NCBI RefSeq assembly: GCF_003201355.1
Contig: NZ_QICL01000013.1
Location: forward strand, 62,001 to 126,000
Direction of reading: 5' to 3'
Source of the DNA: Indolivaga alginatilytica
GTDB lineage: Bacteria; Bacteroidota; Bacteroidia; Bacteroidales; Dysgonomonadaceae
DNA length: 64,000 bases
The position numbers were made by a program, and so were the translations under genes. Below are positions 1 to 64,000 of this stretch, one piece after another. How positions within the stretch are numbered: the first letter of the stretch is position 1; each line of letters starts with the position of its first letter. Below the pieces are notes generated by a model, which saw only the letters and a program-made list of their open reading frames with translations, did no database searches and was not told where the DNA came from.

Positions 1-765
1 CAAAACCATATTGCGATCATTCCGCAGCACGTATTTCTGTAACTTATTTGCATCGCAAACCCATATACAGTCATTATCCATTGCTATTTCCTGAATCCAG
101 GGATCTAAATTTTCAACCACATATCCGCCAAAAACAATTTCGCCCATGCTGTTATTAAAATAGTATGAAAGCTTTTCTTTCCCGAAAATATAGATATTCC
201 CTTTTTCGTCACACGTGAACTTAGGCTTACCCTTCGAAGATTTAAATTCCTTTTCTTTACCTATATCTTTAGGGTTTAACAACAACCTGCCTTTATTATA
301 GATATCAACCACTCTCACTGTATTCTGCCGTGAGATGAGCCAAAGCCTATTATTCCCATCTTTTTTTATGTCAACAACTTGCGAATAGAAGGCAGATTCA
401 TTATCTGTTGAATTATAGCTGATATATTTTTTGGAGCAAATATCAAAGCAAACAAGCCCTGCTTCGGTAGCCATAAACAAAATGTGATTAACTATTTCAA
501 TAGAATATATTCTGTTGTTGTAAACCGAGTTTATATCATTCGATCCGTATTTGTACGAATCGAGTTTATATCCATCATACCTGTTAAGACCCCGATGCGT
601 TCCAATCCAGATATAACCAAGGGAATCTTGTCGTACACACGTGACATTATTATGCAGTAAACCATCATTGCGTGTAAGATGATTGAAGGAAAGACCTGAA
701 TTACTTTGTGCAAAAGTAATCCCGGTAAATAATAATGCCAATAGTGTTAACACAATTCCTTTCAT
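1..765 (-). CDS. HTCS-type sensor/regulator, N-terminal part (cut by window edge)
   Basis: The first 255 residues read without a stop from an ATG at 765 to the window edge. A signal peptide (MKGIVLTLLALLFTGITFAQ) is followed by two-component-regulator propeller repeats, with the hallmark segment GYIWIGTHRGLNRYDGYKL near residues 48-66. The N-terminal half of Bacteroidetes hybrid two-component systems looks like this: a periplasmic beta-propeller that binds an oligosaccharide, followed outside the window by Y_Y_Y, kinase, receiver and AraC domains. It lies downstream of the susC-susD locus at 1-8.1 kb and points the same way, so it is probably that locus's own regulator. The kinase and DNA-binding parts cannot be seen, so a propeller protein without kinase is possible. 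Confidence 0.85.
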   Translation of the reverse strand, partial: MKGIVLTLLALLFTGITFAQSNSGLSFNHLTRNDGLLHNNVTCVRQDSLGYIWIGTHRGLNRYDGYKLDSYKYGSNDINSVYNNRIYSIEIVNHILFMATEAGLVCFDICSKKYISYNSTDNESAFYSQVVDIKKDGNNRLWLISRQNTVRVVDIYNKGRLLLNPKDIGKEKEFKSSKGKPKFTCDEKGNIYIFGKEKLSYYFNNSMGEIVFGGYVVENLDPWIQEIAMDNDCIWVCDANKLQKYVLRNDRNMVL

Positions 766-778
766 AGTTTCATTTTAA

Positions 779-825
779 AATCTCAGACCTATTTATTGTC
801 CATCTAAAGTATAACAAGAAGCTGT
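779..825 (+). repeat. Partial copy of the AAGGTC...GACCTT intergenic repeat
   Basis: TCTCAGACCT followed by ATTTATTGTCCATCTAAAGT resembles the right half-palindrome and tail of the repeat family seen at 10564, 11183, 15941, 24278, 27403 and 38492. The left half-palindrome is missing. It sits between the HTCS start and the DUF4832 stop. The match is degenerate and was judged by eye. Confidence 0.4.
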
Positions 826-840
826 CTCAAAAGTCTGGAT

Positions 841-997
841 AGCACACAGAATACACTGATAATACAGATTTCGGCACCTCACCCCAACCCTCTCCTACTG
901 AGAGGGAGTAAAGAATGAAAGGGTGCATAAGAAAACTTTGCGTCTTTGCGACTTTGCGTTTAAAAAAAATCTGTAATATCAGTGTATTCTGTGTGCT
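841..997. mobile_element. MITE-like inverted-repeat element, non-coding
   Basis: Arms at 841-871 and 967-997 are inverted repeats of 31 bp with one mismatch (AGCACACAGAATACACTGAT on the left, its complement on the right). The core of about 95 bp holds a small hairpin (CCCTCTCC...GAGAGGG, 888-905) and a triplicated CTTTGCG-type stretch (936-958). It is too small to encode a transposase. Long near-perfect terminal inverted repeats in a non-coding element fit a miniature transposable or REP-like element. No clear target-site duplication is seen. Confidence 0.6.
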
Positions 998-1041
998 AAA
1001 TCTCTTTTGATATACCCTCCCACTCTGGGTAATCTATTAGA

Positions 1042-2478
1042 TTAAAATGCTTTCAATACATCGTTTGAATATGCGTTACCTTTAGAGCCTGATACTTTTA
1101 CAGTATGCAGTTTATTATACCCTGTACTACTATCCCACATATCGGTATTTGCCAATTGAATGCTGAATTCCTTATTTTCGGATAAAGTAGATTTAGGATC
1201 CGGTAAATTTAAATAAATATCATATTCGCCCTGTTTAATATTGGAAGGAATTCCAAGCTTAATATTAAGTTCCTGTATTTCTTTCGGATACCATAAACGT
1301 GGATCCGTATCAACAGCTACTTTATATCTTTCTTTATTATCTGTTTTAGATATAAATATAACTTCTACATTTCGGGGATTAACAGGAGATGCCCATCCCA
1401 TATTCTTAAGCTTTAAATTTATTTCAAACGCATCTCCTGCTCCAGCCTCATTTGTATATTTACCCGAAAGAAGAACCAACCGATAGCCCAAGCGTTTTTT
1501 TATCTCGTTTATACAACCATTCACCAGCCAATCGTTTATTACAGATGCGTGATAATCCATATTGATATATGACCAATGGTATCTCTCAAATTCCTCCAAG
1601 GCATTGTAACATTCCGAATAGCTCGAAGGCTGGCAGGTTTCGCCACCCATCGCCAGATAACGGGTTTCGTTTTGCCAAAAACGTTTGTATTCTCTGTTAG
1701 CCCCATTGTATGTTCCCCGGTCGTCATTATCAGCCAAGAAACAATCGTTATGACCTCCCAGACGAGACATCTTACTACCATTAAATGCGGTTGATACAGT
1801 TACAGTATCTGCAACAGTAAGGTTGTATGATTTAATCTTTGCTCCGGGAGTTCTTATACCGATCATTCTTTCCTGAGGCAGTGCATCTAATAAAGCATCA
1901 ATTACATTTTTTCGTGGTATAAAGTCCTCTTCTGTTTTAGGTTCAAAGATATAGTTATCGGTATAATACCATTCCCCCCAAGTTCCTACAAGACCTGCTT
2001 GAAGCACATAAATAACATCAACATATTCCTGTAAAATAGGCTTAAGCTGTGCAATATGTTGCTTCGTCCAATCCCAAGGTGCATCCGATGGCGTATGCTT
2101 TTGGTCATAAGAATAAGCAAACCGCAGGACAGATTTGCAACCCCCGGCTCTTAATGCCTCCATATTAGCTTTAATCACCTGCAAATAATCGTTTGAGATG
2201 AGTTTATCCGTAAAGTCGGGCATATAGTAAACAGTATATATGAGACTGTACCCCTCGTTATAAATCCCTTTAACCGCTTCCGCTGTCAGAGGTGTTGCTT
2301 TACCCGAAACAAATTCACGGTAAGTATAAAATCCCCTTTCAGGATTCATTATAACATTACCACTCTCAATATAATATTTTTCAAGATATGGTTCTTGGGG
2401 GATAGTGGTGGATTCTTCATTGCACGACAATCCCATAAATAATAATGAGAAGTAAACCAGAATATTCATTAGCTTCAT
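1042..2478 (-). CDS. DUF4874/DUF4832 domain lipoprotein (glycoside-hydrolase-like)
   Basis: This 478-residue protein starts with a lipoprotein signal (MKLMNILVYFSLLFMGLSCNEES, lipid Cys at residue 19). The N-terminal half (about 40-210), with NPERGFYTYREF and later GTWGEWYYTD, matches the DUF4874 family. The part after about 215 (ETCQPSSYSECYNALEEFERYHWSYINMDYH) matches DUF4832. These paired domains are predicted to adopt a TIM-barrel hydrolase-like fold with a C-terminal beta-sandwich, but I know of no assigned reaction. It is the last structural gene of the susC-susD unit and lies 10 bp after the PKD lipoprotein gene. It is the best candidate for the enzyme of this locus, which has no classical CAZyme. 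Confidence 0.8.
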   Translation of the reverse strand: MKLMNILVYFSLLFMGLSCNEESTTIPQEPYLEKYYIESGNVIMNPERGFYTYREFVSGKATPLTAEAVKGIYNEGYSLIYTVYYMPDFTDKLISNDYLQVIKANMEALRAGGCKSVLRFAYSYDQKHTPSDAPWDWTKQHIAQLKPILQEYVDVIYVLQAGLVGTWGEWYYTDNYIFEPKTEEDFIPRKNVIDALLDALPQERMIGIRTPGAKIKSYNLTVADTVTVSTAFNGSKMSRLGGHNDCFLADNDDRGTYNGANREYKRFWQNETRYLAMGGETCQPSSYSECYNALEEFERYHWSYINMDYHASVINDWLVNGCINEIKKRLGYRLVLLSGKYTNEAGAGDAFEINLKLKNMGWASPVNPRNVEVIFISKTDNKERYKVAVDTDPRLWYPKEIQELNIKLGIPSNIKQGEYDIYLNLPDPKSTLSENKEFSIQLANTDMWDSSTGYNKLHTVKVSGSKGNAYSNDVLKAF

Positions 2479-2488
2479 ATTGATAAGT

Positions 2489-3430
2489 TTATGGTAGTTT
2501 TACAGTCATTGCTTGATTTAAACCTCCATCTTCGAGTTTAGACGGTAGTAACCCCGATTGTGCCCATTCAGCATTTACACCGACAACACCTACCTTAATA
2601 GTCCGACCGAGATTTGGAATAAAAGAACGAATTATTCTACCCTCTACTTCTACTATATTATTTTCTCCGGCTACAAAATTAGAAATCTCTATTGCCTTAC
2701 TATCCGGTTTATAGCGTTCTATCCAAGCCCATTCGGTACCTCCGTTGCCCTTTGCATCATCGTATTCAAACACTGTAGGAGCAAGATTCTCAGCTTTACC
2801 ACCCTCGAACAAGAATTCGGCACCCATATTAGCCCATGACCATCCCAAGAAACCGCTTTCCTCCGAATTATCTTTGTCAATATAAAACTGAACGACATTA
2901 AACTTGGTTCCATCCGCTTTGATATAGAAGAACAGATAATCTTCGTTTCCGCAGAGTTTAACCTCTTTCAGCGACACTAAATCGGTTACATACGAAGCTA
3001 TTTTAGAAGTTGCCAGCATAGAAGCAGGTACGGCTAACCAATCGCTAAAGTTTCCATCTAAAGTAATCTTCACGTCTTCTGTTCCTCCGGGAGAATTCCC
3101 ATCCGACAAATCAATAATCATCTTTTTTGAGCTTGTTTTTCCTTTCTCTCCTCTGATAGTCAGTTCAGCCGTAAACTTCTTGTTCGTCCTATAAAAGTGT
3201 GTCGGATTTTGCTCTGTTGAAGTTTCTCCATCTCCAAAAGTCCAATAGTAACTATCCGCATTTTCCGATTTATCAGTAAATACAATTTTCTTGTCAAAAT
3301 CTTCGTGAGAAAAATCGGCAATTGGTAAATACAATGCTATTTGTATCGGTTCATCATCGGAGCAAGATGATATGGTAAATGATACAACCGTCAACAAAAG
3401 TAATTTCGATATTAAAATGATATTTTTCAT
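2489..3430 (-). CDS. Surface lipoprotein with PKD domain and CBM9-like region
   Basis: The start is placed at the ATG at 3430 because it gives a clean lipoprotein signal (MKNIILISKLLLLTVVSFTI, then SSCSDDEP). A longer frame to 3481 would run into the upstream susD. Acidic residues just after the lipid Cys (CSDDE) fit the Bacteroidetes surface-export signal. A PKD domain covers roughly residues 35-110 (YYWTFGDGETSTEQNPTHFY). The C-terminal part begins with DGNFSDW and is rich in aromatic beta strands, resembling family-9-type carbohydrate-binding or DOMON modules. It sits in the SusE/F position after susD, so a glycan-binding role at the cell surface is likely. Length 313 aa. Confidence 0.75.
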   Translation of the reverse strand: MKNIILISKLLLLTVVSFTISSCSDDEPIQIALYLPIADFSHEDFDKKIVFTDKSENADSYYWTFGDGETSTEQNPTHFYRTNKKFTAELTIRGEKGKTSSKKMIIDLSDGNSPGGTEDVKITLDGNFSDWLAVPASMLATSKIASYVTDLVSLKEVKLCGNEDYLFFYIKADGTKFNVVQFYIDKDNSEESGFLGWSWANMGAEFLFEGGKAENLAPTVFEYDDAKGNGGTEWAWIERYKPDSKAIEISNFVAGENNIVEVEGRIIRSFIPNLGRTIKVGVVGVNAEWAQSGLLPSKLEDGGLNQAMTVKLP

Positions 3431-3443
3431 AATTCTATGTATT

Positions 3444-5117
3444 TTAAGGATTTTGAGGTATTCCACTTGTTGTGATTTCATCTAAAGGAATTAAATATTG
3501 TAATCTGTTATCGCTGTATTCAACAACCTCCCAAGGTTGTACCCCCGAGTATCTTCTGTCGAGAGAAAGTTTATTACGATAAATATCAAAGGCACGGTGT
3601 CCTTCAAAAGCGAGTTCGAGTCTTCGTTCATCTAAAACAACATCCAAAACATTGGAATAGCCTTGCATATTAGTTGTACTAAAAAGCTGATTTCCCGACA
3701 ATCCTGCTCGTTTGCGTATGGTATTTACATCATCAAGAGCTTTGGCCGTATTGTTGGTTTTGGCATATGCTTCGGCTCTATTCAAAATAACCTCGCCCCA
3801 ACGAAGCATTACGGGTGAACTAAGCATTGGGTCACCATCCTGGTATGAAAACTTCGTAACGAAATATTTAGGCCATCCGTAACGATTTTCCATTTTCAAA
3901 GAAAGTCTTACCCTTAATTTTTCTCCTTTGAAATTTATATAGTTTTGTTCGTATCCGTTCACTTTTTCTTTTTCAACATATATCTGAGAAGACTCGTCCA
4001 TGAAATAATATTTATTTGCACCTGCATCGAAAGTAACGTCCCTCAATTCGTTCTGATAGAAATCATCATCGGTGGGAATAGCCCAACGTATCATATAATT
4101 GGTTTTCGAAATTGTTTTAGGACTAATGAAGCCATACCGCAAGTCATTTTTATTTCTCTCGTATAAATCCAATAGAGGATCGGAAGCGTAAATTTCGCCC
4201 CAGCCGCCACCTGTTGGACCAGGGGCAGTAAAATACATCGAACCGATAGAAGATGCTCCACGCGACTCCAGATTAGTGTGAGCTACTGCCCAAAGCGTTT
4301 CTACAGAGCTAAGTGCCTTAGCAAAATAATTAGGAAAACTACTTGATGGTTCTAATTTTGAATCGGGAGTATTTCCTGCTAACATTTCATTTACAACGCT
4401 GATTACTTTTTCATTCTCCCCCATATATAGATATACACGGCTCAGCAACCCCTGAGCTGCCTCTTTGGAAATATAGCCGGCATTTCCTCTACGTTTGCCC
4501 TGACTCATCAATCTAATGGCATTTTCAAGATCCGAAACTACTAAATCGTAAGCTTCGCCTACTGTAGCACGTTTTGTTTCCGTATCGCTCGAGCTTTTTC
4601 TTATTACGATTCCTATATTGTCACGTCCCTGAGAATAATGTTTAGACCACAGTGTGGATAAATGAAAATTTACTATGGCACGAATAAAATAATTTTCGCC
4701 TTTAAGATGGTCTGTTTCAACACTAGCACCCTCTTGAACCGATTCTATTACAGAGCTAGCACCATTGATTATTTTATAGCTACACCACCACAGGTAATTT
4801 ATATTATATAGGTTGGCTGCTCGTTTATATGTTAAAGCCTCATATAAGGGATCGCTTGTGCGTCCCGCAAGACAGACATTATCTCCTATAAACTCCGACA
4901 TCTGAAAATAATGCCGTACATATGTATTGCCGCTGTATGTTTCATTTTGATACTCCATTTGGTTTTTAAACATGGAGTAGTTTCCTTCAGTAACGTATTC
5001 GGCACTCGATGGATCTTTTTCCATCTGTTCCGGGGTTAACTTATCGTTAGGCAGATAATCCATTTCACATGAAATCATCGACAATGTCACCGCCATTAGT
5101 AGTATTATTTTTCTCAT
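3444..5117 (-). CDS. RagB/SusD family nutrient-binding outer membrane lipoprotein
   Basis: This 557-residue SusD homologue has a lipoprotein signal (MRKIILLMAVTLSMISCEMD). Family marks are the early FIRAIVNFHLS helix near residue 145 (usual SusD form: RA.YY..L), the TPR-like helices, and the C-terminal stretch MLRWGEVILNRAEAYAKT followed by LDERRLELAFEGHRAFDIYR. SusD proteins form a lid over SusC and capture oligosaccharides at the cell surface. It starts 17 bp after susC and is followed 13 bp later by the PKD lipoprotein, so it belongs to one operon. Confidence 0.95.
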   Translation of the reverse strand: MRKIILLMAVTLSMISCEMDYLPNDKLTPEQMEKDPSSAEYVTEGNYSMFKNQMEYQNETYSGNTYVRHYFQMSEFIGDNVCLAGRTSDPLYEALTYKRAANLYNINYLWWCSYKIINGASSVIESVQEGASVETDHLKGENYFIRAIVNFHLSTLWSKHYSQGRDNIGIVIRKSSSDTETKRATVGEAYDLVVSDLENAIRLMSQGKRRGNAGYISKEAAQGLLSRVYLYMGENEKVISVVNEMLAGNTPDSKLEPSSSFPNYFAKALSSVETLWAVAHTNLESRGASSIGSMYFTAPGPTGGGWGEIYASDPLLDLYERNKNDLRYGFISPKTISKTNYMIRWAIPTDDDFYQNELRDVTFDAGANKYYFMDESSQIYVEKEKVNGYEQNYINFKGEKLRVRLSLKMENRYGWPKYFVTKFSYQDGDPMLSSPVMLRWGEVILNRAEAYAKTNNTAKALDDVNTIRKRAGLSGNQLFSTTNMQGYSNVLDVVLDERRLELAFEGHRAFDIYRNKLSLDRRYSGVQPWEVVEYSDNRLQYLIPLDEITTSGIPQNP

Positions 5118-5134
5118 AACAATATTATTTCTTT

Positions 5135-8125
5135 TTAAAAATTAATATCAATACCAAATATGAACTGTCGGCTTACAGGATAGCTCTCAGAATATAAACC
5201 GGGCAGGCTCCATGACGCCTTTCTCATATTCACTTCAGGATCTGTTCCTGAGAATTTAGTAAAAGTTAGAGCGTTATCGACCGAAACAAAAACTTTACAT
5301 GATTGCATTTTCAACTTTTCGATCCATGTTTTCTGTAAATTATAGGATAGTGTAATATTTCTTATTCGCAGAAAACTACCATCCTCCAGAAAACGTGACG
5401 ATGTTTTGTTTGAATTCTTATTCCCATTCATTACCAGTTTCGGATGGGTTGCAACATCACCGGGGTTTTGCCAGCGAATCCAACCCGATTGTAAGTTCAT
5501 CATGTTATATCCCAAATACGCTCCATCCGAATCATATTTTTCACGGGTATAATTATAGACATCATTGCCATAAACAAAGCTACCTGCAATATATAAACCA
5601 ATGCCTTTATATTCAACAGTATTGGTAAAACCTCCGGTAAATTTTGGACTTGCTTTACCAACCACTTGCAAATCGGCTTGGGCATAATCGTTTGTACCTT
5701 CACTTCCTATGACATTTCCATTGTCGTCTCTGATTAATTTTTCCCAAACAGGATCACCGTTTACATAGTCAACACCAAGCCATTTCGGCATGTACCAGCT
5801 GAAAATATCCTGACCGGTTTTCACTTGTTGAGCGATAGATGTAGTTCCGTATTTTTGAAGGAAACTTTCGTTGTTAGGTAATGACATCACCTTATTTTTA
5901 TTAAAACCTATATTAAAAGACGTGTTCCAATTAAAATCTTTTGTTTTAATATTGTCAGAGCTAATTTGTATTTCCACCCCTCTGTTGCGTACGCTTCCGG
6001 CATTTTCAAGTCTATTATAGAAGCCTGTACTTGTAGGTTTTGGCACTTCCAGCAGCAAGTCTTTATTATCAATATTATAAACGTCTAGATTTATATGTAG
6101 TCTCTTCCACAAACTTATGTCTACACCCAAACCTGACATATAAGCTGATTCCCAAGAGAGATCGGGATTGGCAAGCCTTTCCGCTACTGCTCCTACATTA
6201 TTCTGATAGCTCGAAGTAATCGAACTAAGTGTATATACAGCCATTGTCCTGAAAAGGTCTATATTGGAGTTTCCCGTTACTCCATAATTTGCTCTGAGTT
6301 TTAAGAAAGAAATAACATCATTATTTGATAAAAAAGCTTCATTGCTTAGCAACCAAGACCCTGCAACGGAGGGAAAGTAACCTGTGCGTGTATCTTTTCC
6401 AAATCTGGAATTAGTGTCCGCTCGAAAAGAAGCGGTAAGGAAGTATTTATTAATATAATTATATTGAATTTGACCAAAAGCAGACCATGACGCAGCCGTG
6501 TATTTATGTCCGTCAACAGATTTAGGTGTAGCTGCACCAAGTGCATCCATGCCTCCGGGCATACCTATTCCCGCTGCGGATGAAAAGTCGTCAACGCTCT
6601 TTCCAAATTCTAAACCTAACATACCCGACAAAGAGTGATCACTAAAACTATGGTTTAATTTTAGAAGATTAGTAGAACCCCATGAAGAATGCAGACCAAT
6701 ATTATTTAGTAAATATCCGGTTGCATATTCGGGATCAATTGTTCTTGAATCTATATACCTTGAATATTTGTAATTACTTCTGGATGCACGATTCGTTGTA
6801 GATAATGACATCCACTTGTATATATTCCAGTTTAGTTGAAGATCTGCAACGAGGTCTTGTGCCTTATTTTTGGCATAATTGTATTGTTCGTTGAAGAAAA
6901 AATTACGTTTATCCTGAGTATACCAAGGTTGACCATTGTCAGGACGTTTATCTCCATTAATTTTTACGGGATTGCCATTTTCATCGAAAGGATTATCCCA
7001 AGGCATACTTCCGTATGCTCCTTCCAGATTAATGTAGCTTGAAGCTTCGCGACCATTATTCTCAGTATAATTGAGGCGAATATTCATATCTAAATTGTCA
7101 TACAATTTTCTGTTCAAATTTAATCTCGCAGAAATTCTGTCGAAATTAGTATTTTTCAATGTACCATCTTCCTTATAATAATCTATACTGGAGAAATAGT
7201 TAAGTCCTGCTGTTCCTCCCGAGGTCGAAAGATAGTAGTTTTGTATATTACCGGTCTGAAAAGCAGCGTTACGCCAATCGAAATTCCTATTTCTCAGTTC
7301 TTCGGGACGTTGATTTAGTAAGATTGCTTCAGGAAATAACTGAGCATGTACATCATAGATTTCAGCACCATTCATCATACTAAAATTTCCTTGTAGGGCA
7401 TTCTTTAATCCAATGTTGGATTTGAAGTTTACTTTGGTCGGCTGGTCTTTTGATGCACTTTTTGTGGTAACTACAATGACACCTCCGGCAGCTGCAGAAC
7501 CATATAGTGCGGTTGCCCCTGCATCTTTTAATACGGTAAGCGTCTCTACGTCATTGGGGTTGAATGAACCTCCCGGTATTCCATCAACGACAAACAAAGG
7601 ATCCGGAGCCGCAGAAATTGAACCTGTTCCTCTTATTTGTATTACAGCTGTAGACCCCGGTTGCCCCGATGGGCTGGATACCATAACCCCGGCAACTTTC
7701 CCCTGTATCATGTTACCTATATCGGACGTAGTTATGTCCGTTACCTGATCGCCTTTTAAGGTAACAACAGCACTCGAAAGTTCGGCTTTCCTCATGCTGG
7801 AATACCCCATTACCACAACATCTTCCAAAATCTTAGCATCAGAAGAAAGGGAAACATTAATTTCTTTTCTTCCATTTACCGACTCTTCTTTTGTCTCAAA
7901 GCTTATATAAGAAAAAACTAAGGTAGCTTTGGCGTCTGCATCGATAACATAATTACCATCCAAATCGGAACTGGACGAGATATTTGTTCCTTTAACCTTT
8001 ACGGTAGCCCCTATTAAGGGCATCCTATCTTCTGACGAAATAATCTTACCTTGAACTTTGGTCGTTTGAGCCAAAGATAAAAACGGCAGACACGTCAAAC
8101 ATAAAATCAGTATTAGATTTTTCAT
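5135..8125 (-). CDS. SusC/RagA family TonB-linked outer membrane transporter
   Basis: At 996 residues this is a normal SusC. A signal peptide (MKNLILILCLTCLPFLSLAQ) is followed by a carboxypeptidase-D-like regulatory domain (about 22-100, KVQGKIISSEDRMPLIGATV). Then comes the SusC signature DVVVMGYSSMRKAELSSAVV, a plug domain with PLFVVDGIPGGSFNPNDVE and GATALYGSAAAGGVIVVTTK, and a 22-strand barrel. It imports oligosaccharides across the outer membrane with TonB energy. It is the first gene of the minus-strand locus and has a well-formed promoter with phased direct repeats upstream. The substrate cannot be told from sequence. Confidence 0.96.
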   Translation of the reverse strand: MKNLILILCLTCLPFLSLAQTTKVQGKIISSEDRMPLIGATVKVKGTNISSSSDLDGNYVIDADAKATLVFSYISFETKEESVNGRKEINVSLSSDAKILEDVVVMGYSSMRKAELSSAVVTLKGDQVTDITTSDIGNMIQGKVAGVMVSSPSGQPGSTAVIQIRGTGSISAAPDPLFVVDGIPGGSFNPNDVETLTVLKDAGATALYGSAAAGGVIVVTTKSASKDQPTKVNFKSNIGLKNALQGNFSMMNGAEIYDVHAQLFPEAILLNQRPEELRNRNFDWRNAAFQTGNIQNYYLSTSGGTAGLNYFSSIDYYKEDGTLKNTNFDRISARLNLNRKLYDNLDMNIRLNYTENNGREASSYINLEGAYGSMPWDNPFDENGNPVKINGDKRPDNGQPWYTQDKRNFFFNEQYNYAKNKAQDLVADLQLNWNIYKWMSLSTTNRASRSNYKYSRYIDSRTIDPEYATGYLLNNIGLHSSWGSTNLLKLNHSFSDHSLSGMLGLEFGKSVDDFSSAAGIGMPGGMDALGAATPKSVDGHKYTAASWSAFGQIQYNYINKYFLTASFRADTNSRFGKDTRTGYFPSVAGSWLLSNEAFLSNNDVISFLKLRANYGVTGNSNIDLFRTMAVYTLSSITSSYQNNVGAVAERLANPDLSWESAYMSGLGVDISLWKRLHINLDVYNIDNKDLLLEVPKPTSTGFYNRLENAGSVRNRGVEIQISSDNIKTKDFNWNTSFNIGFNKNKVMSLPNNESFLQKYGTTSIAQQVKTGQDIFSWYMPKWLGVDYVNGDPVWEKLIRDDNGNVIGSEGTNDYAQADLQVVGKASPKFTGGFTNTVEYKGIGLYIAGSFVYGNDVYNYTREKYDSDGAYLGYNMMNLQSGWIRWQNPGDVATHPKLVMNGNKNSNKTSSRFLEDGSFLRIRNITLSYNLQKTWIEKLKMQSCKVFVSVDNALTFTKFSGTDPEVNMRKASWSLPGLYSESYPVSRQFIFGIDINF

Positions 8126-8189
8126 AAAACTTCATTTAGTATTAGATTCGTTAACAAATGCCAACCTGAGAATTGGCTTTTCTGATAAA

Positions 8190-8249
8190 CAAAGGTATCA
8201 CTTAGGAGATAGAAAGCCTTGTCTGATTGTAATAATTTCTTGTCTGATT
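8190..8249 (-). promoter_or_regulatory. susC promoter with two phased AATCAGACAA boxes (candidate HTCS operator)
   Basis: Read on the minus strand, a -7 element TACCTTTG (8197-8190) matches the Bacteroidetes consensus TAnnTTTG and lies about 65 bp before the susC start. The decamer AATCAGACAA ends exactly 21 bp upstream of it (8228-8219). An identical copy lies 21 bp further (8249-8240). No TTG -33 element is visible, as expected for an activator-dependent promoter. Two same-strand half-sites two helical turns apart suit an AraC-type HTCS dimer, probably the regulator cut off at 1-765. Confidence 0.65.
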
Positions 8250-8529
8250 ATGCAGTAATGTGTTTAGATGAAAAGAAACTTGGAGTAGAATGTAATTATT
8301 CACCGTGACTATGAAACGACTACCCCGGTACAGCTTTTTGAGTATGGTGATAGGATATGTGAGCAGCTTTAATCATGGTATTTCATCGCATAAAAATGGT
8401 AATAAATTGGCAATGGGAAGGTTGCTTTAAATCGTATTTCAGATCCTTTTCTGTTGATATTGTCACCTAAAAACATTTAATAGCAACTACTTGTTTTTAA
8501 GTAGTCATCTGCATTTCTAATTAATTTCG

Positions 8530-8537
8530 TATTTTTG
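8530..8537 (+). promoter_or_regulatory. ligA promoter -7 element
   Basis: TATTTTTG matches TAnnTTTG and lies 30 bp before the ligA start. Just upstream, 8486-8505 is a small hairpin (ACTACTT, 6-nt loop, AAGTAGT) that could be an operator. A clear TTG -33 element at the usual distance is not seen. The remainder of the 8126-8567 intergenic stretch holds only the divergent susC promoter. Confidence 0.45.
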
Positions 8538-8540
8538 TAA

Positions 8541-10563
<2,023 letters not shown>

Positions 10564-10565
<2 letters not shown>

Positions 10566-10627
10566 GGTCATAGATCTTTTTATTACTTTGGCAAGTATGA
10601 CTACAATAGCTAGCTATAATTCTAAAG
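10564..10627 (+). repeat. Intergenic repeat, AAGGTC-palindrome type (clear copy)
   Basis: The head AAGGTCATAGATCTT is an imperfect palindrome. The tail TTTATTACTTTGGCAAGTAT continues to TAGCTAGCTATAATTCTAA. The copy at 11183 shares the tail closely, and those at 15941 (minus) and 38492 (minus) share head and tail. The ligA stop codon TAA runs into the head (TAAGGTC). Confidence 0.65.
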
Positions 10628-10653
10628 TTTATCATTAAACACTTTATTTATAT

Positions 10654-11175
10654 ATGCTCGATTATTTTTTACAGAGAAGTATACAGTCTGAATTAAAGAA
10701 CAACAAGAGACAACATAAATTTCTCAATTTTGAGAGAATGCAAAATGTTGTTGTGTTATTTGATATTCAGGATTGGGAAATGGTGGTTCCTATTATCGAG
10801 GATATGAAAAAACACGGCAAATACGTTATGCCATGGACAGTAAAACCCAAATCGGTACAAGGACAAGCACCATTACCTACCCTGCCTTCTAATGTGAGAA
10901 TTATAGATACTCACAGGGATCTTGACTGGAAACGTTTGATTCGTCCTGCCATACTTGCTGAATTTGATAATCTCAAATATGATACTTTTCTCGATTTATC
11001 TTTAGAGCCAAATGATTATACTAAATCTCTACTTGTACGCAACAAAAGTAATTTTTGCTTAGGTTTTACAAAGAGAGAAGAGAAATTGTATGATTTTATA
11101 ATTCTCAAAGAAGAAGACCAAAGCCTTTTCGAAGCATACGAACAGTTGAAAATTTATCTGGCACATATACAATAA
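10654..11175 (+). CDS. DUF6913 family protein
   Basis: A 173-residue soluble protein with no signal peptide and no membrane segment. Residues 30-60 (VVVLFDIQDWEMVVPIIEDMK) and 75-120 (NVRIIDTHRDLDW) suggest an alpha/beta fold. It matches, from memory, the small Bacteroidetes family DUF6913 that commonly sits between ligA and dapA. No biochemical function is known to me. It is flanked on both sides by copies of the same intergenic repeat. ligA lies 88 bp upstream and dapA 187 bp downstream. Confidence 0.75.
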   Translation: MLDYFLQRSIQSELKNNKRQHKFLNFERMQNVVVLFDIQDWEMVVPIIEDMKKHGKYVMPWTVKPKSVQGQAPLPTLPSNVRIIDTHRDLDWKRLIRPAILAEFDNLKYDTFLDLSLEPNDYTKSLLVRNKSNFCLGFTKREEKLYDFIILKEEDQSLFEAYEQLKIYLAHIQ

Positions 11176-11182
11176 AAATTTT

Positions 11183-11236
11183 ACACCTTTTTATTGCTTC
11201 GATAAATAGAATAACGATAGATAGTTATAATTGTAA
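11183..11236 (+). repeat. Intergenic repeat, tail-type copy lacking the left half-palindrome
   Basis: ACACCTTTTTATTGCTTCGA followed by TAAATAGAATAACGATAGAT and AGTTATAATTGTAA aligns over about 50 bp with the tail of the copy at 10564, in the same orientation. The left half of the AAGGTC palindrome is absent. It lies between the DUF6913 gene and dapA. The rest of the gap (11237-11362) holds the likely dapA promoter (TATCTTTA, 11305-11312, one mismatch to TAnnTTTG). Confidence 0.55.
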
Positions 11237-11362
11237 TATTACAAATTGATACTTCTATAACTGAAAAAGAGACTTATAGTATTTTACACTAGTTAAAATT
11301 GTGTTATCTTTACATCAACTTTCAGAAAGAAGGTCAACAAGAAAAAAGATTGAATTGAACTT

Positions 11363-12256
11363 ATGTCAAGAATTAATCTAAGAGGTGTAGGAGTCGCTTT
11401 TATTACTCCTTTCAAAGAAGATGAGAGTGTCGATTATGAAGCTCTGATCAGACTTGTTGATTATCAGATACAAAACAACACCGATTATCTTGTTGTACTG
11501 GGAACAACCGCCGAAACTGCTACTCTGACCGAAGCTGAGAAAACTAAAATTGTAGAAACAGTTATCCATAGAGTAAACGGAAGAATACCCATTGTTTTGG
11601 GTGTTGGAGGAAATAATACCCGTGCAATTGTTGATCAGTTGAAAAACGATAGTTTTGAGGGAATTGACGCTATTCTATCTGTCGTTCCATATTACAATAA
11701 ACCCTCGCAAGAAGGCATATACCAACATTACAAAGCTATTGCTGAAGCATCTAAGCTACCGGTTATACTTTATAATGTACCCGGACGCACAGCGGTAAAT
11801 ATGACTGCTGAAACAACACTCCGCATAGCTAATGAATTTAGTAATGTAGTGGCTATTAAAGAAGCATCGGGAGATATGGCCCAGATGGATGACATAATCA
11901 AACGTAAGCCTGAAAATTTTGATGTTATTTCGGGTGACGATGGTATTACCTTTCCGCTTATCACATTAGGTGCAATTGGTGTTATATCTGTTATCGGAAA
12001 TGCTTTTCCTAAGGAGTTCAGCCGAATGACTCGCCTTGCTCTAGAAGGAGATTATCAAAGTGCACTCACTATACATCATAGCTTTAGCGAACTCTTCAAG
12101 CTTCTATTTATAGATGGAAATCCTGCGGGAGTAAAATCGATGTTGCACATGATGGGATATATCGAAAATAAGCTTCGTTTACCCTTAGTGCCTACACGTA
12201 TCACTACATTCGAGCAAATACGATTGGTACTAAATGAACTGAATATAAAATGCTGA
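11363..12256 (+). CDS. dapA: 4-hydroxy-tetrahydrodipicolinate synthase
   Basis: At 297 residues this is typical for DapA. It condenses pyruvate with aspartate semialdehyde in lysine and diaminopimelate synthesis. The TIM barrel shows the substrate motif GTTAETATLTEAE (about 47-59), the Tyr of VILYNVPGRT, and the Schiff-base Lys at about residue 166 (VVAIKEASGD). The start is well supported by family alignment (RGVGVAFITPF). Transcription probably ends at the hairpin at 12280-12322. Confidence 0.97.
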   Translation: MSRINLRGVGVAFITPFKEDESVDYEALIRLVDYQIQNNTDYLVVLGTTAETATLTEAEKTKIVETVIHRVNGRIPIVLGVGGNNTRAIVDQLKNDSFEGIDAILSVVPYYNKPSQEGIYQHYKAIAEASKLPVILYNVPGRTAVNMTAETTLRIANEFSNVVAIKEASGDMAQMDDIIKRKPENFDVISGDDGITFPLITLGAIGVISVIGNAFPKEFSRMTRLALEGDYQSALTIHHSFSELFKLLFIDGNPAGVKSMLHMMGYIENKLRLPLVPTRITTFEQIRLVLNELNIKC

Positions 12257-12279
12257 TTTGACACCAGTGTTAAAATGAT

Positions 12280-12322
12280 AAAATCCTGACTTTGATCTAT
12301 TTTGAATCAAAATCAGGATTTT
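12280..12322. terminator. Bidirectional terminator between dapA and the DUF2846-like gene
   Basis: Arms AAAATCCTGACTTTGAT (12280-12296) and ATCAAAATCAGGATTTT (12306-12322) pair with one mismatch around a 9-nt loop. T-rich flanks on both sides serve the two converging genes. Confidence 0.75.
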
Positions 12323-12342
12323 ATTATAAGTATAGAAACAAG

Positions 12343-12924
12343 TTACAGTATTTCTTCCATTTCGAGTTCTACAGCCATATCAGGATTAAGTTGTTTTATC
12401 TTCTTCCCTTTTTCCTTATTTTCATAAAATTTCTTCATGGTAGAACTCATCCCTTCAAATTCGGTCTCGTCTTCGTCTTGGTCTGCTTCTTTGCCTTTCT
12501 TGGCATTACCGATTAGCTTCAAAATATCCTTTTTCTTCTTTTCAAATTTCTTGTGCTCAGGAGAAATCGGATCAAACGCAACCCTGGCTTTTACTATTCC
12601 CGGCTGGACTGAGCATTCTACCAGATAAACTTTATTTGCGTCGAGATTTGCTTCCAGGTAATCGGTATTCTCTGATTTGATGACAAAAATATGCTCGCCC
12701 GGATCACACTCATAGGCAATATAATTACTATGTCCTAATTTATCTACGAGCACCTCATTGTCGTATAGTTTAAATTTGATAGCTAATGCCGACGCTCCGG
12801 GACGGATAAAATATATCAGACACTTCCCTGAATCGGGCGTCACCTTCTTCGAAGCAGTAGCACTTGTGCTGACCATTGCAATGCAAGCCAGCAATAAGAC
12901 GGTTAGTATGTTCTTCTTTACCAT
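12343..12924 (-). CDS. Secreted DUF2846-like protein
   Basis: A 193-residue protein with a signal peptide (MVKKNILTVLLLACIAMVSTSATA). Residues 34-120 (CLIYFIRPGASALAIKFKLY, CDPGEHIFVIKSEN, then LDANKVYLVEC) follow the DUF2846 pattern, a small beta-sandwich found in exported proteins. The C-terminal part is highly charged (KKFEKKKKDILK, EADQDEDETEFEG) and probably flexible. The start overlaps the end of the upstream barrel gene by 7 bp, so the two are probably translationally coupled. The role is unknown. Confidence 0.65.
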   Translation of the reverse strand: MVKKNILTVLLLACIAMVSTSATASKKVTPDSGKCLIYFIRPGASALAIKFKLYDNEVLVDKLGHSNYIAYECDPGEHIFVIKSENTDYLEANLDANKVYLVECSVQPGIVKARVAFDPISPEHKKFEKKKKDILKLIGNAKKGKEADQDEDETEFEGMSSTMKKFYENKEKGKKIKQLNPDMAVELEMEEIL

Positions 12925-13580
12925 GTTCTAAAGCTTAAATAAGTACCAATATTAAAATTGGAGAGATTCATTCTATAGTCTTCACCACCATTCATTTCTA
13001 AATTATAACTCCCGGAAATCCATCCCAGTTTTATACCCAAACCCAAGTTTCGGTTTAATTTATACTCTGCTCCGAAATTGGTCTGAAATCCAAGTGTTGT
13101 TTTATTAAACGTATCTGCAATAATTCCCTGATAATCTTCACCATAAAACAAAGGTCCGAAACCAATATTACCTAATAAAAGAAATTTATCAAAATCGAAA
13201 CGCATAGAAAAAGTAGGTCCAACATATAAAAGATTAGTCTTAAATGTTTGCCCTTGAACGTCTCCTGATCCAAAAGCATTATTAACACTAAGACCTATGC
13301 CCCATGTTTCTTTGAAAAAATATTGTCCGTCAATTTCCAGAAATACTTGATTTTGTACTTTATCTAATAATTTATTGAGGGTTGCATCGCCCATGTCGTC
13401 TTTTTTACCAAGGCGTCTGGCATAGCCACCACCGACAGAAAACCTAAAATCCTTGAAAGAGGTTTTAGTGTCATGTAATGTTTCTCGTTTCTGGGTCGGT
13501 TCGTCGGAATCTAAGTCCGAAGCAAAAGAATAGCCGACCAATAGAGTCAACAGTAGTGTACAGAATAGTTTTTTACTCAT
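12918..13580 (-). CDS. Outer membrane beta-barrel protein
   Basis: The start is set at the ATG at 13580, where a signal peptide begins (MSKKLFCTLLLTLLVGYSFA). The frame continues upstream to 13646 but without signal-like sequence. The mature part (200 residues) alternates polar and hydrophobic residues with FRFSVGGGYARRLG, FEVDGQYFF-like and NFGAEYKLNRNLGLGIKLG strands, and ends in an aromatic residue (SFRTW), as barrel proteins do. It resembles OmpW/PorT-type small barrels. A minus-strand -7 element TATTTTTG lies at 13677-13670. Function unknown. Confidence 0.65.
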   Translation of the reverse strand: MSKKLFCTLLLTLLVGYSFASDLDSDEPTQKRETLHDTKTSFKDFRFSVGGGYARRLGKKDDMGDATLNKLLDKVQNQVFLEIDGQYFFKETWGIGLSVNNAFGSGDVQGQTFKTNLLYVGPTFSMRFDFDKFLLLGNIGFGPLFYGEDYQGIIADTFNKTTLGFQTNFGAEYKLNRNLGLGIKLGWISGSYNLEMNGGEDYRMNLSNFNIGTYLSFRTW

Positions 13581-13731
13581 AATCACAAGATGGTTAGTTA
13601 TTATATTTAAGGTTGATTCTTTAAGGATGAGAGTATATTCTCTCACTTATAAGTTAGGATTAGATAGTGCAAAAATAATCAAAATTTGCATTATTCCTAA
13701 TGTAGCAATAAATATCTTTACCCCCAATTAA

Positions 13732-13766
13732 AAAAGAGCTTGCCGAATAAAATGGCAAGCTCTTTT
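13732..13766 (-). terminator. Terminator after the dipeptidyl peptidase gene
   Basis: AAAAGAGCTTGCC and GGCAAGCTCTTTT form a perfect 13-bp stem around a 9-nt loop, 27 bp past the stop codon of the minus-strand peptidase gene. Confidence 0.8.
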
Positions 13767-13792
13767 CACATTTATCAATGATCGTGAGTTAA

Positions 13793-15850
13793 TCAATTAT
13801 AGGTTCGCAATGAGGAGAAGTCTTTAGAATATCTCAACATCTGCTCTACATAGCCTTCTTTATAGGAAATCTTGACATCAATAATTTTACCGTCTTTGTC
13901 TGTTACAGCCTCAAAAACAGGATTCACAAAACCTTTATATGGTTTTAAATTAAGAGCTTTGTACCTCGCTAGAACTTCTGTTAACAGCTTTTGATCTACC
14001 TGTACAGCATAATTTTCGACCAGACTCTTAGCTCCATTAAAATCTCCTTCCGATTTCACACGCTGTATTTCAGCCAATAATTGACCGAACAGATTGCGTA
14101 GTTTAGCATAGTCATTTACAACAACAAAAGTCTTGCCGTCACGTTCTTTAAATTCAACTACATTATCAGATTTACCTTTTTCATATACCCATCTGGCGAT
14201 TAGTTGACGATTACGCATATGTGCTTCCTCTATAGTTTTGCCCGGCTCGATACGTGTCAACTGAGTCATCAAGCCATTCATCATAAAGCGATAGTATTCT
14301 GCTTTAAATGCATCTGCACTTGGAATAATACCCAGCTCTACTAATTTAGGATCAGCAATATAATACAAACCGAACAGGTCAGCACGAGCTTCTTCAATAG
14401 TCGAACCATAAGCCTTCAGAGCATCAGGATCAACTCCAGGCATCAATTGTCCCGAGCCATGTCCCAGTATCTCGTGTAAATCTGTATGTAATACATCTGT
14501 GATAAAACCATATTTATGAAGCAAATCCAATTCAACAGGCGACCATACAAACTCATCGCTAAATCCGCTATGCTCGGCAGCCTTATCGTATGCTTCCATT
14601 ATATTTTCGATAGTCACAGACTTAGACCCATAGTCTTTACGTATCCAGTTCGAGTTAGGTAAGTTTATACCAATAGGCGTAGAAGGATAACAGTCACCTC
14701 CCAATTGGGCAACGGTAATAACCTTAGCGGTTACGCCTTTTACCTCTTCTTTGCGGAAACGTGGATCAACGGGTGAATGATCTTCGAACCACTGTGCATT
14801 CGTACTGATTATCTCGGTACGCTTTGTAGCTTCGGTATTTTTGAAGTTAACTGTAGATTCCCAACTGGCTTTCATTCCCAGAGGATCTCCATAGCTTTCG
14901 GTAAATCCATTCACGAAGTCTACTCGCGATAATGAATCTTGAACCCAAGCTATAGCATATTTATCGAATGTTCTTAAATCACCTGTTGTATAGAATGAGA
15001 TAAGTTTTTCGATAACGGTCTTTTGCGCATCGTTTTCGGCAACACCTTTAGCTTTCTCGAGCCACCCTACGATGCGTTCTATTGCCGGAGAATATAATCC
15101 TCCCACTTTCCAGACTTTCTCTACTAATTTGCCGTTTTCTTTTACCAGACGACTATTCATTCCGTACATGATTGGAGTGGAATCGTTCGGGTTCTTCATT
15201 TTGGCATAGAATGCTTCGACCTCGTCCTGTGTTACTCCTTCACCATAATAGTTGTTAGCAGAGGTTTTGATTAAGTCTACACCGTCAGCCTGATTTACTT
15301 TCTTCGCCATTACATTCGGATCGAACATCACAGGCTCTATCATTGCAAAGAAATCGTCAATACTTTGATTTTCCATTACAGGAACTTTATCCGCAGGAAG
15401 CTTTTTGACTTCTGCCTCAAAGAATTCTTTTGAAAATCCCGGTAAGAACTTTTCCTCTCCATAGTGATGGTGAATTCCATTCGAGAACCAAACTCTTTTC
15501 AAGTAAGTTTCGAATTCCTGATAATTCTTATCAGTTTTATCTCCACTATAATTTGCATATATAGCCTCTAATGTACGACGGATTGCCAAATTGTATTTTC
15601 CGTTTTGATCGAATAAAATATCACGCCCTTCGGCTGCTGCCTGAGCCAAATAATATACTAGTTCTTTCTGCTCCAAAGTCAGGGACTCAAACTCGGGAAC
15701 CTTATAACGCAATATCTGCAAATCTGCAAATGCGTCTACTTCATACTTAAAATCATCATCTTGCGAAGTTGTATTCTGCGGGTTATTCCCCCCACAACTT
15801 CCTAAGACGATCGACAGTCCTGTCATTGCCATCGCGATAGTCTTCTTCAT
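13793..15850 (-). CDS. Dipeptidyl peptidase III-like zinc peptidase (family M49), lipoprotein
   Basis: At 685 residues it matches bacterial DPP III in length. It has a lipoprotein signal (MKKTIAMAMTGLSIVLGSCGG). The zinc motif is HEILGH with His459, catalytic Glu460 and His464. The third ligand is in EEARAD (Glu487), 28 residues after the first His, the spacing I recall for the Bacteroides thetaiotaomicron enzyme, which has HECLGH. The enzyme releases N-terminal dipeptides from short peptides. It is a single-gene unit with its own terminator. A copy of the AAGGTC repeat lies 30-91 bp upstream of the start. Confidence 0.92.
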   Translation of the reverse strand: MKKTIAMAMTGLSIVLGSCGGNNPQNTTSQDDDFKYEVDAFADLQILRYKVPEFESLTLEQKELVYYLAQAAAEGRDILFDQNGKYNLAIRRTLEAIYANYSGDKTDKNYQEFETYLKRVWFSNGIHHHYGEEKFLPGFSKEFFEAEVKKLPADKVPVMENQSIDDFFAMIEPVMFDPNVMAKKVNQADGVDLIKTSANNYYGEGVTQDEVEAFYAKMKNPNDSTPIMYGMNSRLVKENGKLVEKVWKVGGLYSPAIERIVGWLEKAKGVAENDAQKTVIEKLISFYTTGDLRTFDKYAIAWVQDSLSRVDFVNGFTESYGDPLGMKASWESTVNFKNTEATKRTEIISTNAQWFEDHSPVDPRFRKEEVKGVTAKVITVAQLGGDCYPSTPIGINLPNSNWIRKDYGSKSVTIENIMEAYDKAAEHSGFSDEFVWSPVELDLLHKYGFITDVLHTDLHEILGHGSGQLMPGVDPDALKAYGSTIEEARADLFGLYYIADPKLVELGIIPSADAFKAEYYRFMMNGLMTQLTRIEPGKTIEEAHMRNRQLIARWVYEKGKSDNVVEFKERDGKTFVVVNDYAKLRNLFGQLLAEIQRVKSEGDFNGAKSLVENYAVQVDQKLLTEVLARYKALNLKPYKGFVNPVFEAVTDKDGKIIDVKISYKEGYVEQMLRYSKDFSSLRTYN

Positions 15851-15879
15851 TGGTTTATTAATAGTATATAATGATGCAT

Positions 15880-15941
15880 CTATAAATCATAGCAGGTTTT
15901 GCTATTTTACTTATCGAAGTTACAAAAAGGTCTCAGACCTT
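15880..15941 (-). repeat. Intergenic repeat, AAGGTC-palindrome type, minus orientation
   Basis: On the minus strand the perfect-arm head AAGGTCTGAGACCTT (15941-15927) is followed by TTTGTAACTTCGATAAGTA. That tail matches those at 10564 and 11183. It sits just upstream of the dipeptidyl peptidase gene and downstream of the universal stress gene's terminator. Confidence 0.6.
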
Positions 15942-15952
15942 ATTTACAACAA

Positions 15953-15992
15953 ATATAGAATCTACCCGATAATAAACGGGCGGATTCTATAT
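15953..15992 (-). terminator. Terminator after the universal stress protein gene
   Basis: ATATAGAATCTACCCG (15953-15968) pairs with CGGGCGGATTCTATAT (15977-15992) apart from two central bases, with an 8-nt loop. It lies 30 bp past the stop at 16022 on the minus strand. Confidence 0.65.
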
Positions 15993-16021
15993 TCGATATG
16001 CTTGCAAAAACAAATAAGTAG

Positions 16022-17140
16022 TTACCCCCGTAAAACGAATAACGGGATATCAGATTGAAATAACATTTTGCGAGATACGCTGGGACGGAACATACGTGTA
16101 AATAAGTTCCTCTTTGCTGTAGTCAATGCTATTATATCTATATTGGCCGCTTCTACAAACTGCTCTAGACTTACGAGGCTATCAGTACTCGATATCAGTT
16201 TATAATCAATTTTAATATTACTATACTGTTTTTCGAAATACGATTGTATTCCTTCCAGTTTTATAAGAGTCCACTTATCCGTTTTCTTATCTTCAATATG
16301 AGTCAGATGTATTTTAACCTCCTCATGATTGAAAAACTCCATCATTGCAGCAAAGGATACTAAATCTCTTTGACTGAAATTAGTCAGAAAAGAAATATTC
16401 TTTACTTGGTGGAAATCGGTAAAAGACGTTCTCTCGGGGATTGCCAATAGAGGTATTCCGGTCATCTCAATAACTTCTGCTGTAACACTACCGATCAGAT
16501 CAGCACTTTTCTGATCTTTACCTCGTGTTCCCATCACTATCAATGAAGGCTTATAATCCTTAGCATAAGCTACAATTTCCTCCTCGGGCAATCCTTCTTT
16601 CAGTACATAAGAATAATTGATTGGTGGAAATTCTCCGCTTGCTATTTTTTCATCAATAGTATTACATAGTTTTTGGATATCCTTATTTACCCTTTCCAGT
16701 ATATTTTGAAAATCGGCTTCCTCCTTACCTTGGTAGGCGAATGCCTCTGCCATAGGTAATGCGGTAGGATAGTAGGGATTAAAATATACGTGGATAATTT
16801 TAACCTTAGCCTTAATTTCTTTGGCTAGATTAAAAGCTATCCGGCAAGCCTTTAATGAGTAATCTGAAAAATCGACAGGTACCAGAATACGCTTGCGTCC
16901 ATCGTCTGTTCTGTAGGTCTCGGGTTCACTGTAGCTAAATAAGTTACGACTTTCCACTACATTCAATGCCTTAGGTAAATCCGATTCATTAATTCTCAGA
17001 CGTACCCCTGTTATTGCATTGGAATCTTTGTCCCCGACATCCTCCATCAACACCGAGATATTTTCACTCTCAAGTACCGATTTCAAAATCTGAGCCTTTT
17101 CATTTGTATGAATGGCAAGTGTTACGAATTTATCGCCCAT
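16022..17140 (-). CDS. Universal stress protein with two Usp domains and an N-terminal DUF2007-like domain
   Basis: This 372-residue protein has three parts. Residues 1-70 (KFVTLAIHTNEKAQILKSVLES) resemble DUF2007, a small GlnB-like sensor fold. Residues about 85-240 form a complete UspA domain, with ILVPVDFSDYSLKACRIAF and the ATP-binding stretch VMGTRGKDQKSADLIGSVT. Residues 245-372 form a second, degenerate Usp half. The start at 17140 leaves 7 bp after the upstream gene. A longer start at 17167 would overlap that gene by 20 bp and is less likely. It is probably co-transcribed with the small HTH gene. Confidence 0.8.
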   Translation of the reverse strand: MGDKFVTLAIHTNEKAQILKSVLESENISVLMEDVGDKDSNAITGVRLRINESDLPKALNVVESRNLFSYSEPETYRTDDGRKRILVPVDFSDYSLKACRIAFNLAKEIKAKVKIIHVYFNPYYPTALPMAEAFAYQGKEEADFQNILERVNKDIQKLCNTIDEKIASGEFPPINYSYVLKEGLPEEEIVAYAKDYKPSLIVMGTRGKDQKSADLIGSVTAEVIEMTGIPLLAIPERTSFTDFHQVKNISFLTNFSQRDLVSFAAMMEFFNHEEVKIHLTHIEDKKTDKWTLIKLEGIQSYFEKQYSNIKIDYKLISSTDSLVSLEQFVEAANIDIIALTTAKRNLFTRMFRPSVSRKMLFQSDIPLFVLRG

Positions 17141-17147
17141 AATGTTT

Positions 17148-17402
17148 TTACTTTTTTTCTTTGTCAATCATCTCTAAAGCCATATTCAGTATAGAGGTAT
17201 CTTCGAGTAATACAATCCCACCATTGGGACCTGCCTCGATATGTACCCCACAACTTTGACCCTCTTTGTAACTATGTCCACCGAAATAATTCCGTACGGT
17301 TTCTACAGTCAGGTTCAATTCTTTTGCCATCTTATGAATACTTCCATCGGGCAAACTGTCTTTAATCTTACGAAGCTCATTGTATGCAATAGTTTTTGTC
17401 AT
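17148..17402 (-). CDS. Small helix-turn-helix protein
   Basis: An 84-residue protein. Residues 20-41 (SIHKMAKELNLTVETVRNYF) form a helix-turn-helix of the LacI/resolvase-like type. The rest (EAGPNGGIVLLEDTSILNMALEM) is a short acidic tail. It lies 7 bp upstream of the universal stress protein gene, so a local regulatory or nucleoid role linked to stress is possible but not shown. Confidence 0.65.
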   Translation of the reverse strand: MTKTIAYNELRKIKDSLPDGSIHKMAKELNLTVETVRNYFGGHSYKEGQSCGVHIEAGPNGGIVLLEDTSILNMALEMIDKEKK

Positions 17403-17458
17403 GATGAAATATGTTAAGGTTCAGACTAAGATTGTTGCTTTAAAATTAAGCAATCATT

Positions 17459-18187
17459 TTAAAAGAACCAACGAAACCCGTACATAAAATTCATAAAGCT
17501 TATGATAAAAAGTGTTATGACTATCACAGCTATGGTTATACAGACAATATTGGCTCGAAAATGAGAGTAAGCAGGTACACGTAATTCTTCCGGAGTTTGC
17601 TTTAGAAGCCGTAAACGTCCGTATTGGAAAAGCAGATATACAAGAAAACCCACTATACCGCCTAAAAGCATTCCACCTATTACATCCGATATAAAATGAA
17701 CACCTAAATATATACGTGAATAACATGTAAGAGTCGCCCACGAAAAGATAACGACTGTAAAACGCCTGTATTTAAATACCAGGGACAGAAAAGTTGCAAT
17801 ACCAAAACCATTGGCTGCATGAGCGGAGATAAAGCCGAACCGCCCCCCTCTGTAATTATTTACAATAGTTACATAATCCTTAAAATCGGGATGATGGGTC
17901 GGACGCAATCGTTCGAATATCGGTTTTATTACTCCTGCTGATAATTGATCGCACAATAAACCGACCAATACCATGCAGACAAGTAATAATACAGATTGTT
18001 TCCACGGCATTTTATAGAAAAAAACACCTAAACCAACTAATACCAAAGGAATCCAAGTTGCTTTACCACTATACATCCACATAAAACTGTCCCAAAAGAC
18101 GTTATGGAATTCATTTAACCAAAGGAAAGTTTCTCTTTCGTAAGGTAAAATCTGTTCAACCAGACTCTCGGGATTAGTTTCTATCAT
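17459..18187 (-). CDS. PAP2-family membrane phosphatase
   Basis: A 242-residue protein with five or six hydrophobic helices. The three phosphatase motifs are all present: KPIFERLRPTH (about 97-107), the SAHAANGFG segment (about 126-134, in place of PSGH), and SRIYLGVHFISDVIGG (about 172-187). Members remove phosphate from undecaprenyl pyrophosphate or phosphatidic acid derivatives at the membrane. Which substrate applies here cannot be told. The gene stands alone. Two copies of a GTAAC-type repeat lie just upstream. Confidence 0.88.
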   Translation of the reverse strand: MIETNPESLVEQILPYERETFLWLNEFHNVFWDSFMWMYSGKATWIPLVLVGLGVFFYKMPWKQSVLLLVCMVLVGLLCDQLSAGVIKPIFERLRPTHHPDFKDYVTIVNNYRGGRFGFISAHAANGFGIATFLSLVFKYRRFTVVIFSWATLTCYSRIYLGVHFISDVIGGMLLGGIVGFLVYLLFQYGRLRLLKQTPEELRVPAYSHFRANIVCITIAVIVITLFIISFMNFMYGFRWFF

Positions 18188-18227
18188 ATGCCAGTTATAA
18201 GTTATTAGTTACAGAAAGTAAACAATT

Positions 18228-18341
18228 AAGGTAACAAAAGTAACGGTAGATGACTAAAAAAGTGTCACTTTTGAGATTTAGGTAAACAACTATAGATCAA
18301 ACGATAATCGTCAAAAAGGTTACAAAGGTAACAAAAGTAAC
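18228..18341. repeat. Direct repeat AAGGTAACAAAAGTAAC (two copies) upstream of the PAP2 gene
   Basis: The 17-bp sequence occurs at 18228-18244 and 18325-18341. The second copy is preceded by a related GGTTACAAAGG, giving a short run of GTAAC-type units. On the minus strand each copy contains TACTTTTG, a match to the TAnnTTTG -7 element, so the repeats may carry or duplicate the PAP2 promoter. The rest of the 272-bp gap shows nothing else I recognise. Confidence 0.5.
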
Positions 18342-18459
18342 ACTTTTTTCACGGGTTTTATTTTTCCCTTGTTTACTGTTTTTTTACGCCGCTACGGTTC
18401 TCTGCTAGATAGATAAATTCGTATCATAATAAGTTACTCAGACTGTTTCCTGTAACTCC

Positions 18460-19218
18460 TCAAATTATTTCTAATTTATCTACCTGAATCCAACCAACAC
18501 TACCATCAGCAATTTCTATTTCATACCAGCTACCATCCACTTTGGTTATTGTAACCTTAGTACCTGCATGTAAAACAAATAATTCTTTGGAAGTGGTGTT
18601 TGGCGAACTCACAACAGGAGCCGAACCTGCCATAACGATAGCCGTATCTCTATTCTCGACATTCTTCTTTTGAGTATAAGCAAATACATTTGTAAAGATA
18701 AGCAGTCCGAACAATACTATTCCCGTATAAAATCCGGTCTTCTTCAATACCAGTTTTGCACTAAAGAAAAACAAGAACAGGTTACCTACAAAAAAAATAA
18801 AGAATACAATTGACAACATAGCCCAACTATTGGAAGGAAGAAGATCCCTTACGCCTTCGAACCACATCTTAAGAAAGAAATTATCTGCTGTAAGAATTTT
18901 GTCTTCTATTTTCGTTTGGGCATACTCTATATTATGCTTTATATCGCGGTCTCCCGGATTATATAACTGAGCCCGTTCATAATTCAGTATAGCCAAAGGA
19001 ATTTCATTCACCCTGAAATATGCGTTACCTAAATTATAATATAATTCGGATGACACTTTACCTTGTTCTTTCTGAGCCTTTATTTCGCCTTCGAGAAGGG
19101 TTATAGCATCTCTGAAATCGCCTTCCTGATATGCTTTAGCAGCTTGTTCCGCCACATTTTGAGCACTTATGCCAAAGGTGGAAATTATGATTAAAAATGA
19201 TATTAATAACTGTTTCAT
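18460..19218 (-). CDS. batE: BatE: TPR and SH3-like membrane protein of the aerotolerance operon
   Basis: The start at 19218 gives a signal peptide (MKQLLISFLIIISTFGISAQ). An upstream extension in frame to 19329 overlaps batD and has no signal character. Residues 24-110 hold TPR units (AKAYQEGDFRDAITLLEGEI, YYNLGNAYFRVNEIPLAILN). Two membrane helices follow at about 135-190. The last 60 residues form a bacterial SH3-like domain (KVDGSWYEIEIADGSVGWIQ). This is the layout of BatE, last gene of the Bat operon, which supports oxygen and stress tolerance. Length 252 aa, 7 bp after batD. Confidence 0.88.
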   Translation of the reverse strand: MKQLLISFLIIISTFGISAQNVAEQAAKAYQEGDFRDAITLLEGEIKAQKEQGKVSSELYYNLGNAYFRVNEIPLAILNYERAQLYNPGDRDIKHNIEYAQTKIEDKILTADNFFLKMWFEGVRDLLPSNSWAMLSIVFFIFFVGNLFLFFFSAKLVLKKTGFYTGIVLFGLLIFTNVFAYTQKKNVENRDTAIVMAGSAPVVSSPNTTSKELFVLHAGTKVTITKVDGSWYEIEIADGSVGWIQVDKLEII

Positions 19219-19225
19219 ACCAAAC

Positions 19226-21061
19226 TTACTTTTTGATTCTAGAATTTTCCATTTCACCAATTGCATCCACTGCATCCTTATACAGGTCGTCCATTGCCGT
19301 GTCTGATTCAACAGGAGCATAGCGGGCAAACTCGCAGGTATCCAATATGGAAATAAACTTGGTTATCAGTTCCTGAGAAGCCCCGAATCTGATCAGTTCC
19401 TGTTCGATATTATCCCTGCTCAATTCAGCTACAGGAATAACAAGCTTATCACTTAAATAACCCCAAGCCGCACGTAATATCTCTTCATAGAATTGCTCTT
19501 TCTTATGAGCCTGTAGATATTTTCCTGCCAATTTAAGACGCTTAACTGCCACTTTATTAGCTCGCTTGGTTTTCATTCTGGCAATATCCGCATTCTCCTG
19601 AATTTGTTTTCGATAGAGAATAAAGAAAATTACAAATAAGAGCGATGGTATTATATACCACAACCAATAACCAAGTGATCCGAAAACAAAGCTGTCTACA
19701 GAAACCAAAGAGGGTTTACCTGTTTTAATATGTCTGATATCTTGCTCTACCTGAACATCCGACTGGGTGAAGCTCGTAGCCGAGTTACTTCCTGCATGCG
19801 GATCTTTCGCCACATTCAGTGTATATTCGGGTGTAGAAATTGTTTTATACGACCTTGTCTTAATATCGAAATAGGATAATGACAAAGGTGGTATTTTGAA
19901 CGTACCCTGATAACGGGGAATAAACAGATATTCAATCGTTTTTGTTCCGGTGAGACCATTATCCGTATATTTCAAATCATTGGTGATCTTGGGATCGTAA
20001 GACTCAAAATCTTTAGGAAGTTCCAATGTGGGGGTCTTAATCAACTTCATATTACCTGTACCCGAAATAACCAGCTTGATTGTCACAGGATCATTTGCTT
20101 TTATATCCGTAGCCGAGATAGAAGGTGTCATGGAGAATGTACCTACTCCATTTGAGAAATCAGCAGGTTTTCCGTCCGGCAATGGGCTTACATCAATAGT
20201 AAGAGGGCTTGTAGTCATGGTTTTCTTGACATCGGTCATTACATATTGAGGTCCGAAAAACGTTTGAACGGTTTTGCCTGACTTCACATTAAATACCATC
20301 TCTATCTTACCCGACGGTATAGTTATTTTACCCGACCGTTGCGGAAAAAGAAGTGTCCTTCTTAAATCTACAGCATAATAGTTTCGACCATTATAATGCT
20401 CAAAAACCATCTGACGAGTAGGTGTTAAAGGTTGTTCTTCAACCATAAAACCATCAAATTCGGGAAATTCTATTTTACCAATATCCCGAACTTCAAGTGT
20501 AGTATAGAAACGGAAAGTAACTACAAAAGATTCTTGCTCTGAAACTTTCGATTTAGATACTATCGCCCGTATAAAGGCATCTGTAGAATTTATATTCTGA
20601 GCAGTAGATGTTGCAGTGGAAGCTTGACCGCCTCCGCCTCCACCATTGCCCGATTGCTGAGCTTGTGCATTTTTATCGGGAGGTAATACTTTTACCTGAA
20701 CCGTATTTGAAGTATAACTTTTACCGTTAACCGTTATTGTAGCTGCCGGAATAGTGAATGTACCTTCCGAACTGGCACTTAATGTATAAATATAAGACTC
20801 CGAAGAATCTGTAGTCACATTACCATTTATAATCTGAGTACTGGAACTCGACGACATAGCCGGTCCATATAAAATTTCAAATCCTTTGATCGACGACGGG
20901 GCATTAATATTACTTCCGTCTCCTCCCCTTAATGTGTAAACCAGTCTGAATTGATCTCCCTTAGCAACTGCGGCAGGAGCATTAGCTGTAAATTTTACAT
21001 TCTGGGCATTTAATCCTAAACTAAGGAATAAAAGTATCCATAATAACAAATGTCTTTGCAT
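19226..21061 (-). CDS. batD: BatD (full-length)
   Basis: The start is set at the ATG at 21061, beginning a signal peptide (MQRHLLLWILLFLSLGLNAQ). In-frame ATGs at 21082 and 21076 add only a few residues and cannot be excluded. The 611-residue protein has repeated Ig-like beta domains (QFRLVYTLRGGDGSNI, ESFVVTFRFYTTLEVRDIGKIEFPEFDGF), one membrane helix at about 450-470, and a cytoplasmic helical tail. A glycine-rich linker is at about 140 (GNGGGGGGQ). BatD partners the von Willebrand proteins BatA and BatB in the periplasm. A shorter paralogue lies directly upstream. Confidence 0.9.
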   Translation of the reverse strand: MQRHLLLWILLFLSLGLNAQNVKFTANAPAAVAKGDQFRLVYTLRGGDGSNINAPSSIKGFEILYGPAMSSSSSTQIINGNVTTDSSESYIYTLSASSEGTFTIPAATITVNGKSYTSNTVQVKVLPPDKNAQAQQSGNGGGGGGQASTATSTAQNINSTDAFIRAIVSKSKVSEQESFVVTFRFYTTLEVRDIGKIEFPEFDGFMVEEQPLTPTRQMVFEHYNGRNYYAVDLRRTLLFPQRSGKITIPSGKIEMVFNVKSGKTVQTFFGPQYVMTDVKKTMTTSPLTIDVSPLPDGKPADFSNGVGTFSMTPSISATDIKANDPVTIKLVISGTGNMKLIKTPTLELPKDFESYDPKITNDLKYTDNGLTGTKTIEYLFIPRYQGTFKIPPLSLSYFDIKTRSYKTISTPEYTLNVAKDPHAGSNSATSFTQSDVQVEQDIRHIKTGKPSLVSVDSFVFGSLGYWLWYIIPSLLFVIFFILYRKQIQENADIARMKTKRANKVAVKRLKLAGKYLQAHKKEQFYEEILRAAWGYLSDKLVIPVAELSRDNIEQELIRFGASQELITKFISILDTCEFARYAPVESDTAMDDLYKDAVDAIGEMENSRIKK

Positions 21062-21161
21062 CTTTAGCCTGTACATTATCATATTTCTTTAACTAATCCC
21101 TATTTATATAAATACTGGTTTATTCTCATTTATTATATTTCTGCAAATATAAATATATATA

Positions 21162-22418
21162 TCAATATAGACCGGCAACTACAGTACCTTTGAGCTTAGG
21201 CTCTGTTACTGTAACCGTATACTCCGAAGAAGTGAGTACTTTATATGTACCCGAATCGGTATCCAAATACACAAACCTCACGGGAGGAATTCTATAAGTA
21301 CCTGCTTTCTGAGCGATCAACAGATATCCAAAAGTTTTGTCACTCTGTATTCCCAAATCTCCAAAGAACGAATAATCCTCACTCTTCATATCATACACCT
21401 CAATACCCTCAGGCAGATCTAAAACCGGAGCCGAAGCTATACTTAAATCACCCACCCCGTCAACAATCAAGCTCAGAGCAAAAAGGTCTCCAACCTTTGG
21501 CTGAGAACCTTTAATTTCGGATCGTAGTTTAAATTTACCTATTGCATCTGAAAAATCGTCCGGTTTATTCCCAGGTAATCTAACAACTCTTACTGATATT
21601 GGTTCAGACTTAAACAACTTATCTACACCTCTAACTTGATCTTCACCGGCATAATATCCTCTTTTTGTCCGATCCAATATCCTTGTATCAAAACTCAAAG
21701 ACGCTTCAACCTCTGTTATAGCCAGTTTACCTGTACGATTGGGGTAGATAATAATTTTCCGTAAATCCGACACCGAATATTGGCTTCCATTGTAATCTTC
21801 TTTTCTAAAAACCGGAATACCCTGATGATCATAAAAAGGTTTACTTCCGACTTCAAAATCATCCAATACGGGATAGTCTATTTGTTTGACTGAAAGCAAC
21901 CGTACTTTTGTAAACAATTGACAAGATAAAACAACAGCTTCACCTTCATATATCTCTGGTCTTGAAACTTGCGTTCTCAAAAAAGCATCAATGTCGTAAT
22001 ACTCTTCCTTACTCTCATGCTCTCCAAGTACTTTCAACTCAACTATACTTGTTTTATATTCTTTTCCTTCAACTTCTATAGCAGAAACAGGTATTGTAAA
22101 AACTCCTTTTTTATTAGCCTGCACAATGTAAAGAAATGACTTCCATATCTCATAATCGCCATCCGATGAGCCTGAATAGTTATAGATATGTGGTCCACTT
22201 TTCATTTCAAATCCATCAGAAAACTTAGGAGGCATGAAATTTATCCCCTCTCTACTCCCTTTTAAGATATATTCTAAACGAAATGTTTCACCAGCATTAA
22301 CCACCCGAGGATACTTTACTTCAAAAGTTATATCTCCAGCGTTCAGCATTTCAATAGAAGCAAACAAAAGTAAAATAACAAGAAACTTAAATGTTGCAGC
22401 CTTATTAGTCACACCCAT
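21162..22418 (-). CDS. Second BatD-like protein, lacking the membrane and cytoplasmic part
   Basis: This 418-residue protein has a signal peptide (ending near FASIEMLNAG) and the same repeated beta domains as the BatD downstream. Compare ETFRLEYILKGSREGINFMP with QFRLVYTLRGGDGSN, and DLRKIIIYPNRTGKLAI with DLRRTLLFPQRSGKITI. It ends after the Ig-like region (TYKVLTSSEYTVTVTEPKLK), where the full BatD continues into a membrane helix, so it is a periplasmic-only paralogue. It lies 5 bp after batC and 100 bp before batD. No frameshift into the missing region is seen. Confidence 0.85.
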   Translation of the reverse strand: MGVTNKAATFKFLVILLLFASIEMLNAGDITFEVKYPRVVNAGETFRLEYILKGSREGINFMPPKFSDGFEMKSGPHIYNYSGSSDGDYEIWKSFLYIVQANKKGVFTIPVSAIEVEGKEYKTSIVELKVLGEHESKEEYYDIDAFLRTQVSRPEIYEGEAVVLSCQLFTKVRLLSVKQIDYPVLDDFEVGSKPFYDHQGIPVFRKEDYNGSQYSVSDLRKIIIYPNRTGKLAITEVEASLSFDTRILDRTKRGYYAGEDQVRGVDKLFKSEPISVRVVRLPGNKPDDFSDAIGKFKLRSEIKGSQPKVGDLFALSLIVDGVGDLSIASAPVLDLPEGIEVYDMKSEDYSFFGDLGIQSDKTFGYLLIAQKAGTYRIPPVRFVYLDTDSGTYKVLTSSEYTVTVTEPKLKGTVVAGLY

Positions 22419-22423
22419 CTATC

Positions 22424-23164
22424 TTACCAGTCTTTACCTTGTTTTCTATTATTCTCGTTCTGCTTCTTTCGTTCTGCAGCTTTTAGTTGTTGAACACGCT
22501 CTTGTGTTTCTTTTTCGTCTTGTTCGATCGCTTGCAGTAATTGTTGAATATTTTCCTGCGACATCTGGTTTTGCTGATCTTGTTTCTGATCGTCTTTCTT
22601 CTGATCTTGTTTTTGATCTTTATCTTTATCCTGATCCTTATTTTGATCTTTATTCTGGTCTTTATTTTGATCCTTGTTCTGATCTTTGTTTTTATCCTTA
22701 TCCTTGTCTTTATCCTTATCCTTATTGTCCTGATCTTGAATCATCTTTTGAACCGTTGCCAAATTGTATCTGGTTTCCTCATCATTAGGATTTAATCTCA
22801 ATGCCTTTTTATAAGACTCCATCGATTGTTTAAGGTCTTTTTTTCTCAGGAAAGAGTTTCCTACGTTATGCCATGCAGTACTCATCTTTACAGGATCTGT
22901 ATTCTCGGCAGCAAGATATTGTTGATAAGTTTTCAAAGCCTCATCTATATTACCTTGCTTATAATATGTATTCGCCAGATTATAAATAGCTTCCTTTGAA
23001 GATACGTTTTTAGTCAAAGCATCTTTGTAACTGGCTTCGGCTGCATTGTACAATTGCTCATTATACGATTTATTTCCTTCTCTGACAGCCTTTCTCACCT
23101 CACGCTGAGCAAAAAGCCCGAAAGAAACGGCTAACATTAATATAGTAAGAGTTATTTGTTTCAT
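22424..23164 (-). CDS. batC: BatC: TPR protein with Lys/Asp/Gln low-complexity tail
   Basis: The start at 23164 gives a signal peptide (MKQITLTILMLAVSFGLFAQ). TPR units fill residues 25-140 (AEASYKDALTKNVSSKEAIY, AWHNVGNSFLRKKDLKQSME). Residues about 145-205 are a repetitive segment built of KDQN and KDKD units. A final coiled-coil-like region (LLQAIEQDEKETQERVQQLK) ends the protein. It belongs between batB and batD and is likely periplasmic. The upstream extension to 23191 is not needed. Confidence 0.88.
   Translation of the reverse strand: MKQITLTILMLAVSFGLFAQREVRKAVREGNKSYNEQLYNAAEASYKDALTKNVSSKEAIYNLANTYYKQGNIDEALKTYQQYLAAENTDPVKMSTAWHNVGNSFLRKKDLKQSMESYKKALRLNPNDEETRYNLATVQKMIQDQDNKDKDKDKDKDKNKDQNKDQNKDQNKDQNKDQDKDKDQKQDQKKDDQKQDQQNQMSQENIQQLLQAIEQDEKETQERVQQLKAAERKKQNENNRKQGKDW
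22573..22731 (-). repeat. 12-bp tandem-repeat coding segment in batC
   Basis: The DNA reads as a run of degenerate units (TGATCTTTATTC/TTGATCCTTGTTC and similar) encoding (K-D-Q-N)n and (K-D)n. The codon differences between units show it is old rather than freshly expanded. Such tracts may change length by slippage in whole codons. Confidence 0.7.
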
Positions 23165-23234
23165 AATCACCTTATAAGTACTTTCAACCATTTTTTGTCA
23201 TATCGTTCTACCAAAGCAGAAGTATTGACCTTTA

Positions 23235-24257
23235 TTATCTAAATAATCTGATGTTTCTGAATATTCTATTTTTCTTATCGAAAATACATATTTCAACTAA
23301 CAACAGAATCAACATACACCAAGCGAAGAATTGAAACTTCTCATCGTATTCAGAGTATGCACTTCCTTCTACATTTTTCTTTTGCAGTTTATCAAGTTCG
23401 GCTTGCAAGCTTTTTAATGCATTATTAGAATTATCAGCTCTTACATACATACCTTTTCCTGCCTGAGCGATTTGCTTACACATATCTTCGTTCAACTTAG
23501 TAACAACAATATTACCTTCGCTGTCTTTCTTCATTTCATTGCTTGTAGGAGATACGGGAATAGGTGAACCTTCGGGAGTTCCTACCCCTACTACATTGAT
23601 CTGAATACCTGCAGCTGCGGCTTGTTCTGCCAATTGCACTCCATTATCCTCATGGTCTTCACCATCAGTAATAAGAATTATCGATTTATCGACTTCTTTA
23701 TCACTCGTAAAGCTATTCATGGCAATATTGATAGCACTTCCAATTACAGTTCCCTGAACAGGTACTAAAGAGGGATCTATATTTTCGAGGAATATCTTTG
23801 CCGATTGAATATCCGTAGTCATCGGTAATTGTACATAAGCCTCTCCGGCAAATACTACAATAGCCACTTTATCATTCTTTCTCTCATCAATGATTCGAGT
23901 CAAGATTTGCTTAGCCTTAGATAATCGGTCAGGATTTACATCTCGTGCCAACATCGAATTAGATACGTCAATGGCGATCACCAATTCAATACCTTTCTTA
24001 TCTACTTTTTCTATTTTTGTACCGAATTGAGGACGCGCAGCTACAATTACGCCAAAAACAATTACAGCAAAAATCAACCAGAATTTCAAATACGAACGTT
24101 TTAAAGAAAGTTCGGGCATTAATCGCTTTATCAGCTTTAAATCTCCCAATTTCTTTACAACTTTCAGTTTCTGTATATTCAACAGGATAAATCCTACTAC
24201 CAGAACAGGCAGTATAAACAACAGATACAAATACTCGGGGTTAGCAAATCGAAACAT
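23235..24257 (-). CDS. batB: BatB: von Willebrand factor A membrane protein
   Basis: A 340-residue protein. A short N-terminal membrane pair (residues 8-30 and 58-78) precedes a vWA domain with an intact metal site: DVSNS at about 95, the Thr of MTTD, and ITDGEDHEDN at about 195. A C-terminal membrane helix (about 310-330) completes the BatA/B topology with vWA in the periplasm. It lies 70 bp after batA and 70 bp before batC. A possible degenerate repeat copy follows its stop codon (23196-23233). Confidence 0.92.
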   Translation of the reverse strand: MFRFANPEYLYLLFILPVLVVGFILLNIQKLKVVKKLGDLKLIKRLMPELSLKRSYLKFWLIFAVIVFGVIVAARPQFGTKIEKVDKKGIELVIAIDVSNSMLARDVNPDRLSKAKQILTRIIDERKNDKVAIVVFAGEAYVQLPMTTDIQSAKIFLENIDPSLVPVQGTVIGSAINIAMNSFTSDKEVDKSIILITDGEDHEDNGVQLAEQAAAAGIQINVVGVGTPEGSPIPVSPTSNEMKKDSEGNIVVTKLNEDMCKQIAQAGKGMYVRADNSNNALKSLQAELDKLQKKNVEGSAYSEYDEKFQFFAWCMLILLLVEICIFDKKNRIFRNIRLFR

Positions 24258-24277
24258 ATCTAAATTTTATATTCGGT

Positions 24278-24335
24278 GAGGTCTAAGACCTTTTTATTAC
24301 TACTTAATACCATATACATTGCTACACTTATGGAA
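24278..24335 (+). repeat. Intergenic repeat, AAGGTC-palindrome type, antisense to the bat genes
   Basis: GAGGTCTAAGACC followed by TTTTTATTACTACTTAATAC and ATTGCTACACTTATGGAATAC matches head and tail of the copies at 10564 and 27403. It fills the batA-batB gap and its far end overlaps the batA stop codon (24328-24330). Confidence 0.5.
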
Positions 24336-25311
24336 TACTGCGGAATATTGTTCGGCGCAAAACAAGTTCACCCAACAATAAGGCTATAGCCATCAAAGCA
24401 TAAGGCAAATACAGTTCTTGTTTACGGGTAACTTTATTTACACTGATCAGGTATTTCTCCATTTCATCAATCTGCGTATATATATTCTTAAGACTTTGAT
24501 TGTCAACCGCTCTGAAATATTCTCCGCCAGTAACAGAAGCTATTTCAGTAAGCGTTTTTTCATCTATATCAACAGGTACGTTCTGGATACGTTCACCAAA
24601 AGGAGTCATAACCGGAGCAGGTGCAGTACCTTGCGTTCCCACACCAATTGTGTAAACACGTATACCATAACTTTGAGCAAGCTCAGCTGCTGTTATCGGT
24701 GCGATTTGTCCTCTATTGTTAGAGCCGTCGGTCAATAATATGACTACTTTAGATTTCGATTGGCTATCCTTTAATCTGTTTACTGCGTTTGCCAGTCCTA
24801 AACCGATTGCAGTACCATCTTCAATCATACCCGGTCTTATTTCATGCAGCAAATTCAATAGCACACCATGATCGGTAGTCAAAGGAGCTTGTGTAAAGCT
24901 TTCTCCGGCAAAGATCACAAGTCCTATTTTATCTTGTTCACGATCCGAAATAAATTCGGCTGCTACTTTTTTGGCAGCTTCTACCCTATTAGGTTTCAAG
25001 TCTTGTGCTAACATTGATCCCGACACATCGAGCGCCATCACAATATCAATACCTTCCGATTGTGATGTTTCCCACGAATTACTCGCCTGAGGACGTGCTA
25101 TAACTATTATAACTAAAGCTATTGCAACAAGCCGTACAACAAAAGGGAGATGTCTCAAATGTACTTTCCAGGATGATCTGATTCCTCTGAAAGCGGCAGT
25201 AGACGACATTTTGATGGTCGCCTGAACCTTTCTCAGCTTAAAAATATACCACCCAATGAGCGGAATCAGTAATAAAAGCAAAAATAAATATCGAGGGTTT
25301 GCAAATTCCAT
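24328..25311 (-). CDS. batA: BatA: von Willebrand factor A membrane protein
   Basis: A 327-residue protein. A membrane anchor (residues 8-25 and about 55-75, PFVVRLVAIALVIIVIARPQ) is followed by a vWA domain with metal-binding motif DVSGS (about 95), PLTTDHG and LLTDGSNNRG (about 195). A C-terminal helix (about 300-320) is present. It is a paralogue of the adjacent BatB. Together they are thought to form the core of the Bat membrane complex activated by MoxR. It lies 14 bp after the upstream gene. Confidence 0.92.
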   Translation of the reverse strand: MEFANPRYLFLLLLLIPLIGWYIFKLRKVQATIKMSSTAAFRGIRSSWKVHLRHLPFVVRLVAIALVIIVIARPQASNSWETSQSEGIDIVMALDVSGSMLAQDLKPNRVEAAKKVAAEFISDREQDKIGLVIFAGESFTQAPLTTDHGVLLNLLHEIRPGMIEDGTAIGLGLANAVNRLKDSQSKSKVVILLTDGSNNRGQIAPITAAELAQSYGIRVYTIGVGTQGTAPAPVMTPFGERIQNVPVDIDEKTLTEIASVTGGEYFRAVDNQSLKNIYTQIDEMEKYLISVNKVTRKQELYLPYALMAIALLLGELVLRRTIFRSIP

Positions 25312-25325
25312 TTTGGACTTAGTTT

Positions 25326-26435
25326 TTAGCTATTAGCATTTGTTGACTTGTTTTCACTACCGCCTTTGTCTCCGGTAATCCGCCAGTTTATAGGCTCTTC
25401 TCCCTGTGATGTGCTACTACCCTGATTCGGTTCGTTCGGATCAGCAGGAGGTGCAACCTCTTCTTTCTTCGTTTGATTCACAAACAAATAGGCATTTACC
25501 AAACTTAAATCGTTTTCATCAGGAAATGGTTTATATTTAGCGAACTTCACTAAATCGGCTAATTTCAATATCTGTTTTAAGCTGTCACTCGACGATTCGG
25601 CAGTCACAAAGTTATTCACAATATGGAGTATCTCGTCGGATGTCATCTCAAAAGCACTAACACCGAAACGATCCTCTATATATTTCCGTAATATATCGGT
25701 TACTTCCGTAAAGTATTCTTTCTCTTTGCCTTGCTGCCAAAGTTTTTCTACTTTCACATGATCCAAAGCGTGTAAGGCAATAACATGAGGAGGTTCAACA
25801 ACAACAGGTTTGAAGTAATAACCTTTCTTCTTTTTCTGAATATACATATATATACCGATACCGATAGCTGCCAAAAGAAGGAGTACCAACAAGGTTATAA
25901 CGATATAAATAATATAATCCTGCCATACGAAAGGTGGTTTCTGAATTGCTTTTATATCATAAACTCCCAACTTGTCAAATTCGACAGAATCGGTCTGTTG
26001 CGTTTTTAATTGCTCCAGATAACTGAGAGTAGCTTCCGATAGATTGGGTGATACAACTTTGAGCCCAAAACCATTTGATTCGATTGTATCCTTACCGTCT
26101 ATAACAGGTATATAAGGTATATGATACAATGCCGAATCGAATGAAGTAACTATATACCGTTGAGTGATAGTCATTACCTCGTGTGCATAAATGGTATCTG
26201 CCTTAGGCATAGCGAGAACCTCTACGCCGCTTACCAAAGTATCGGCAAAAACAGGCATCACCACTTGCCGCCCTTTGGGGGCAATAACTTCTAAGCTAAT
26301 GGTAGCTTGCTGTCCTATCGCTATTTCATAAGGCTGTACAGTGGCTTTAGCTGTTGATCGTTGGGCAACAACCGAAAACTGTATAGAAATACAACTGAAT
26401 AGAATAGTTAGTATTAATATCTTTTTCCTTAGCAT
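25326..26435 (-). CDS. Bat-operon membrane protein of unknown function
   Basis: A 369-residue protein with signal peptide (MLRKKILILTILFSCISIQF), a periplasmic beta-rich part (about 25-165, YEIAIGQQATISLEVIAPKG) and one membrane helix (about 175-200). The cytoplasmic helical region after it (EKEYFTEVTDILRKYIEDRF) resembles the tail of BatD. The end is Pro/Asn/Gly-rich. It always seems to sit between the DUF58 gene and batA in this type of operon, so it is probably an accessory subunit. I know no established name. Confidence 0.75.
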   Translation of the reverse strand: MLRKKILILTILFSCISIQFSVVAQRSTAKATVQPYEIAIGQQATISLEVIAPKGRQVVMPVFADTLVSGVEVLAMPKADTIYAHEVMTITQRYIVTSFDSALYHIPYIPVIDGKDTIESNGFGLKVVSPNLSEATLSYLEQLKTQQTDSVEFDKLGVYDIKAIQKPPFVWQDYIIYIVITLLVLLLLAAIGIGIYMYIQKKKKGYYFKPVVVEPPHVIALHALDHVKVEKLWQQGKEKEYFTEVTDILRKYIEDRFGVSAFEMTSDEILHIVNNFVTAESSSDSLKQILKLADLVKFAKYKPFPDENDLSLVNAYLFVNQTKKEEVAPPADPNEPNQGSSTSQGEEPINWRITGDKGGSENKSTNANS

Positions 26436-26507
26436 ATATGTAGTTACAAGTTATAAGTTACGAGTTACAAGTCTATTTATTGAGTAATCTCTCAAAAAGA
26501 CCCGTAT

Positions 26508-27386
26508 TTATCTCATATAGTTTCGTTTCTGAAATAAAGCCAAAAGACCCTTTACATAATCCTGATCGGTACTCATCGATACATTATCCACCCTGCTCTT
26601 TGTGAAAGACTGTTGTACTTCAAACAGCATCTTCTGGTAATATCTGTTATAACGCTCTCTGACTTTTTTAGAGGATGTATCAATCCAAGTTTCCTCCTGA
26701 GTTTCGGCATCGACCATCTTCATCAAACCAACCGAAGGCAGTTCAACTTCAAGCTTATCATATATCTGCAATGCCACAAGATCGTGCTTACGATTAGCGA
26801 TAGTCAAAGCATTCTGATAGTCAAACACATCCAGAAAATCGGAGATTAAAAAAGCTGTACATCTCTTTTTTATGGCATTAGTCAAAAACTTCAATGCCAT
26901 AGTAAGATCGGTTTGTGTATGAGTGGGTTGAAAATCAAGAAGCTCACGAATTATGTATAGAATGTGTTTCTTTCCTTTTTTAGGAGGTATAAACTTCTCT
27001 ATCTTATTGGTAAAGAATATCACACCTATCTTATCATTATTCTGAATAGCCGAGAAAGACAAGGTAGCCGCTATTTCAGTAATGATATCGCGTTTTGTTG
27101 CATTCTGAGTTCCAAAGTCAAGACTTCCAGACACATCAACTAGCAACATAACCGTCATTTCGCGTTCTTCTTCAAAAATCTTGATGAAAGGCTTATTATA
27201 TCGGGCAGTCACATTCCAATCAATATCACGAATATCATCACCATAATTATATTCCCTTACCTCCGAGAATGCCATCCCCCTGCCTTTAAATGCAGAGTGA
27301 TATTGTCCGGCAAAAATATTGCGAGACAATCCCCGGGTTTTGATTTCTATCTGACGTACTTTCTTTAGTAATTCACTTGTTTCCAT
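26508..27386 (-). CDS. DUF58 domain protein of the Bat operon
   Basis: A 292-residue soluble protein. The DUF58 core motif RDIDWNVTARYNKPFIKIFE is at about 52-71, followed by a vWA-like metal site DVSGS (about 88-92) and an AFLISDFLD stretch near 180. Proteins of this family are partners of MoxR ATPases. It is the second gene of the operon, 123 bp after moxR, with a copy of the AAGGTC repeat in between. Confidence 0.92.
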   Translation of the reverse strand: METSELLKKVRQIEIKTRGLSRNIFAGQYHSAFKGRGMAFSEVREYNYGDDIRDIDWNVTARYNKPFIKIFEEEREMTVMLLVDVSGSLDFGTQNATKRDIITEIAATLSFSAIQNNDKIGVIFFTNKIEKFIPPKKGKKHILYIIRELLDFQPTHTQTDLTMALKFLTNAIKKRCTAFLISDFLDVFDYQNALTIANRKHDLVALQIYDKLEVELPSVGLMKMVDAETQEETWIDTSSKKVRERYNRYYQKMLFEVQQSFTKSRVDNVSMSTDQDYVKGLLALFQKRNYMR

Positions 27387-27402
27387 GTCCTACGTTTTCT
27401 TT

Positions 27403-27471
27403 AAGGTCACAGACCTTTTGATTGGTTTGGCTAACATCACAACCTAAACATGTTGCAATGCTATAATAAAA
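27403..27471 (+). repeat. Intergenic repeat, AAGGTC-palindrome type, antisense to the bat genes
   Basis: AAGGTCACAGACCTT (27403-27417) is followed by TTGATTGGTTTGGCTAACAT and, further on, TGCAATGCTATAATAAAA. The order of elements is the same as at 10564. It occupies the moxR-DUF58 gap. Confidence 0.55.
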
Positions 27472-27509
27472 GGATACTCGTTTTGTATCGGTTATTATCC
27501 AACCGAGGA

Positions 27510-28502
27510 TCAAGGAACTTCTATCTTGTTTAGTATTTCGCTAACAATCTCGTCAGAAGTAGTATTACTTGCTTCCGCTTCGTATGTAAGACCGATACGG
27601 TGACGTAATACATCGTGAGCAACAGCTCTTACATCTTCGGGAATTACATATCCTCTACGTTTGATAAATGCATAAGCTCTTGAAGCCAGTGCTAAACTGA
27701 TAGATGCACGAGGTGAAGCACCAAATGCAATCATATTCTTCAATGATGGAAGACCATTATCAGCAGGGAAACGTGTTGCAAATACTATATCAACAATATA
27801 TTTCTCTATTTTTTCATCCAAATATACATCCTTTACAACCTTGCGAGCTTCAAGTATTTCATCAGCTTTCAATACAGGTTTTACTTCTTCGTAAGCATCA
27901 TTGATATTTTGACGAAGAATTAGTTTTTCTTCTTCTTTCTTAGGATAGTTAATTACCACTTTCAACATAAAACGGTCTACCTGAGCTTCCGGTAGCGGAT
28001 ATGTACCTTCTTGCTCTATCGGGTTTTGAGTTGCCATTACCAGGAATGGTTTTGGTAATTTCAATGTAGTTTCGCCAATAGTTACCTGACGTTCCTGCAT
28101 AGCCTCAAGTAAAGCACTTTGTACTTTAGCAGGAGCACGGTTAATCTCATCCGCTAATACGAAGTTAGCAAATACAGGTCCTTTCTTGATAAGGAACTCT
28201 TCGTTCTTTTGACTGTATATCATTGTACCGACAACATCGGCAGGCAACAAGTCGGGGGTAAACTGAATACGGTGATAATCTGCCTCAATTAACGAAGCTA
28301 GTGTTTTGATTGCAAGCGTTTTTGCCAATCCGGGTACACCTTCCAGTAATATATGACCATCAGACAATAGTCCGATCAATAGTGATTCGACCAAATGTTT
28401 TTGTCCGACAATCACCTTGTCCATACCCATCATTATCATATTAACGAACGCACTCTTACTCTCTATACGTTCATTTAATTCTCGAATATCAACTTGAGCC
28501 AT
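27510..28502 (-). CDS. MoxR family AAA+ ATPase
   Basis: A 330-residue ATPase with Walker A GVPGLAKT (about 56-63), Walker B VLADEINRAP (about 119-128), sensor motif ATQNPIEQEGTYPLPEAQVD and a C-terminal helical lid (ASPRASISLALASRAYAFIK). MoxR proteins act as chaperones that remodel vWA-domain partners. As first gene of the Bat operon it probably acts on BatA/BatB. A minus-strand -7 element lies about 50 bp upstream of the start. Confidence 0.95.
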   Translation of the reverse strand: MAQVDIRELNERIESKSAFVNMIMMGMDKVIVGQKHLVESLLIGLLSDGHILLEGVPGLAKTLAIKTLASLIEADYHRIQFTPDLLPADVVGTMIYSQKNEEFLIKKGPVFANFVLADEINRAPAKVQSALLEAMQERQVTIGETTLKLPKPFLVMATQNPIEQEGTYPLPEAQVDRFMLKVVINYPKKEEEKLILRQNINDAYEEVKPVLKADEILEARKVVKDVYLDEKIEKYIVDIVFATRFPADNGLPSLKNMIAFGASPRASISLALASRAYAFIKRRGYVIPEDVRAVAHDVLRHRIGLTYEAEASNTTSDEIVSEILNKIEVP

Positions 28503-28551
28503 AAGTAGAAAATATTATATTGTTATTTTTTGATTTTCGTTAAAAGCGTGA

Positions 28552-28559
28552 CAAATTTA
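28552..28559 (-). promoter_or_regulatory. Bat operon promoter -7 element
   Basis: TAAATTTG on the minus strand matches TAnnTTTG and ends 49 bp before the moxR start codon. No convincing TTG -33 element is seen. Confidence 0.45.
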
Positions 28560-28562
28560 TAA

Positions 28563-29017
28563 ATGTTAAATGTCAGAATGAATATTTTGTCGTTAAAAAA
28601 GATTAAGCCATCAATACAATTTCCAAATCGTTCTCAAACTCAACAAATCATCTGTAAATGTGCCTTTTCGGGCTTACCTCAACTTTCTTGTAAAACTGAA
28701 TTATCCAATTCCCGAAAATTCATTTATTACAGAAAACACCTTTACATGCTCCAACTAAAACACTCGATGACACAATAAACAACCATCCCTCCAACGATCG
28801 GTCGTAAAAATAGTCAATAAATCCAATTATCAATATATAATGAATCTTGTTTTACTTTTATTAAGGTCTCAGACCTTCCCTGTTGTCAGTTATCAATTAT
28901 ATGTACACGAGCTAACAAGTATGTTTACTGATAACAGTTGGCTGTTAGCTCGTAACTATTTTACGTTACTTATACGATTTTGTAATAGAACAAAAAATAT
29001 CTTCAAACATAATTTTG
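28563..29017. other. Intergenic stretch between the Bat operon and pgk
   Basis: No gene is supported here. A 71-codon frame (28563-28778, plus) has no recognisable family, signal or start context. The stretch contains one perfect AAGGTCTCAGACCTT palindrome (28863-28877), the head of the intergenic repeat family, with an uncertain tail, and the divergent promoters at each end. Confidence 0.5.
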
Positions 29018-29025
29018 TATATTTG
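29018..29025 (+). promoter_or_regulatory. pgk promoter -7 element
   Basis: TATATTTG matches the TAnnTTTG consensus exactly and lies 75 bp upstream of the pgk start. The -33 element is not clear. Confidence 0.5.
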
Positions 29026-29100
29026 TGTCCCTTTGGATTCAAAACCCACTTAGGAAAAGCTAAAACGATAAAAACTAAATATTTTTAATTACAAACAGTT

Positions 29101-30363
29101 ATGATAACAATTGACAAATTCAACTTTGCCGGTAAAAAGGCATTTGTGAGAGTTGACTTTAATGTGCCTCTTGATGCTAATTTCAACATCACTGATGACA
29201 CACGTATCCGTGCAGCTCTTCCTACTTTGAAAAAAATCCTTGCTGACGGAGGTAGCCCAATCATTGCATCGCACTTGGGTCGTCCTAAAGGAGTTGAAGA
29301 CAAATATTCATTGAAGCACATTCTTGGACATGTATCTGAACTTTTGGGTGTTGATGTTCAATTTGCAAATGACTGTGCAGGAGAAGAAGCTGCTATGAAA
29401 GCTGCCGCTCTACAACCCGGAGAAGCTCTATTGTTAGAGAACCTTCGTTATTATGCTGAAGAAGAAGGCAAACCAAGAGGTTTAGCTGATGATGCTTCTG
29501 ATGACGAAAAAGCTGCTGCAAAAAAAGCAATCAAAGAAAAACAAAAAGATTTCACTAAAACTTTGGCTTCTTACGCTGATGTTTATGTGAACGATGCGTT
29601 TGGTACTGCTCACCGTGCTCATGCTTCTACAGCATTGATCGCTGACTATTTTGATGCAGAACACAAAATGTTTGGATTCTTGATGCAAAAAGAAATAGAC
29701 GCTGTAGACAAAATCATGTTGGAGCCAGCACGTCCATTTACTGCAATCATCGGAGGATCTAAAGTTTCTTCTAAAATTGATATTATCGAGAACCTACTTT
29801 CTAAAGTAAACAACCTTATCATCGGTGGTGGTATGGCATTTACTTTCGAAAAAGCTAAAGGTGGAAAGATCGGTAACTCTCTTTGTGAAGACGATAAACT
29901 AGAGTTGGCAAAAGAAATTATGGCTAAAGCGAAAGCTAACAATGTAAACATAATACTTTCCAGCGACGCTAAATTAGGAGACAAATTCAGCAACGACGCT
30001 AACACTCAATTTGCTGAAGCTAATGCAATTCCTGACGGATGGTCTGGTTTTGACATTGGTCCTAAAGGTGAAGCTGAGTTTTCGGAAGTTATCAAAAACT
30101 CTAAAACGATTCTTTGGAATGGTCCAGTTGGAGTATTTGAATTCGACAATTTTGCTCACGGATCTGAAGTTGTTGCTAAAGCTATTGCCGAAGCTTCTAA
30201 ACACGGTGCTTTCTCTCTTGTAGGAGGTGGTGATTCTGTTGCATGTGTAAACAAATTTGGTCTTGCCGATCAGGTTTCTTATGTATCAACTGGTGGTGGT
30301 GCTTTACTTGAATTTATCGAAGGTAAAGTTCTTCCAGGAATCAAAGCGATCAGAGGATTTTAA
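29101..30363 (+). CDS. pgk: Phosphoglycerate kinase
   Basis: A 420-residue enzyme of glycolysis that makes ATP from 1,3-bisphosphoglycerate. Visible motifs are [10 protein letters not shown] (about 17-26), the substrate loop ASHLGRPKG (about 58-66), [16 protein letters not shown], and the C-terminal nucleotide site [12 protein letters not shown]. An insertion of about 25 mostly charged residues ([20 protein letters not shown], near 130-150) makes it longer than the usual 390-400. This is common in Bacteroidetes. Codon use looks that of a highly expressed gene. It is followed by a strong terminator. Confidence 0.98.
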
Positions 30364-30388
30364 GTTAAAAGCTTAAATACATAAAGCC

Positions 30389-30424
30389 AAAAGAGCTTAT
30401 TCCTAATTGGAATAAGCTCTTTTT
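30389..30424 (+). terminator. pgk terminator
   Basis: AAAAGAGCTTATTCC and GGAATAAGCTCTTTT form a perfect stem around a 5-nt loop, followed by further T, 25 bp past the pgk stop. Confidence 0.85.
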
Positions 30425-30517
30425 CTATCTAAAATTTAAATGTCCTTTTTTTACAATTACAAAAACAAATTATCCTTTAACTTTGAGGTTCAACTAACTG
30501 CTATATTCTAATCTGTT

Positions 30518-31321
30518 ATGGAAACTTTCAATATTATATATCCATCACCTGTACTTGCCCCTTATATAAGGTATTACTGGTTATTGAAAGTCGATACTAT
30601 TTCCGAGATATCAGAGACTAGTATTCCTGTTGGTTGTATTAACCTCATCTTTCATAGGGGAAGCAGAATGTTTTCGGAGACTTCTAAAGAGCTACAACCC
30701 CAATCATTTATCGGAGGACTATCCACCGAATTTACAGAACTTACCTCAACCGGAAATGTGGATATGATAGTTGTTGTATTTCAACCCTTCGGTGCCAGAG
30801 CATTTTTCGCTCTACCCATGAGTGAGTTTTTCAATAGTTGCATTTCTGTAAATGATATAGGAGATATTTCACTTAAAGAGCTTGCGAATCAAATCCAAGA
30901 TAATACGGATAGCTTATCATCGATAGCACTTATCGAAAAGCATTTCATAAAACAGCTTCATTCTTTTGATGACCACAATTATAAACGGATAGTTACCGCC
31001 ATCGAAGCAGTGAATAACCAACCATTGATAAACATTAATTCATTATCAGATATGACCTGTCTCAGTAACAAACAATTCACACGCATATTTACTGAGTACG
31101 TGGGCGCTAAACCTAAAGAATTTACACGAATCATCCGCTTTCAACGGGCGTTATATATTTTGCAGACAAATCCTCAGATAAGTCTAACTCAATTAGCTTT
31201 TGAGTGTGGCTATTACGACCAACCTCATCTTATAAAAGAGTTCAAAACCTTTTCAGGTTGTACCCCTACCGAATTTATGGCAAATTGTCCGCCCTACTCC
31301 GACTATTTCTCAACCCTTTAA
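30518..31321 (+). CDS. AraC-family transcriptional regulator with DUF6597-like N-terminal domain
   Basis: A 267-residue protein. The N-terminal domain (about 5-105, PSPVLAPYIRYYWLLKV, VGCINLIFHRG) resembles DUF6597, a cupin-like sensor domain. The C-terminal AraC domain (about 165-260) has both helix-turn-helix units, INSLSDMTCLSNKQFTRIF and SLTQLAFECGYYDQPHLIKE, ending FSGCTPTEF. The downstream VOC gene, 93 bp away in the same direction, may be its target or partner. The effector is unknown. Confidence 0.88.
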   Translation: METFNIIYPSPVLAPYIRYYWLLKVDTISEISETSIPVGCINLIFHRGSRMFSETSKELQPQSFIGGLSTEFTELTSTGNVDMIVVVFQPFGARAFFALPMSEFFNSCISVNDIGDISLKELANQIQDNTDSLSSIALIEKHFIKQLHSFDDHNYKRIVTAIEAVNNQPLININSLSDMTCLSNKQFTRIFTEYVGAKPKEFTRIIRFQRALYILQTNPQISLTQLAFECGYYDQPHLIKEFKTFSGCTPTEFMANCPPYSDYFSTL

Positions 31322-31414
31322 TGAATGTCCTTTTTTTACAAGTTTTCAGAGACATGTAATTCTACTTTTGTAAAGTCAAATAAAGAGTAATATTTCCACT
31401 AAAAATCAGATTTT

Positions 31415-31783
31415 ATGAAAAAGTTAATTGCATTCTTTGAGATTCCTGCAACCGATCTAGAAAGGGCTGTCAAGTTTTACCAATCAGTTTTTAAGATTAA
31501 ATTTTCAGTTCACGATTGGGGACAGGAGAAAATGGCATTCTTTCCAGAAGAAGATGGAATATGTCCCGGAGCTATTTCGTGGTCACCCACTTTTAAACCT
31601 TCGAAAGATGGTATCTTAATTAGCCTTAATTGCGAGAATATGGAGGCGTCACTTTCTATTGTCGAAAAAGAAGGTGGAAAGATTCTTATTCCAAAGACTA
31701 AAATTGAGGCAGAAAACAGAGGCTACTTCGCAGTTTGCTTAGATTCAGAAGGTAATAGTATAGGACTTTACTCCGATTTATAA
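31415..31783 (+). CDS. VOC (glyoxalase/bleomycin resistance) family protein
   Basis: A 122-residue single VOC domain: FFEIPATDLERAVKFYQSVF at the start, KMAFFPEEDG in the middle, and FAVCLDSEGNSIGLYSD at the end. The conserved Glu and His pattern for metal is weak, so it may be a binding rather than a catalytic member. It follows an AraC regulator and is closed by a terminator shared with the converging gene. Confidence 0.88.
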   Translation: MKKLIAFFEIPATDLERAVKFYQSVFKIKFSVHDWGQEKMAFFPEEDGICPGAISWSPTFKPSKDGILISLNCENMEASLSIVEKEGGKILIPKTKIEAENRGYFAVCLDSEGNSIGLYSDL

Positions 31784-31784
31784 A

Positions 31785-31823
31785 AAAGAAGAGTCAGTAT
31801 TCAATAAATACTGACTCTTTATA
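31785..31823. terminator. Bidirectional terminator between the VOC and hemerythrin-like genes
   Basis: GAGTCAGTATT (31791-31801) pairs perfectly with AATACTGACTC (31807-31817), with a 5-nt loop, an A-run before and a T-run after, serving both strands. Confidence 0.8.
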
Positions 31824-31845
31824 TCTAAATCTCTTTAGTCACGTA

Positions 31846-32544
31846 TTAAAGAACGCCTTTCTCAATTGTTTTCACCCGAGGTATAACAAGGCTATCTTCA
31901 ATGAATGTATGTGACGCTAGTTCTTCTTCCGACATATATAATTCAAGTAGAATATTAGTCATTAAAGTTTGATCCTTTACCCCTGAAACATATTTAAGAA
32001 GAATACGTTTTAAATCGGCAATCTTTTCTTCTATATTATTATGTCGCTCTTCAAAGATATTGATAGAGTATTTATCTTCATTTGACTTATTCATTAAAGA
32101 CTGAACATATGGAAACACCGTATTATCCTCGTACTTCATATGGTCATATACTTCTTTCTTGTAATTATCAAAGAAGTCTAACACCAATTTTTCGAGGCTT
32201 GATTCTTCCTCTGAAAAAATCAATTTCAATTTCCTTCTGATATTAGGCAGCCTGCTTTCCAAGAAATACTCATGAGAGCATTTCAAATAATACAGAAATG
32301 GCTGCAACGGAAGCTTATTAAATGCTTCCTGAACATCCATAATAGGTTTGTTTGACTGAATATTTGCCAAGAACAAAAAACATTCGGGATTGAAGCCGTA
32401 CTGTTCGCAAACAGCCCCCACACTTTTATCTCCAAAGCCTAATGAAAATTTAAGGCGAGTCAACAAAAGCAATAATTTGTAATCAGCATCAATAAGATCC
32501 GACATTTTCATTGCCTTACTATATTTCACCGTTATATTGCTCAT
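31846..32544 (-). CDS. Hemerythrin-like (HHE) domain protein
   Basis: A 232-residue helical protein. Iron-ligand-type residues in HHE spacing are seen in KCSHEYFLESRLP (about 87-99), YDHMKYEDNTVFPY (about 133-146), FEERHNNIEE (about 163-172) and LASHTFIEDSLVIP (about 211-224). This four-segment pattern is like the di-iron repair or sensing proteins of the ScdA/YtfE type. The start ATG overlaps the LuxR-type gene's stop by 4 bp, so translation is coupled. A link to oxidative or nitrosative stress is inferred from the family. Confidence 0.8.
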   Translation of the reverse strand: MSNITVKYSKAMKMSDLIDADYKLLLLLTRLKFSLGFGDKSVGAVCEQYGFNPECFLFLANIQSNKPIMDVQEAFNKLPLQPFLYYLKCSHEYFLESRLPNIRRKLKLIFSEEESSLEKLVLDFFDNYKKEVYDHMKYEDNTVFPYVQSLMNKSNEDKYSINIFEERHNNIEEKIADLKRILLKYVSGVKDQTLMTNILLELYMSEEELASHTFIEDSLVIPRVKTIEKGVL

Positions 32545-33140
32545 AATTGTATGTCTTTAATGTCCACTAATTTATTTAATATTGCATAGATTGTAAGTCC
32601 CGAAACACTATGTATTTCTAATTTCCGTCCTATATTTCGTCTGTGTGTAATAACTGTATGTATCGATATATTATGGTGTTCGGCAATCTCTTTGTTACTC
32701 ATACCCTTTACAATACTTATTAATATCTCTTTCTCGCGATCACTTAATTCACTCTGATCGGAAACTTTCGAGACATCTTTATTCAGACAAGCCGAGAGGA
32801 CTTCTTCAATCTTAGATTCCGAATCGTTTATTCTGATCACAGCATCGTAGGACTGATAAAATCGCTCGTCTATCATATTATACACCAATGCGATCAAAGG
32901 TATATGTTTTTCTATATTTAAATGCTGCCTTACGTCCCCTTTATGCGAATGTCCCAACAACATCGGATTGATGAGTACTGCATCCGGTTTCAATATTCCA
33001 AGCTGATAATTAATATCCTCCAATTCTTTCAGTTCAACCACCTTCGATACGATAGGTAATTGAGATAGAGTGTATACTAATCCCTTTCTTATTATATACG
33101 AAGTTTCAGCAACCGCTAAAACTTTACTTAAATTTGCCAT
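32541..33140 (-). CDS. LuxR-type response regulator with atypical receiver
   Basis: A 199-residue protein. The C-terminal LuxR helix-turn-helix is clear (about 130-190, LSDREKEILISIVKGMSNKE then SIHTVITHRRNIGRKL). The N-terminal part is receiver-like, but the position of the phosphorylated Asp reads PDAVLINPMLLG, with Asn in place of Asp, and the usual acidic pair at the start is absent (VLAVAETSYI). It is therefore probably not controlled by phosphorylation. The adjacent hemerythrin-like protein may supply the signal. Confidence 0.82.
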   Translation of the reverse strand: MANLSKVLAVAETSYIIRKGLVYTLSQLPIVSKVVELKELEDINYQLGILKPDAVLINPMLLGHSHKGDVRQHLNIEKHIPLIALVYNMIDERFYQSYDAVIRINDSESKIEEVLSACLNKDVSKVSDQSELSDREKEILISIVKGMSNKEIAEHHNISIHTVITHRRNIGRKLEIHSVSGLTIYAILNKLVDIKDIQL

Positions 33141-33272
33141 TGTTTCAGCTCCTTATCTAGAATCATTCTTTATAAGCACAAAGAACGTTATTTAAATCCG
33201 AGCAGGCAAGTGTTGGTTTAAAGTTTTAACAGAAAAATATCACATCAGCCTATTGATACATCGACTTTTAAG

Positions 33273-33280
33273 CAAAGATA
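33273..33280 (-). promoter_or_regulatory. Possible promoter of the LuxR-hemerythrin pair
   Basis: TATCTTTG on the minus strand matches TAnnTTTG, 132 bp before the LuxR-type gene. No TTG -33 element is apparent. Confidence 0.3.
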
Positions 33281-33292
33281 CCCTTGCAATAC

Positions 33293-34279
33293 CTAGAATA
33301 CTTTATCGAGGTAATCGGTCATATACTTCACTGTTGGTTCAAACCAGGGCTCAAATAACCAAAAGGGGTGAGGTGTATCAGGCAAAGAATATATTTCTGT
33401 ACTAATATTATAAACCGTCAGTTTCTCTATTAATTCATCCCGTCCGCCATGAAACCTCGGTATAGAACTGTTTATAAAACAAACCGGGGCAGATTCTTTT
33501 GTGACCCAATAGACAGGCGAAGCTTCTATCCACGGTTCTTTATTCTCATCATAAGTAGTACCAAACCATTTAACGGAAGCTGATACTTTATTTTTAGAAA
33601 TTGCTTCTAAAACTCCGTCAAGCGATTCTTTTGTAGTAAAATCGGAAATACCATCAATGTTTATTACAGCATGCACATTACTTGTGTGGTTGGAGTACTC
33701 TCTTCCTAATCCCTCATAAGATGCTTGTCCGTTAATTACTCCCAATAAAGTTGCAAGTTGTCCACCTGCCGAGCATCCCGATACTGCGATTCGTGTTGTA
33801 TCAATTCCGTACTGATCGGCATTTGCTCTTATCCATCGAAGAGCCGTTTTAAGATCGTGCACTGCTGCGGGATAAATAGCTTCGGGAGATAATCGGTATT
33901 CTACCGGAATGGTAACATATCCTTTAGCGGCTATTTGTTCTGCCATAGGTATTTGCAAAGATAAATCGCCGGAACTCCAGCCACCTCCATGTATCATCAA
34001 TAAAGCAGGGTATTTCTTTTCATCATCAGGGCGATAAATATTGAGATGTAAAGATCTGTTTGCGGAAGGCGTAGAGTATATTATTCCGTCCTTTGCAATA
34101 ACATTATCAGGCAAGAGAGGCTTCACTATTTTTATATACGTACGTTTCTTGCTTTCCTTTATATAGGTACTATAAACCGTAAAAGACGTATCGCGAGGGA
34201 TACCATCTATTATTACCTGAGCAGACAAAGTACTTCCCCCTGTCAGTAGAAAAGTTATCACTATAAATAAATGTCTCAT
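33293..34279 (-). CDS. Secreted alpha/beta-hydrolase (esterase, BD-FAE/CE10-like)
   Basis: A 328-residue protein with signal peptide (MRHLFIVITFLLTGGSTLSA). It has the oxyanion motif MIHGGGWSSGD (about 93-103), the nucleophile elbow SGCSAGGQLA (about 167-176) with Ser in GCSAGG, and a C-terminal His in LPDTPHPFW. These are marks of the esterase/lipase group acting on small acyl esters. It is the last gene of the pectin locus, after the GH43 gene, so removal of acetyl or other esters from pectic side chains is a reasonable inference. A hairpin separates it from the GH43 gene. Confidence 0.82.
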   Translation of the reverse strand: MRHLFIVITFLLTGGSTLSAQVIIDGIPRDTSFTVYSTYIKESKKRTYIKIVKPLLPDNVIAKDGIIYSTPSANRSLHLNIYRPDDEKKYPALLMIHGGGWSSGDLSLQIPMAEQIAAKGYVTIPVEYRLSPEAIYPAAVHDLKTALRWIRANADQYGIDTTRIAVSGCSAGGQLATLLGVINGQASYEGLGREYSNHTSNVHAVINIDGISDFTTKESLDGVLEAISKNKVSASVKWFGTTYDENKEPWIEASPVYWVTKESAPVCFINSSIPRFHGGRDELIEKLTVYNISTEIYSLPDTPHPFWLFEPWFEPTVKYMTDYLDKVF

Positions 34280-34298
34280 AAGCTATTTTCTAAATAAA

Positions 34299-34341
34299 TT
34301 AAGAGCAGAGGTAAAACTACTTTACAAACCTCCGCTCTTAA
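34299..34341 (-). terminator. Hairpin after the GH43 gene
   Basis: TTAAGAGCAGAGGT (34299-34312) pairs with ACCTCCGCTCTTAA (34328-34341) apart from one pair. It lies 40 bp past the GH43 stop and before the esterase gene. It may terminate or reduce read-through inside the operon. Confidence 0.6.
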
Positions 34342-34381
34342 TAACCATAACCAGATAAAAAAAACTAATAATCAATCTTGA

Positions 34382-36010
34382 TTATTTTTCCAACCTAAAC
34401 CAGTCTACATCGACCCTTCCTCCATCATTTTTGGGAATAGGACGAGAGCAGAATGTACCAATCTTAGCACCAATCCATTTACCTTCTTTCGCTTTAAACT
34501 CGTTACCTAATGTTATATATTTTTTGTCATCAGTACTATAACTGAATATGCATTTGTTTCCCGAAGTCATTTTTACCCGTAGATAAACAGTAGCGTCTTT
34601 TAGATTTACAGATGAGTTAACCGATTCTTTAGTACCTTTCTCTGCATTTGTACATTCCGATTGAGAAAGAATAAATCCATCAGCAGTATTTTCAAATGAT
34701 AGTAAAGCATAGTCCAAACCCATCACTACTAATCCCGTTCTCTCACCTGTAAATCGAAGATCAGGTTTTAGAGTCAATTTTACAGTAGCTGTAAAATCCG
34801 GTGCAGGAATCTTTTGCAACAATAAATTAGGCACATCCCACAGACTTTTATAATCGTCCGAAACAGGTACCGAATATAAACTCAAACAACCTTGCTCTTT
34901 ATTCGCAAAATGCCACCACGACTGAGGATTACCATGCCATTGCCACTGCAAACCCAAAGTATTGGTAGAAAACTCATCGCTTTCGGCAGGCGTTGCAATA
35001 GGATACGTTTTGCCTACGTTGGGTTTCTTATGTGTAAGAACAGGTTCACCACAGCCATCGCCGTCTTTGTCTACGCCAATTACAGGCCAGTCATTTTTCC
35101 AGACCATTGGTTGTAAGTGAGTAATTCGACCAACTGCTCCCACATCCTGAAAATGTATAAACCAATCTTCACCCGTTTGAGTATCTACCCATGCCCCTTG
35201 ATGCGGCCCGTTAATGGGTGTTTTTCCCTGATCCATTACCACTTTACGCTCATAAGGTCCGAAAACATCTTTCGATCTCATAGCTAATTGCCATCCTGTA
35301 GCAACCCCTCCTGCAGGAGCAAATATGTAATAATATCCATTACGTTTATAGAATTTTGGTCCTTCAATAGTAGGATCAAGATCGTGTCCATCGTAGATAA
35401 TACGTGACTCTCCTACTGCTTTCTTTCCGTCGGGAGTAAGCTTTGTTACAGCCAAAAGACTTTTGATGCCTGCACGGCTACCGGCATAAGCATGAGCCAG
35501 ATACACATCCCCATTATCGTCAAAAATCGGGCAGGAGTCGATCAAACCTTTTCCCTCTTTCACCATAACAAGAGGTTCCCATGCACCTGCCGGATCTTTT
35601 GTTTTAGTCATAAATATTCCCTGATCGGGATCACCATAATAAATATAGAACTCGCCTTTATGGTATCTGATCGCAGGAGCCCAAACTCCACCACCATGCT
35701 CTACTTTCGAAAAAATTGAGTCGGGTGTCAATTTATCAATGGCATAACCAATGATAGTCCAGTTTACCAGATCCTTCGAATGAAGTATCGGCAATCCGGG
35801 TACACAATTGAAGCTGGACGCTGTCATATAATAATCGTCGCCAACCCTACAAACATCAGGATCGGAGTAATCGGCATACAGAACAGGATTTTTATAAGAG
35901 CCATTACCCAGATCGGCAACCCATGTTTTTGAGATACTATTTTGAGCATTCATTCCTGACATTGCGCAGCATAGCAATAGGCCAAGTATGCTTTTTCTGA
36001 TCATTTTCAT
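34382..36010 (-). CDS. Glycoside hydrolase family 43 enzyme with C-terminal beta-sandwich
   Basis: A 542-residue enzyme with signal peptide (ending SGMNAQ). The five-bladed propeller shows the catalytic base in LYADYSDPDVCRVGDDYYM (about 44-62), then VWAPAIRYHKGEFYIYYG, and the acid in DLDPTIEGPKFYKRNG (about 210-225). Residues about 340-542 form a beta-xylosidase-type concanavalin-like domain (FSTNTLGLQWQWHGNP, RVDVDWFRLEK). Such enzymes remove arabinose, xylose or galactose from side chains; the specificity here is open. Its ATG shares the A with the TAA of the CE12 gene (TAATG), so translation is coupled. Confidence 0.92.
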   Translation of the reverse strand: MKMIRKSILGLLLCCAMSGMNAQNSISKTWVADLGNGSYKNPVLYADYSDPDVCRVGDDYYMTASSFNCVPGLPILHSKDLVNWTIIGYAIDKLTPDSIFSKVEHGGGVWAPAIRYHKGEFYIYYGDPDQGIFMTKTKDPAGAWEPLVMVKEGKGLIDSCPIFDDNGDVYLAHAYAGSRAGIKSLLAVTKLTPDGKKAVGESRIIYDGHDLDPTIEGPKFYKRNGYYYIFAPAGGVATGWQLAMRSKDVFGPYERKVVMDQGKTPINGPHQGAWVDTQTGEDWFIHFQDVGAVGRITHLQPMVWKNDWPVIGVDKDGDGCGEPVLTHKKPNVGKTYPIATPAESDEFSTNTLGLQWQWHGNPQSWWHFANKEQGCLSLYSVPVSDDYKSLWDVPNLLLQKIPAPDFTATVKLTLKPDLRFTGERTGLVVMGLDYALLSFENTADGFILSQSECTNAEKGTKESVNSSVNLKDATVYLRVKMTSGNKCIFSYSTDDKKYITLGNEFKAKEGKWIGAKIGTFCSRPIPKNDGGRVDVDWFRLEK

Positions 36011-36795
36011 TATTTTATTTCTTTGATTAAAGGTTTTACATCATTCTCTTTCAATCCTTCTACGAATAAGGATGCCATTATTCGTGCTCCGTTTTCTTTG
36101 AAGTGCGTATTATCTGTTTTCCCTTCCGGAAAGATTCTATTTTCGCCTGATGCGATATGCAAAAATAATGAAGCTGACTGATCTTTTCCCAAGCTAATCA
36201 ATAGATTTCTACTCTTTTCATACATATCTATCATCTCTACATTTTTATCTTTCGCGACTTGCCGAGCCAATTCTATATACTCACCATGCGAATCCTGAAA
36301 TACTCCATTCGAGTCGAATCGCCTTCGTACTACCGAAGTGCAAATTATTGGTTTTCCTCCTTTTGCTTTTACCTCATCCACAAAACGAGAAAGATTTTCA
36401 ACATACTGTTTTGGTGAAGTATAGCGATCCGGGCGATCTTCTGCCGAATCGTTATGTCCAAACTGAATAACTACATAATCTCCTTTTTGTATATTGTCTA
36501 TAATCTTCTGCCACCAGCCTTGTTCTATAAAAGTGCGTGAACTTCTTCCATTTTGGGCATAGTCTTCGACTACAACATTATCGTTAAAGAACTCAGGGAG
36601 AAGCTGCCCCCATCCTCTTTCGGGAAAAGCTTCCTTAATACTATCACCTGCAATACTATCCCACACATTTTTATACAGAGGCTTAAGTGCCATAGTGGAA
36701 TCGCCTGCCATAAATATATGCACAGGTCTTTTGGTCCCTGCAAAAAACAGGCATAAGGTAACAAAGGTGACAGATATAAGCAGGAGTTTTTTCAT
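36010..36795 (-). CDS. Rhamnogalacturonan acetylesterase (CE12, SGNH hydrolase)
   Basis: A 261-residue secreted SGNH esterase. Catalytic Ser is in MAGDSTMA (about 29-36), the Gly block is YAQNGRSSR, the Asn block is FGHNDS (about 113-118) and the Asp-His pair is in KTDNTHFKENGA (about 229-240). CE12 enzymes remove acetyl groups from rhamnogalacturonan. It lies 6 bp after a second, larger CE12 gene, and the two paralogues differ in length and domains. Confidence 0.92.
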   Translation of the reverse strand: MKKLLLISVTFVTLCLFFAGTKRPVHIFMAGDSTMALKPLYKNVWDSIAGDSIKEAFPERGWGQLLPEFFNDNVVVEDYAQNGRSSRTFIEQGWWQKIIDNIQKGDYVVIQFGHNDSAEDRPDRYTSPKQYVENLSRFVDEVKAKGGKPIICTSVVRRRFDSNGVFQDSHGEYIELARQVAKDKNVEMIDMYEKSRNLLISLGKDQSASLFLHIASGENRIFPEGKTDNTHFKENGARIMASLFVEGLKENDVKPLIKEIK

Positions 36796-36801
36796 TGGTG
36801 C

Positions 36802-38433
36802 TTAATTACTATTTTCGAATAAAAACCCTTTAACCTGAACATTCTTTAGATTGATATACTTATCTGATGCCTCCATTTTATACCAGGGATAGAACCGAAT
36901 ATAGAATGTTTCACCCTGAGGTATCTTCAATACTTTATTGAATGTATATGTCTTAAACTTCTCGTTCGGCAAATCATCCATAATCGTAATATCTTCGGTT
37001 TCAGAAAAACTCTGATCGATTGATCCCTGAGCTGTAAAGGTCATATATTTGCCACCAACTGCTCCCATTTCAAAGTGCAGTGAGTCTATAAAGAATGTAC
37101 CTTTCGGTGCTGTTATAGCCAGCTCTAAATAACGGGAAGCATTCAAATCGATATCCCCCGAAGGCCATTTATTATCCAATATAGTTACTAATACTTCATT
37201 ATTCTTATCCACAAATTCCAGACCTACAGCTTTAGCTCTCACCTCAACATTATTGTTTATTAATGGGGTGTCTCGAGAAATAACAGACCAGTCGGTTTGC
37301 TTCTTTTCAGCTCCTTTAAGGGAAAAACCAATACCTTTCAGACTAATTTCCTGACGTATATTATCGTCCGACAACAGGGTCAGATTCCCTTCGTATTTTT
37401 CAACCTTTTCCGGACTAAATTTCACAAAAACAGGATAACTTAAATTACCATCAGTGTAGGATACCGTTAATTTATTCTGAGGTGTTCCATTTTGCTTAGT
37501 TAATAATTCAAACGGAGATTCAACAGTAAGTTCTACTGTTCCGGATTTTGGAGTAAGATCTAATCCCTGCAAGGTAAACATCTTTACTGTTGATTTTCCT
37601 AAAAACTGCGATCCGAAATCCCATTCCGCAGGCTTTATATTTATATCTGACGACAAGGTCAAGTAATCGGTCAATATATTCTGCTTCATAAGATCCTCAA
37701 CAGCCAATCTTGCATATAATATTCCTCCCATTGCTTTTAGATGAGTATTATCATTATTAGCATAGATAATTTCTTTCGATTTTTCTGCTCCATATTCTAA
37801 AACCATCTTTTGTGTCAAAAGAGTCATATCAACCAATGGCACCGATAAATCATGGGCAAGAGACCGCATCGCCATAGGATAGTTCATTGTTGAATCGTCA
37901 GGAGCCAGTTCCGTCAGGCTATGCAATCCTTGACCCGTGATTTGATTATTTTCATCGAATAACCGCCTGACTATAGGAGTAAATAAAATAGGCATAGCTC
38001 CCCTCTCACGCGACTCGTCTATATATCTTTTAAGATAGCCTTGATATTGTCCCCAAGCGGCTGTTCCCCGTCCGGTTTCATCATTAGGATCAGTATCCAA
38101 TCCGGCGGCCTTTTCATCGTTATGTCCGAATTGAATAAAAACATAATCTCCGGGATTTAGGCTATTTCTTAGATTTTTCCAAAATTCATAATAAAACGAT
38201 TTGGAACTTCGCCCGTTTTTAGCCGCATTTACCGATCGAATATCACCTTTCAAAAATAGAGGCAGCATTTGTCCCCATCCTCTCATTTCCTTTTCTCCGC
38301 TATTTTTATCCTCATCATAGTTTGCCATTGTTGAGTCTCCAATAGTAAGAATCTTAATTTGAGCGGTAAGAGTTCCTCCTAAAAAAAGAGTGCACAGAAG
38401 CAAAAAGGTGATAAGTAATTTACGATATCTCAT
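36802..38433 (-). CDS. CE12-type acetylesterase with long C-terminal extension
   Basis: A 543-residue protein with signal peptide (ending GGTLTAQ). Residues 27-260 are an SGNH hydrolase like CE12: TIGDSTMANYDE, AKNGRSSKSF, FGHNDEKA, and NNDNTHLKAMGG with the Asp-His pair. Residues 270-543 are not found in the neighbouring CE12. They start with an Ig-like segment (FGSQFLGKSTVKMFTLQGLD) and end with a second beta-rich segment (YYIRFYPWYKM-like), perhaps carbohydrate-binding. It is part of the pectin operon, between GH28 and the short CE12. Confidence 0.88.
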   Translation of the reverse strand: MRYRKLLITFLLLCTLFLGGTLTAQIKILTIGDSTMANYDEDKNSGEKEMRGWGQMLPLFLKGDIRSVNAAKNGRSSKSFYYEFWKNLRNSLNPGDYVFIQFGHNDEKAAGLDTDPNDETGRGTAAWGQYQGYLKRYIDESRERGAMPILFTPIVRRLFDENNQITGQGLHSLTELAPDDSTMNYPMAMRSLAHDLSVPLVDMTLLTQKMVLEYGAEKSKEIIYANNDNTHLKAMGGILYARLAVEDLMKQNILTDYLTLSSDINIKPAEWDFGSQFLGKSTVKMFTLQGLDLTPKSGTVELTVESPFELLTKQNGTPQNKLTVSYTDGNLSYPVFVKFSPEKVEKYEGNLTLLSDDNIRQEISLKGIGFSLKGAEKKQTDWSVISRDTPLINNNVEVRAKAVGLEFVDKNNEVLVTILDNKWPSGDIDLNASRYLELAITAPKGTFFIDSLHFEMGAVGGKYMTFTAQGSIDQSFSETEDITIMDDLPNEKFKTYTFNKVLKIPQGETFYIRFYPWYKMEASDKYINLKNVQVKGFLFENSN

Positions 38434-38439
38434 AACATT

Positions 38440-38492
38440 AATAAACTATTGGTATTATACAGAGCAAAGTAATAAAAAAGGTTTGTGACCTT
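38440..38492 (-). repeat. Intergenic repeat, AAGGTC-palindrome type, supplies the GH28 stop codon
   Basis: On the minus strand AAGGTCACAAACCTT is followed by TTTTATTACTTTGCTCTGTA and CAATAGTTTATTAATG. This is a close match to the copy at 10564. The TAA stop of the GH28 gene (38493-38491) runs into the head as TAAGGTC, the same join seen after ligA. Confidence 0.65.
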
Positions 38493-40041
38493 ATTTATCG
38501 AGTCTTGGTGTTTTTACGTTATTCAGGAAATTATTTCCCCATATAACATTACTGTTGGTTATCTGGCAAAAGATATCAGCCGGAACCAATTGAAAACAAT
38601 TATTCACCAAAACATTATTTACATTCTTCAATTCAACAATCGGCTGATTGCTTAGTGGAACTTTCGACCTTACGTTATTCAATACAATGTCTTTACAATC
38701 ATCAAAAGCGAAAGAAGCGCCTTTCTTCACTGCTAAATCGACATTGTGGAATTGAATATTGGTCGCTGTTTTAGCCGTAAAACCATCATCGGCAGTCATG
38801 TTTATATTCGAAAATGAAATTTCAGAAATTGGCATCTCACTTATACCTGTTATATAACCGACCTTTTTCACATCACTACCTGTAACATCACTGATATGTA
38901 TATTACGGAAAACAGGCGTACGATCCGAAACTGGTTCTTCCTTTGAATCTTTATCATAGAACAGGTCGAAGATAAAAGCATTACGCTGAATATTATTCAT
39001 CACAATATTAGTAACTCTTATCTCTTCAACAATACCACCACGACCTCTGGAAGCTTTTAGACGGATTCCCGCATCAGTTCCATTAAAAACACAATTAGAG
39101 ATAGTAACTTTCTTTACTCCACCCGACATTTCGCTGCCTATAACTACGCCGCCGTGACCTGCAAGCATTACACAGTTTGTTATCGTTAGATTTTCACAGG
39201 GTCTGCCGTATATGCGCCCATCTTCATCACGCCCCGACTTAATGGTAATACAATCGTCACCCACACTTATAAAACAATCCGAGATACGTACATTTCGACA
39301 CGATTCGGGATTAATTCCATCCGTATTATGCCCTTTAGGGTTACTCGATGGGTTATTAATAGTTACACCATGTATCACAATATCATCGCATCCAATGGGA
39401 TTGATTGTCCAGAAAGGTGAGTTTACAATGGTGATCCCCTCTATGTGGATATTCTTACATTCCAAAAACTGAATAAAAGGAGGACGGAAAAATTTACGCT
39501 CTAAGGTCTTCTCATAATAAGGTGAAACCTTTATATCTTTATTTGCATCCAGCCATTGTTGTTGCAATTGGTTGGTTGACGATGTTTTTCCGCTAGCATT
39601 AATCTCGTTGATGAAACGTCTCGACTCGTCCCACCATTTAAAGCCTTGTCCGTCTATCTTTCCACGACCTTTGATGGTGATATTTTCGACCTTCTCGGCA
39701 TGAATTAGCGGTGACAGGCTATTCATAAACACACCCTCCCAGCGTACTTTTACGAAAGGAAGATAATCTTCGAATCTGTCTGAGAAACTGAGTACAGCCC
39801 CCGATTCCAAATCTAGAGTAATATTGCTTTCGAGGTGTATAGCCGCTGTCAGATAATTTCCGGCAGGGAAATAAATAGTTCCTCCACCTTCGGCTGCTGC
39901 TTTTTTAATTGTTTTATTGATTAAATCCGTGCAGATTTTCTTTCCTGTCACATCAGCACCCAAAGCCTGCATATTGTAGACTTTGGCTTCTAACGCCAAC
40001 AGCGAGAGCGAAAATATAATGAGTAGAAACGTCTTCTTCAT
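38491..40041 (-). CDS. Polygalacturonase-type glycoside hydrolase family 28 enzyme
   Basis: A 516-residue secreted beta-helix enzyme (signal ending LLALEA). All four GH28 motifs are seen: NTDG in GHNTDGINPESC (about 236-247), GDD in FISVGDDCITIKSG (about 257-270), GHGG (about 297-300) and RLK in DAGIRLKASRGRGG. It hydrolyses galacturonic acid linkages in pectin, endo or exo unclear. It is transcribed after the CE8 pectin esterase and before two CE12 esterases. A second GH28 of different sequence lies at 48.8 kb. Confidence 0.95.
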   Translation of the reverse strand: MKKTFLLIIFSLSLLALEAKVYNMQALGADVTGKKICTDLINKTIKKAAAEGGGTIYFPAGNYLTAAIHLESNITLDLESGAVLSFSDRFEDYLPFVKVRWEGVFMNSLSPLIHAEKVENITIKGRGKIDGQGFKWWDESRRFINEINASGKTSSTNQLQQQWLDANKDIKVSPYYEKTLERKFFRPPFIQFLECKNIHIEGITIVNSPFWTINPIGCDDIVIHGVTINNPSSNPKGHNTDGINPESCRNVRISDCFISVGDDCITIKSGRDEDGRIYGRPCENLTITNCVMLAGHGGVVIGSEMSGGVKKVTISNCVFNGTDAGIRLKASRGRGGIVEEIRVTNIVMNNIQRNAFIFDLFYDKDSKEEPVSDRTPVFRNIHISDVTGSDVKKVGYITGISEMPISEISFSNINMTADDGFTAKTATNIQFHNVDLAVKKGASFAFDDCKDIVLNNVRSKVPLSNQPIVELKNVNNVLVNNCFQLVPADIFCQITNSNVIWGNNFLNNVKTPRLDK

Positions 40042-40054
40042 AATTAAATATTTT

Positions 40055-40102
40055 AAGGTCTTTTTTGTATTTTAATAAGTGCAGCATCAATAGGTACTAT
40101 TT
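40055..40102 (+). repeat. Degenerate intergenic repeat lacking the inner palindrome
   Basis: AAGGTCTTTTTTGTATTTTA followed by ATAAGTGCAGCATCAATAGG and TACTATTTC aligns with the family tail, but the inner part of the palindrome is missing. It lies between the CE8 and GH28 genes, antisense to both. Confidence 0.4.
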
Positions 40103-40106
40103 CACA

Positions 40107-41060
40107 TTACTTATTTATTGTAGGATTCCAATTGTCGCATCCTCTCAGAACATTAACAATCGTATATTTTTCAGCTTCTTTCTTCGTTAATATTTTTGCC
40201 CATTTTACACGTCCAGAGGTATTCGCACCTTCTCCCGAGTTGTTGTATTCCATATAACGGGCTGTTTTTTCATTCTCCGGATTTCTCCAGTTATCCCATC
40301 CTTCGGGTTTGATGCCTTTGGGTAAATATGTATTCATAAAGAGAGTCATAGCATAAGCACGCCATGGACGGCCTAAATACATTTCGTTAACCCCTTCGGC
40401 TAATTTTACTGTACAATTATTGAAAATATATCCGAATTCTATATCCTCCGGAGTATTGGCTGCCGTGATATAAGAGTTCTTTTTGCAAAAAATTTCGCAA
40501 CGTTCAAACCAACAGGTCGATGGTCCGAAAATAAAATCTGTGGTACCTTCAATATAGCAATCTTCAAAATATTGCCTTTGTCCTTGCTTTCCGGCATAAA
40601 TAGTATCCTGATGCCCTAAGAAACGGCATTTGCGGAATATAACCCTGTCACCTTCGACATGCAGAGCTACAGCCTGCCCTAATTGTAGTGATGAGTTTTC
40701 AATGGTAAGATTCTCCACTGTAATATCATTTCCACGAATAAGGAACGTGTATGTTTTGAATGTTCCCATCTTATTTATATTGGCGTGATCGTCATAGGTG
40801 ATGATCGTCTTTTCCATATCCTCACCCAACAGTTTTACATTTGTAAGATATGAATGAAGTATCAGTTTCTCTTTATAAACTCCTGCACGAATATAAATAG
40901 TGACAGGTCCTGCCGGGTCAAATGCCCGAACTGAATCTATGGCTTGCTGAATGGTACGGAAATGGCCTCGTCCATTACGGTCTACAACAATATCACGTTC
41001 ACCTTGGGCGAAAATACCCAACGACATAAATAACAGGCAGAGTAAAATAAGTTTTTTCAT
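40107..41060 (-). CDS. Pectinesterase (CE8)
   Basis: A 317-residue secreted enzyme with signal MKKLILLCLLFMSLGIFAQG. Pectin methylesterase motifs are complete: YIRAGVYKEKL (about 57-67), GQAVALHVEGD, the catalytic Asp in GHQDTIYAG (about 154-162), the second Asp in GTTDFIFGPS (about 172-181) and LGRPWRAYA with Arg and Trp (about 229-237). It removes methyl esters from homogalacturonan, opening it to lyases and GH28. It is the first enzyme gene after the susC-susD pair at 41-46 kb. Confidence 0.96.
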   Translation of the reverse strand: MKKLILLCLLFMSLGIFAQGERDIVVDRNGRGHFRTIQQAIDSVRAFDPAGPVTIYIRAGVYKEKLILHSYLTNVKLLGEDMEKTIITYDDHANINKMGTFKTYTFLIRGNDITVENLTIENSSLQLGQAVALHVEGDRVIFRKCRFLGHQDTIYAGKQGQRQYFEDCYIEGTTDFIFGPSTCWFERCEIFCKKNSYITAANTPEDIEFGYIFNNCTVKLAEGVNEMYLGRPWRAYAMTLFMNTYLPKGIKPEGWDNWRNPENEKTARYMEYNNSGEGANTSGRVKWAKILTKKEAEKYTIVNVLRGCDNWNPTINK

Positions 41061-41081
41061 AAGATCAAAAATTGGGTTAAT

Positions 41082-41117
41082 ATCGTAAAGGGTAATAAAT
41101 TATTTACCCTTTACGAT
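41082..41117 (-). terminator. Intra-operon hairpin after susD
   Basis: ATCGTAAAGGGTAA (41082-41095) pairs perfectly with TTACCCTTTACGAT (41104-41117) around an 8-nt loop. It lies 26 bp after the susD stop and 22 bp before the CE8 gene. It probably acts as a partial terminator or mRNA-end stabiliser so that susCD is expressed more than the enzymes. Confidence 0.65.
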
Positions 41118-41142
41118 TTTTATCTAGTAGACACTAAAATAA

Positions 41143-42801
41143 TTAGTATCCGGGGTTCTGTTCTACTTTTGCATGGTTTAGATTTATAGCATCTAAAGGT
41201 ATCGGACGCAATATTTTATTTTGTCCATCTACACCTTTAAAATAATCAGCACCAACAACATTTGGATTATATTTTACAGCATACTCAATCAGTTTGCCTG
41301 TACGCTTCAAGTCCATCCATCGGTGGTATTCACCAGCCAATTCTCTGCCTCTTTCATCCAAAATAAAATCTATTGACAAATCGGATTCTTTTACGCTCAT
41401 ATCATAACCTGCAGCAGCAGCACGCTTACGAACTACATTTATACGTTCTACAGCTTTTGCATTATTACCCGCCTTGTAATAAGCTTCGGCTGCCACCAGA
41501 TAAGTTTCTCCTACACGTGCCAATACTACATCACGGGTACTGCTTGTGGTACTGAAAACGGAGTTTGGATCATCGAACTTGCGTACTACAGCTACACCAT
41601 ATACATCACCCGACATCGCAGCAATATAAGTAGTTGGCTTACCCGATACTGTAAGTGTATTTTCCTGCATAGGGATAATAACTGTTCTAGACCTTGTAGC
41701 CGGATTTGCAGCACGCCATGCAGCCGTATCTGCAACTGCCCATGCAGGAGGATAGTAATATAGCACCCTCTCGGCATCTAATTGCTTGTTTTTAGTATAG
41801 AAATCGTAATAATGAGTATAAAATTGAACCATGAAAGTTCCCTCATATCTAGTATCGCCTTTTGAGAATAACTGATGCAGGCGGATAGTAGGAGTAAGAT
41901 TTGATGTTGTATATTTATTTCCATCTTCAGCTCCACCCAAATAAGTACCAAAAAATGCCTGTTGCATATTTCCCGCAGTAGGGCTAGATATTGACGAAGC
42001 ATCGTATTGCACAGACCATATAACCTCTTCATTCTCCTGATTCTTCTTTTCAGGCCAAAATAAGTCGTTAAAGTTGATCGATAATACTTGACCACCTATA
42101 GCTGCATCTGCATATTCGGCAGCTTTAGTGAAATCCGAGACAGTGCCAAATGTTTCATAACCACGACACAAATATGTTTTTGCCAGAAAATGATTGACTG
42201 TTCGTTGATCGACTCTTCCAAATACAGATGTTTTAGCAGGCAGACTTTTTTTCAAGTCTTCCATTTCCGTAATTATAAATTCATATGTAGCAGTTGCAGA
42301 CTCACGCTCGAATGATACTATCGGCGAATCTATCATATTTTTCACAAGAGCTACTCCTCCAAAGTTCTGAACCAGCAAATAATAGTAATATGCACGAACA
42401 AATCGGGCTTCTGCTTTATATTGACCTAACAAATCTGTCGCCTCTGTATGATCGGCATAATAAATAGCCGTATTTGCCAACTGAATACCTGCATAGCAAC
42501 TTGCATAAAATTTCTTTACATCACCATCGGAATTCAACAAACCTTTGTAAGTACCCAGTCCATCGGGAACTTTATTTCTACCCGAAGCATACAGGTCGGT
42601 TCCTGCACAAAATATCCAAGGTTCTATTCCATATACCGCACGTAAAGAAGAGTATACAGTATTCATTAAACTTCCATAACCTTCAGCCGTTCCATAAAAC
42701 TGATCTCTGGGAACATTCGATTTATTATCCTGTTCCAAAAAATCACTACATCCAACCAACGGAAGAATGAGTAGGAATAATATATAATATATTTTTTTCA
42801 T
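41143..42801 (-). CDS. RagB/SusD family outer membrane lipoprotein (pectin unit 2)
   Basis: A 552-residue SusD with lipobox in LPLVGCSDFLEQDN. Typical pieces are YKAEARFVRAYYYYLLVQNF (about 128-147), the TPR helix VLARVGETYLVAAEAYYKAG and the C-terminal DERGRELAGEYHRWMDLKRT, ending YKVEQNPGY-like (VEQNPGY). It captures pectic oligosaccharides with the SusC just upstream (18-bp gap). It is followed by a hairpin, then CE8. Confidence 0.95.
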   Translation of the reverse strand: MKKIYYILFLLILPLVGCSDFLEQDNKSNVPRDQFYGTAEGYGSLMNTVYSSLRAVYGIEPWIFCAGTDLYASGRNKVPDGLGTYKGLLNSDGDVKKFYASCYAGIQLANTAIYYADHTEATDLLGQYKAEARFVRAYYYYLLVQNFGGVALVKNMIDSPIVSFERESATATYEFIITEMEDLKKSLPAKTSVFGRVDQRTVNHFLAKTYLCRGYETFGTVSDFTKAAEYADAAIGGQVLSINFNDLFWPEKKNQENEEVIWSVQYDASSISSPTAGNMQQAFFGTYLGGAEDGNKYTTSNLTPTIRLHQLFSKGDTRYEGTFMVQFYTHYYDFYTKNKQLDAERVLYYYPPAWAVADTAAWRAANPATRSRTVIIPMQENTLTVSGKPTTYIAAMSGDVYGVAVVRKFDDPNSVFSTTSSTRDVVLARVGETYLVAAEAYYKAGNNAKAVERINVVRKRAAAAGYDMSVKESDLSIDFILDERGRELAGEYHRWMDLKRTGKLIEYAVKYNPNVVGADYFKGVDGQNKILRPIPLDAINLNHAKVEQNPGY

Positions 42802-42819
42802 TTTTTGCTCAATTTATTA

Positions 42820-45800
42820 TTAGAACTTAAGATTTACACCAAACTGATAAGTTACAGAGCTTGGTCCACCACTACCATCTGAAATAGATGCCGCAGCCCA
42901 CTCAGGATCAAAGCCTTTATAGTCGGTAAATACAAAAGGATTCAAAACATTTACATATAACCTCAGGTTTGATACTCCGATATTTGACAATAATTTGCGA
43001 GGAAGTGTATATCCAAAAGTTATATTCTGAACTTTTATAAATGATGCATCCACATAATTATTTGCACCCGCTTCGGCATCACTTGAGATACTCCAGAATC
43101 TACCTCCTCCATTATTAATTCCACTATTGTTAGGATAAGGGTATGCCTGACTATTATGCCCGGTTGAAATTCCTACTGTACCATCCGCATTCAGTATAGC
43201 TGCACCTGCAGGAATGTAGTAATCCATCTTTAATTTGTTACGTCCACGATCCTTATAGTCTGTAAATTCCACCATAAAAGGACTCAATACATTCACCCCC
43301 TGTTTTGTGTAAATCGAAAATGAAAAATCAAAATCCTTCCAGCTCAGATTAGATGTAACACTTCCTGTCCAGTCAGGTAAAGCAGATCCGAGAATCATTT
43401 TATCTTTTTCATCTATAACATAATTTCCATCTCTGTCAAGTACTTTGGTTTGTCCCTCATACTGACCGTATTTAGCAGCTTCAGCAGCTTCAGCAGCAGT
43501 CCATACTCCCGTTATTTTATAATTGTAAAGGGCATCTAAAGATTCACCTATAAATAATTTGTTTCCTCTGTCATCTACTTTTGCACCATAAAGCTCTACT
43601 ATTTCGTTCTTATTGGCAGCAAATACAAAAGTAGTAGACCATTGAAGATCTTTTGTGACAATATTCATCGTAGTCAGAGCCAGTTCAATACCACTGTTTC
43701 TAATTTTACCTACATTATCCCACATTACCCCACCAAGTGCTCCTGTTTCGAGAGGCATAGTACGTTTGTAAATAACATCACTTGATAATTTATTATAATA
43801 ATCGATTGTACCATTGATACGCCCTCCAAAAAATCCATAGTCTAGTCCGAAATTGAATTCTCTTGATTTCTCCCACGAAAGATTAGTATATACCAATCCG
43901 TTAGGTCCATAACCATTAACCGCCATACCTCCATAATCATACCAGTATTTCTGTTTGGCAAGAGCTTGTGTATCATATGGCCCTACTCCTCCATTATTTC
44001 CGGTATAACCGAAACTCGCTCTTACTTTAAGGTTGCTTAATGCATCAAATTTCATAAAGTCCTCTTCCGATGCTCTCCATGCCAATGCCATAGAGGGGAA
44101 CATACCCCATTTATGACCTTTGGCAAACTTAGAAGAGCCATCCCAACGACTTGTTACTGTAGCCAGATATTTGCTTTTGTATGTATAATTAAATCGAAGA
44201 GCATGAGATAGCATCGTTATACGCTGAAAATCACTGAGTACTTTTTCGATATTAGCCGCCGATTCCAGATTATGAAAACTTGTCTCAAATGGAATACCTC
44301 TTACCTTTGTATAATCTTTGTTGTAGCTATTGTCATAAATACTAAATAAATACATACCATTGAAATCATGGTCTCCTATAGTTTTCTGATAATTAACCTG
44401 ATTATCCCATGTATATGTAAATCTCTCCTCATTTGTCACCTCTGCGGCATTAACACCTGCAGCAAACTGAGCTGCAGTATTTACTCCGTTGTAGATTCCA
44501 TGGCGGCTTTTGTTATAAGTCGGTAGAAAATTACTCTTTATAGTTATCTCCTTTACAGGATTATACTGAACATATACATTTGCCAGCACATCATAAGCTT
44601 TAGTATTATCATCTGCATTTTGCAAATCAATAAGAGGATTTATGATCCCCGAAAACTGTCCGCTACCCTTAAATATATCTTTTCCTCCGGGAAGTAATAC
44701 CAAATCGCCATTTTTATCATATGGTATAAAATACGGATTGGTTCTGAAACTGTTTAAAACAGCATTATTACTTCCGAAATCTTTTTCCGTCATAGCCATA
44801 TTCGCAGAAAAACCAACCGAAAATTTATCGTTAATCTTATTATCTACAGATCCCTTGATATTGTATCTTTTATAGTTATCGTTTACGAAAACTCCGTCTT
44901 CATCCTGATAACCGACTCCTATACGATAAGCTAGATTTCTATTATTTCCGTTTATACTTATAAAATGATTCTGCTGTTGTCCGTTTTGTGTAATCAGATC
45001 CGGCCAGTTTGTATAATCTTTGGTTCGGAACTTTTTTTTCATCACCTCACTACCATTCCAGAAATTATTGAGATCGCCGCTCGTTATAGCATATTGAGGT
45101 ATACCCGTTGCATATGCATTTTTTAGCTGGTCGCTAGTCATTGTATTATATCTTGCAAAACGATAATCTGAAAACTCGTCTCCATTCATAAACTCAGGCA
45201 TACGAGCTACGTTTTTAGAACCATAAAAGCCATCATAAGTGATAGAAACTTTACCGGTATCGGAAGGCTTGCCCTGCTTGGTGGTCACCATAACAACTCC
45301 ATTGGTTGCTCTCGAACCAAAAATAGCTGTAGAAGAAGCATCTTTTAAAACATCAAGACGCTCAATATCAGCAGGATTCAGGAAGTCAATACCATCAGTT
45401 ACAACCCCGTCAACAACGTAAAGAGGACCTCCTCCTAACATCGAACTTTTACCGCGGATCTGAATATCAAATCGTCCACCTGCTCTACTTGAGTTTTGAG
45501 AAATATTAACTCCGGCTACTTGTCCTTGCAGTGATTCCAACACACTTGTTGCACCTCTTGCAACAAGGTTATCTGATGAAACACTACCGACCGACCCTGT
45601 CAGGTCGTTTTTCTTCATTGTTCCGTATCCGATAACAACGACCTCATCCAATTGGGAGAAATCTTCTCTCATTACAATATTTACAACAGCCCCCGTAATT
45701 GGTATTTCCTGAGTTTGCATACCAATATACTTGGCTTCCAGAGTTTTTGAAGTACCGGGAACAGACAACGAATATTTTCCGTCTAAATCTGTTATTGTAC

Positions 45801-45966
45801 CTGTAGTAGAACCTTTTACTGTAACAGAAACCCCTATTAAGGTCTCTCCTTTTGAATCTGTTACTGTACCCGATATTTCCTTTCCCTGTGCATATGCACT
45901 TTGCCAAGACACGAGGAAAAAGAGGGCACACATTACAGACAAAGTCTTCATAATTGTCTTTTGCAT
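42820..45966 (-). CDS. SusC/RagA family transporter (pectin unit 2)
   Basis: A 1048-residue TonB-linked transporter. Signal (ending QSAYAQG), carboxypeptidase-like domain (about 28-105, GTVTDSKGETLIGVSVTVKG), SusC signature VVVIGYGTMKKNDLTGSVGS, plug with GPLYVVDGVVTDGIDFLNPA and STAIFGSRATNGVVMVTTKQ, and a barrel ending in QFGVNLKF. It is first in a second transcription unit: upstream is a box shared with two other promoters of the locus. Its N-terminus is very like that of the SusC at 57 kb, suggesting an old duplication. Confidence 0.96.
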   Translation of the reverse strand: MQKTIMKTLSVMCALFFLVSWQSAYAQGKEISGTVTDSKGETLIGVSVTVKGSTTGTITDLDGKYSLSVPGTSKTLEAKYIGMQTQEIPITGAVVNIVMREDFSQLDEVVVIGYGTMKKNDLTGSVGSVSSDNLVARGATSVLESLQGQVAGVNISQNSSRAGGRFDIQIRGKSSMLGGGPLYVVDGVVTDGIDFLNPADIERLDVLKDASSTAIFGSRATNGVVMVTTKQGKPSDTGKVSITYDGFYGSKNVARMPEFMNGDEFSDYRFARYNTMTSDQLKNAYATGIPQYAITSGDLNNFWNGSEVMKKKFRTKDYTNWPDLITQNGQQQNHFISINGNNRNLAYRIGVGYQDEDGVFVNDNYKRYNIKGSVDNKINDKFSVGFSANMAMTEKDFGSNNAVLNSFRTNPYFIPYDKNGDLVLLPGGKDIFKGSGQFSGIINPLIDLQNADDNTKAYDVLANVYVQYNPVKEITIKSNFLPTYNKSRHGIYNGVNTAAQFAAGVNAAEVTNEERFTYTWDNQVNYQKTIGDHDFNGMYLFSIYDNSYNKDYTKVRGIPFETSFHNLESAANIEKVLSDFQRITMLSHALRFNYTYKSKYLATVTSRWDGSSKFAKGHKWGMFPSMALAWRASEEDFMKFDALSNLKVRASFGYTGNNGGVGPYDTQALAKQKYWYDYGGMAVNGYGPNGLVYTNLSWEKSREFNFGLDYGFFGGRINGTIDYYNKLSSDVIYKRTMPLETGALGGVMWDNVGKIRNSGIELALTTMNIVTKDLQWSTTFVFAANKNEIVELYGAKVDDRGNKLFIGESLDALYNYKITGVWTAAEAAEAAKYGQYEGQTKVLDRDGNYVIDEKDKMILGSALPDWTGSVTSNLSWKDFDFSFSIYTKQGVNVLSPFMVEFTDYKDRGRNKLKMDYYIPAGAAILNADGTVGISTGHNSQAYPYPNNSGINNGGGRFWSISSDAEAGANNYVDASFIKVQNITFGYTLPRKLLSNIGVSNLRLYVNVLNPFVFTDYKGFDPEWAAASISDGSGGPSSVTYQFGVNLKF

Positions 45967-46025
45967 GGTGTGGTTAAATTAAGGAATTAAGGTCTAAAGT
46001 TTTGATTTATATAGTTAACTTGTTG

Positions 46026-46090
46026 CAATAGTAAAGTATATTTACCAGTTTCACGGGGGACATTTTGACTACTCAGGGTAGTCAAAATGT
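46026..46090 (-). promoter_or_regulatory. susC promoter (unit 2) with shared GTCAAAATnTCCCCC box
   Basis: On the minus strand GTCAAAATGTCCCCC (46069-46055) is followed after exactly 21 bp by the -7 element TACTATTG (46033-46026). The box overlaps a perfect 13-bp inverted repeat, ACATTTTGACTAC (46060-46072) and GTAGTCAAAATGT (46078-46090), with a 5-nt loop. The palindrome might also end transcription of the GH105 gene. The same box and spacing occur at 57409-57452 and 62376-62419. Confidence 0.7.
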
Positions 46091-46100
46091 TTTTTCTTCT

Positions 46101-47273
46101 TTATTTACCTAATAATAAACTCAACATAATAAATGGTCCAACCGCTTTAGGGTCATTATCCCTTATTGGTTCTAAGATGTAATACTCGAAACTTCCGTCA
46201 CGATATACCTTTTCTCCGCCCAATCCCGCTACCGAACAACCGTCGGTTATAGAAATTGTTCCATCGGCTTCTTTCTTCAAAAATCGCTTGACAAATTGAT
46301 TATATGCTTTTTTTCCTTTCTGAGTATATGATTTGTCCAGATAACCTTTCTGTGCACCTTTAACCCATGTATATATAAACATGGCGGAACCACTCGATTC
46401 TATATAATTACCTTTTCTGTAACCCATATCGGTCACCTGATACCACATACCTGTCTTAGGGTCTCTGTATTTCTCTACAGCAGCACTTACATTTCTCAAT
46501 ATTTGTATTATTTCGGGTCTTTTCGGATGATCTTCCGGTAGGTAATCCAAAACATCCACGATTGCCATCACATACCACCCTATACTGCGTGACCAGAAAT
46601 TTGGAGACAGTCCTGTTTCTTTGTTTGCCCATCTCTGTTCGCGACTTTCGTCCCATCCATGATAATATAATCCCGTTTTTGAATCATACAGATATTTATG
46701 TGCATCCAATATCTGCAAGGTAACCTCATCAAATAACTCGGGCTCATTAAATACTTTTCCATATTCAGCCAGAAACGGACAAGCCATATAAAGACCATCC
46801 AGCCACACCTGATGTGGATATATCTTTTTATGCCAGAAACTTCCATCTGCTGTACGTGGATGAGTTTTCATCTGGTTACGTAACAAAGTCATGGCCTTTG
46901 CGAAACGCTCCTCTTTTGTTTTTGCATAGATAGGGAATAGTATCTTTCCGGTATTTACCCTGTCGATATTATATTCTAAGGGTTTGTATGTCTTGATTTG
47001 TCCATCTTCGGAGATCATCAGATCCGCATAAGAATAGGCATAATCAAAATATTCCTGATTGTTTGTTTTTTGCCAGGTTTGAAGTATTGCTTGCAGCATT
47101 AAACCATGACAGTAGTTCCATTTTGGCTCTTTCGAGAAATCAAGCATCCATGATTCGGGATTCCTCTTTATTTCAGAATCAACCATCCATACCGAATAAG
47201 GCTTCTTCGCAAAAGCCGATCCACTACAAATAGTTGCAAACAGAATAATAAATATCAAAAATTGTTTTTTCAT
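46101..47273 (-). CDS. Unsaturated rhamnogalacturonyl hydrolase (GH105)
   Basis: A 390-residue secreted enzyme (signal ending GSAFA). The alpha/alpha barrel has LDFSKEPKWNYCHGLMLQAI (about 44-63), the catalytic Asp in HQVWLDGLYMACPFLA (about 154-169), WSRSIGWYVMAIVDVLDYLP and SSGSAMFIYTWVKGA. GH105 removes the unsaturated uronate left at the non-reducing end by pectin lyases. It is the last gene of pectin unit 1, after PL1. The next downstream gene (susC of unit 2) has its own promoter. Confidence 0.93.
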   Translation of the reverse strand: MKKQFLIFIILFATICSGSAFAKKPYSVWMVDSEIKRNPESWMLDFSKEPKWNYCHGLMLQAILQTWQKTNNQEYFDYAYSYADLMISEDGQIKTYKPLEYNIDRVNTGKILFPIYAKTKEERFAKAMTLLRNQMKTHPRTADGSFWHKKIYPHQVWLDGLYMACPFLAEYGKVFNEPELFDEVTLQILDAHKYLYDSKTGLYYHGWDESREQRWANKETGLSPNFWSRSIGWYVMAIVDVLDYLPEDHPKRPEIIQILRNVSAAVEKYRDPKTGMWYQVTDMGYRKGNYIESSGSAMFIYTWVKGAQKGYLDKSYTQKGKKAYNQFVKRFLKKEADGTISITDGCSVAGLGGEKVYRDGSFEYYILEPIRDNDPKAVGPFIMLSLLLGK

Positions 47274-47383
47274 GATTCTTTTGATTTGTTAGGTAAACAA
47301 CAGCAAATATTTGAATATTAGCCCCATGTAAGAACTAATAGATGTATTGCAATTACAGAATAATAAAGTCTTATGTCTTAGCC

Positions 47384-48766
47384 TTATTCCATTATATTTT
47401 CAACTAAACTATTCAGATAGACTTCAAGATAGGTATATCCTTCTGAATTAAGCTCAGCTGCTGTTTTATTAGGATAGTTGGCTTCTAACCATCCATCGGG
47501 AATTCCGTCTCCGTTAGAGTCTAAAACTACATCTTGAGAATTGAAGCTGTACACTTCCCATCCACCAACATCGTTTTGAGAATCAATCATTCCGGGTCTA
47601 GTTTTACTATCACGGGAAGCTCTCACTGGAGTCAAACCATCTCTTACTTCGGTTATGATACGTGCATCCGTTTTATCCCTTTTGTAGCTGGCTCCGCTTT
47701 TTGCTAATACTTTTGTAAAAGCTGTTTCAGCATCATCGGTTTCAACAGAAGATACTTCAAATGGTACTAACGATATAAGTTCTTCTTTATTTTTAGTTGA
47801 AGGATTTGGTTGAAAGCCAAGTATATTATTTTCGGTTGTCACTTCATCATTATATATATAATTTCCGGCTAGGTAAAATTGCCCCCAGACACCTTGAGCT
47901 TGTTTATTGGCTCCTTCATCAGCATTGGGTGAAAATATTCTGTTAGGATGAGAAGATGTTGCCGATGCCTTGTAATAATTATTCACAAAGTTGTATCTGC
48001 CTCCTTCCCCTGCATATCCGCTATTGCTCCCCCAGTTGTAGATTACATTATTTCTGAAATCTACCAGTTCCAATTCGGGAGTCGCAGTATAACGACTTCC
48101 ACACATCCGAGGATTGCGGCTATCATGGTGTGCCAATAGGTTGTGATGAAAAGATGCTTTTTGGCCACCCCATATTCCGCCATAACCATGGCTTCCTTTT
48201 CGGTGAACAGACGCTCTCAGGCTTTCAGATAAGATAGACCATTGTAGGGTGAAATTTTCGTTATCATAAAAAGACCCACACTCATCGGTACTCCAACTTA
48301 AGGAGCAATGATCTATAATAATATTTTTATTCTTATTACCTGACAAAGCATCATCTTCAACGCCAGATAAATCGCCCATTCTAAAGCGAATAAAGCGAAT
48401 GATAACATTATCGCCTGTTATCTTTACCGGATAATTAGCAATACAAATACCATCACCGGGCGCACTTTGCCCGGCAATGGTTGTATTCGATAGAATATTT
48501 AATTTCGATTTCAGATGAATCACTCCTGCAACCTTAAACAAGATAACCTTCGGTTCTTCTCCTTTGAGACACCAGCGAAGGCTACCTTCTCTCGTGTTTT
48601 TATTCCCGACAACTGTGTCTTGTAAGGTATTTACATAATAAACATTCCCTCCACGTCCTCCAGTAGTGTACATTCCTCCTCCTTCAGCCCCCGGAAAAGC
48701 CGGAGTCTGGGCTTGAATGGTACAACAAAGCAATATCCAACACAAAAACAATAGTATTTTTTTCAT
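47384..48766 (-). CDS. Pectate lyase family 1
   Basis: A 460-residue secreted beta-helix enzyme (signal ending TIQAQ). PL1 features are FPGAEGGGMYTTGGRGGNVY (about 24-43), VIIRFIRFRMGDLSGVEDDA with Ca-binding acids, IIIDHCSLSWSTDEC (about 150-164), and the catalytic-Arg region HHDSRNPRMCGSRY (about 212-225). It ends with a dockerin-like segment (DSNGDGIPDGWLEANYPNKT). It cleaves polygalacturonate by elimination, giving products for GH105 next to it. It is transcribed between GH28 and GH105. Confidence 0.94.
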   Translation of the reverse strand: MKKILLFLCWILLCCTIQAQTPAFPGAEGGGMYTTGGRGGNVYYVNTLQDTVVGNKNTREGSLRWCLKGEEPKVILFKVAGVIHLKSKLNILSNTTIAGQSAPGDGICIANYPVKITGDNVIIRFIRFRMGDLSGVEDDALSGNKNKNIIIDHCSLSWSTDECGSFYDNENFTLQWSILSESLRASVHRKGSHGYGGIWGGQKASFHHNLLAHHDSRNPRMCGSRYTATPELELVDFRNNVIYNWGSNSGYAGEGGRYNFVNNYYKASATSSHPNRIFSPNADEGANKQAQGVWGQFYLAGNYIYNDEVTTENNILGFQPNPSTKNKEELISLVPFEVSSVETDDAETAFTKVLAKSGASYKRDKTDARIITEVRDGLTPVRASRDSKTRPGMIDSQNDVGGWEVYSFNSQDVVLDSNGDGIPDGWLEANYPNKTAAELNSEGYTYLEVYLNSLVENIME

Positions 48767-48800
48767 TATCCTTTGTTTTAAGATTGTAGAGTTATATTAT

Positions 48801-50438
48801 CTATTCTTTAGTAATATTCTCTGGCTTAAGACTCTTAGGCAACTTTATATTCTCGGTAAGTTTACCTGTGATTTTCACAACTTCTTTCAATGAATTCGGA
48901 TATCTCAATCCTGTAGCATCCATGTTTCTTACATTATTCAAGATTAGTGCAGGTCCTTCTTTAGCTATTATCTTCACATCCTTAAATGTGATACCATCCG
49001 ATTCAGATAACTCACCTCCATAAGTTGCAGTTATAGTTGTATTCTCTAGATTAATATTTGTTATATTCATCTCGGGCAAGCCATTGAAATACATCGCACG
49101 CCTTGCATTTCTTGAAGTTAAATTCTTCACATATATGTTTCTGAATACAGGGGTAGTCTCATCTACTTCATAAACAATATTATCTGCCGGTGTTTCGTCT
49201 CCATCTTCTAATGCTTCGGATGCCGATTTGCCTCCATAATACAGATCGAACAGGAATGATTCGGTAGCTATATCGAACATGTTTATATTGCTGACGTAAA
49301 TATTCTCTACAACACCTCCTCTTCCTCTACGGCTCTTAAATCTTAAGCCAACATCTGTTCCTAAAAACTGACAGTTCGAAACCGATATATTACGGACACC
49401 TCCCGACATTTCGCTTCCTACAACAAAACCGCCATGCCCTTGAAATACTTTACAGTTATCAATAATTACATTTTCGGTAGGTAATCCACGACGACGTCCA
49501 TCCTCATCTTTTCCGGATTTGATACAGATTGCATCGTCACCCACATCGAAGGTACTATTTATTATAATAGAATTTGTGCATGATTCTAAGTCCAGTCCAT
49601 CTCCATTCTGAGAATAGCCCGGATTACGAACAAATACATTATCTACAATCACATTCTTACACATCAATGGGTGTATATTCCAACTCGGAGAATTTTCGAA
49701 AAGAACTCCTTCGAGTAAAACATTTTCGCATTCGATAAAACTAACCATTACCGGACGCAAAAAGTCTTTTACTGAATCCCATTCTTCATCAGATAAATCG
49801 CCTTTAGGAACATTCATGTCACTCATGTCGTTCCCTTTTAGAGAACCTTTTGTCGGAAACCAATAATTACCATCTTTAACAACTCCGCCCGACTTCACGA
49901 CTCTTTGCCAATGGCTATCAGTCACTTTACTTTTCTTCAAAGGTCTCCAAGTATCACCAGAACCATTTATAGAACCTTCACCTGTAATAGCAATATTCTT
50001 CAAATTACGACCAGAGATAGGAGACTGGCAACGACGAGTATCAAGCCCTTCGAATACTGTATGTACCAATGGATACAAATTGAAGTCCGACGAAAATAGT
50101 ATTAAAGCTCCCTTTTCGAGATGCAGATTTATATTCGACTGAAAAACAATAGGACCTGTATACCAAATACCCGAAGGCACAGTAAGGGTTCCTCCTCCTT
50201 TTTTAGATAAAGCGTCTATCGCTTTCGCAAAAGCTTCAGTATTTAAAGTCGCACCATCGGGTACTCCTCCGAAATCTGTGATTGACAAATTATTTGCTGG
50301 AAATACAGGACGATCCAAGATCGGCATTTCGAAGGGTAAATCCTTATACAAATAAGTATATCTGTCACCGGCATTAAGTAAACCCGATACCGGAAGACAA
50401 ACAGTCAGGATAAATACAATCTTTTTAAATGTGTTCAT
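48801..50438 (-). CDS. Glycoside hydrolase family 28 enzyme (second copy)
   Basis: A 545-residue secreted GH28 (signal ending GLLNAG). Motifs: NGDG in SQNGDGLDLESC, GDD in FDVGDDAICIKSGKDEDG, GHGG in VFQGHGGFVVGSEMSGG and RFK in VGLRFKSRRGRGG. It differs from the GH28 at 38.5 kb by a segment of about 60 residues before the helix (residues 165-225, NYWFPTKGSLKGNDMSDMN). This suggests a different product or branch preference. It is the first enzyme gene after the DUF4957/5123 lipoprotein. Confidence 0.95.
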   Translation of the reverse strand: MNTFKKIVFILTVCLPVSGLLNAGDRYTYLYKDLPFEMPILDRPVFPANNLSITDFGGVPDGATLNTEAFAKAIDALSKKGGGTLTVPSGIWYTGPIVFQSNINLHLEKGALILFSSDFNLYPLVHTVFEGLDTRRCQSPISGRNLKNIAITGEGSINGSGDTWRPLKKSKVTDSHWQRVVKSGGVVKDGNYWFPTKGSLKGNDMSDMNVPKGDLSDEEWDSVKDFLRPVMVSFIECENVLLEGVLFENSPSWNIHPLMCKNVIVDNVFVRNPGYSQNGDGLDLESCTNSIIINSTFDVGDDAICIKSGKDEDGRRRGLPTENVIIDNCKVFQGHGGFVVGSEMSGGVRNISVSNCQFLGTDVGLRFKSRRGRGGVVENIYVSNINMFDIATESFLFDLYYGGKSASEALEDGDETPADNIVYEVDETTPVFRNIYVKNLTSRNARRAMYFNGLPEMNITNINLENTTITATYGGELSESDGITFKDVKIIAKEGPALILNNVRNMDATGLRYPNSLKEVVKITGKLTENIKLPKSLKPENITKE

Positions 50439-50458
50439 TCTTTTTCTATTTTAATAAA

Positions 50459-50513
50459 GGAAGTAAGATTACAGACTATACCTATTTGTTTTACAGCTAC
50501 AATTCTTACTTCC
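50459..50513 (-). terminator. Possible hairpin before the second GH28 gene
   Basis: GGAAGTAAGATT (50459-50470) pairs with AATTCTTACTTCC (50501-50513) with one bulge and a 30-nt loop. It lies between the surface lipoprotein gene and GH28 and could lower read-through into the enzyme genes, like the hairpin at 41082. Confidence 0.45.
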
Positions 50514-50547
50514 CCTATCTTAATTTATAATTAGCTCTTTATTTCAC

Positions 50548-52161
50548 TTACCACCAACGAGGATCTCCCGGTTGTTTATCGCCACCTATACTAGTATCCT
50601 TAATCTTGAAATTACCAGTTGAAGGATCAGTAAATAAATTGGCAGAAGTATTATTATAATCTGATACGCCAGTCAACGGATAACCCGAAGCAACTGTATA
50701 ATCGGTTGTTTTGTATGAATCAAAAACAAACGTATCTTCTAACTTGGGGTTGGTTGCACGTGTAGAAATTGAAGCATCTGAAGCAGCAAATAAACAATCG
50801 TTTATACCCAACCGGCTTGCCATATTAGCAGCTTTACCATCAAAGTTTATAATATATTTATCTTTTGCCTGTGCGTCATAGAATGTACAGTGACTAATGC
50901 TTACTAATGCAGGTTTCGATTTACAGGTAATAACATTTGTATTATTCAACTTAGACACAGTACTGTTTTTCAAGCTAATATCTCCTACCGATACAGAAGT
51001 CGCATCAATAGATACAAGACCATAACTTCCAATATTGCTGATTATACAGTTGTCTATATCAATCAGTCCCACTGTTAATGCTGCACGCATGCGGATAATT
51101 CCTCTAAATGAATCTATAATACAATTATCCATCTTAAATTCAGAGATTGATCTTGCAGTAGTCGGATTATCATTTAATACATAGTCAGCCGCAGCATCAG
51201 TTCCCGAAACCTTCATGTTATGTATCCAGATTTTAAAGTTTGAAACCGAATTATCCAGCTTTATTTCTTTAAAGTTAATGGACGCTTGTCCTTCTCCGGC
51301 TAGTCCCCATAATGTAAGAGACTTGATATGTGCAGGAAGTGTCCAAGCATCACCTATCTCAAATTTTGCGGTAGTAGGGATTACCAGTACGACCTCAGTA
51401 TCTTTTATAGTATTTAAGAACTCAACAATATTCTCAGTTCCTTTTAGGACATATTGCTTTCCATCACCCGATATTTTTTGAGCAGTAGTAAATGTTTTTA
51501 CTCCCTTCCTTTTCTCTCCGTTATAAATTTCAATACTATATAGTGTATTCTGTTTCAGGTCTTTTAATTCGAGTCTACTCTCAGCTATCTCTGACGCTGA
51601 TAATCTAATCTCTTTCTTATTAAAACCTCCTCCTGATAACAAAATATGAGTTACTTCCGATTCTGCTTCCCATGTTATAGTTGCCGAACTTTCTGTAATA
51701 TCACTTACTGCATTGAGAATCTGCTCTCCGGGAGTCTTAAAAGTCAAAGCTACCCATCTTGACTCCGGCAAGTTTTTATTCGAAGTCACTTTCATACGAA
51801 CAGAGTATCTGATCTCAGGATCAAGCTTTTTTACTGTAATCATGAATAACTGTGAAACAAATGTGGAATCGAGAACAATACTGTCAGCCGGTATTTCAAT
51901 AGTATTAGTTATTGTCTTGAACTCTAAACTGTCTTTACTAAATTCCATAACATACGCCCCCGCGTTAGACACATTCGAGAATACTAGATCGACAGATGTA
52001 GCTCCGATTCTGGATGTTTCGAAAGTTACAGGACTGAATACCCTATTATAGCTGTCATCTGTTCCCCAATCATTCACATCCTCGCAAGATGTAAAACAAA
52101 CTGCAAGTCCTAAAATTAACAGACCGCTTAATATATATTTAAATAAAAAGTTCTTTCTCAT
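50548..52161 (-). CDS. DUF4957/DUF5123 surface lipoprotein (SusE-position)
   Basis: The start at 52161 gives a lipoprotein signal (MRKNFLFKYILSGLLILGLA, then CFTSCEDVND). A frame extending to 52224 would overlap susD and is not favoured. The 537-residue protein has two fibronectin-type domains (about 35-240, ARIGATSVDLVFSNVSNAG-like strands). A right-handed beta-helix part follows, with DUF4957 at about 260-400 (VVLVIPTTAKFEIGDAWTLP) and DUF5123 to the end (SISHCTFYDAQAKDKYIINF). It occupies the SusE/F place after susD, so binding of pectic chains at the surface is likely; a catalytic role is not shown. Confidence 0.85.
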   Translation of the reverse strand: MRKNFLFKYILSGLLILGLAVCFTSCEDVNDWGTDDSYNRVFSPVTFETSRIGATSVDLVFSNVSNAGAYVMEFSKDSLEFKTITNTIEIPADSIVLDSTFVSQLFMITVKKLDPEIRYSVRMKVTSNKNLPESRWVALTFKTPGEQILNAVSDITESSATITWEAESEVTHILLSGGGFNKKEIRLSASEIAESRLELKDLKQNTLYSIEIYNGEKRKGVKTFTTAQKISGDGKQYVLKGTENIVEFLNTIKDTEVVLVIPTTAKFEIGDAWTLPAHIKSLTLWGLAGEGQASINFKEIKLDNSVSNFKIWIHNMKVSGTDAAADYVLNDNPTTARSISEFKMDNCIIDSFRGIIRMRAALTVGLIDIDNCIISNIGSYGLVSIDATSVSVGDISLKNSTVSKLNNTNVITCKSKPALVSISHCTFYDAQAKDKYIINFDGKAANMASRLGINDCLFAASDASISTRATNPKLEDTFVFDSYKTTDYTVASGYPLTGVSDYNNTSANLFTDPSTGNFKIKDTSIGGDKQPGDPRWW

Positions 52162-52180
52162 TCTGTTTATTTTTAATGGG

Positions 52181-54097
52181 TTAATAGCCATAAGAATTTG
52201 TAACAATTCCTTGGTAATCTCCAATCACACTACTATGAATAGGGTATAAATAACGGTTAACACATACACCGTTATAATCTTTGAAAAGTCCTGAGCTAAA
52301 TAGCTGGATTCTTTCGTTATAGATTCTTTTATTCTCTTCCGAGAATCCCGACATCCACTTCACCTTAGTATATCCTCGAGCCTTCAATTGATTGTCATCT
52401 AAAGCCTCTAACTCCGCATTTACCACATAATAACTTGTACTGTCTTTATCGATATTTTCCTTATCGGCTTTGTATTTATAGAATAAATTTTGAGGCAGTG
52501 ATGAATACTTTTTATCAAACACCTCCACAGCTGCACCACTAATCATATCTTGAAATGCTTTGCGCTGCTCTAAGATTTTTTTCTCTAACAGATTCCAACG
52601 AATAAGGTCAAATTTGCGAATCGCTTCTCCTCCAAATTCCCATGCACGCTCATTTATAAGTGCATTAAAAAATTGTTCTTTCGATGATAAATTGCTCACA
52701 TAATCCGCTACATTCTTGGACTCATTTTTGGTTCCGGCAAACGCTCGGGCACGTACTTCTTTCAAAGCATTTTTGGCTGCGTCCGTAGGTCCGTTTAGCT
52801 CATTTTCTGTTTCGGCGAACATCAATAAAACATCAGCATATCTCATATTGATCCAGTTTACACCGTATCCCCATTTTCCATTTGCTTCCTTATTCTGATC
52901 CAGCCATTTTGTATTTTCAGCCATCCAGCGTTGATCCCATTTTGCAAAGTTGTACGAAAGGGGATTACTTTGGAATACCTCTTTCTGATCGCCACTTGCA
53001 TTACTATATGCTATAGTAGTAATAGTAGCATCTCTACGAGGGTCTTCCGGTTCGAAAGAATAGTAATAATAAGCACTTGTATTTACAACATTCGAGTTAT
53101 TACCATATCCATATTTGGTATTAGTATAAAATCTCACACCAATACTATACCCTATTTCTCCACTCTGGCTTAATCCCAGTGCAACTTCATAAAGGTTCTC
53201 TCCATTAAGACCATCAGCCTTCAATGCACACACATCTTTCCAAATATCTACATAGCTGGATTTCAGTCTGTATTTTCCTACATTCATTATCTCCAGACAC
53301 TGAGTACGTGCTATCTTATAATATTCAAGATAATCTGATCTTCTTTCTGTCGGATATCCGGGTTTATCTCTCAAAGAGTAGCCACCTCTGGTCAATGCTA
53401 TACGGGCAATCAAACCTTTGACGAAACCTTTACTGATTCTTTCTGCAGTCGAATAAGATACCGAACCGGCACTCTCTCCAACCCAAGGGACATCTTTCTC
53501 TATTGACAAAAGTTCGGTTATTAAATACTCACAGATTGAATCTCTATCGGTTTTAGGCAGATATACATTCGATAAGTCATTTTTGGTTGGTTCTGTTTTA
53601 AAAGGAACATCGCCCCAGTGTTTAACCAGTTCATAATAACCCATAGCCCTCAAAGTCTTGGCTTCTCCAAGCAAGGTTTTCATTGCGGCTTGGTCTTTAT
53701 CTGTTCCCAACATCAAAGGGCTGTTTTCGATGCCTTGAATCACTAAATTAGAACGTTCGATCATTTGATAGATTCTCGTCCAAATAAGTGTTGCATTTCC
53801 TGAGGTCGCATAATAATTTGAAGCTCCCCTATTTGTATTCTGATTGTAACTCGACTCATCAGCACCTACAAATTCTATATCATTATTGGTACTCCAGTTT
53901 ATCGATAAACGTTGTGCATACATCTGTGCATCAGCTATACGGTCATAAATACCTTTCACTGCAGATTCGGTGTAATAGACAGAAGTATATATCGTTTCGT
54001 CTGTCATCTTCGAATCACTGCTTGTTTCCAGAAAATCGCTACAAGATGAAAACACCAACGAAAAAGCTGCTATGTATATATATATTAGTTTTCTCAT
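52181..54097 (-). CDS. RagB/SusD family outer membrane lipoprotein (pectin unit 1)
   Basis: A 638-residue SusD with lipobox LVFSSCSDFLETSSDS. Family pieces are LGEAKTLRAMGYYELVKHWG (about 145-164), NMRYADVLLMFAETENELNG (about 425-444) and NERAWEFGGEAIRKFDLIRW (about 485-504). The extra length over the unit-2 SusD is mostly in the C-terminal third. It lies 12 bp after its SusC and 19 bp before the DUF4957/5123 lipoprotein gene. Confidence 0.95.
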   Translation of the reverse strand: MRKLIYIYIAAFSLVFSSCSDFLETSSDSKMTDETIYTSVYYTESAVKGIYDRIADAQMYAQRLSINWSTNNDIEFVGADESSYNQNTNRGASNYYATSGNATLIWTRIYQMIERSNLVIQGIENSPLMLGTDKDQAAMKTLLGEAKTLRAMGYYELVKHWGDVPFKTEPTKNDLSNVYLPKTDRDSICEYLITELLSIEKDVPWVGESAGSVSYSTAERISKGFVKGLIARIALTRGGYSLRDKPGYPTERRSDYLEYYKIARTQCLEIMNVGKYRLKSSYVDIWKDVCALKADGLNGENLYEVALGLSQSGEIGYSIGVRFYTNTKYGYGNNSNVVNTSAYYYYSFEPEDPRRDATITTIAYSNASGDQKEVFQSNPLSYNFAKWDQRWMAENTKWLDQNKEANGKWGYGVNWINMRYADVLLMFAETENELNGPTDAAKNALKEVRARAFAGTKNESKNVADYVSNLSSKEQFFNALINERAWEFGGEAIRKFDLIRWNLLEKKILEQRKAFQDMISGAAVEVFDKKYSSLPQNLFYKYKADKENIDKDSTSYYVVNAELEALDDNQLKARGYTKVKWMSGFSEENKRIYNERIQLFSSGLFKDYNGVCVNRYLYPIHSSVIGDYQGIVTNSYGY

Positions 54098-54109
54098 TAT
54101 ACTTATTTT

Positions 54110-57100
54110 TTAGAATGTTATGTTTATACCACCTACAATAGTCTTGGCTTTAGGGTATGCCGAATAATCTACACCCGGAGTAAATGGGTTTTCTTTGCTA
54201 GATCGGGTACTAACCTCAGGATCCGGCCCCGAATAGTTTGTCCAACAATATAGATTATAACCTGTGGCATATATACGCAGTGATTCTATCAGCCATTTTT
54301 TAGTCATCTTTTTGGGTAATGTATAACCAACTGTCAAATTATTTAGTCGTAAGAAAGACCCGTCCTCAATTGCCCATGAATGAAGAGTGGTAGTGGTCAT
54401 CATAGGATGCCAAATTGTTTTACCGGAATTAAGCTCCTGTAAAAGAGCAGGATTGGCATTCTTTCCCGAATAAATATTATTTCCGGTTGAAGGATCAATC
54501 GTAGTAAAACGATTTTTAAAAGCCATAATCGATGATAAATTCTGATTTTTACGAGTTAATAAATATGAAGTATTATCCAGTTTATTAGCATTATAAATAT
54601 CATTTCCGTATGACCAATTGAAGAATACAGAAGCATCAAATCCTTTATAAGTAGAATTAAATCCAAAACCTCCCGTATGTTTAGGAAGAGCATTTCCTAT
54701 AACCTTTCTATCATTTTCTGTTATTTTATCAGTACCGTCATCAGCTATTTTCTTAAACTTCAATGCTCCGGGTCCAAAGTAACTGCCATTACTAATTAAG
54801 GCACTATTATCGGCAACACCTTCATTAATAACCCATACATTTTTGCTTTGATCCCATGTAAAATCGTCAAAACTATACATTCCGTCAGTAACATAGCCAT
54901 ACATTTGACCAAGAGGACTTCCTTCTTCAACCAGATAATCATACACCGGTTCTGCCGAACCGTTCCAGCCCGAACCGTATAATTTAGATTTAGTATTACC
55001 ATTCGAGAACTTATCAACCTTGTTTTTATTGAATGCAATATTGAATGTTCCCGATAGAGTAAAGTCTTTATTATCTATGATATAAGCATTCATTGAAAAC
55101 TCAAGACCTCTGTTAGATGTTTGTCCGATATTTTGGTATTGTCCGTCATATCCCGATGTTGTTGGGATTGGAGACCTTACAATCAGATTTCTAGTAATAT
55201 TGTTGTATAAATCGATCGAACCTGATATTCTGTTTTTTAATATTCCAAAATCAATACCGAAGTTGCTCGAGTAAGTAGTCTCCCAAGTCAATCTATTACT
55301 CTTTAGAGTAGCCGATGGGGTTAATATACTTGTCGCCTTTTCATTTGGGTAGAAAACACTAGAGCTTGAAGAAGTATATTCTTGTCTCCAAGGCGGATCG
55401 ACACGTGCATTACCTACAGTACCATAACTCAATCTAACTTTTAGATTATCTAACCATGAATTTTGAGTACGAAGAAACTCTTCTTCAGATGCTCTCCACG
55501 CCAGTGCTCCCCCGGGAAAGAATCCCCAATATAGACCCGGACCAAATACACTGGTACCGTCTTGACGTGCAGTAAAAGTCATCAAATATTTATCCTTCAG
55601 GTTGTAGTTAACACGACCAAAGAAAGAAGACATTCTTAGAGGTTCTCCAAGGCTGGTTATTATTGGTTCGGCTTGACCATTACCCATCGCAGCCAATACC
55701 TCTCTCGCCGAAAAATCTACGGGGAAATATCTTGCCTCCACTAATTTTCTATTCATCACTCTTTCGCTAAGCTCCTGCCCTGCCAAAACATCAAATTGAT
55801 GGATTTTATTCAGATTGAAATTATAAGATAGTGTATTAATTAAACGCCAATCATGACCTTTATCATCTGTTATTCTGGCTACAGGCTGTCCTGCATACGT
55901 TTTAGAGACACCCGTTCCGCTTGTCCAAACATTATCCGTATTATTTTTCAAAAACGCATAACTAAAGGTACTCGAGAATCTCAGCTTCTTTATAATATCC
56001 CAATTAACACCTGCTATATAGGTATTATTGAATTTGTTTACTTTCTTATATTCATTAGTAATATCGTCAACCGGATTATTCAATGTACTATTAATTCCCG
56101 CCTGATCATCGTCATCACTATTAGAAGAGTCTAATCCGTAGAGTCCTCTGGTTGGACTATATTTTACTGCATTACGTAACTTTGTATTAGAGCCTGAACC
56201 TGCTGAGACACTAGGTCCAGTGATAACCTCATTCGTAACACGGACATTAAAATTCATACTCAGATTATCTTTTATCTGACTGCTTACTTTAAAGTTTACA
56301 TTATCGCGCTTATAGCCTGAATTTATCATAATATAATCTTCATCGTTACGAGTAAGACTTAAGCTATACAAAGCCGCTTTACTCCCCCCTGACACACCAA
56401 CATTATAATATTGTTGTGTACCTGTATTGCCAAATACCTTATCTTGCCAATCGATTCCGGGGTCAGATTTGTATATATCCAGATCTTGAAATCGTCCATA
56501 CAGCTTCTGAAAAGAAGACGTCTGATCTAATTCATGTTGATAGTATACGTACTCGTAAGGGCTAAGAACTTCAATAAAATCCCTAGTCTTTTTTGCTCCG
56601 TAAGAAGCATTGAATGTGACAGATATTTTTCCTTCACGCCCACTTTTTGTTGTGATAAGAATAACACCATTTGATCCCAGTGCTCCGTAAATAGCAGTTG
56701 AAGCAGCATCCTTCAATACATCTATTGAAGCAATGTCGGAAGGAGGAATATCTGTTATACTATTTACTATGATTCCGTCAACCACATACAGCGGTGCGTT
56801 ATCTTGAGAGATAGAAGTACCACCACGTACACGGATACGTATATCGGCATCGGGAGATCCTTCTGTAGCTACAACACTTACCCCTGCCAAACGACCGGTA
56901 AGAGCTTCAGCAGCCGAAGCAATAGGTAAATCCTTCAATGATTTTTCGGAAATAGAAGCAACAGATCCTGTCAGATCTCTCTTCTTTACTGTTCCATAAC
57001 CGATAACCACAACCTCATCCAGTTCCGAGTGATTATCTTCCATAACTATATCAACAACTGCACCTGCAATAGGTACTTCTTTTGATATCATCCCGATATA

Positions 57101-57337
57101 AGAGGCCACAAGAGTTTTTGCCCCCGTAGCTACAGAAAGAGTGTACTTTCCGTCAAGATCGGTAATTGTACCTGTGCTTACGCCTTTTACAGCAACAGAA
57201 ACACCAATTAATGCTTCTCCTTTGGTATCTGTTACCGTACCGCTTACCATCTTCTGTTGAGCATATAGATTTTGCCCGTATAGAAAACAGAACAGAGTAC
57301 AAACCAGAACCAAAATTTTAATACTTGTTTTTTGCAT
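54110..57337 (-). CDS. SusC/RagA family transporter (pectin unit 1)
   Basis: A 1075-residue TonB-linked transporter: signal (ending QNLYAQQ), carboxypeptidase-like domain (GTVTDTKGEALIGVSVAVKG), signature VVVIGYGTVKKRDLTGSVAS, plug with APLYVVDGIIVNSITDIPPS and STAIYGALGSNGVILITTKS, and a barrel ending PKAKTIVGGINITF. It leads pectin unit 1 and is transcribed divergently from the HTCS gene across a 402-bp gap that holds a shared operator-like box. Confidence 0.96.
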   Translation of the reverse strand: MQKTSIKILVLVCTLFCFLYGQNLYAQQKMVSGTVTDTKGEALIGVSVAVKGVSTGTITDLDGKYTLSVATGAKTLVASYIGMISKEVPIAGAVVDIVMEDNHSELDEVVVIGYGTVKKRDLTGSVASISEKSLKDLPIASAAEALTGRLAGVSVVATEGSPDADIRIRVRGGTSISQDNAPLYVVDGIIVNSITDIPPSDIASIDVLKDAASTAIYGALGSNGVILITTKSGREGKISVTFNASYGAKKTRDFIEVLSPYEYVYYQHELDQTSSFQKLYGRFQDLDIYKSDPGIDWQDKVFGNTGTQQYYNVGVSGGSKAALYSLSLTRNDEDYIMINSGYKRDNVNFKVSSQIKDNLSMNFNVRVTNEVITGPSVSAGSGSNTKLRNAVKYSPTRGLYGLDSSNSDDDDQAGINSTLNNPVDDITNEYKKVNKFNNTYIAGVNWDIIKKLRFSSTFSYAFLKNNTDNVWTSGTGVSKTYAGQPVARITDDKGHDWRLINTLSYNFNLNKIHQFDVLAGQELSERVMNRKLVEARYFPVDFSAREVLAAMGNGQAEPIITSLGEPLRMSSFFGRVNYNLKDKYLMTFTARQDGTSVFGPGLYWGFFPGGALAWRASEEEFLRTQNSWLDNLKVRLSYGTVGNARVDPPWRQEYTSSSSSVFYPNEKATSILTPSATLKSNRLTWETTYSSNFGIDFGILKNRISGSIDLYNNITRNLIVRSPIPTTSGYDGQYQNIGQTSNRGLEFSMNAYIIDNKDFTLSGTFNIAFNKNKVDKFSNGNTKSKLYGSGWNGSAEPVYDYLVEEGSPLGQMYGYVTDGMYSFDDFTWDQSKNVWVINEGVADNSALISNGSYFGPGALKFKKIADDGTDKITENDRKVIGNALPKHTGGFGFNSTYKGFDASVFFNWSYGNDIYNANKLDNTSYLLTRKNQNLSSIMAFKNRFTTIDPSTGNNIYSGKNANPALLQELNSGKTIWHPMMTTTTLHSWAIEDGSFLRLNNLTVGYTLPKKMTKKWLIESLRIYATGYNLYCWTNYSGPDPEVSTRSSKENPFTPGVDYSAYPKAKTIVGGINITF

Positions 57338-57408
57338 GGTTATTCAAATATGTTTAATTAGGTTAACACTTTAGTTTAGATTAACAGTTAAGTAGTTCGA
57401 TTCAACTG

Positions 57409-57470
57409 CAATGTTAATTTATATTATTTACGAACACAGGGGAGATTTTGACTAGAACAGGTAGTAAATC
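57409..57470 (-). promoter_or_regulatory. susC promoter (unit 1) with shared GTCAAAATnTCCCC box
   Basis: On the minus strand GTCAAAATCTCCCCT (57452-57438) is followed after exactly 21 bp by TAACATTG (57416-57409). ACTACCTGT lies just upstream, and its CCTGT recurs 21 bp later inside CCCCTGTG, giving phased half-sites. The wider match to the site at 46026-46090 includes ACTACC, TAGTCAAAAT and CCCC(C/T)GTG. The rest of the 57338-57739 gap contains the HTCS promoter and G-rich stretches (GGTCAACAAAATAGGGGG at 57621) that may be weaker copies. Confidence 0.7.
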
Positions 57471-57710
57471 TGATATCCACCTACAAAAGCACAAGAATAG
57501 ACTATTAGAATAATTGAGAAGAAACACTTTCACGCATAATATAAAAATGCCTAAATAGACAGTCAGATCGCCTTTTACACAACATTATAAGAGAACTACT
57601 TTTTTGAATCCATCAAAAAAGGTCAACAAAATAGGGGGACAAATATTCTTACAAACGGGGTCAAATTGATTTATTAACTGAGCTACTCGCACTTTTTCGA
57701 GAAACAAAGT

Positions 57711-57718
57711 TATATTTG
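57711..57718 (+). promoter_or_regulatory. HTCS gene promoter -7 element
   Basis: TATATTTG, an exact TAnnTTTG match, lies 21 bp before the HTCS start codon. No shared box is found at the 21-bp distance, suggesting constitutive expression of the regulator. Confidence 0.45.
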
Positions 57719-57739
57719 TGAATAGTCTATACCAATCAA

Positions 57740-60700
57740 ATGATAAACCTACGTTTTCTTTCGTTGATCTTCTTTTTTACGATCAACATAGCCTTATTCT
57801 CTCAGCCAAAATGTTATTTCGAACATTATGGAGCAGATGACGGACTTCCTCAGCATACCGTTATGGATATTCTTCAGGATAAGAAAGGCTTTATGTGGTT
57901 TTCTACTTGGGATGGGCTCAGCAAATTTGATGGCTATAAGTTCTATACCTATAAGATTCAGGCAGGGGATGCATATCACATGAGAAGTAACCGTATCGAT
58001 TACATCTACGAAGATCAATATGGTTATATTTGGACACTGTCTTACGACAGAGAGGCACATCGATTCGATCCTAAAACTGAACGATTTATGGGAATCAGGT
58101 CTTTGGATAAATACAAAGATTTCAATTTTACAACCACATCAATTCTTCCCATGCCATCGGGCAAAGTATGGTTACTCTCCGAAAGGATGGGATGCGTTTC
58201 TATCACGGGTTCTGCCTTTGAGGTTCAATTATTTAATATCCAGAATAAGAGCATACAAGCCAATCAGGTATATAGTATTCATGAAGATAAAAACAAAACA
58301 TCGTGGTTACTAACAGATAATGGGCTATACAGTGTTTCGGAGGATGGCAAAATAATCAGCAGCCATTTTGCGGAAAAAGAATATAACGAAAACAGACCCA
58401 TGCAGAGTTTCTACTCAGCTATGGAGCTTAATAATCAAATTTGGTTTGGCTCGGATGACGGACGAATATGGATTTACAATAAAAAAGACGGGCAATTCAG
58501 TCTATTCGAAACACATTCCCCTTCAAGAATAAAACAATTAGAAAACATTGATAACAATCAGATCTTAATAGCCACAAATAGCGATGGCTTTTTCATATAC
58601 GATTCTAAAAAAGAAGATCTCAAAAAATTTACGACAAAGAATTTGCCGGCTATGCCTGTCAATGATATAGTATCATGCTATATAGACAAATCAAATAATA
58701 TATGGTTCGAATTAAACTATCAGGGAGTATCACGATTCGACATTAAAACTCAGACAATAAAACATCTGGCTACAAAAACTGAGAATTTCAGTTCAATTGT
58801 CTTTCCTCCCAATTTTTTCATCTTTGAAGACAATGAGAATCGCATTTGGGTACATCCTCGAGGGGGTGGATTTGCATTGTATGACCCTATAAAAGAAGCA
58901 TTAGTGCCTTTTTATAACGAACCGTCTTCTCCAACATGGCGATTTTCGGACATGCTTCATGCAGGGTTTTCTGACAAGCAAGGGAATCTCTGGTTGAGTA
59001 CCCGATCTCATGGTTTGGAAAAGATTATTTTCAACAACGACGTGTTCAAATCGACTATTGTAGATAAAAACACACACTCGACCATAAATAATGATGTACG
59101 CTGTATTTTTGAGGACAGCAACCAAAATTTATGGGTATCAGCTAAAGGAGGAAGAATCTTTGTCTATGATTCAACCCGTACACAAATAGGTTATTTGTGT
59201 GAAAATGGAAAAATCGAGTACGGAGAACCTATTGACGGCATATGCTATGCTATGCTCGAAGACGACCAAAAAAACTTATGGGTAGGTACTAAGGGCGAAG
59301 GCATATACAAACTAACACCCATAAAAGGTTCTAAACAATATAAAATAACTCAATACAAGAACTCTCCGACAGACCTTTACAGCCTTAGTAACAATAGTAT
59401 ATATAGCATCTTTCAGGATGTAAAGAAACGAATATGGGTCGGGACATATGGAGGAGGGCTCAATCTGATTGACCCCAATGAGGAGGGACGATTTATAAAT
59501 TATAAAAACAATCTGAAAAACTACCCAAATCAGCTTGGCTATCAGATTCGAATAATCTCATCGGATAAATATGGTAACATATGCGTCGGAACAACCTTCG
59601 GGCTTATTATGTTTTCGCCTAATTTCGAATCGGTTAGCTCTATTGATTACAAATCATTCAGCAGAATACCTAACGATAATAATAGCCTAAGTGGAAACGA
59701 TATATATGACATTTGTACTACTAAAACAGGAGAGACATATCTGGCTACATTTGGGGGTGGACTTAATAAAATAATAAAAGTAAATGAGAATGGTTTTCCA
59801 GAGCAATTTGTATCTTTCACAGCTAAAAATGGATTACCCTCCGATGTTATTCTGTCTATTACCGAAGACTACAGAGGTAAGTTATGGATTACAACAGAAG
59901 GAAATCTGACAAAATTTGATCCCGTTAAAACATCATTCGAAACATATAGTGAAATCAATCGACTCATTGAAGGACAAAATTTTTCGGAAGGAGCTCGCTG
60001 CGAGGCTAAATCAGGAATCATATATTTTGGCTTTTCAAAGGGTTTTATCTCCATAAACCCAGATAAGATCAACGATAATACCTTTAAACCCTATGTAGCA
60101 CTTACAAACTTACAGATATCGAACAAGAGTCAATCCATAGGAGAGGATTCTCCTTTGGATATCAACATCGACGATGCTAAACATCTGGTTTTAAACCACA
60201 AACAGAATTTTATAAGTATAGAGTTTGCTGCCTTAGATTATATTGAACCTAAGCGAATTATGTATGCATATAAACTGGATGGTTTTGACGAAGATTGGAT
60301 AATAACAAAAGATCAACGCATAGCCAACTATACAAACTTGTCGCCCGGTGAATACACATTCCGGGTAAAATCGACTAACAGTGATGGAATATGGACTGAC
60401 AATGAGCATGTTTTAGAAATAAAGATTACACCTTCTTTCTGGCAAACAGGCTGGGCTTATTTCCTATATTTTGTTCTATTTACAGCAGCTCTTTTTATCA
60501 TTTTACGAGCCATTTTTCTTTATTACCGTCTAAGAGACAAAGTAAAATTAGAGCAAGAACAGACGGAAATGAAGACCCGTTTTTTCACCGATATTTCGCA
60601 CGAAATACGCACTCCCCTTACTATGATTGTATCTCCCGTCGAAAATATCATTGAAGACAAAAAGACGCCTTCGGAAGTGAAAACCCAACTTCAATTGGTA

Positions 60701-62170
60701 TTAAAAAATGCCAATAGGATGCTCGATATGGTAAATCAGATTCTCGATTTCAGAAAGATACAAAAGAAAAAGCTCAACATCCAACAAACAAACATAGGTT
60801 CCTATATAGTATCTATTTGCGATAATTTCTATGAAGCTGCAGCCGAACAAAAGATAAAACTAAATGTAGAGAACAAGGCCGGTGACACCAAAATATGGGT
60901 AGATAGAGACAGTATTGAAAAACTCATGTTCAATCTGCTTTCGAATGCTTTAAAACACACTCCTGCTGGTAAAAACATCGACATACTTATTTCCGATGTA
61001 TCTAAAGACAACACCGTATTACTTCAAGTAAAAGATGAAGGCAGAGGAATGACTAGAGACATTCTCAATAAACTGTTTACTCGTTTTGCCTCCTTCAATC
61101 TTGATAAAAATAAACCAAGTACGGGTATCGGCTTATCCATTGTAAAAGAAGTGGTAGACAAACATCACGCTGGTATTTCGGTTTCGAGTGAAGTTGATAA
61201 AGGCACTTGTTTTACAATTAAATTCTTGACAGGCATACAACACTTCGAAAACGAGGACAATATAATCTGTGTATATAATGAGGTTGAGAAAGAGCAAGCA
61301 CCAATCTCTTCCGATAAAAATACGGAAGAAAATAACAGTAACCATACAATTGAATTAACCGAACAACCACCACAAAGAGAGACGGTACTTATAGTAGAAG
61401 ACGACTCCGATCTGAGACAGTTTATAAAAACTATCTTAGAGGCTCATTATGATATACTGGAAGCCGCTAACGGAAAAGAAGGTTATGATAGCGCAATAAC
61501 CAATCTACCCGAATTTATACTCAGTGATATCATGATGCCTGAAATAGACGGTGTAGAATTACTCCAAAACATTAGAAAAAATGCAGAAACCAGTCATATC
61601 CCCTTTATATTACTTACAGCAAAAACTGATATTGAGAGTAAATTATCGGGACTCGATTATGGTGCAGACGACTACATAACAAAGCCTTTCAGTGTAAAAT
61701 ACCTCAGAGCGAGAATCGATAATATAATAGAACAACGTAAAAGGCTATACGAATTTTATTCAATAGGAAAACAGTCTTCTACCTCTAGTTCTGCTTTACC
61801 TTCAGAGAAATTAGAGACCGAACATCAAATCACTCAACAAGATGAGTTGTTCATCAAAAAAATTAAAGAGATTATTGAAAAAAATATAGATAACAGCGAT
61901 TTTTTTATAGACAACCTTGTAGCCGAATTAGCTATGAGCCGCACTGTTTTCTTTAAAAAGCTAAAGAGTCTTACAGGCCTTGCCCCTGTCGAATTTATTC
62001 GAGATATTAAAATTAAGTATGCAGCACGCCTGATAGAATCTCAACAATATACTATAAAAGAAGTATCTTTTATGATCGGAATATCCGACACTAAATATTT
62101 CACCCAATGTTTCAAAAAAATATTCAATATGACCCCGAGCGAATATAAGAATATAAAAAAAGACTTGTAA
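57740..62170 (+). CDS. Hybrid two-component system regulator (HTCS) of the pectin locus
   Basis: A single 1476-residue protein with all HTCS parts. A signal peptide (ending ALFSQ) precedes the periplasmic propeller (about 25-780, GFMWFSTWDGLSKFDGYKFY, KNLWVGTKGEGIYKL). A Y_Y_Y domain (about 815-897) is followed by a membrane helix (about 905-927). The histidine kinase has the phosphorylated His954 (DISHEIRTPLTM), N-box FNLLSNALKHTP and G-boxes DEGRGM and STGIGLSIV. The receiver (about 1215-1330) has Asp1263 (LSDIMMPEIDG). The AraC DNA-binding domain is at about 1370-1476. It senses an oligosaccharide in the periplasm and should activate the two divergent pectin units and the DUF4861 gene. Confidence 0.97.
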   Translation: MINLRFLSLIFFFTINIALFSQPKCYFEHYGADDGLPQHTVMDILQDKKGFMWFSTWDGLSKFDGYKFYTYKIQAGDAYHMRSNRIDYIYEDQYGYIWTLSYDREAHRFDPKTERFMGIRSLDKYKDFNFTTTSILPMPSGKVWLLSERMGCVSITGSAFEVQLFNIQNKSIQANQVYSIHEDKNKTSWLLTDNGLYSVSEDGKIISSHFAEKEYNENRPMQSFYSAMELNNQIWFGSDDGRIWIYNKKDGQFSLFETHSPSRIKQLENIDNNQILIATNSDGFFIYDSKKEDLKKFTTKNLPAMPVNDIVSCYIDKSNNIWFELNYQGVSRFDIKTQTIKHLATKTENFSSIVFPPNFFIFEDNENRIWVHPRGGGFALYDPIKEALVPFYNEPSSPTWRFSDMLHAGFSDKQGNLWLSTRSHGLEKIIFNNDVFKSTIVDKNTHSTINNDVRCIFEDSNQNLWVSAKGGRIFVYDSTRTQIGYLCENGKIEYGEPIDGICYAMLEDDQKNLWVGTKGEGIYKLTPIKGSKQYKITQYKNSPTDLYSLSNNSIYSIFQDVKKRIWVGTYGGGLNLIDPNEEGRFINYKNNLKNYPNQLGYQIRIISSDKYGNICVGTTFGLIMFSPNFESVSSIDYKSFSRIPNDNNSLSGNDIYDICTTKTGETYLATFGGGLNKIIKVNENGFPEQFVSFTAKNGLPSDVILSITEDYRGKLWITTEGNLTKFDPVKTSFETYSEINRLIEGQNFSEGARCEAKSGIIYFGFSKGFISINPDKINDNTFKPYVALTNLQISNKSQSIGEDSPLDINIDDAKHLVLNHKQNFISIEFAALDYIEPKRIMYAYKLDGFDEDWIITKDQRIANYTNLSPGEYTFRVKSTNSDGIWTDNEHVLEIKITPSFWQTGWAYFLYFVLFTAALFIILRAIFLYYRLRDKVKLEQEQTEMKTRFFTDISHEIRTPLTMIVSPVENIIEDKKTPSEVKTQLQLVLKNANRMLDMVNQILDFRKIQKKKLNIQQTNIGSYIVSICDNFYEAAAEQKIKLNVENKAGDTKIWVDRDSIEKLMFNLLSNALKHTPAGKNIDILISDVSKDNTVLLQVKDEGRGMTRDILNKLFTRFASFNLDKNKPSTGIGLSIVKEVVDKHHAGISVSSEVDKGTCFTIKFLTGIQHFENEDNIICVYNEVEKEQAPISSDKNTEENNSNHTIELTEQPPQRETVLIVEDDSDLRQFIKTILEAHYDILEAANGKEGYDSAITNLPEFILSDIMMPEIDGVELLQNIRKNAETSHIPFILLTAKTDIESKLSGLDYGADDYITKPFSVKYLRARIDNIIEQRKRLYEFYSIGKQSSTSSSALPSEKLETEHQITQQDELFIKKIKEIIEKNIDNSDFFIDNLVAELAMSRTVFFKKLKSLTGLAPVEFIRDIKIKYAARLIESQQYTIKEVSFMIGISDTKYFTQCFKKIFNMTPSEYKNIKKDL

Positions 62171-62375
62171 AACGGCTCAATTCGCTTATACTTAAGTAAT
62201 TTTTCTTACTTTCGTCAAATTATTTCTCTATTACACTGAAAAACATCGTCCCTTTAGCCGAGTATAGATAAATACTTAATGAGATATTATTCAACTATAA
62301 TAGTCATTGTATTTATGTTTATCAGAGCAACAAGAGACTTTGACGCCTTAAATCTACGGGGTATAATTAATCAAA

Positions 62376-62419
62376 GTCAAAATATCCCCCATATACCAAA
62401 AGGCTCATTTATATATTTG
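62376..62419 (+). promoter_or_regulatory. Promoter with shared GTCAAAATnTCCCCC box upstream of DUF4861 gene
   Basis: GTCAAAATATCCCCC (62376-62390) is followed after exactly 21 bp by TATATTTG (62412-62419), the same arrangement as the two susC promoters. It would give a leader of about 150 nt to the DUF4861 gene at 62576. Confidence 0.65.
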
Positions 62420-62456
62420 TAATAAGAGGATGGTAAAACCTTAATAAATCTGAATC

Positions 62457-62522
62457 AGGTCAAAAAATGCATGAACAAGGTCAAAAATGACATTATCTTA
62501 TAGTTGAGTTATTCTACCTTTG
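62457..62522 (+). promoter_or_regulatory. Second promoter with phased AGGTCAAAAA repeats
   Basis: AGGTCAAAAAATG (62457-62469) and AGGTCAAAAATG (62478-62489) start 21 bp apart. A -7 element TACCTTTG follows at 62515-62522, 35 bp from the start of the second GTCAAAA, against 36 bp in the three GTCAAAATnTCCCCC promoters. It may be a weaker site for the same regulator, or a site for a different one. Nothing else is seen in 62171-62575. Confidence 0.5.
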
Positions 62523-62575
62523 CTCATCTTATAGAGTTTACACTTTAGATCTGATATACTTTAGTTTAACATACC

Positions 62576-63829
62576 ATGAATAAACTTACGAATATGAATA
62601 TTTTTCGTTTTTCTCATCAAAGTGTAGTGATAACTACTCTCTTATTGTCGTCTGCCTTATCTGTGAATAATGCATTCTCGCAGACAAAAGATTTGATTAT
62701 TGAAAATAAAGGTTTGAAGCCCCTTGTAGATTATACGTTGGAAGTTCCCGTAGCAGATTTAAAACTCCCTATGGGTAATTATATTGGAATTCTTCCTGAC
62801 AACAGTATCGTTCCGATCGAGATATGTACTGATATAAACAATAAAGAATTAGCGGTTCTTCCTATTAGTAAATTGAACGCAGGAGAAAAACAAACTATCA
62901 AAATCCAAAGAGGTTCGAGCGATTCATATCCAAAACGTACTTATGCCGAATTGTCGCATAAAATAGGTGGTGAATTTGAAGGCAACAAGTATGTGGGCGT
63001 ACACTCTTGGGTAAAACCCAATAAAATCACACTTCCCGGTAGTTTCACCGACCACTCATATTATATAAAATACGAAGGTCCGGGATGGGAAAGCGATAAA
63101 GTAGCTTTTCGCTTTTATCTGGATAATCGCAACGCAATTGATGTATTCGCAAAAAAGACTACAGGTATTGTTCTTCCTGCTGTAGGAGTAGATGGTTTTG
63201 ACAACTATCATAACATGGCTCCTTGGGGAATGGACAACATGAAAGTAGGAAAAGCACTAGGTATAGGATCTATTGCCAGTTGGGATGGAACTAAAGCTGT
63301 ACGTGTAGATACTAAAGATAGTACGACTTGCAATATACCGGCAGACGGTAAAATTCGTTCACAAGTAAAAACAATTTATTACGGGTGGAATGCTAATGGA
63401 GTAAAGTGCAATCTGACCTCTTTAATTTCTATTGATGCAGGTAGCAGAGCCTCACATATGGAGTTACTTGTTGACAAAGCCGTTCCTAATATAGCTACAG
63501 GAATCATCAAAGATAAAAATTCGGAGCTTATTATTAGTAACGATAAAAACAGTGAATGGTCATATATCGCAACCTTTGGAAAACAAAGTCTTAATAATGA
63601 CATGCAAGGATTAGCTGTTTTTGCAAGAACCAAACAAATAAAAGAAATCACGTCAGATGAACTGAACCATGTACTTGTTCTGACTCCTCTGAACAATTCT
63701 GTTGAATATTACTTTATGCCGACATGGGAACTAGATTCAGAGCCTGTTGTCACTAAGGCTGATTTCATGAAATGTATTGATGAAGTATTAAACCGACTAA
63801 ATAATCGAATAAATATTGTCGTCAAATAA
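62576..63829 (+). CDS. Secreted DUF4861 family protein
   Basis: A 417-residue protein with a signal region (NIFRFSHQSVVITTLLLSSA, cleaved near NNAFSQ). An in-frame ATG at 62594 (residue 7) is an alternative start. The body matches DUF4861: SYYIKYEGPGWESDKVAFRF (about 162-181), DNRNAIDVFAKKTTG, NYHNMAPWGMDNMKVGKALG, and late IYYGW and TWELDSE pieces. The family is common in pectin and other uronate loci and looks enzyme-like; I cannot name its reaction with confidence. It sits between the HTCS gene and uxaC, downstream of two regulator-type promoters, so it is part of the pectin response. Confidence 0.8.
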   Translation: MNKLTNMNIFRFSHQSVVITTLLLSSALSVNNAFSQTKDLIIENKGLKPLVDYTLEVPVADLKLPMGNYIGILPDNSIVPIEICTDINNKELAVLPISKLNAGEKQTIKIQRGSSDSYPKRTYAELSHKIGGEFEGNKYVGVHSWVKPNKITLPGSFTDHSYYIKYEGPGWESDKVAFRFYLDNRNAIDVFAKKTTGIVLPAVGVDGFDNYHNMAPWGMDNMKVGKALGIGSIASWDGTKAVRVDTKDSTTCNIPADGKIRSQVKTIYYGWNANGVKCNLTSLISIDAGSRASHMELLVDKAVPNIATGIIKDKNSELIISNDKNSEWSYIATFGKQSLNNDMQGLAVFARTKQIKEITSDELNHVLVLTPLNNSVEYYFMPTWELDSEPVVTKADFMKCIDEVLNRLNNRINIVVK

Positions 63830-63901
63830 ATAAACTATAAGTTGCCATAACTCGAAAACATATCATTAAATACTTTTAACTACTTAAAAGGACTAAATAT
63901 C

Positions 63902-64000
63902 ATGAAAAACTTTTTAGACAAAAATTTTGTACTGGAAACAGAAACCGCACAAGCGTTGTATCATGAACATGCAAAAAGCTTACCTATTATTGATTATCAC
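63902..64000 (+). CDS. uxaC: Uronate isomerase, N-terminal part (cut by window edge)
   Basis: The 33 codons after the ATG at 63902 read MKNFLDKNFVLETETAQALY then HEHAKSLPIIDYH. This matches the start of UxaC (family pattern: FL.DT..A..LYH.YA...PI.DYH.HL), including the first metal-binding HxH region, of which only the first His is in the window. UxaC converts galacturonate to tagaturonate (and glucuronate to fructuronate) in the cytoplasm, the first step after pectin breakdown. It follows the DUF4861 gene by 72 bp and is probably co-transcribed. Confidence 0.9.
   Translation, partial: MKNFLDKNFVLETETAQALYHEHAKSLPIIDYH

Follow-up and report, generated by a model that had tools for sequence, protein, structure and literature searches.

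The pectin locus of Indolivaga alginatilytica raises the question of whether a single regulator could read a 15-bp box that precedes promoters on both strands. The window analysed here, i.e., the whole stretch of DNA, comprises 64,000 nucleotides of contig NZ_QICL01000013.1. The original prediction placed the box before both susC genes and before the DUF4861/uxaC unit, each copy 21 bp upstream of a −7 element (pattern TANNNTTG), and proposed that an AraC-type activator, most obviously the HTCS encoded nearby, binds it. Three exact boxes were found at the positions given (P1, P2 and P3; Table 1), within 16 kb, two on the minus strand and one on the plus strand, and the gap to the −7 element was exactly 21 bp in each case. 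By eye, no TTTG was present at the −33 position of any of the three promoters. The P3 −7 element fits TAnnTTTG, while those of P1 and P2 are each off by one base; TAnnTTTG is the published −7 consensus of the primary sigma factor in Bacteroidota (PMC7366714). The box held up as a real element, but its description had to be amended: it is most likely the promoter-proximal half of a bipartite site, with a predicted second half-site upstream of each copy.

Table 1. Features of the pectin locus, in window coordinates; half-sites and promoter elements are predictions.
Feature	Position	Strand	Remarks
susD1, next after susC1	41143-42801		
susC1	42820..45966	-	domain matches: TonB receptor plug, CarbopepD_reg_2
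P1 −7 element TACTATTG	46026..46033	-	21 bp after box
P1 proximal half-site GTCAAAATGTCCCCC, before susC1	46055..46069	-	exact box; conserved in L052, L053
P1 distal half-site AACATTTTGACTACCC	46076..46091	-	direct, 22 bp upstream; poor match, −11.2 bits
susC2	54110..57337	-	
P2 −7 element TAACATTG	57409..57416	-	21 bp after box
P2 proximal half-site GTCAAAATCTCCCCT, before susC2	57438..57452	-	exact box
P2 distal half-site ATCAGATTTACTACC	57460..57474	-	direct, 22 bp upstream; −2.4 bits
Further 22-bp direct repeat ATCAATTTGACCCC-N8-GAATATTTGTCCCC	57635..57670	-	HTCS/susC2 divergent region; largely conserved in L052, L053
Candidate HTCS −7 element TATATTTG	57711..57718	+	
HTCS	57740..62170	+	Reg_prop, Y_Y_Y, HisKA, HATPase_c, receiver, AraC-type HTH
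P3 distal half-site (reads GGGGTATAATTAAT on +)	62358..62371	-	inverted
P3 proximal half-site GTCAAAATATCCCCC	62376..62390	+	exact box
P3 −7 element TATATTTG	62412..62419	+	21 bp after box
DUF4861 gene	62576..63829	+	
uxaC (glucuronate isomerase), after DUF4861 gene	starts about 63902		extends past window

Within the window, 14 matches to the box were found with up to three mismatches, compared to an average of 12 in shuffled sequences; the three boxes have no mismatches, while the other 11 have three each. In the whole 5.12-Mb genome, four exact 13-base matches were found (three of them in the 16 kb), where 0.13 would be expected from the window composition. The fourth copy (C2:261900) lies within an ORF and has no −7 element. 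Allowing one mismatch gave nine matches genome-wide, versus three for a backwards control pattern. The probability that three boxes would share one of 21 gaps by chance is ≈2e-7 at the frequency of TANNNTTG in the window. When a relaxed box was combined with a −7 element at the searched spacing, the genome yielded only P1–P3 and one additional match (C14:113930, with TATATTTG 21 bp on), which is within a long ORF and was set aside as chance. Thus, the many genomic matches away from uronate genes that had been named beforehand as evidence against the prediction were not seen in the source genome. The predicted site abuts the −35/−33 position at a fixed distance from the −10/−7 element (gap 21 at P1–P3), the placement required for class II activation by an AraC-type protein, which supports that part of the original prediction.

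The same arrangement was found in relatives, although the counts come from related homologues and are not independent. Exact box-plus-spacing matches numbered 12 in 298 genomes and were confined to one locus per genome; in all 12 cases the best HTCS match of the genome was no more than 12 kb away, and the box was followed by susC, by DUF4861 or, in G035, directly by uxaC. With a relaxed pattern, six genomes of the genus gave 17 matches, 16 of which preceded DUF4861, uxaC, susC or GH28 genes (backwards control, two). A looser pattern in 101 family genomes placed 28 of 33 matches before the same genes and five inside other ORFs (backwards control, one). Twelve of these 33 were the exact-match set and the remaining 21 loci (L191–L211) were examined anew; the 16 intergenic sites among them had gaps of 20–22 bp. 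Across 118 loci, in which some genomes are represented twice, there were 29 matches, versus 0–4 for 30 permuted consensuses. A one-mismatch site in L009 was rejected, having a gap of 30 bp.

The second half-site was located by scanning 86 choices of offset and orientation, leaving out the near-duplicates L052 and L056. For nine susC/GH28-type sites (a loose label for L102, where the next gene is a 733-aa ORF without identification), the best choice was a direct repeat at −22, with a mean of −0.12 bits (z 4.1); the runner-up was −25 inverted (z 3.0). Adding L175 (10 sites) lowered the best mean to −1.01 bits, still the top of the 86 choices. For 13 DUF4861/uxaC-type sites, the best choice was an inverted half-site at −17, with a mean of 4.2 bits (z 4.6). 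In column-permuted controls, the observed maximum was reached by 6 of 300 matrices for the 10 susC/GH28-type sites and by 1 of 300 for the DUF4861/uxaC type. In all 13 of the latter sites the distal half is inverted, with an offset of −17 or −18, as it is, by eye, in L195 and L200; the DUF4861 site of one relative (genome G121, locus L198) is a direct repeat instead. The direct distal halves score below zero bits at five of the nine susC/GH28-type sites, P1 and its L053 orthologue having the same score of −11.2, and the L175 susC1 orthologue has AACAATTTGACTACCC at the corresponding position. The prediction of an inverted second half-site at DUF4861/uxaC promoters is therefore strongly supported, while that of a direct second half-site at −22 in susC/GH28-type promoters has weaker support. 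Like half-sites ≈21 bp apart, as in a direct-repeat HTCS operator, characterize the susC/GH28-type sites statistically, as a set, but are weak singly in five of nine and poor at P1, and the inverted DUF4861/uxaC-type sites mean that direct orientation is not common to all targets. Pairs of C-runs 20–23 bp apart were found upstream of 15 of 32 HTCS homologues, whereas any other spacing from 8 to 45 was found in at most two. No −7 element was seen by eye after the further direct repeat in the divergent region. Downstream of the P3 box, nearer to the DUF4861 gene, another repeat is conserved and is accompanied by TACCTTTG (at 62515), which suggests that this operon may have two promoters and that P3 may not be the main one.

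In the HTCS, a single polypeptide carries the periplasmic propeller sensor together with HisKA, HATPase, receiver and AraC-type HTH domains; it has SHIP at residue 1285, in agreement with the S/CHIP receiver motif described as an HTCS trait (PMC11253607). Its gene lies among two susC/susD pairs, GH28, GH88 and pectinesterase genes; susC2 heads a same-strand series comprising susD2, DUF5123/DUF4957, GH28, a PelZ-like protein whose match falls below the NCBIfam cut-off, and GH88. Pfam scans of 16 proteins from the 33.3–63.8 kb interval, one of which had no match at all, gave a DNA-binding domain match for the HTCS only. The box accompanied close homologues of the HTCS and was missing beside distant ones: it was present at 10 of 10 loci with at least 62% HTCS identity, 2 of 5 at 53–58% and 0 of 25 at 50% or less, in a comparison that left out three-mismatch matches inside ORFs. 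Because the box tracks HTCS identity, the HTCS very probably binds it, as had been proposed. L061, L062 and L064 (HTCS identity 55–58%) have no box with a −7 element; their DNA-binding domains are 57–63% identical, overlapping the range of box-bearing loci (56–98%). L079 (60%) is also without the box. In G121, the DUF4861 site is present and no HTCS orthologue was found in the 55% complete genome. Distant HTCS loci gave four three-mismatch matches with a −7 element, three in ORFs and one intergenic (L137). The DNA-binding domains of divergent HTCS homologues are about 50% identical. Another AraC-type gene, at 30518-31318, is thought unlikely to encode the binder because it adjoins phosphoglycerate kinase and a Bat/MoxR set.

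In the mechanism that we propose from these patterns, the periplasmic sensor would bind a pectin oligosaccharide, leading to phosphorylation of the receiver and freeing of the DNA-binding domain. An HTCS dimer would then occupy the proximal half-site, which ends beside −33, together with the distal half-site, direct and 22 bp upstream at the two susC promoters (and before a relative's GH28 gene) or inverted and 17–18 bp upstream at DUF4861/uxaC, and would recruit RNA polymerase to a promoter that has a −7 but no −33 element. We are rather confident that the box is the proximal half of such a bipartite operator, to which the AraC-type domain of the HTCS binds to activate these promoters. That one membrane-bound HTCS reads the same pair of half-sites as a direct repeat at transporter and enzyme genes and as an inverted one at uronate-pathway genes, with the proximal half alone fixed relative to RNA polymerase, is an evenly balanced proposition.

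We considered the possibility that the HTCS binds direct repeats only (those at P1, at P2 and ahead of its own gene), and that another regulator with a similar half-site, e.g., a uronate-responsive one, acts at P3. The motifs predicted for 16 HTCSs in PMC3878776 are all direct repeats, and P3 has an extra conserved repeat of its own; furthermore, an inverted site directly precedes uxaC in G035, and the G121 site occurs without an HTCS orthologue having been found. However, that G121 site is itself a direct repeat, and in the other relatives shown, DUF4861-type sites directly follow the HTCS gene. The P3 proximal half-site has the same sequence and the same 21-bp gap as those at P1 and P2, and the HTCS alone among the scanned proteins has a DNA-binding domain match. 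A separate regulator is thus unlikely. Only slightly less doubtful is that activation requires no more than a single HTCS subunit at the proximal half-site, the distal half being a weak helper or a relic. This would agree with the far better conservation of the proximal half and the sub-zero scores of many direct distal halves, and one AggR site can confer activation (PMC6392122), but the fixed offset of the distal half across promoters and the C-run pairs upstream of HTCS homologues argue against it.

Two further explanations have little to recommend them. The box could serve an alternative (ECF) sigma factor as its upstream promoter element, which would account for the fixed distance to a −7-like element. 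However, the −7 elements fit or nearly fit the primary-sigma consensus, a second half-site exists, and exact matches are limited to one locus per genome. Pfam scans of genes between 31.8 and 63.8 kb showed no sigma/anti-sigma pair; one LuxR-type protein there weakly matches Sigma70_r4_2. We therefore rejected this very improbable reading. Still less credible is a role for the boxes in RNA hairpins or terminators that mark gene ends, P1 lying after GH88 and P3 after the HTCS gene. P1 does fold at −15.9 kcal/mol (z −8.3), and, calculated without shuffles, P1 of L053 folds the same and the L116 site at −15.2. However, P2 is away from any gene end, P2 and P3 fold like shuffled sequences (z −0.25 and −0.87), the susC sites of L175 and L060 have weak folds (−3.3 to −4.9), no T-run was seen by eye, and the fixed gap to the −7 element is left unexplained; this reading, too, was rejected.

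At araBAD, the AraC half-sites form a direct repeat 21 bp apart, the proximal one abutting the promoter, and AraC tolerates either half-site orientation; unlike the HTCS, AraC is a ligand-binding cytoplasmic dimer. AggR, an AraC-family activator of E. coli, works best with 22 bp between site and −10 and uses 21–23 bp, similar to the 21-bp gap here, but from a single site, whereas the present site is bipartite and its predicted regulator membrane-bound and phosphorylated, acting at a −7 promoter (PMC6392122). The Bacteroides pectin regulons HTCS_Rgu-1 (BT4111/BT4124) and HTCS_Rgu-2 (BT4178/BT4182) likewise have AraC-type HTCSs beside susC/susD and pectin enzymes as targets (PMC3878776). Predicted HTCS motifs in that survey are direct repeats with an average spacing of 21 bp, about two helical turns, as is the 22 bp found here; what sets the present locus apart from these regulons is the inversion of the distal half before DUF4861/uxaC, the comparison being one of geometry. 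No inverted or palindromic HTCS operator was described in the literature searched, at the level of titles and abstract openings, nor did a literature search find a paper on the box motif together with Dysgonomonas. Within that literature, the mixed half-site orientation appears to be new.

HTCSs are of major importance as glycan regulators in gut Bacteroidota, and the one motif survey consulted predicts direct-repeat operators only (PMC3878776). Dysgonomonas and its close relatives offer a sharply defined set of predicted operators, at a constant distance from polymerase and with a naturally occurring contrast between direct and inverted sites, through which DNA engagement by a membrane-tethered AraC-type dimer becomes testable. 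If one HTCS does read both geometries, geometry could tune promoter strength or threshold, the transport and intracellular uronate genes could respond differently to one signal, and G121 would represent a natural geometry switch at one promoter.

The three 15-bp boxes of the original prediction are present where it placed them, before susC1 (P1), susC2 (P2) and DUF4861/uxaC (P3), each with TANNNTTG 21 bp after it, and by eye the -33 position lacks TTTG at all three promoters. No other site in the window matches the box consensus with fewer than three mismatches. The pectin locus comprises two susC/susD pairs, two GH28 genes, GH88, pectinesterase, GDSL esterases, GH43, the HTCS (a membrane sugar sensor with an AraC-type DNA-binding domain), a DUF4861 protein and the glucuronate isomerase UxaC, which lies mostly beyond the window end. 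Judged by the HTCS, the nearest named relatives are Dysgonomonas. The perfect 13-bp inverted repeat that spans the P1 box folds as RNA with -15.9 kcal/mol (z -8.3); L053 folds the same way, and folding is weak in L175 and L060.

The exact consensus occurs four times in the 5.12 Mb genome, compared with about 0.13 copies expected from the window composition. Three of these are P1-P3, and the fourth lies within an ORF and has no -7 element. Five sites carry one mismatch; the reversed consensus, used as a control, gave three matches with up to one mismatch. One of the five, located in a long ORF with TATATTTG 21 bp on, was set aside as chance. Another, intergenic, consists of GTCAAATTATCCCC followed after a 30-bp gap by TACTTTTG, and sits ahead of a large ORF resembling methylmalonyl-CoA mutase by eye. 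The remaining three had no TANNNTTG within the stretch checked.

A strict pattern (box, 20-24 bp, TANNNTTG) run on 298 genomes gave 12 matches in six genomes, against one for the reversed control. All 12 lie less than 12 kb from the best HTCS match of their genome, and the next gene is susC (6), DUF4861 (5) or uxaC (1, in the relative G035). With a relaxed pattern, the six genus genomes yielded 17 matches (control, 2). Sixteen are promoters of susC, DUF4861, uxaC or GH28 genes, and among them is that of a susC1 orthologue on a separate contig of G002; the seventeenth is the long-ORF match of the genome itself. A similar pattern gave 33 matches in 101 family genomes (control, 1); 12 were the strict set, and the other 21 were inspected. 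Of these, 16, all with 20-22 bp gaps, are intergenic and lie ahead of DUF4861 (12), SusC (3) or GH28 (1); the other five, four with a 17-bp gap and one with a 23-bp gap, fall within ORFs of at least 150 aa, in loci without a match to the ten query proteins of the window. Across 118 fetched loci (2.46 Mb in total, with some genomes present twice), the real consensus at up to two mismatches plus a -7 element gave 29 matches, and 30 permuted versions gave 0 to 4. At three mismatches, four matches appeared at distant HTCS loci, three ORF-internal and one intergenic. On this sequence evidence, the box is a real, gene-specific predicted operator.

Among 40 loci around HTCS homologues, a box with at most three mismatches and a -7 element was found in 10/10 loci at 62% or more full-length HTCS identity, in 2/5 at 53-58%, and in none of 25 at 50% or less, which include three paralogues from the window's own genome; this correlation is inflated by shared ancestry. 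Three relatives (G003, G004 and G042) have a second HTCS copy without a box (L062, L061 and L079), while their first copies carry it, which argues for a box tied to this lineage of HTCS rather than to the genome. DNA-binding domain identity to the window's HTCS is 56-98% at box-bearing loci and 57-63% at the box-less L061, L062, L079 and L064; since the ranges overlap, identity alone fails to separate the two. The second copies in L061 and L062 are preceded by C-run pairs with spacings of 21 and 20 bp, perhaps a diverged operator.

The box appears to be half of a two-part site. The proximal half-site served as a leave-one-out matrix, scored in direct and inverted orientation at 43 offsets upstream. 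Nine susC/GH28-type promoters scored best at -22 direct, with a mean of -0.1 bits and z 4.1, ahead of -25 inverted at z 3.0; 4/9 distal halves were above zero. Thirteen DUF4861/uxaC-type promoters scored best at -17 inverted, where the mean was 4.2 bits and z 4.6 (second-best choice, z 2.3), and 13/13 distal halves were above zero. Column-permuted matrices equalled the real maximum in 6/300 cases for the former (ten sites) and 1/300 for the latter. Distal halves are poor at P1 and its L053 orthologue; the L175 orthologue has AACAATTTGACTACCC in the same position. Two DUF4861 promoters outside the scan (L195 and L200) have GGGGTGAAATTG at the predicted position. Unlike the inverted pair elsewhere, a third DUF4861 promoter outside the scan, that of G121, carries GTCAAAATCACC then GTCAAAATTACCCC as a direct repeat with 21-bp spacing; G121 is a 55% complete genome in which the best HTCS match reaches only 32% identity. 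In the upstream regions of 32 HTCS homologues, C-run pairs spaced 20-23 bp occur at 15 loci, and at any other spacing from 8 to 45 at no more than two each.

Positions of the boxes, repeats and neighbouring genes (window coordinates unless a locus is named)
Feature	Position	Strand	Remark
P1 box	46069-46055	-	before susC1
P2 box	57452-57438	-	before susC2
P3 box	62376-62390	+	before DUF4861/uxaC
HTCS gene	57740-62170	+	proposed box binder
P1 inverted repeat	46058-46090	-
22-bp direct repeat	57670-57635	-	between HTCS and susC2; largely kept in L052 and L053
GGTCAAAA direct repeat	62458 and 62479 (62458-62494)	+	DUF4861 leader; 21 bp apart; identical in the close relatives L052 and L053
TACCTTTG	62515-62522	+	DUF4861 leader, after GGTCAAAA repeat
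G121 direct half-site pair	L198 1530; L212 8504 and 8483	-	different gene neighbourhood
Inverted-type operator, G035	L222 221-1799	+	immediately before uxaC, no DUF4861 gene between
One-mismatch intergenic site	L009 1501-1514	-
MoxR ATPase, DUF58, VWA/BatA, TPR, two BatD-like genes	19226-28502	-	consecutive
AraC-type regulator with DUF6597	30518-31318	+	adjoins phosphoglycerate kinase
LuxR-type (GerE) regulator	32541-33140	-	pectin-gene edge, ahead of hemerythrin-domain gene

Further repeats lie nearby. The 22-bp repeat between the HTCS and susC2 has no -7 element downstream by eye, and may serve in HTCS autoregulation. In six other loci (L054, L055, L057, L058, L094 and L116) an equivalent repeat is followed, by eye, by TACATTGCA, giving a long susC leader; there, the two may be the susC promoter itself. 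The GGTCAAAA-repeat pattern occurs once per genome in three of the six genus genomes and is absent from the other three; with TACCTTTG it may form a stronger promoter of the DUF4861 operon.

Within the box, GTCAA is separated from CCCC by about one helical turn, a spacing that would suit the two HTH motifs carried by one AraC-type domain. The -7 elements match or nearly match the published primary-sigma consensus (PMC7366714). An AraC-type dimer would be the natural activator, its proximal subunit lying beside -33. For AggR, PMC6392122 gives an optimum with the site 22 bp from -10, and a chimeric HTCS was located by ChIP-seq at the PUL under its control, according to PMC3404733. The operator very probably belongs to the HTCS, and we consider it highly likely, from the sequence comparisons, that it is a two-part operator of this protein. 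Alternatively, a single HTCS subunit on the proximal half-site might suffice. That the direct distal halves score poorly counts slightly for this alternative and against the two-part operator; we regard the single-subunit alternative as unlikely. HTCS motifs predicted in PMC3878776 are direct repeats averaging 21 bp, from which the inverted arrangement of the DUF4861/uxaC type departs. Direct-repeat HTCS motifs were already known; among the papers searched, the mixed orientation of the half-sites appears to be new.
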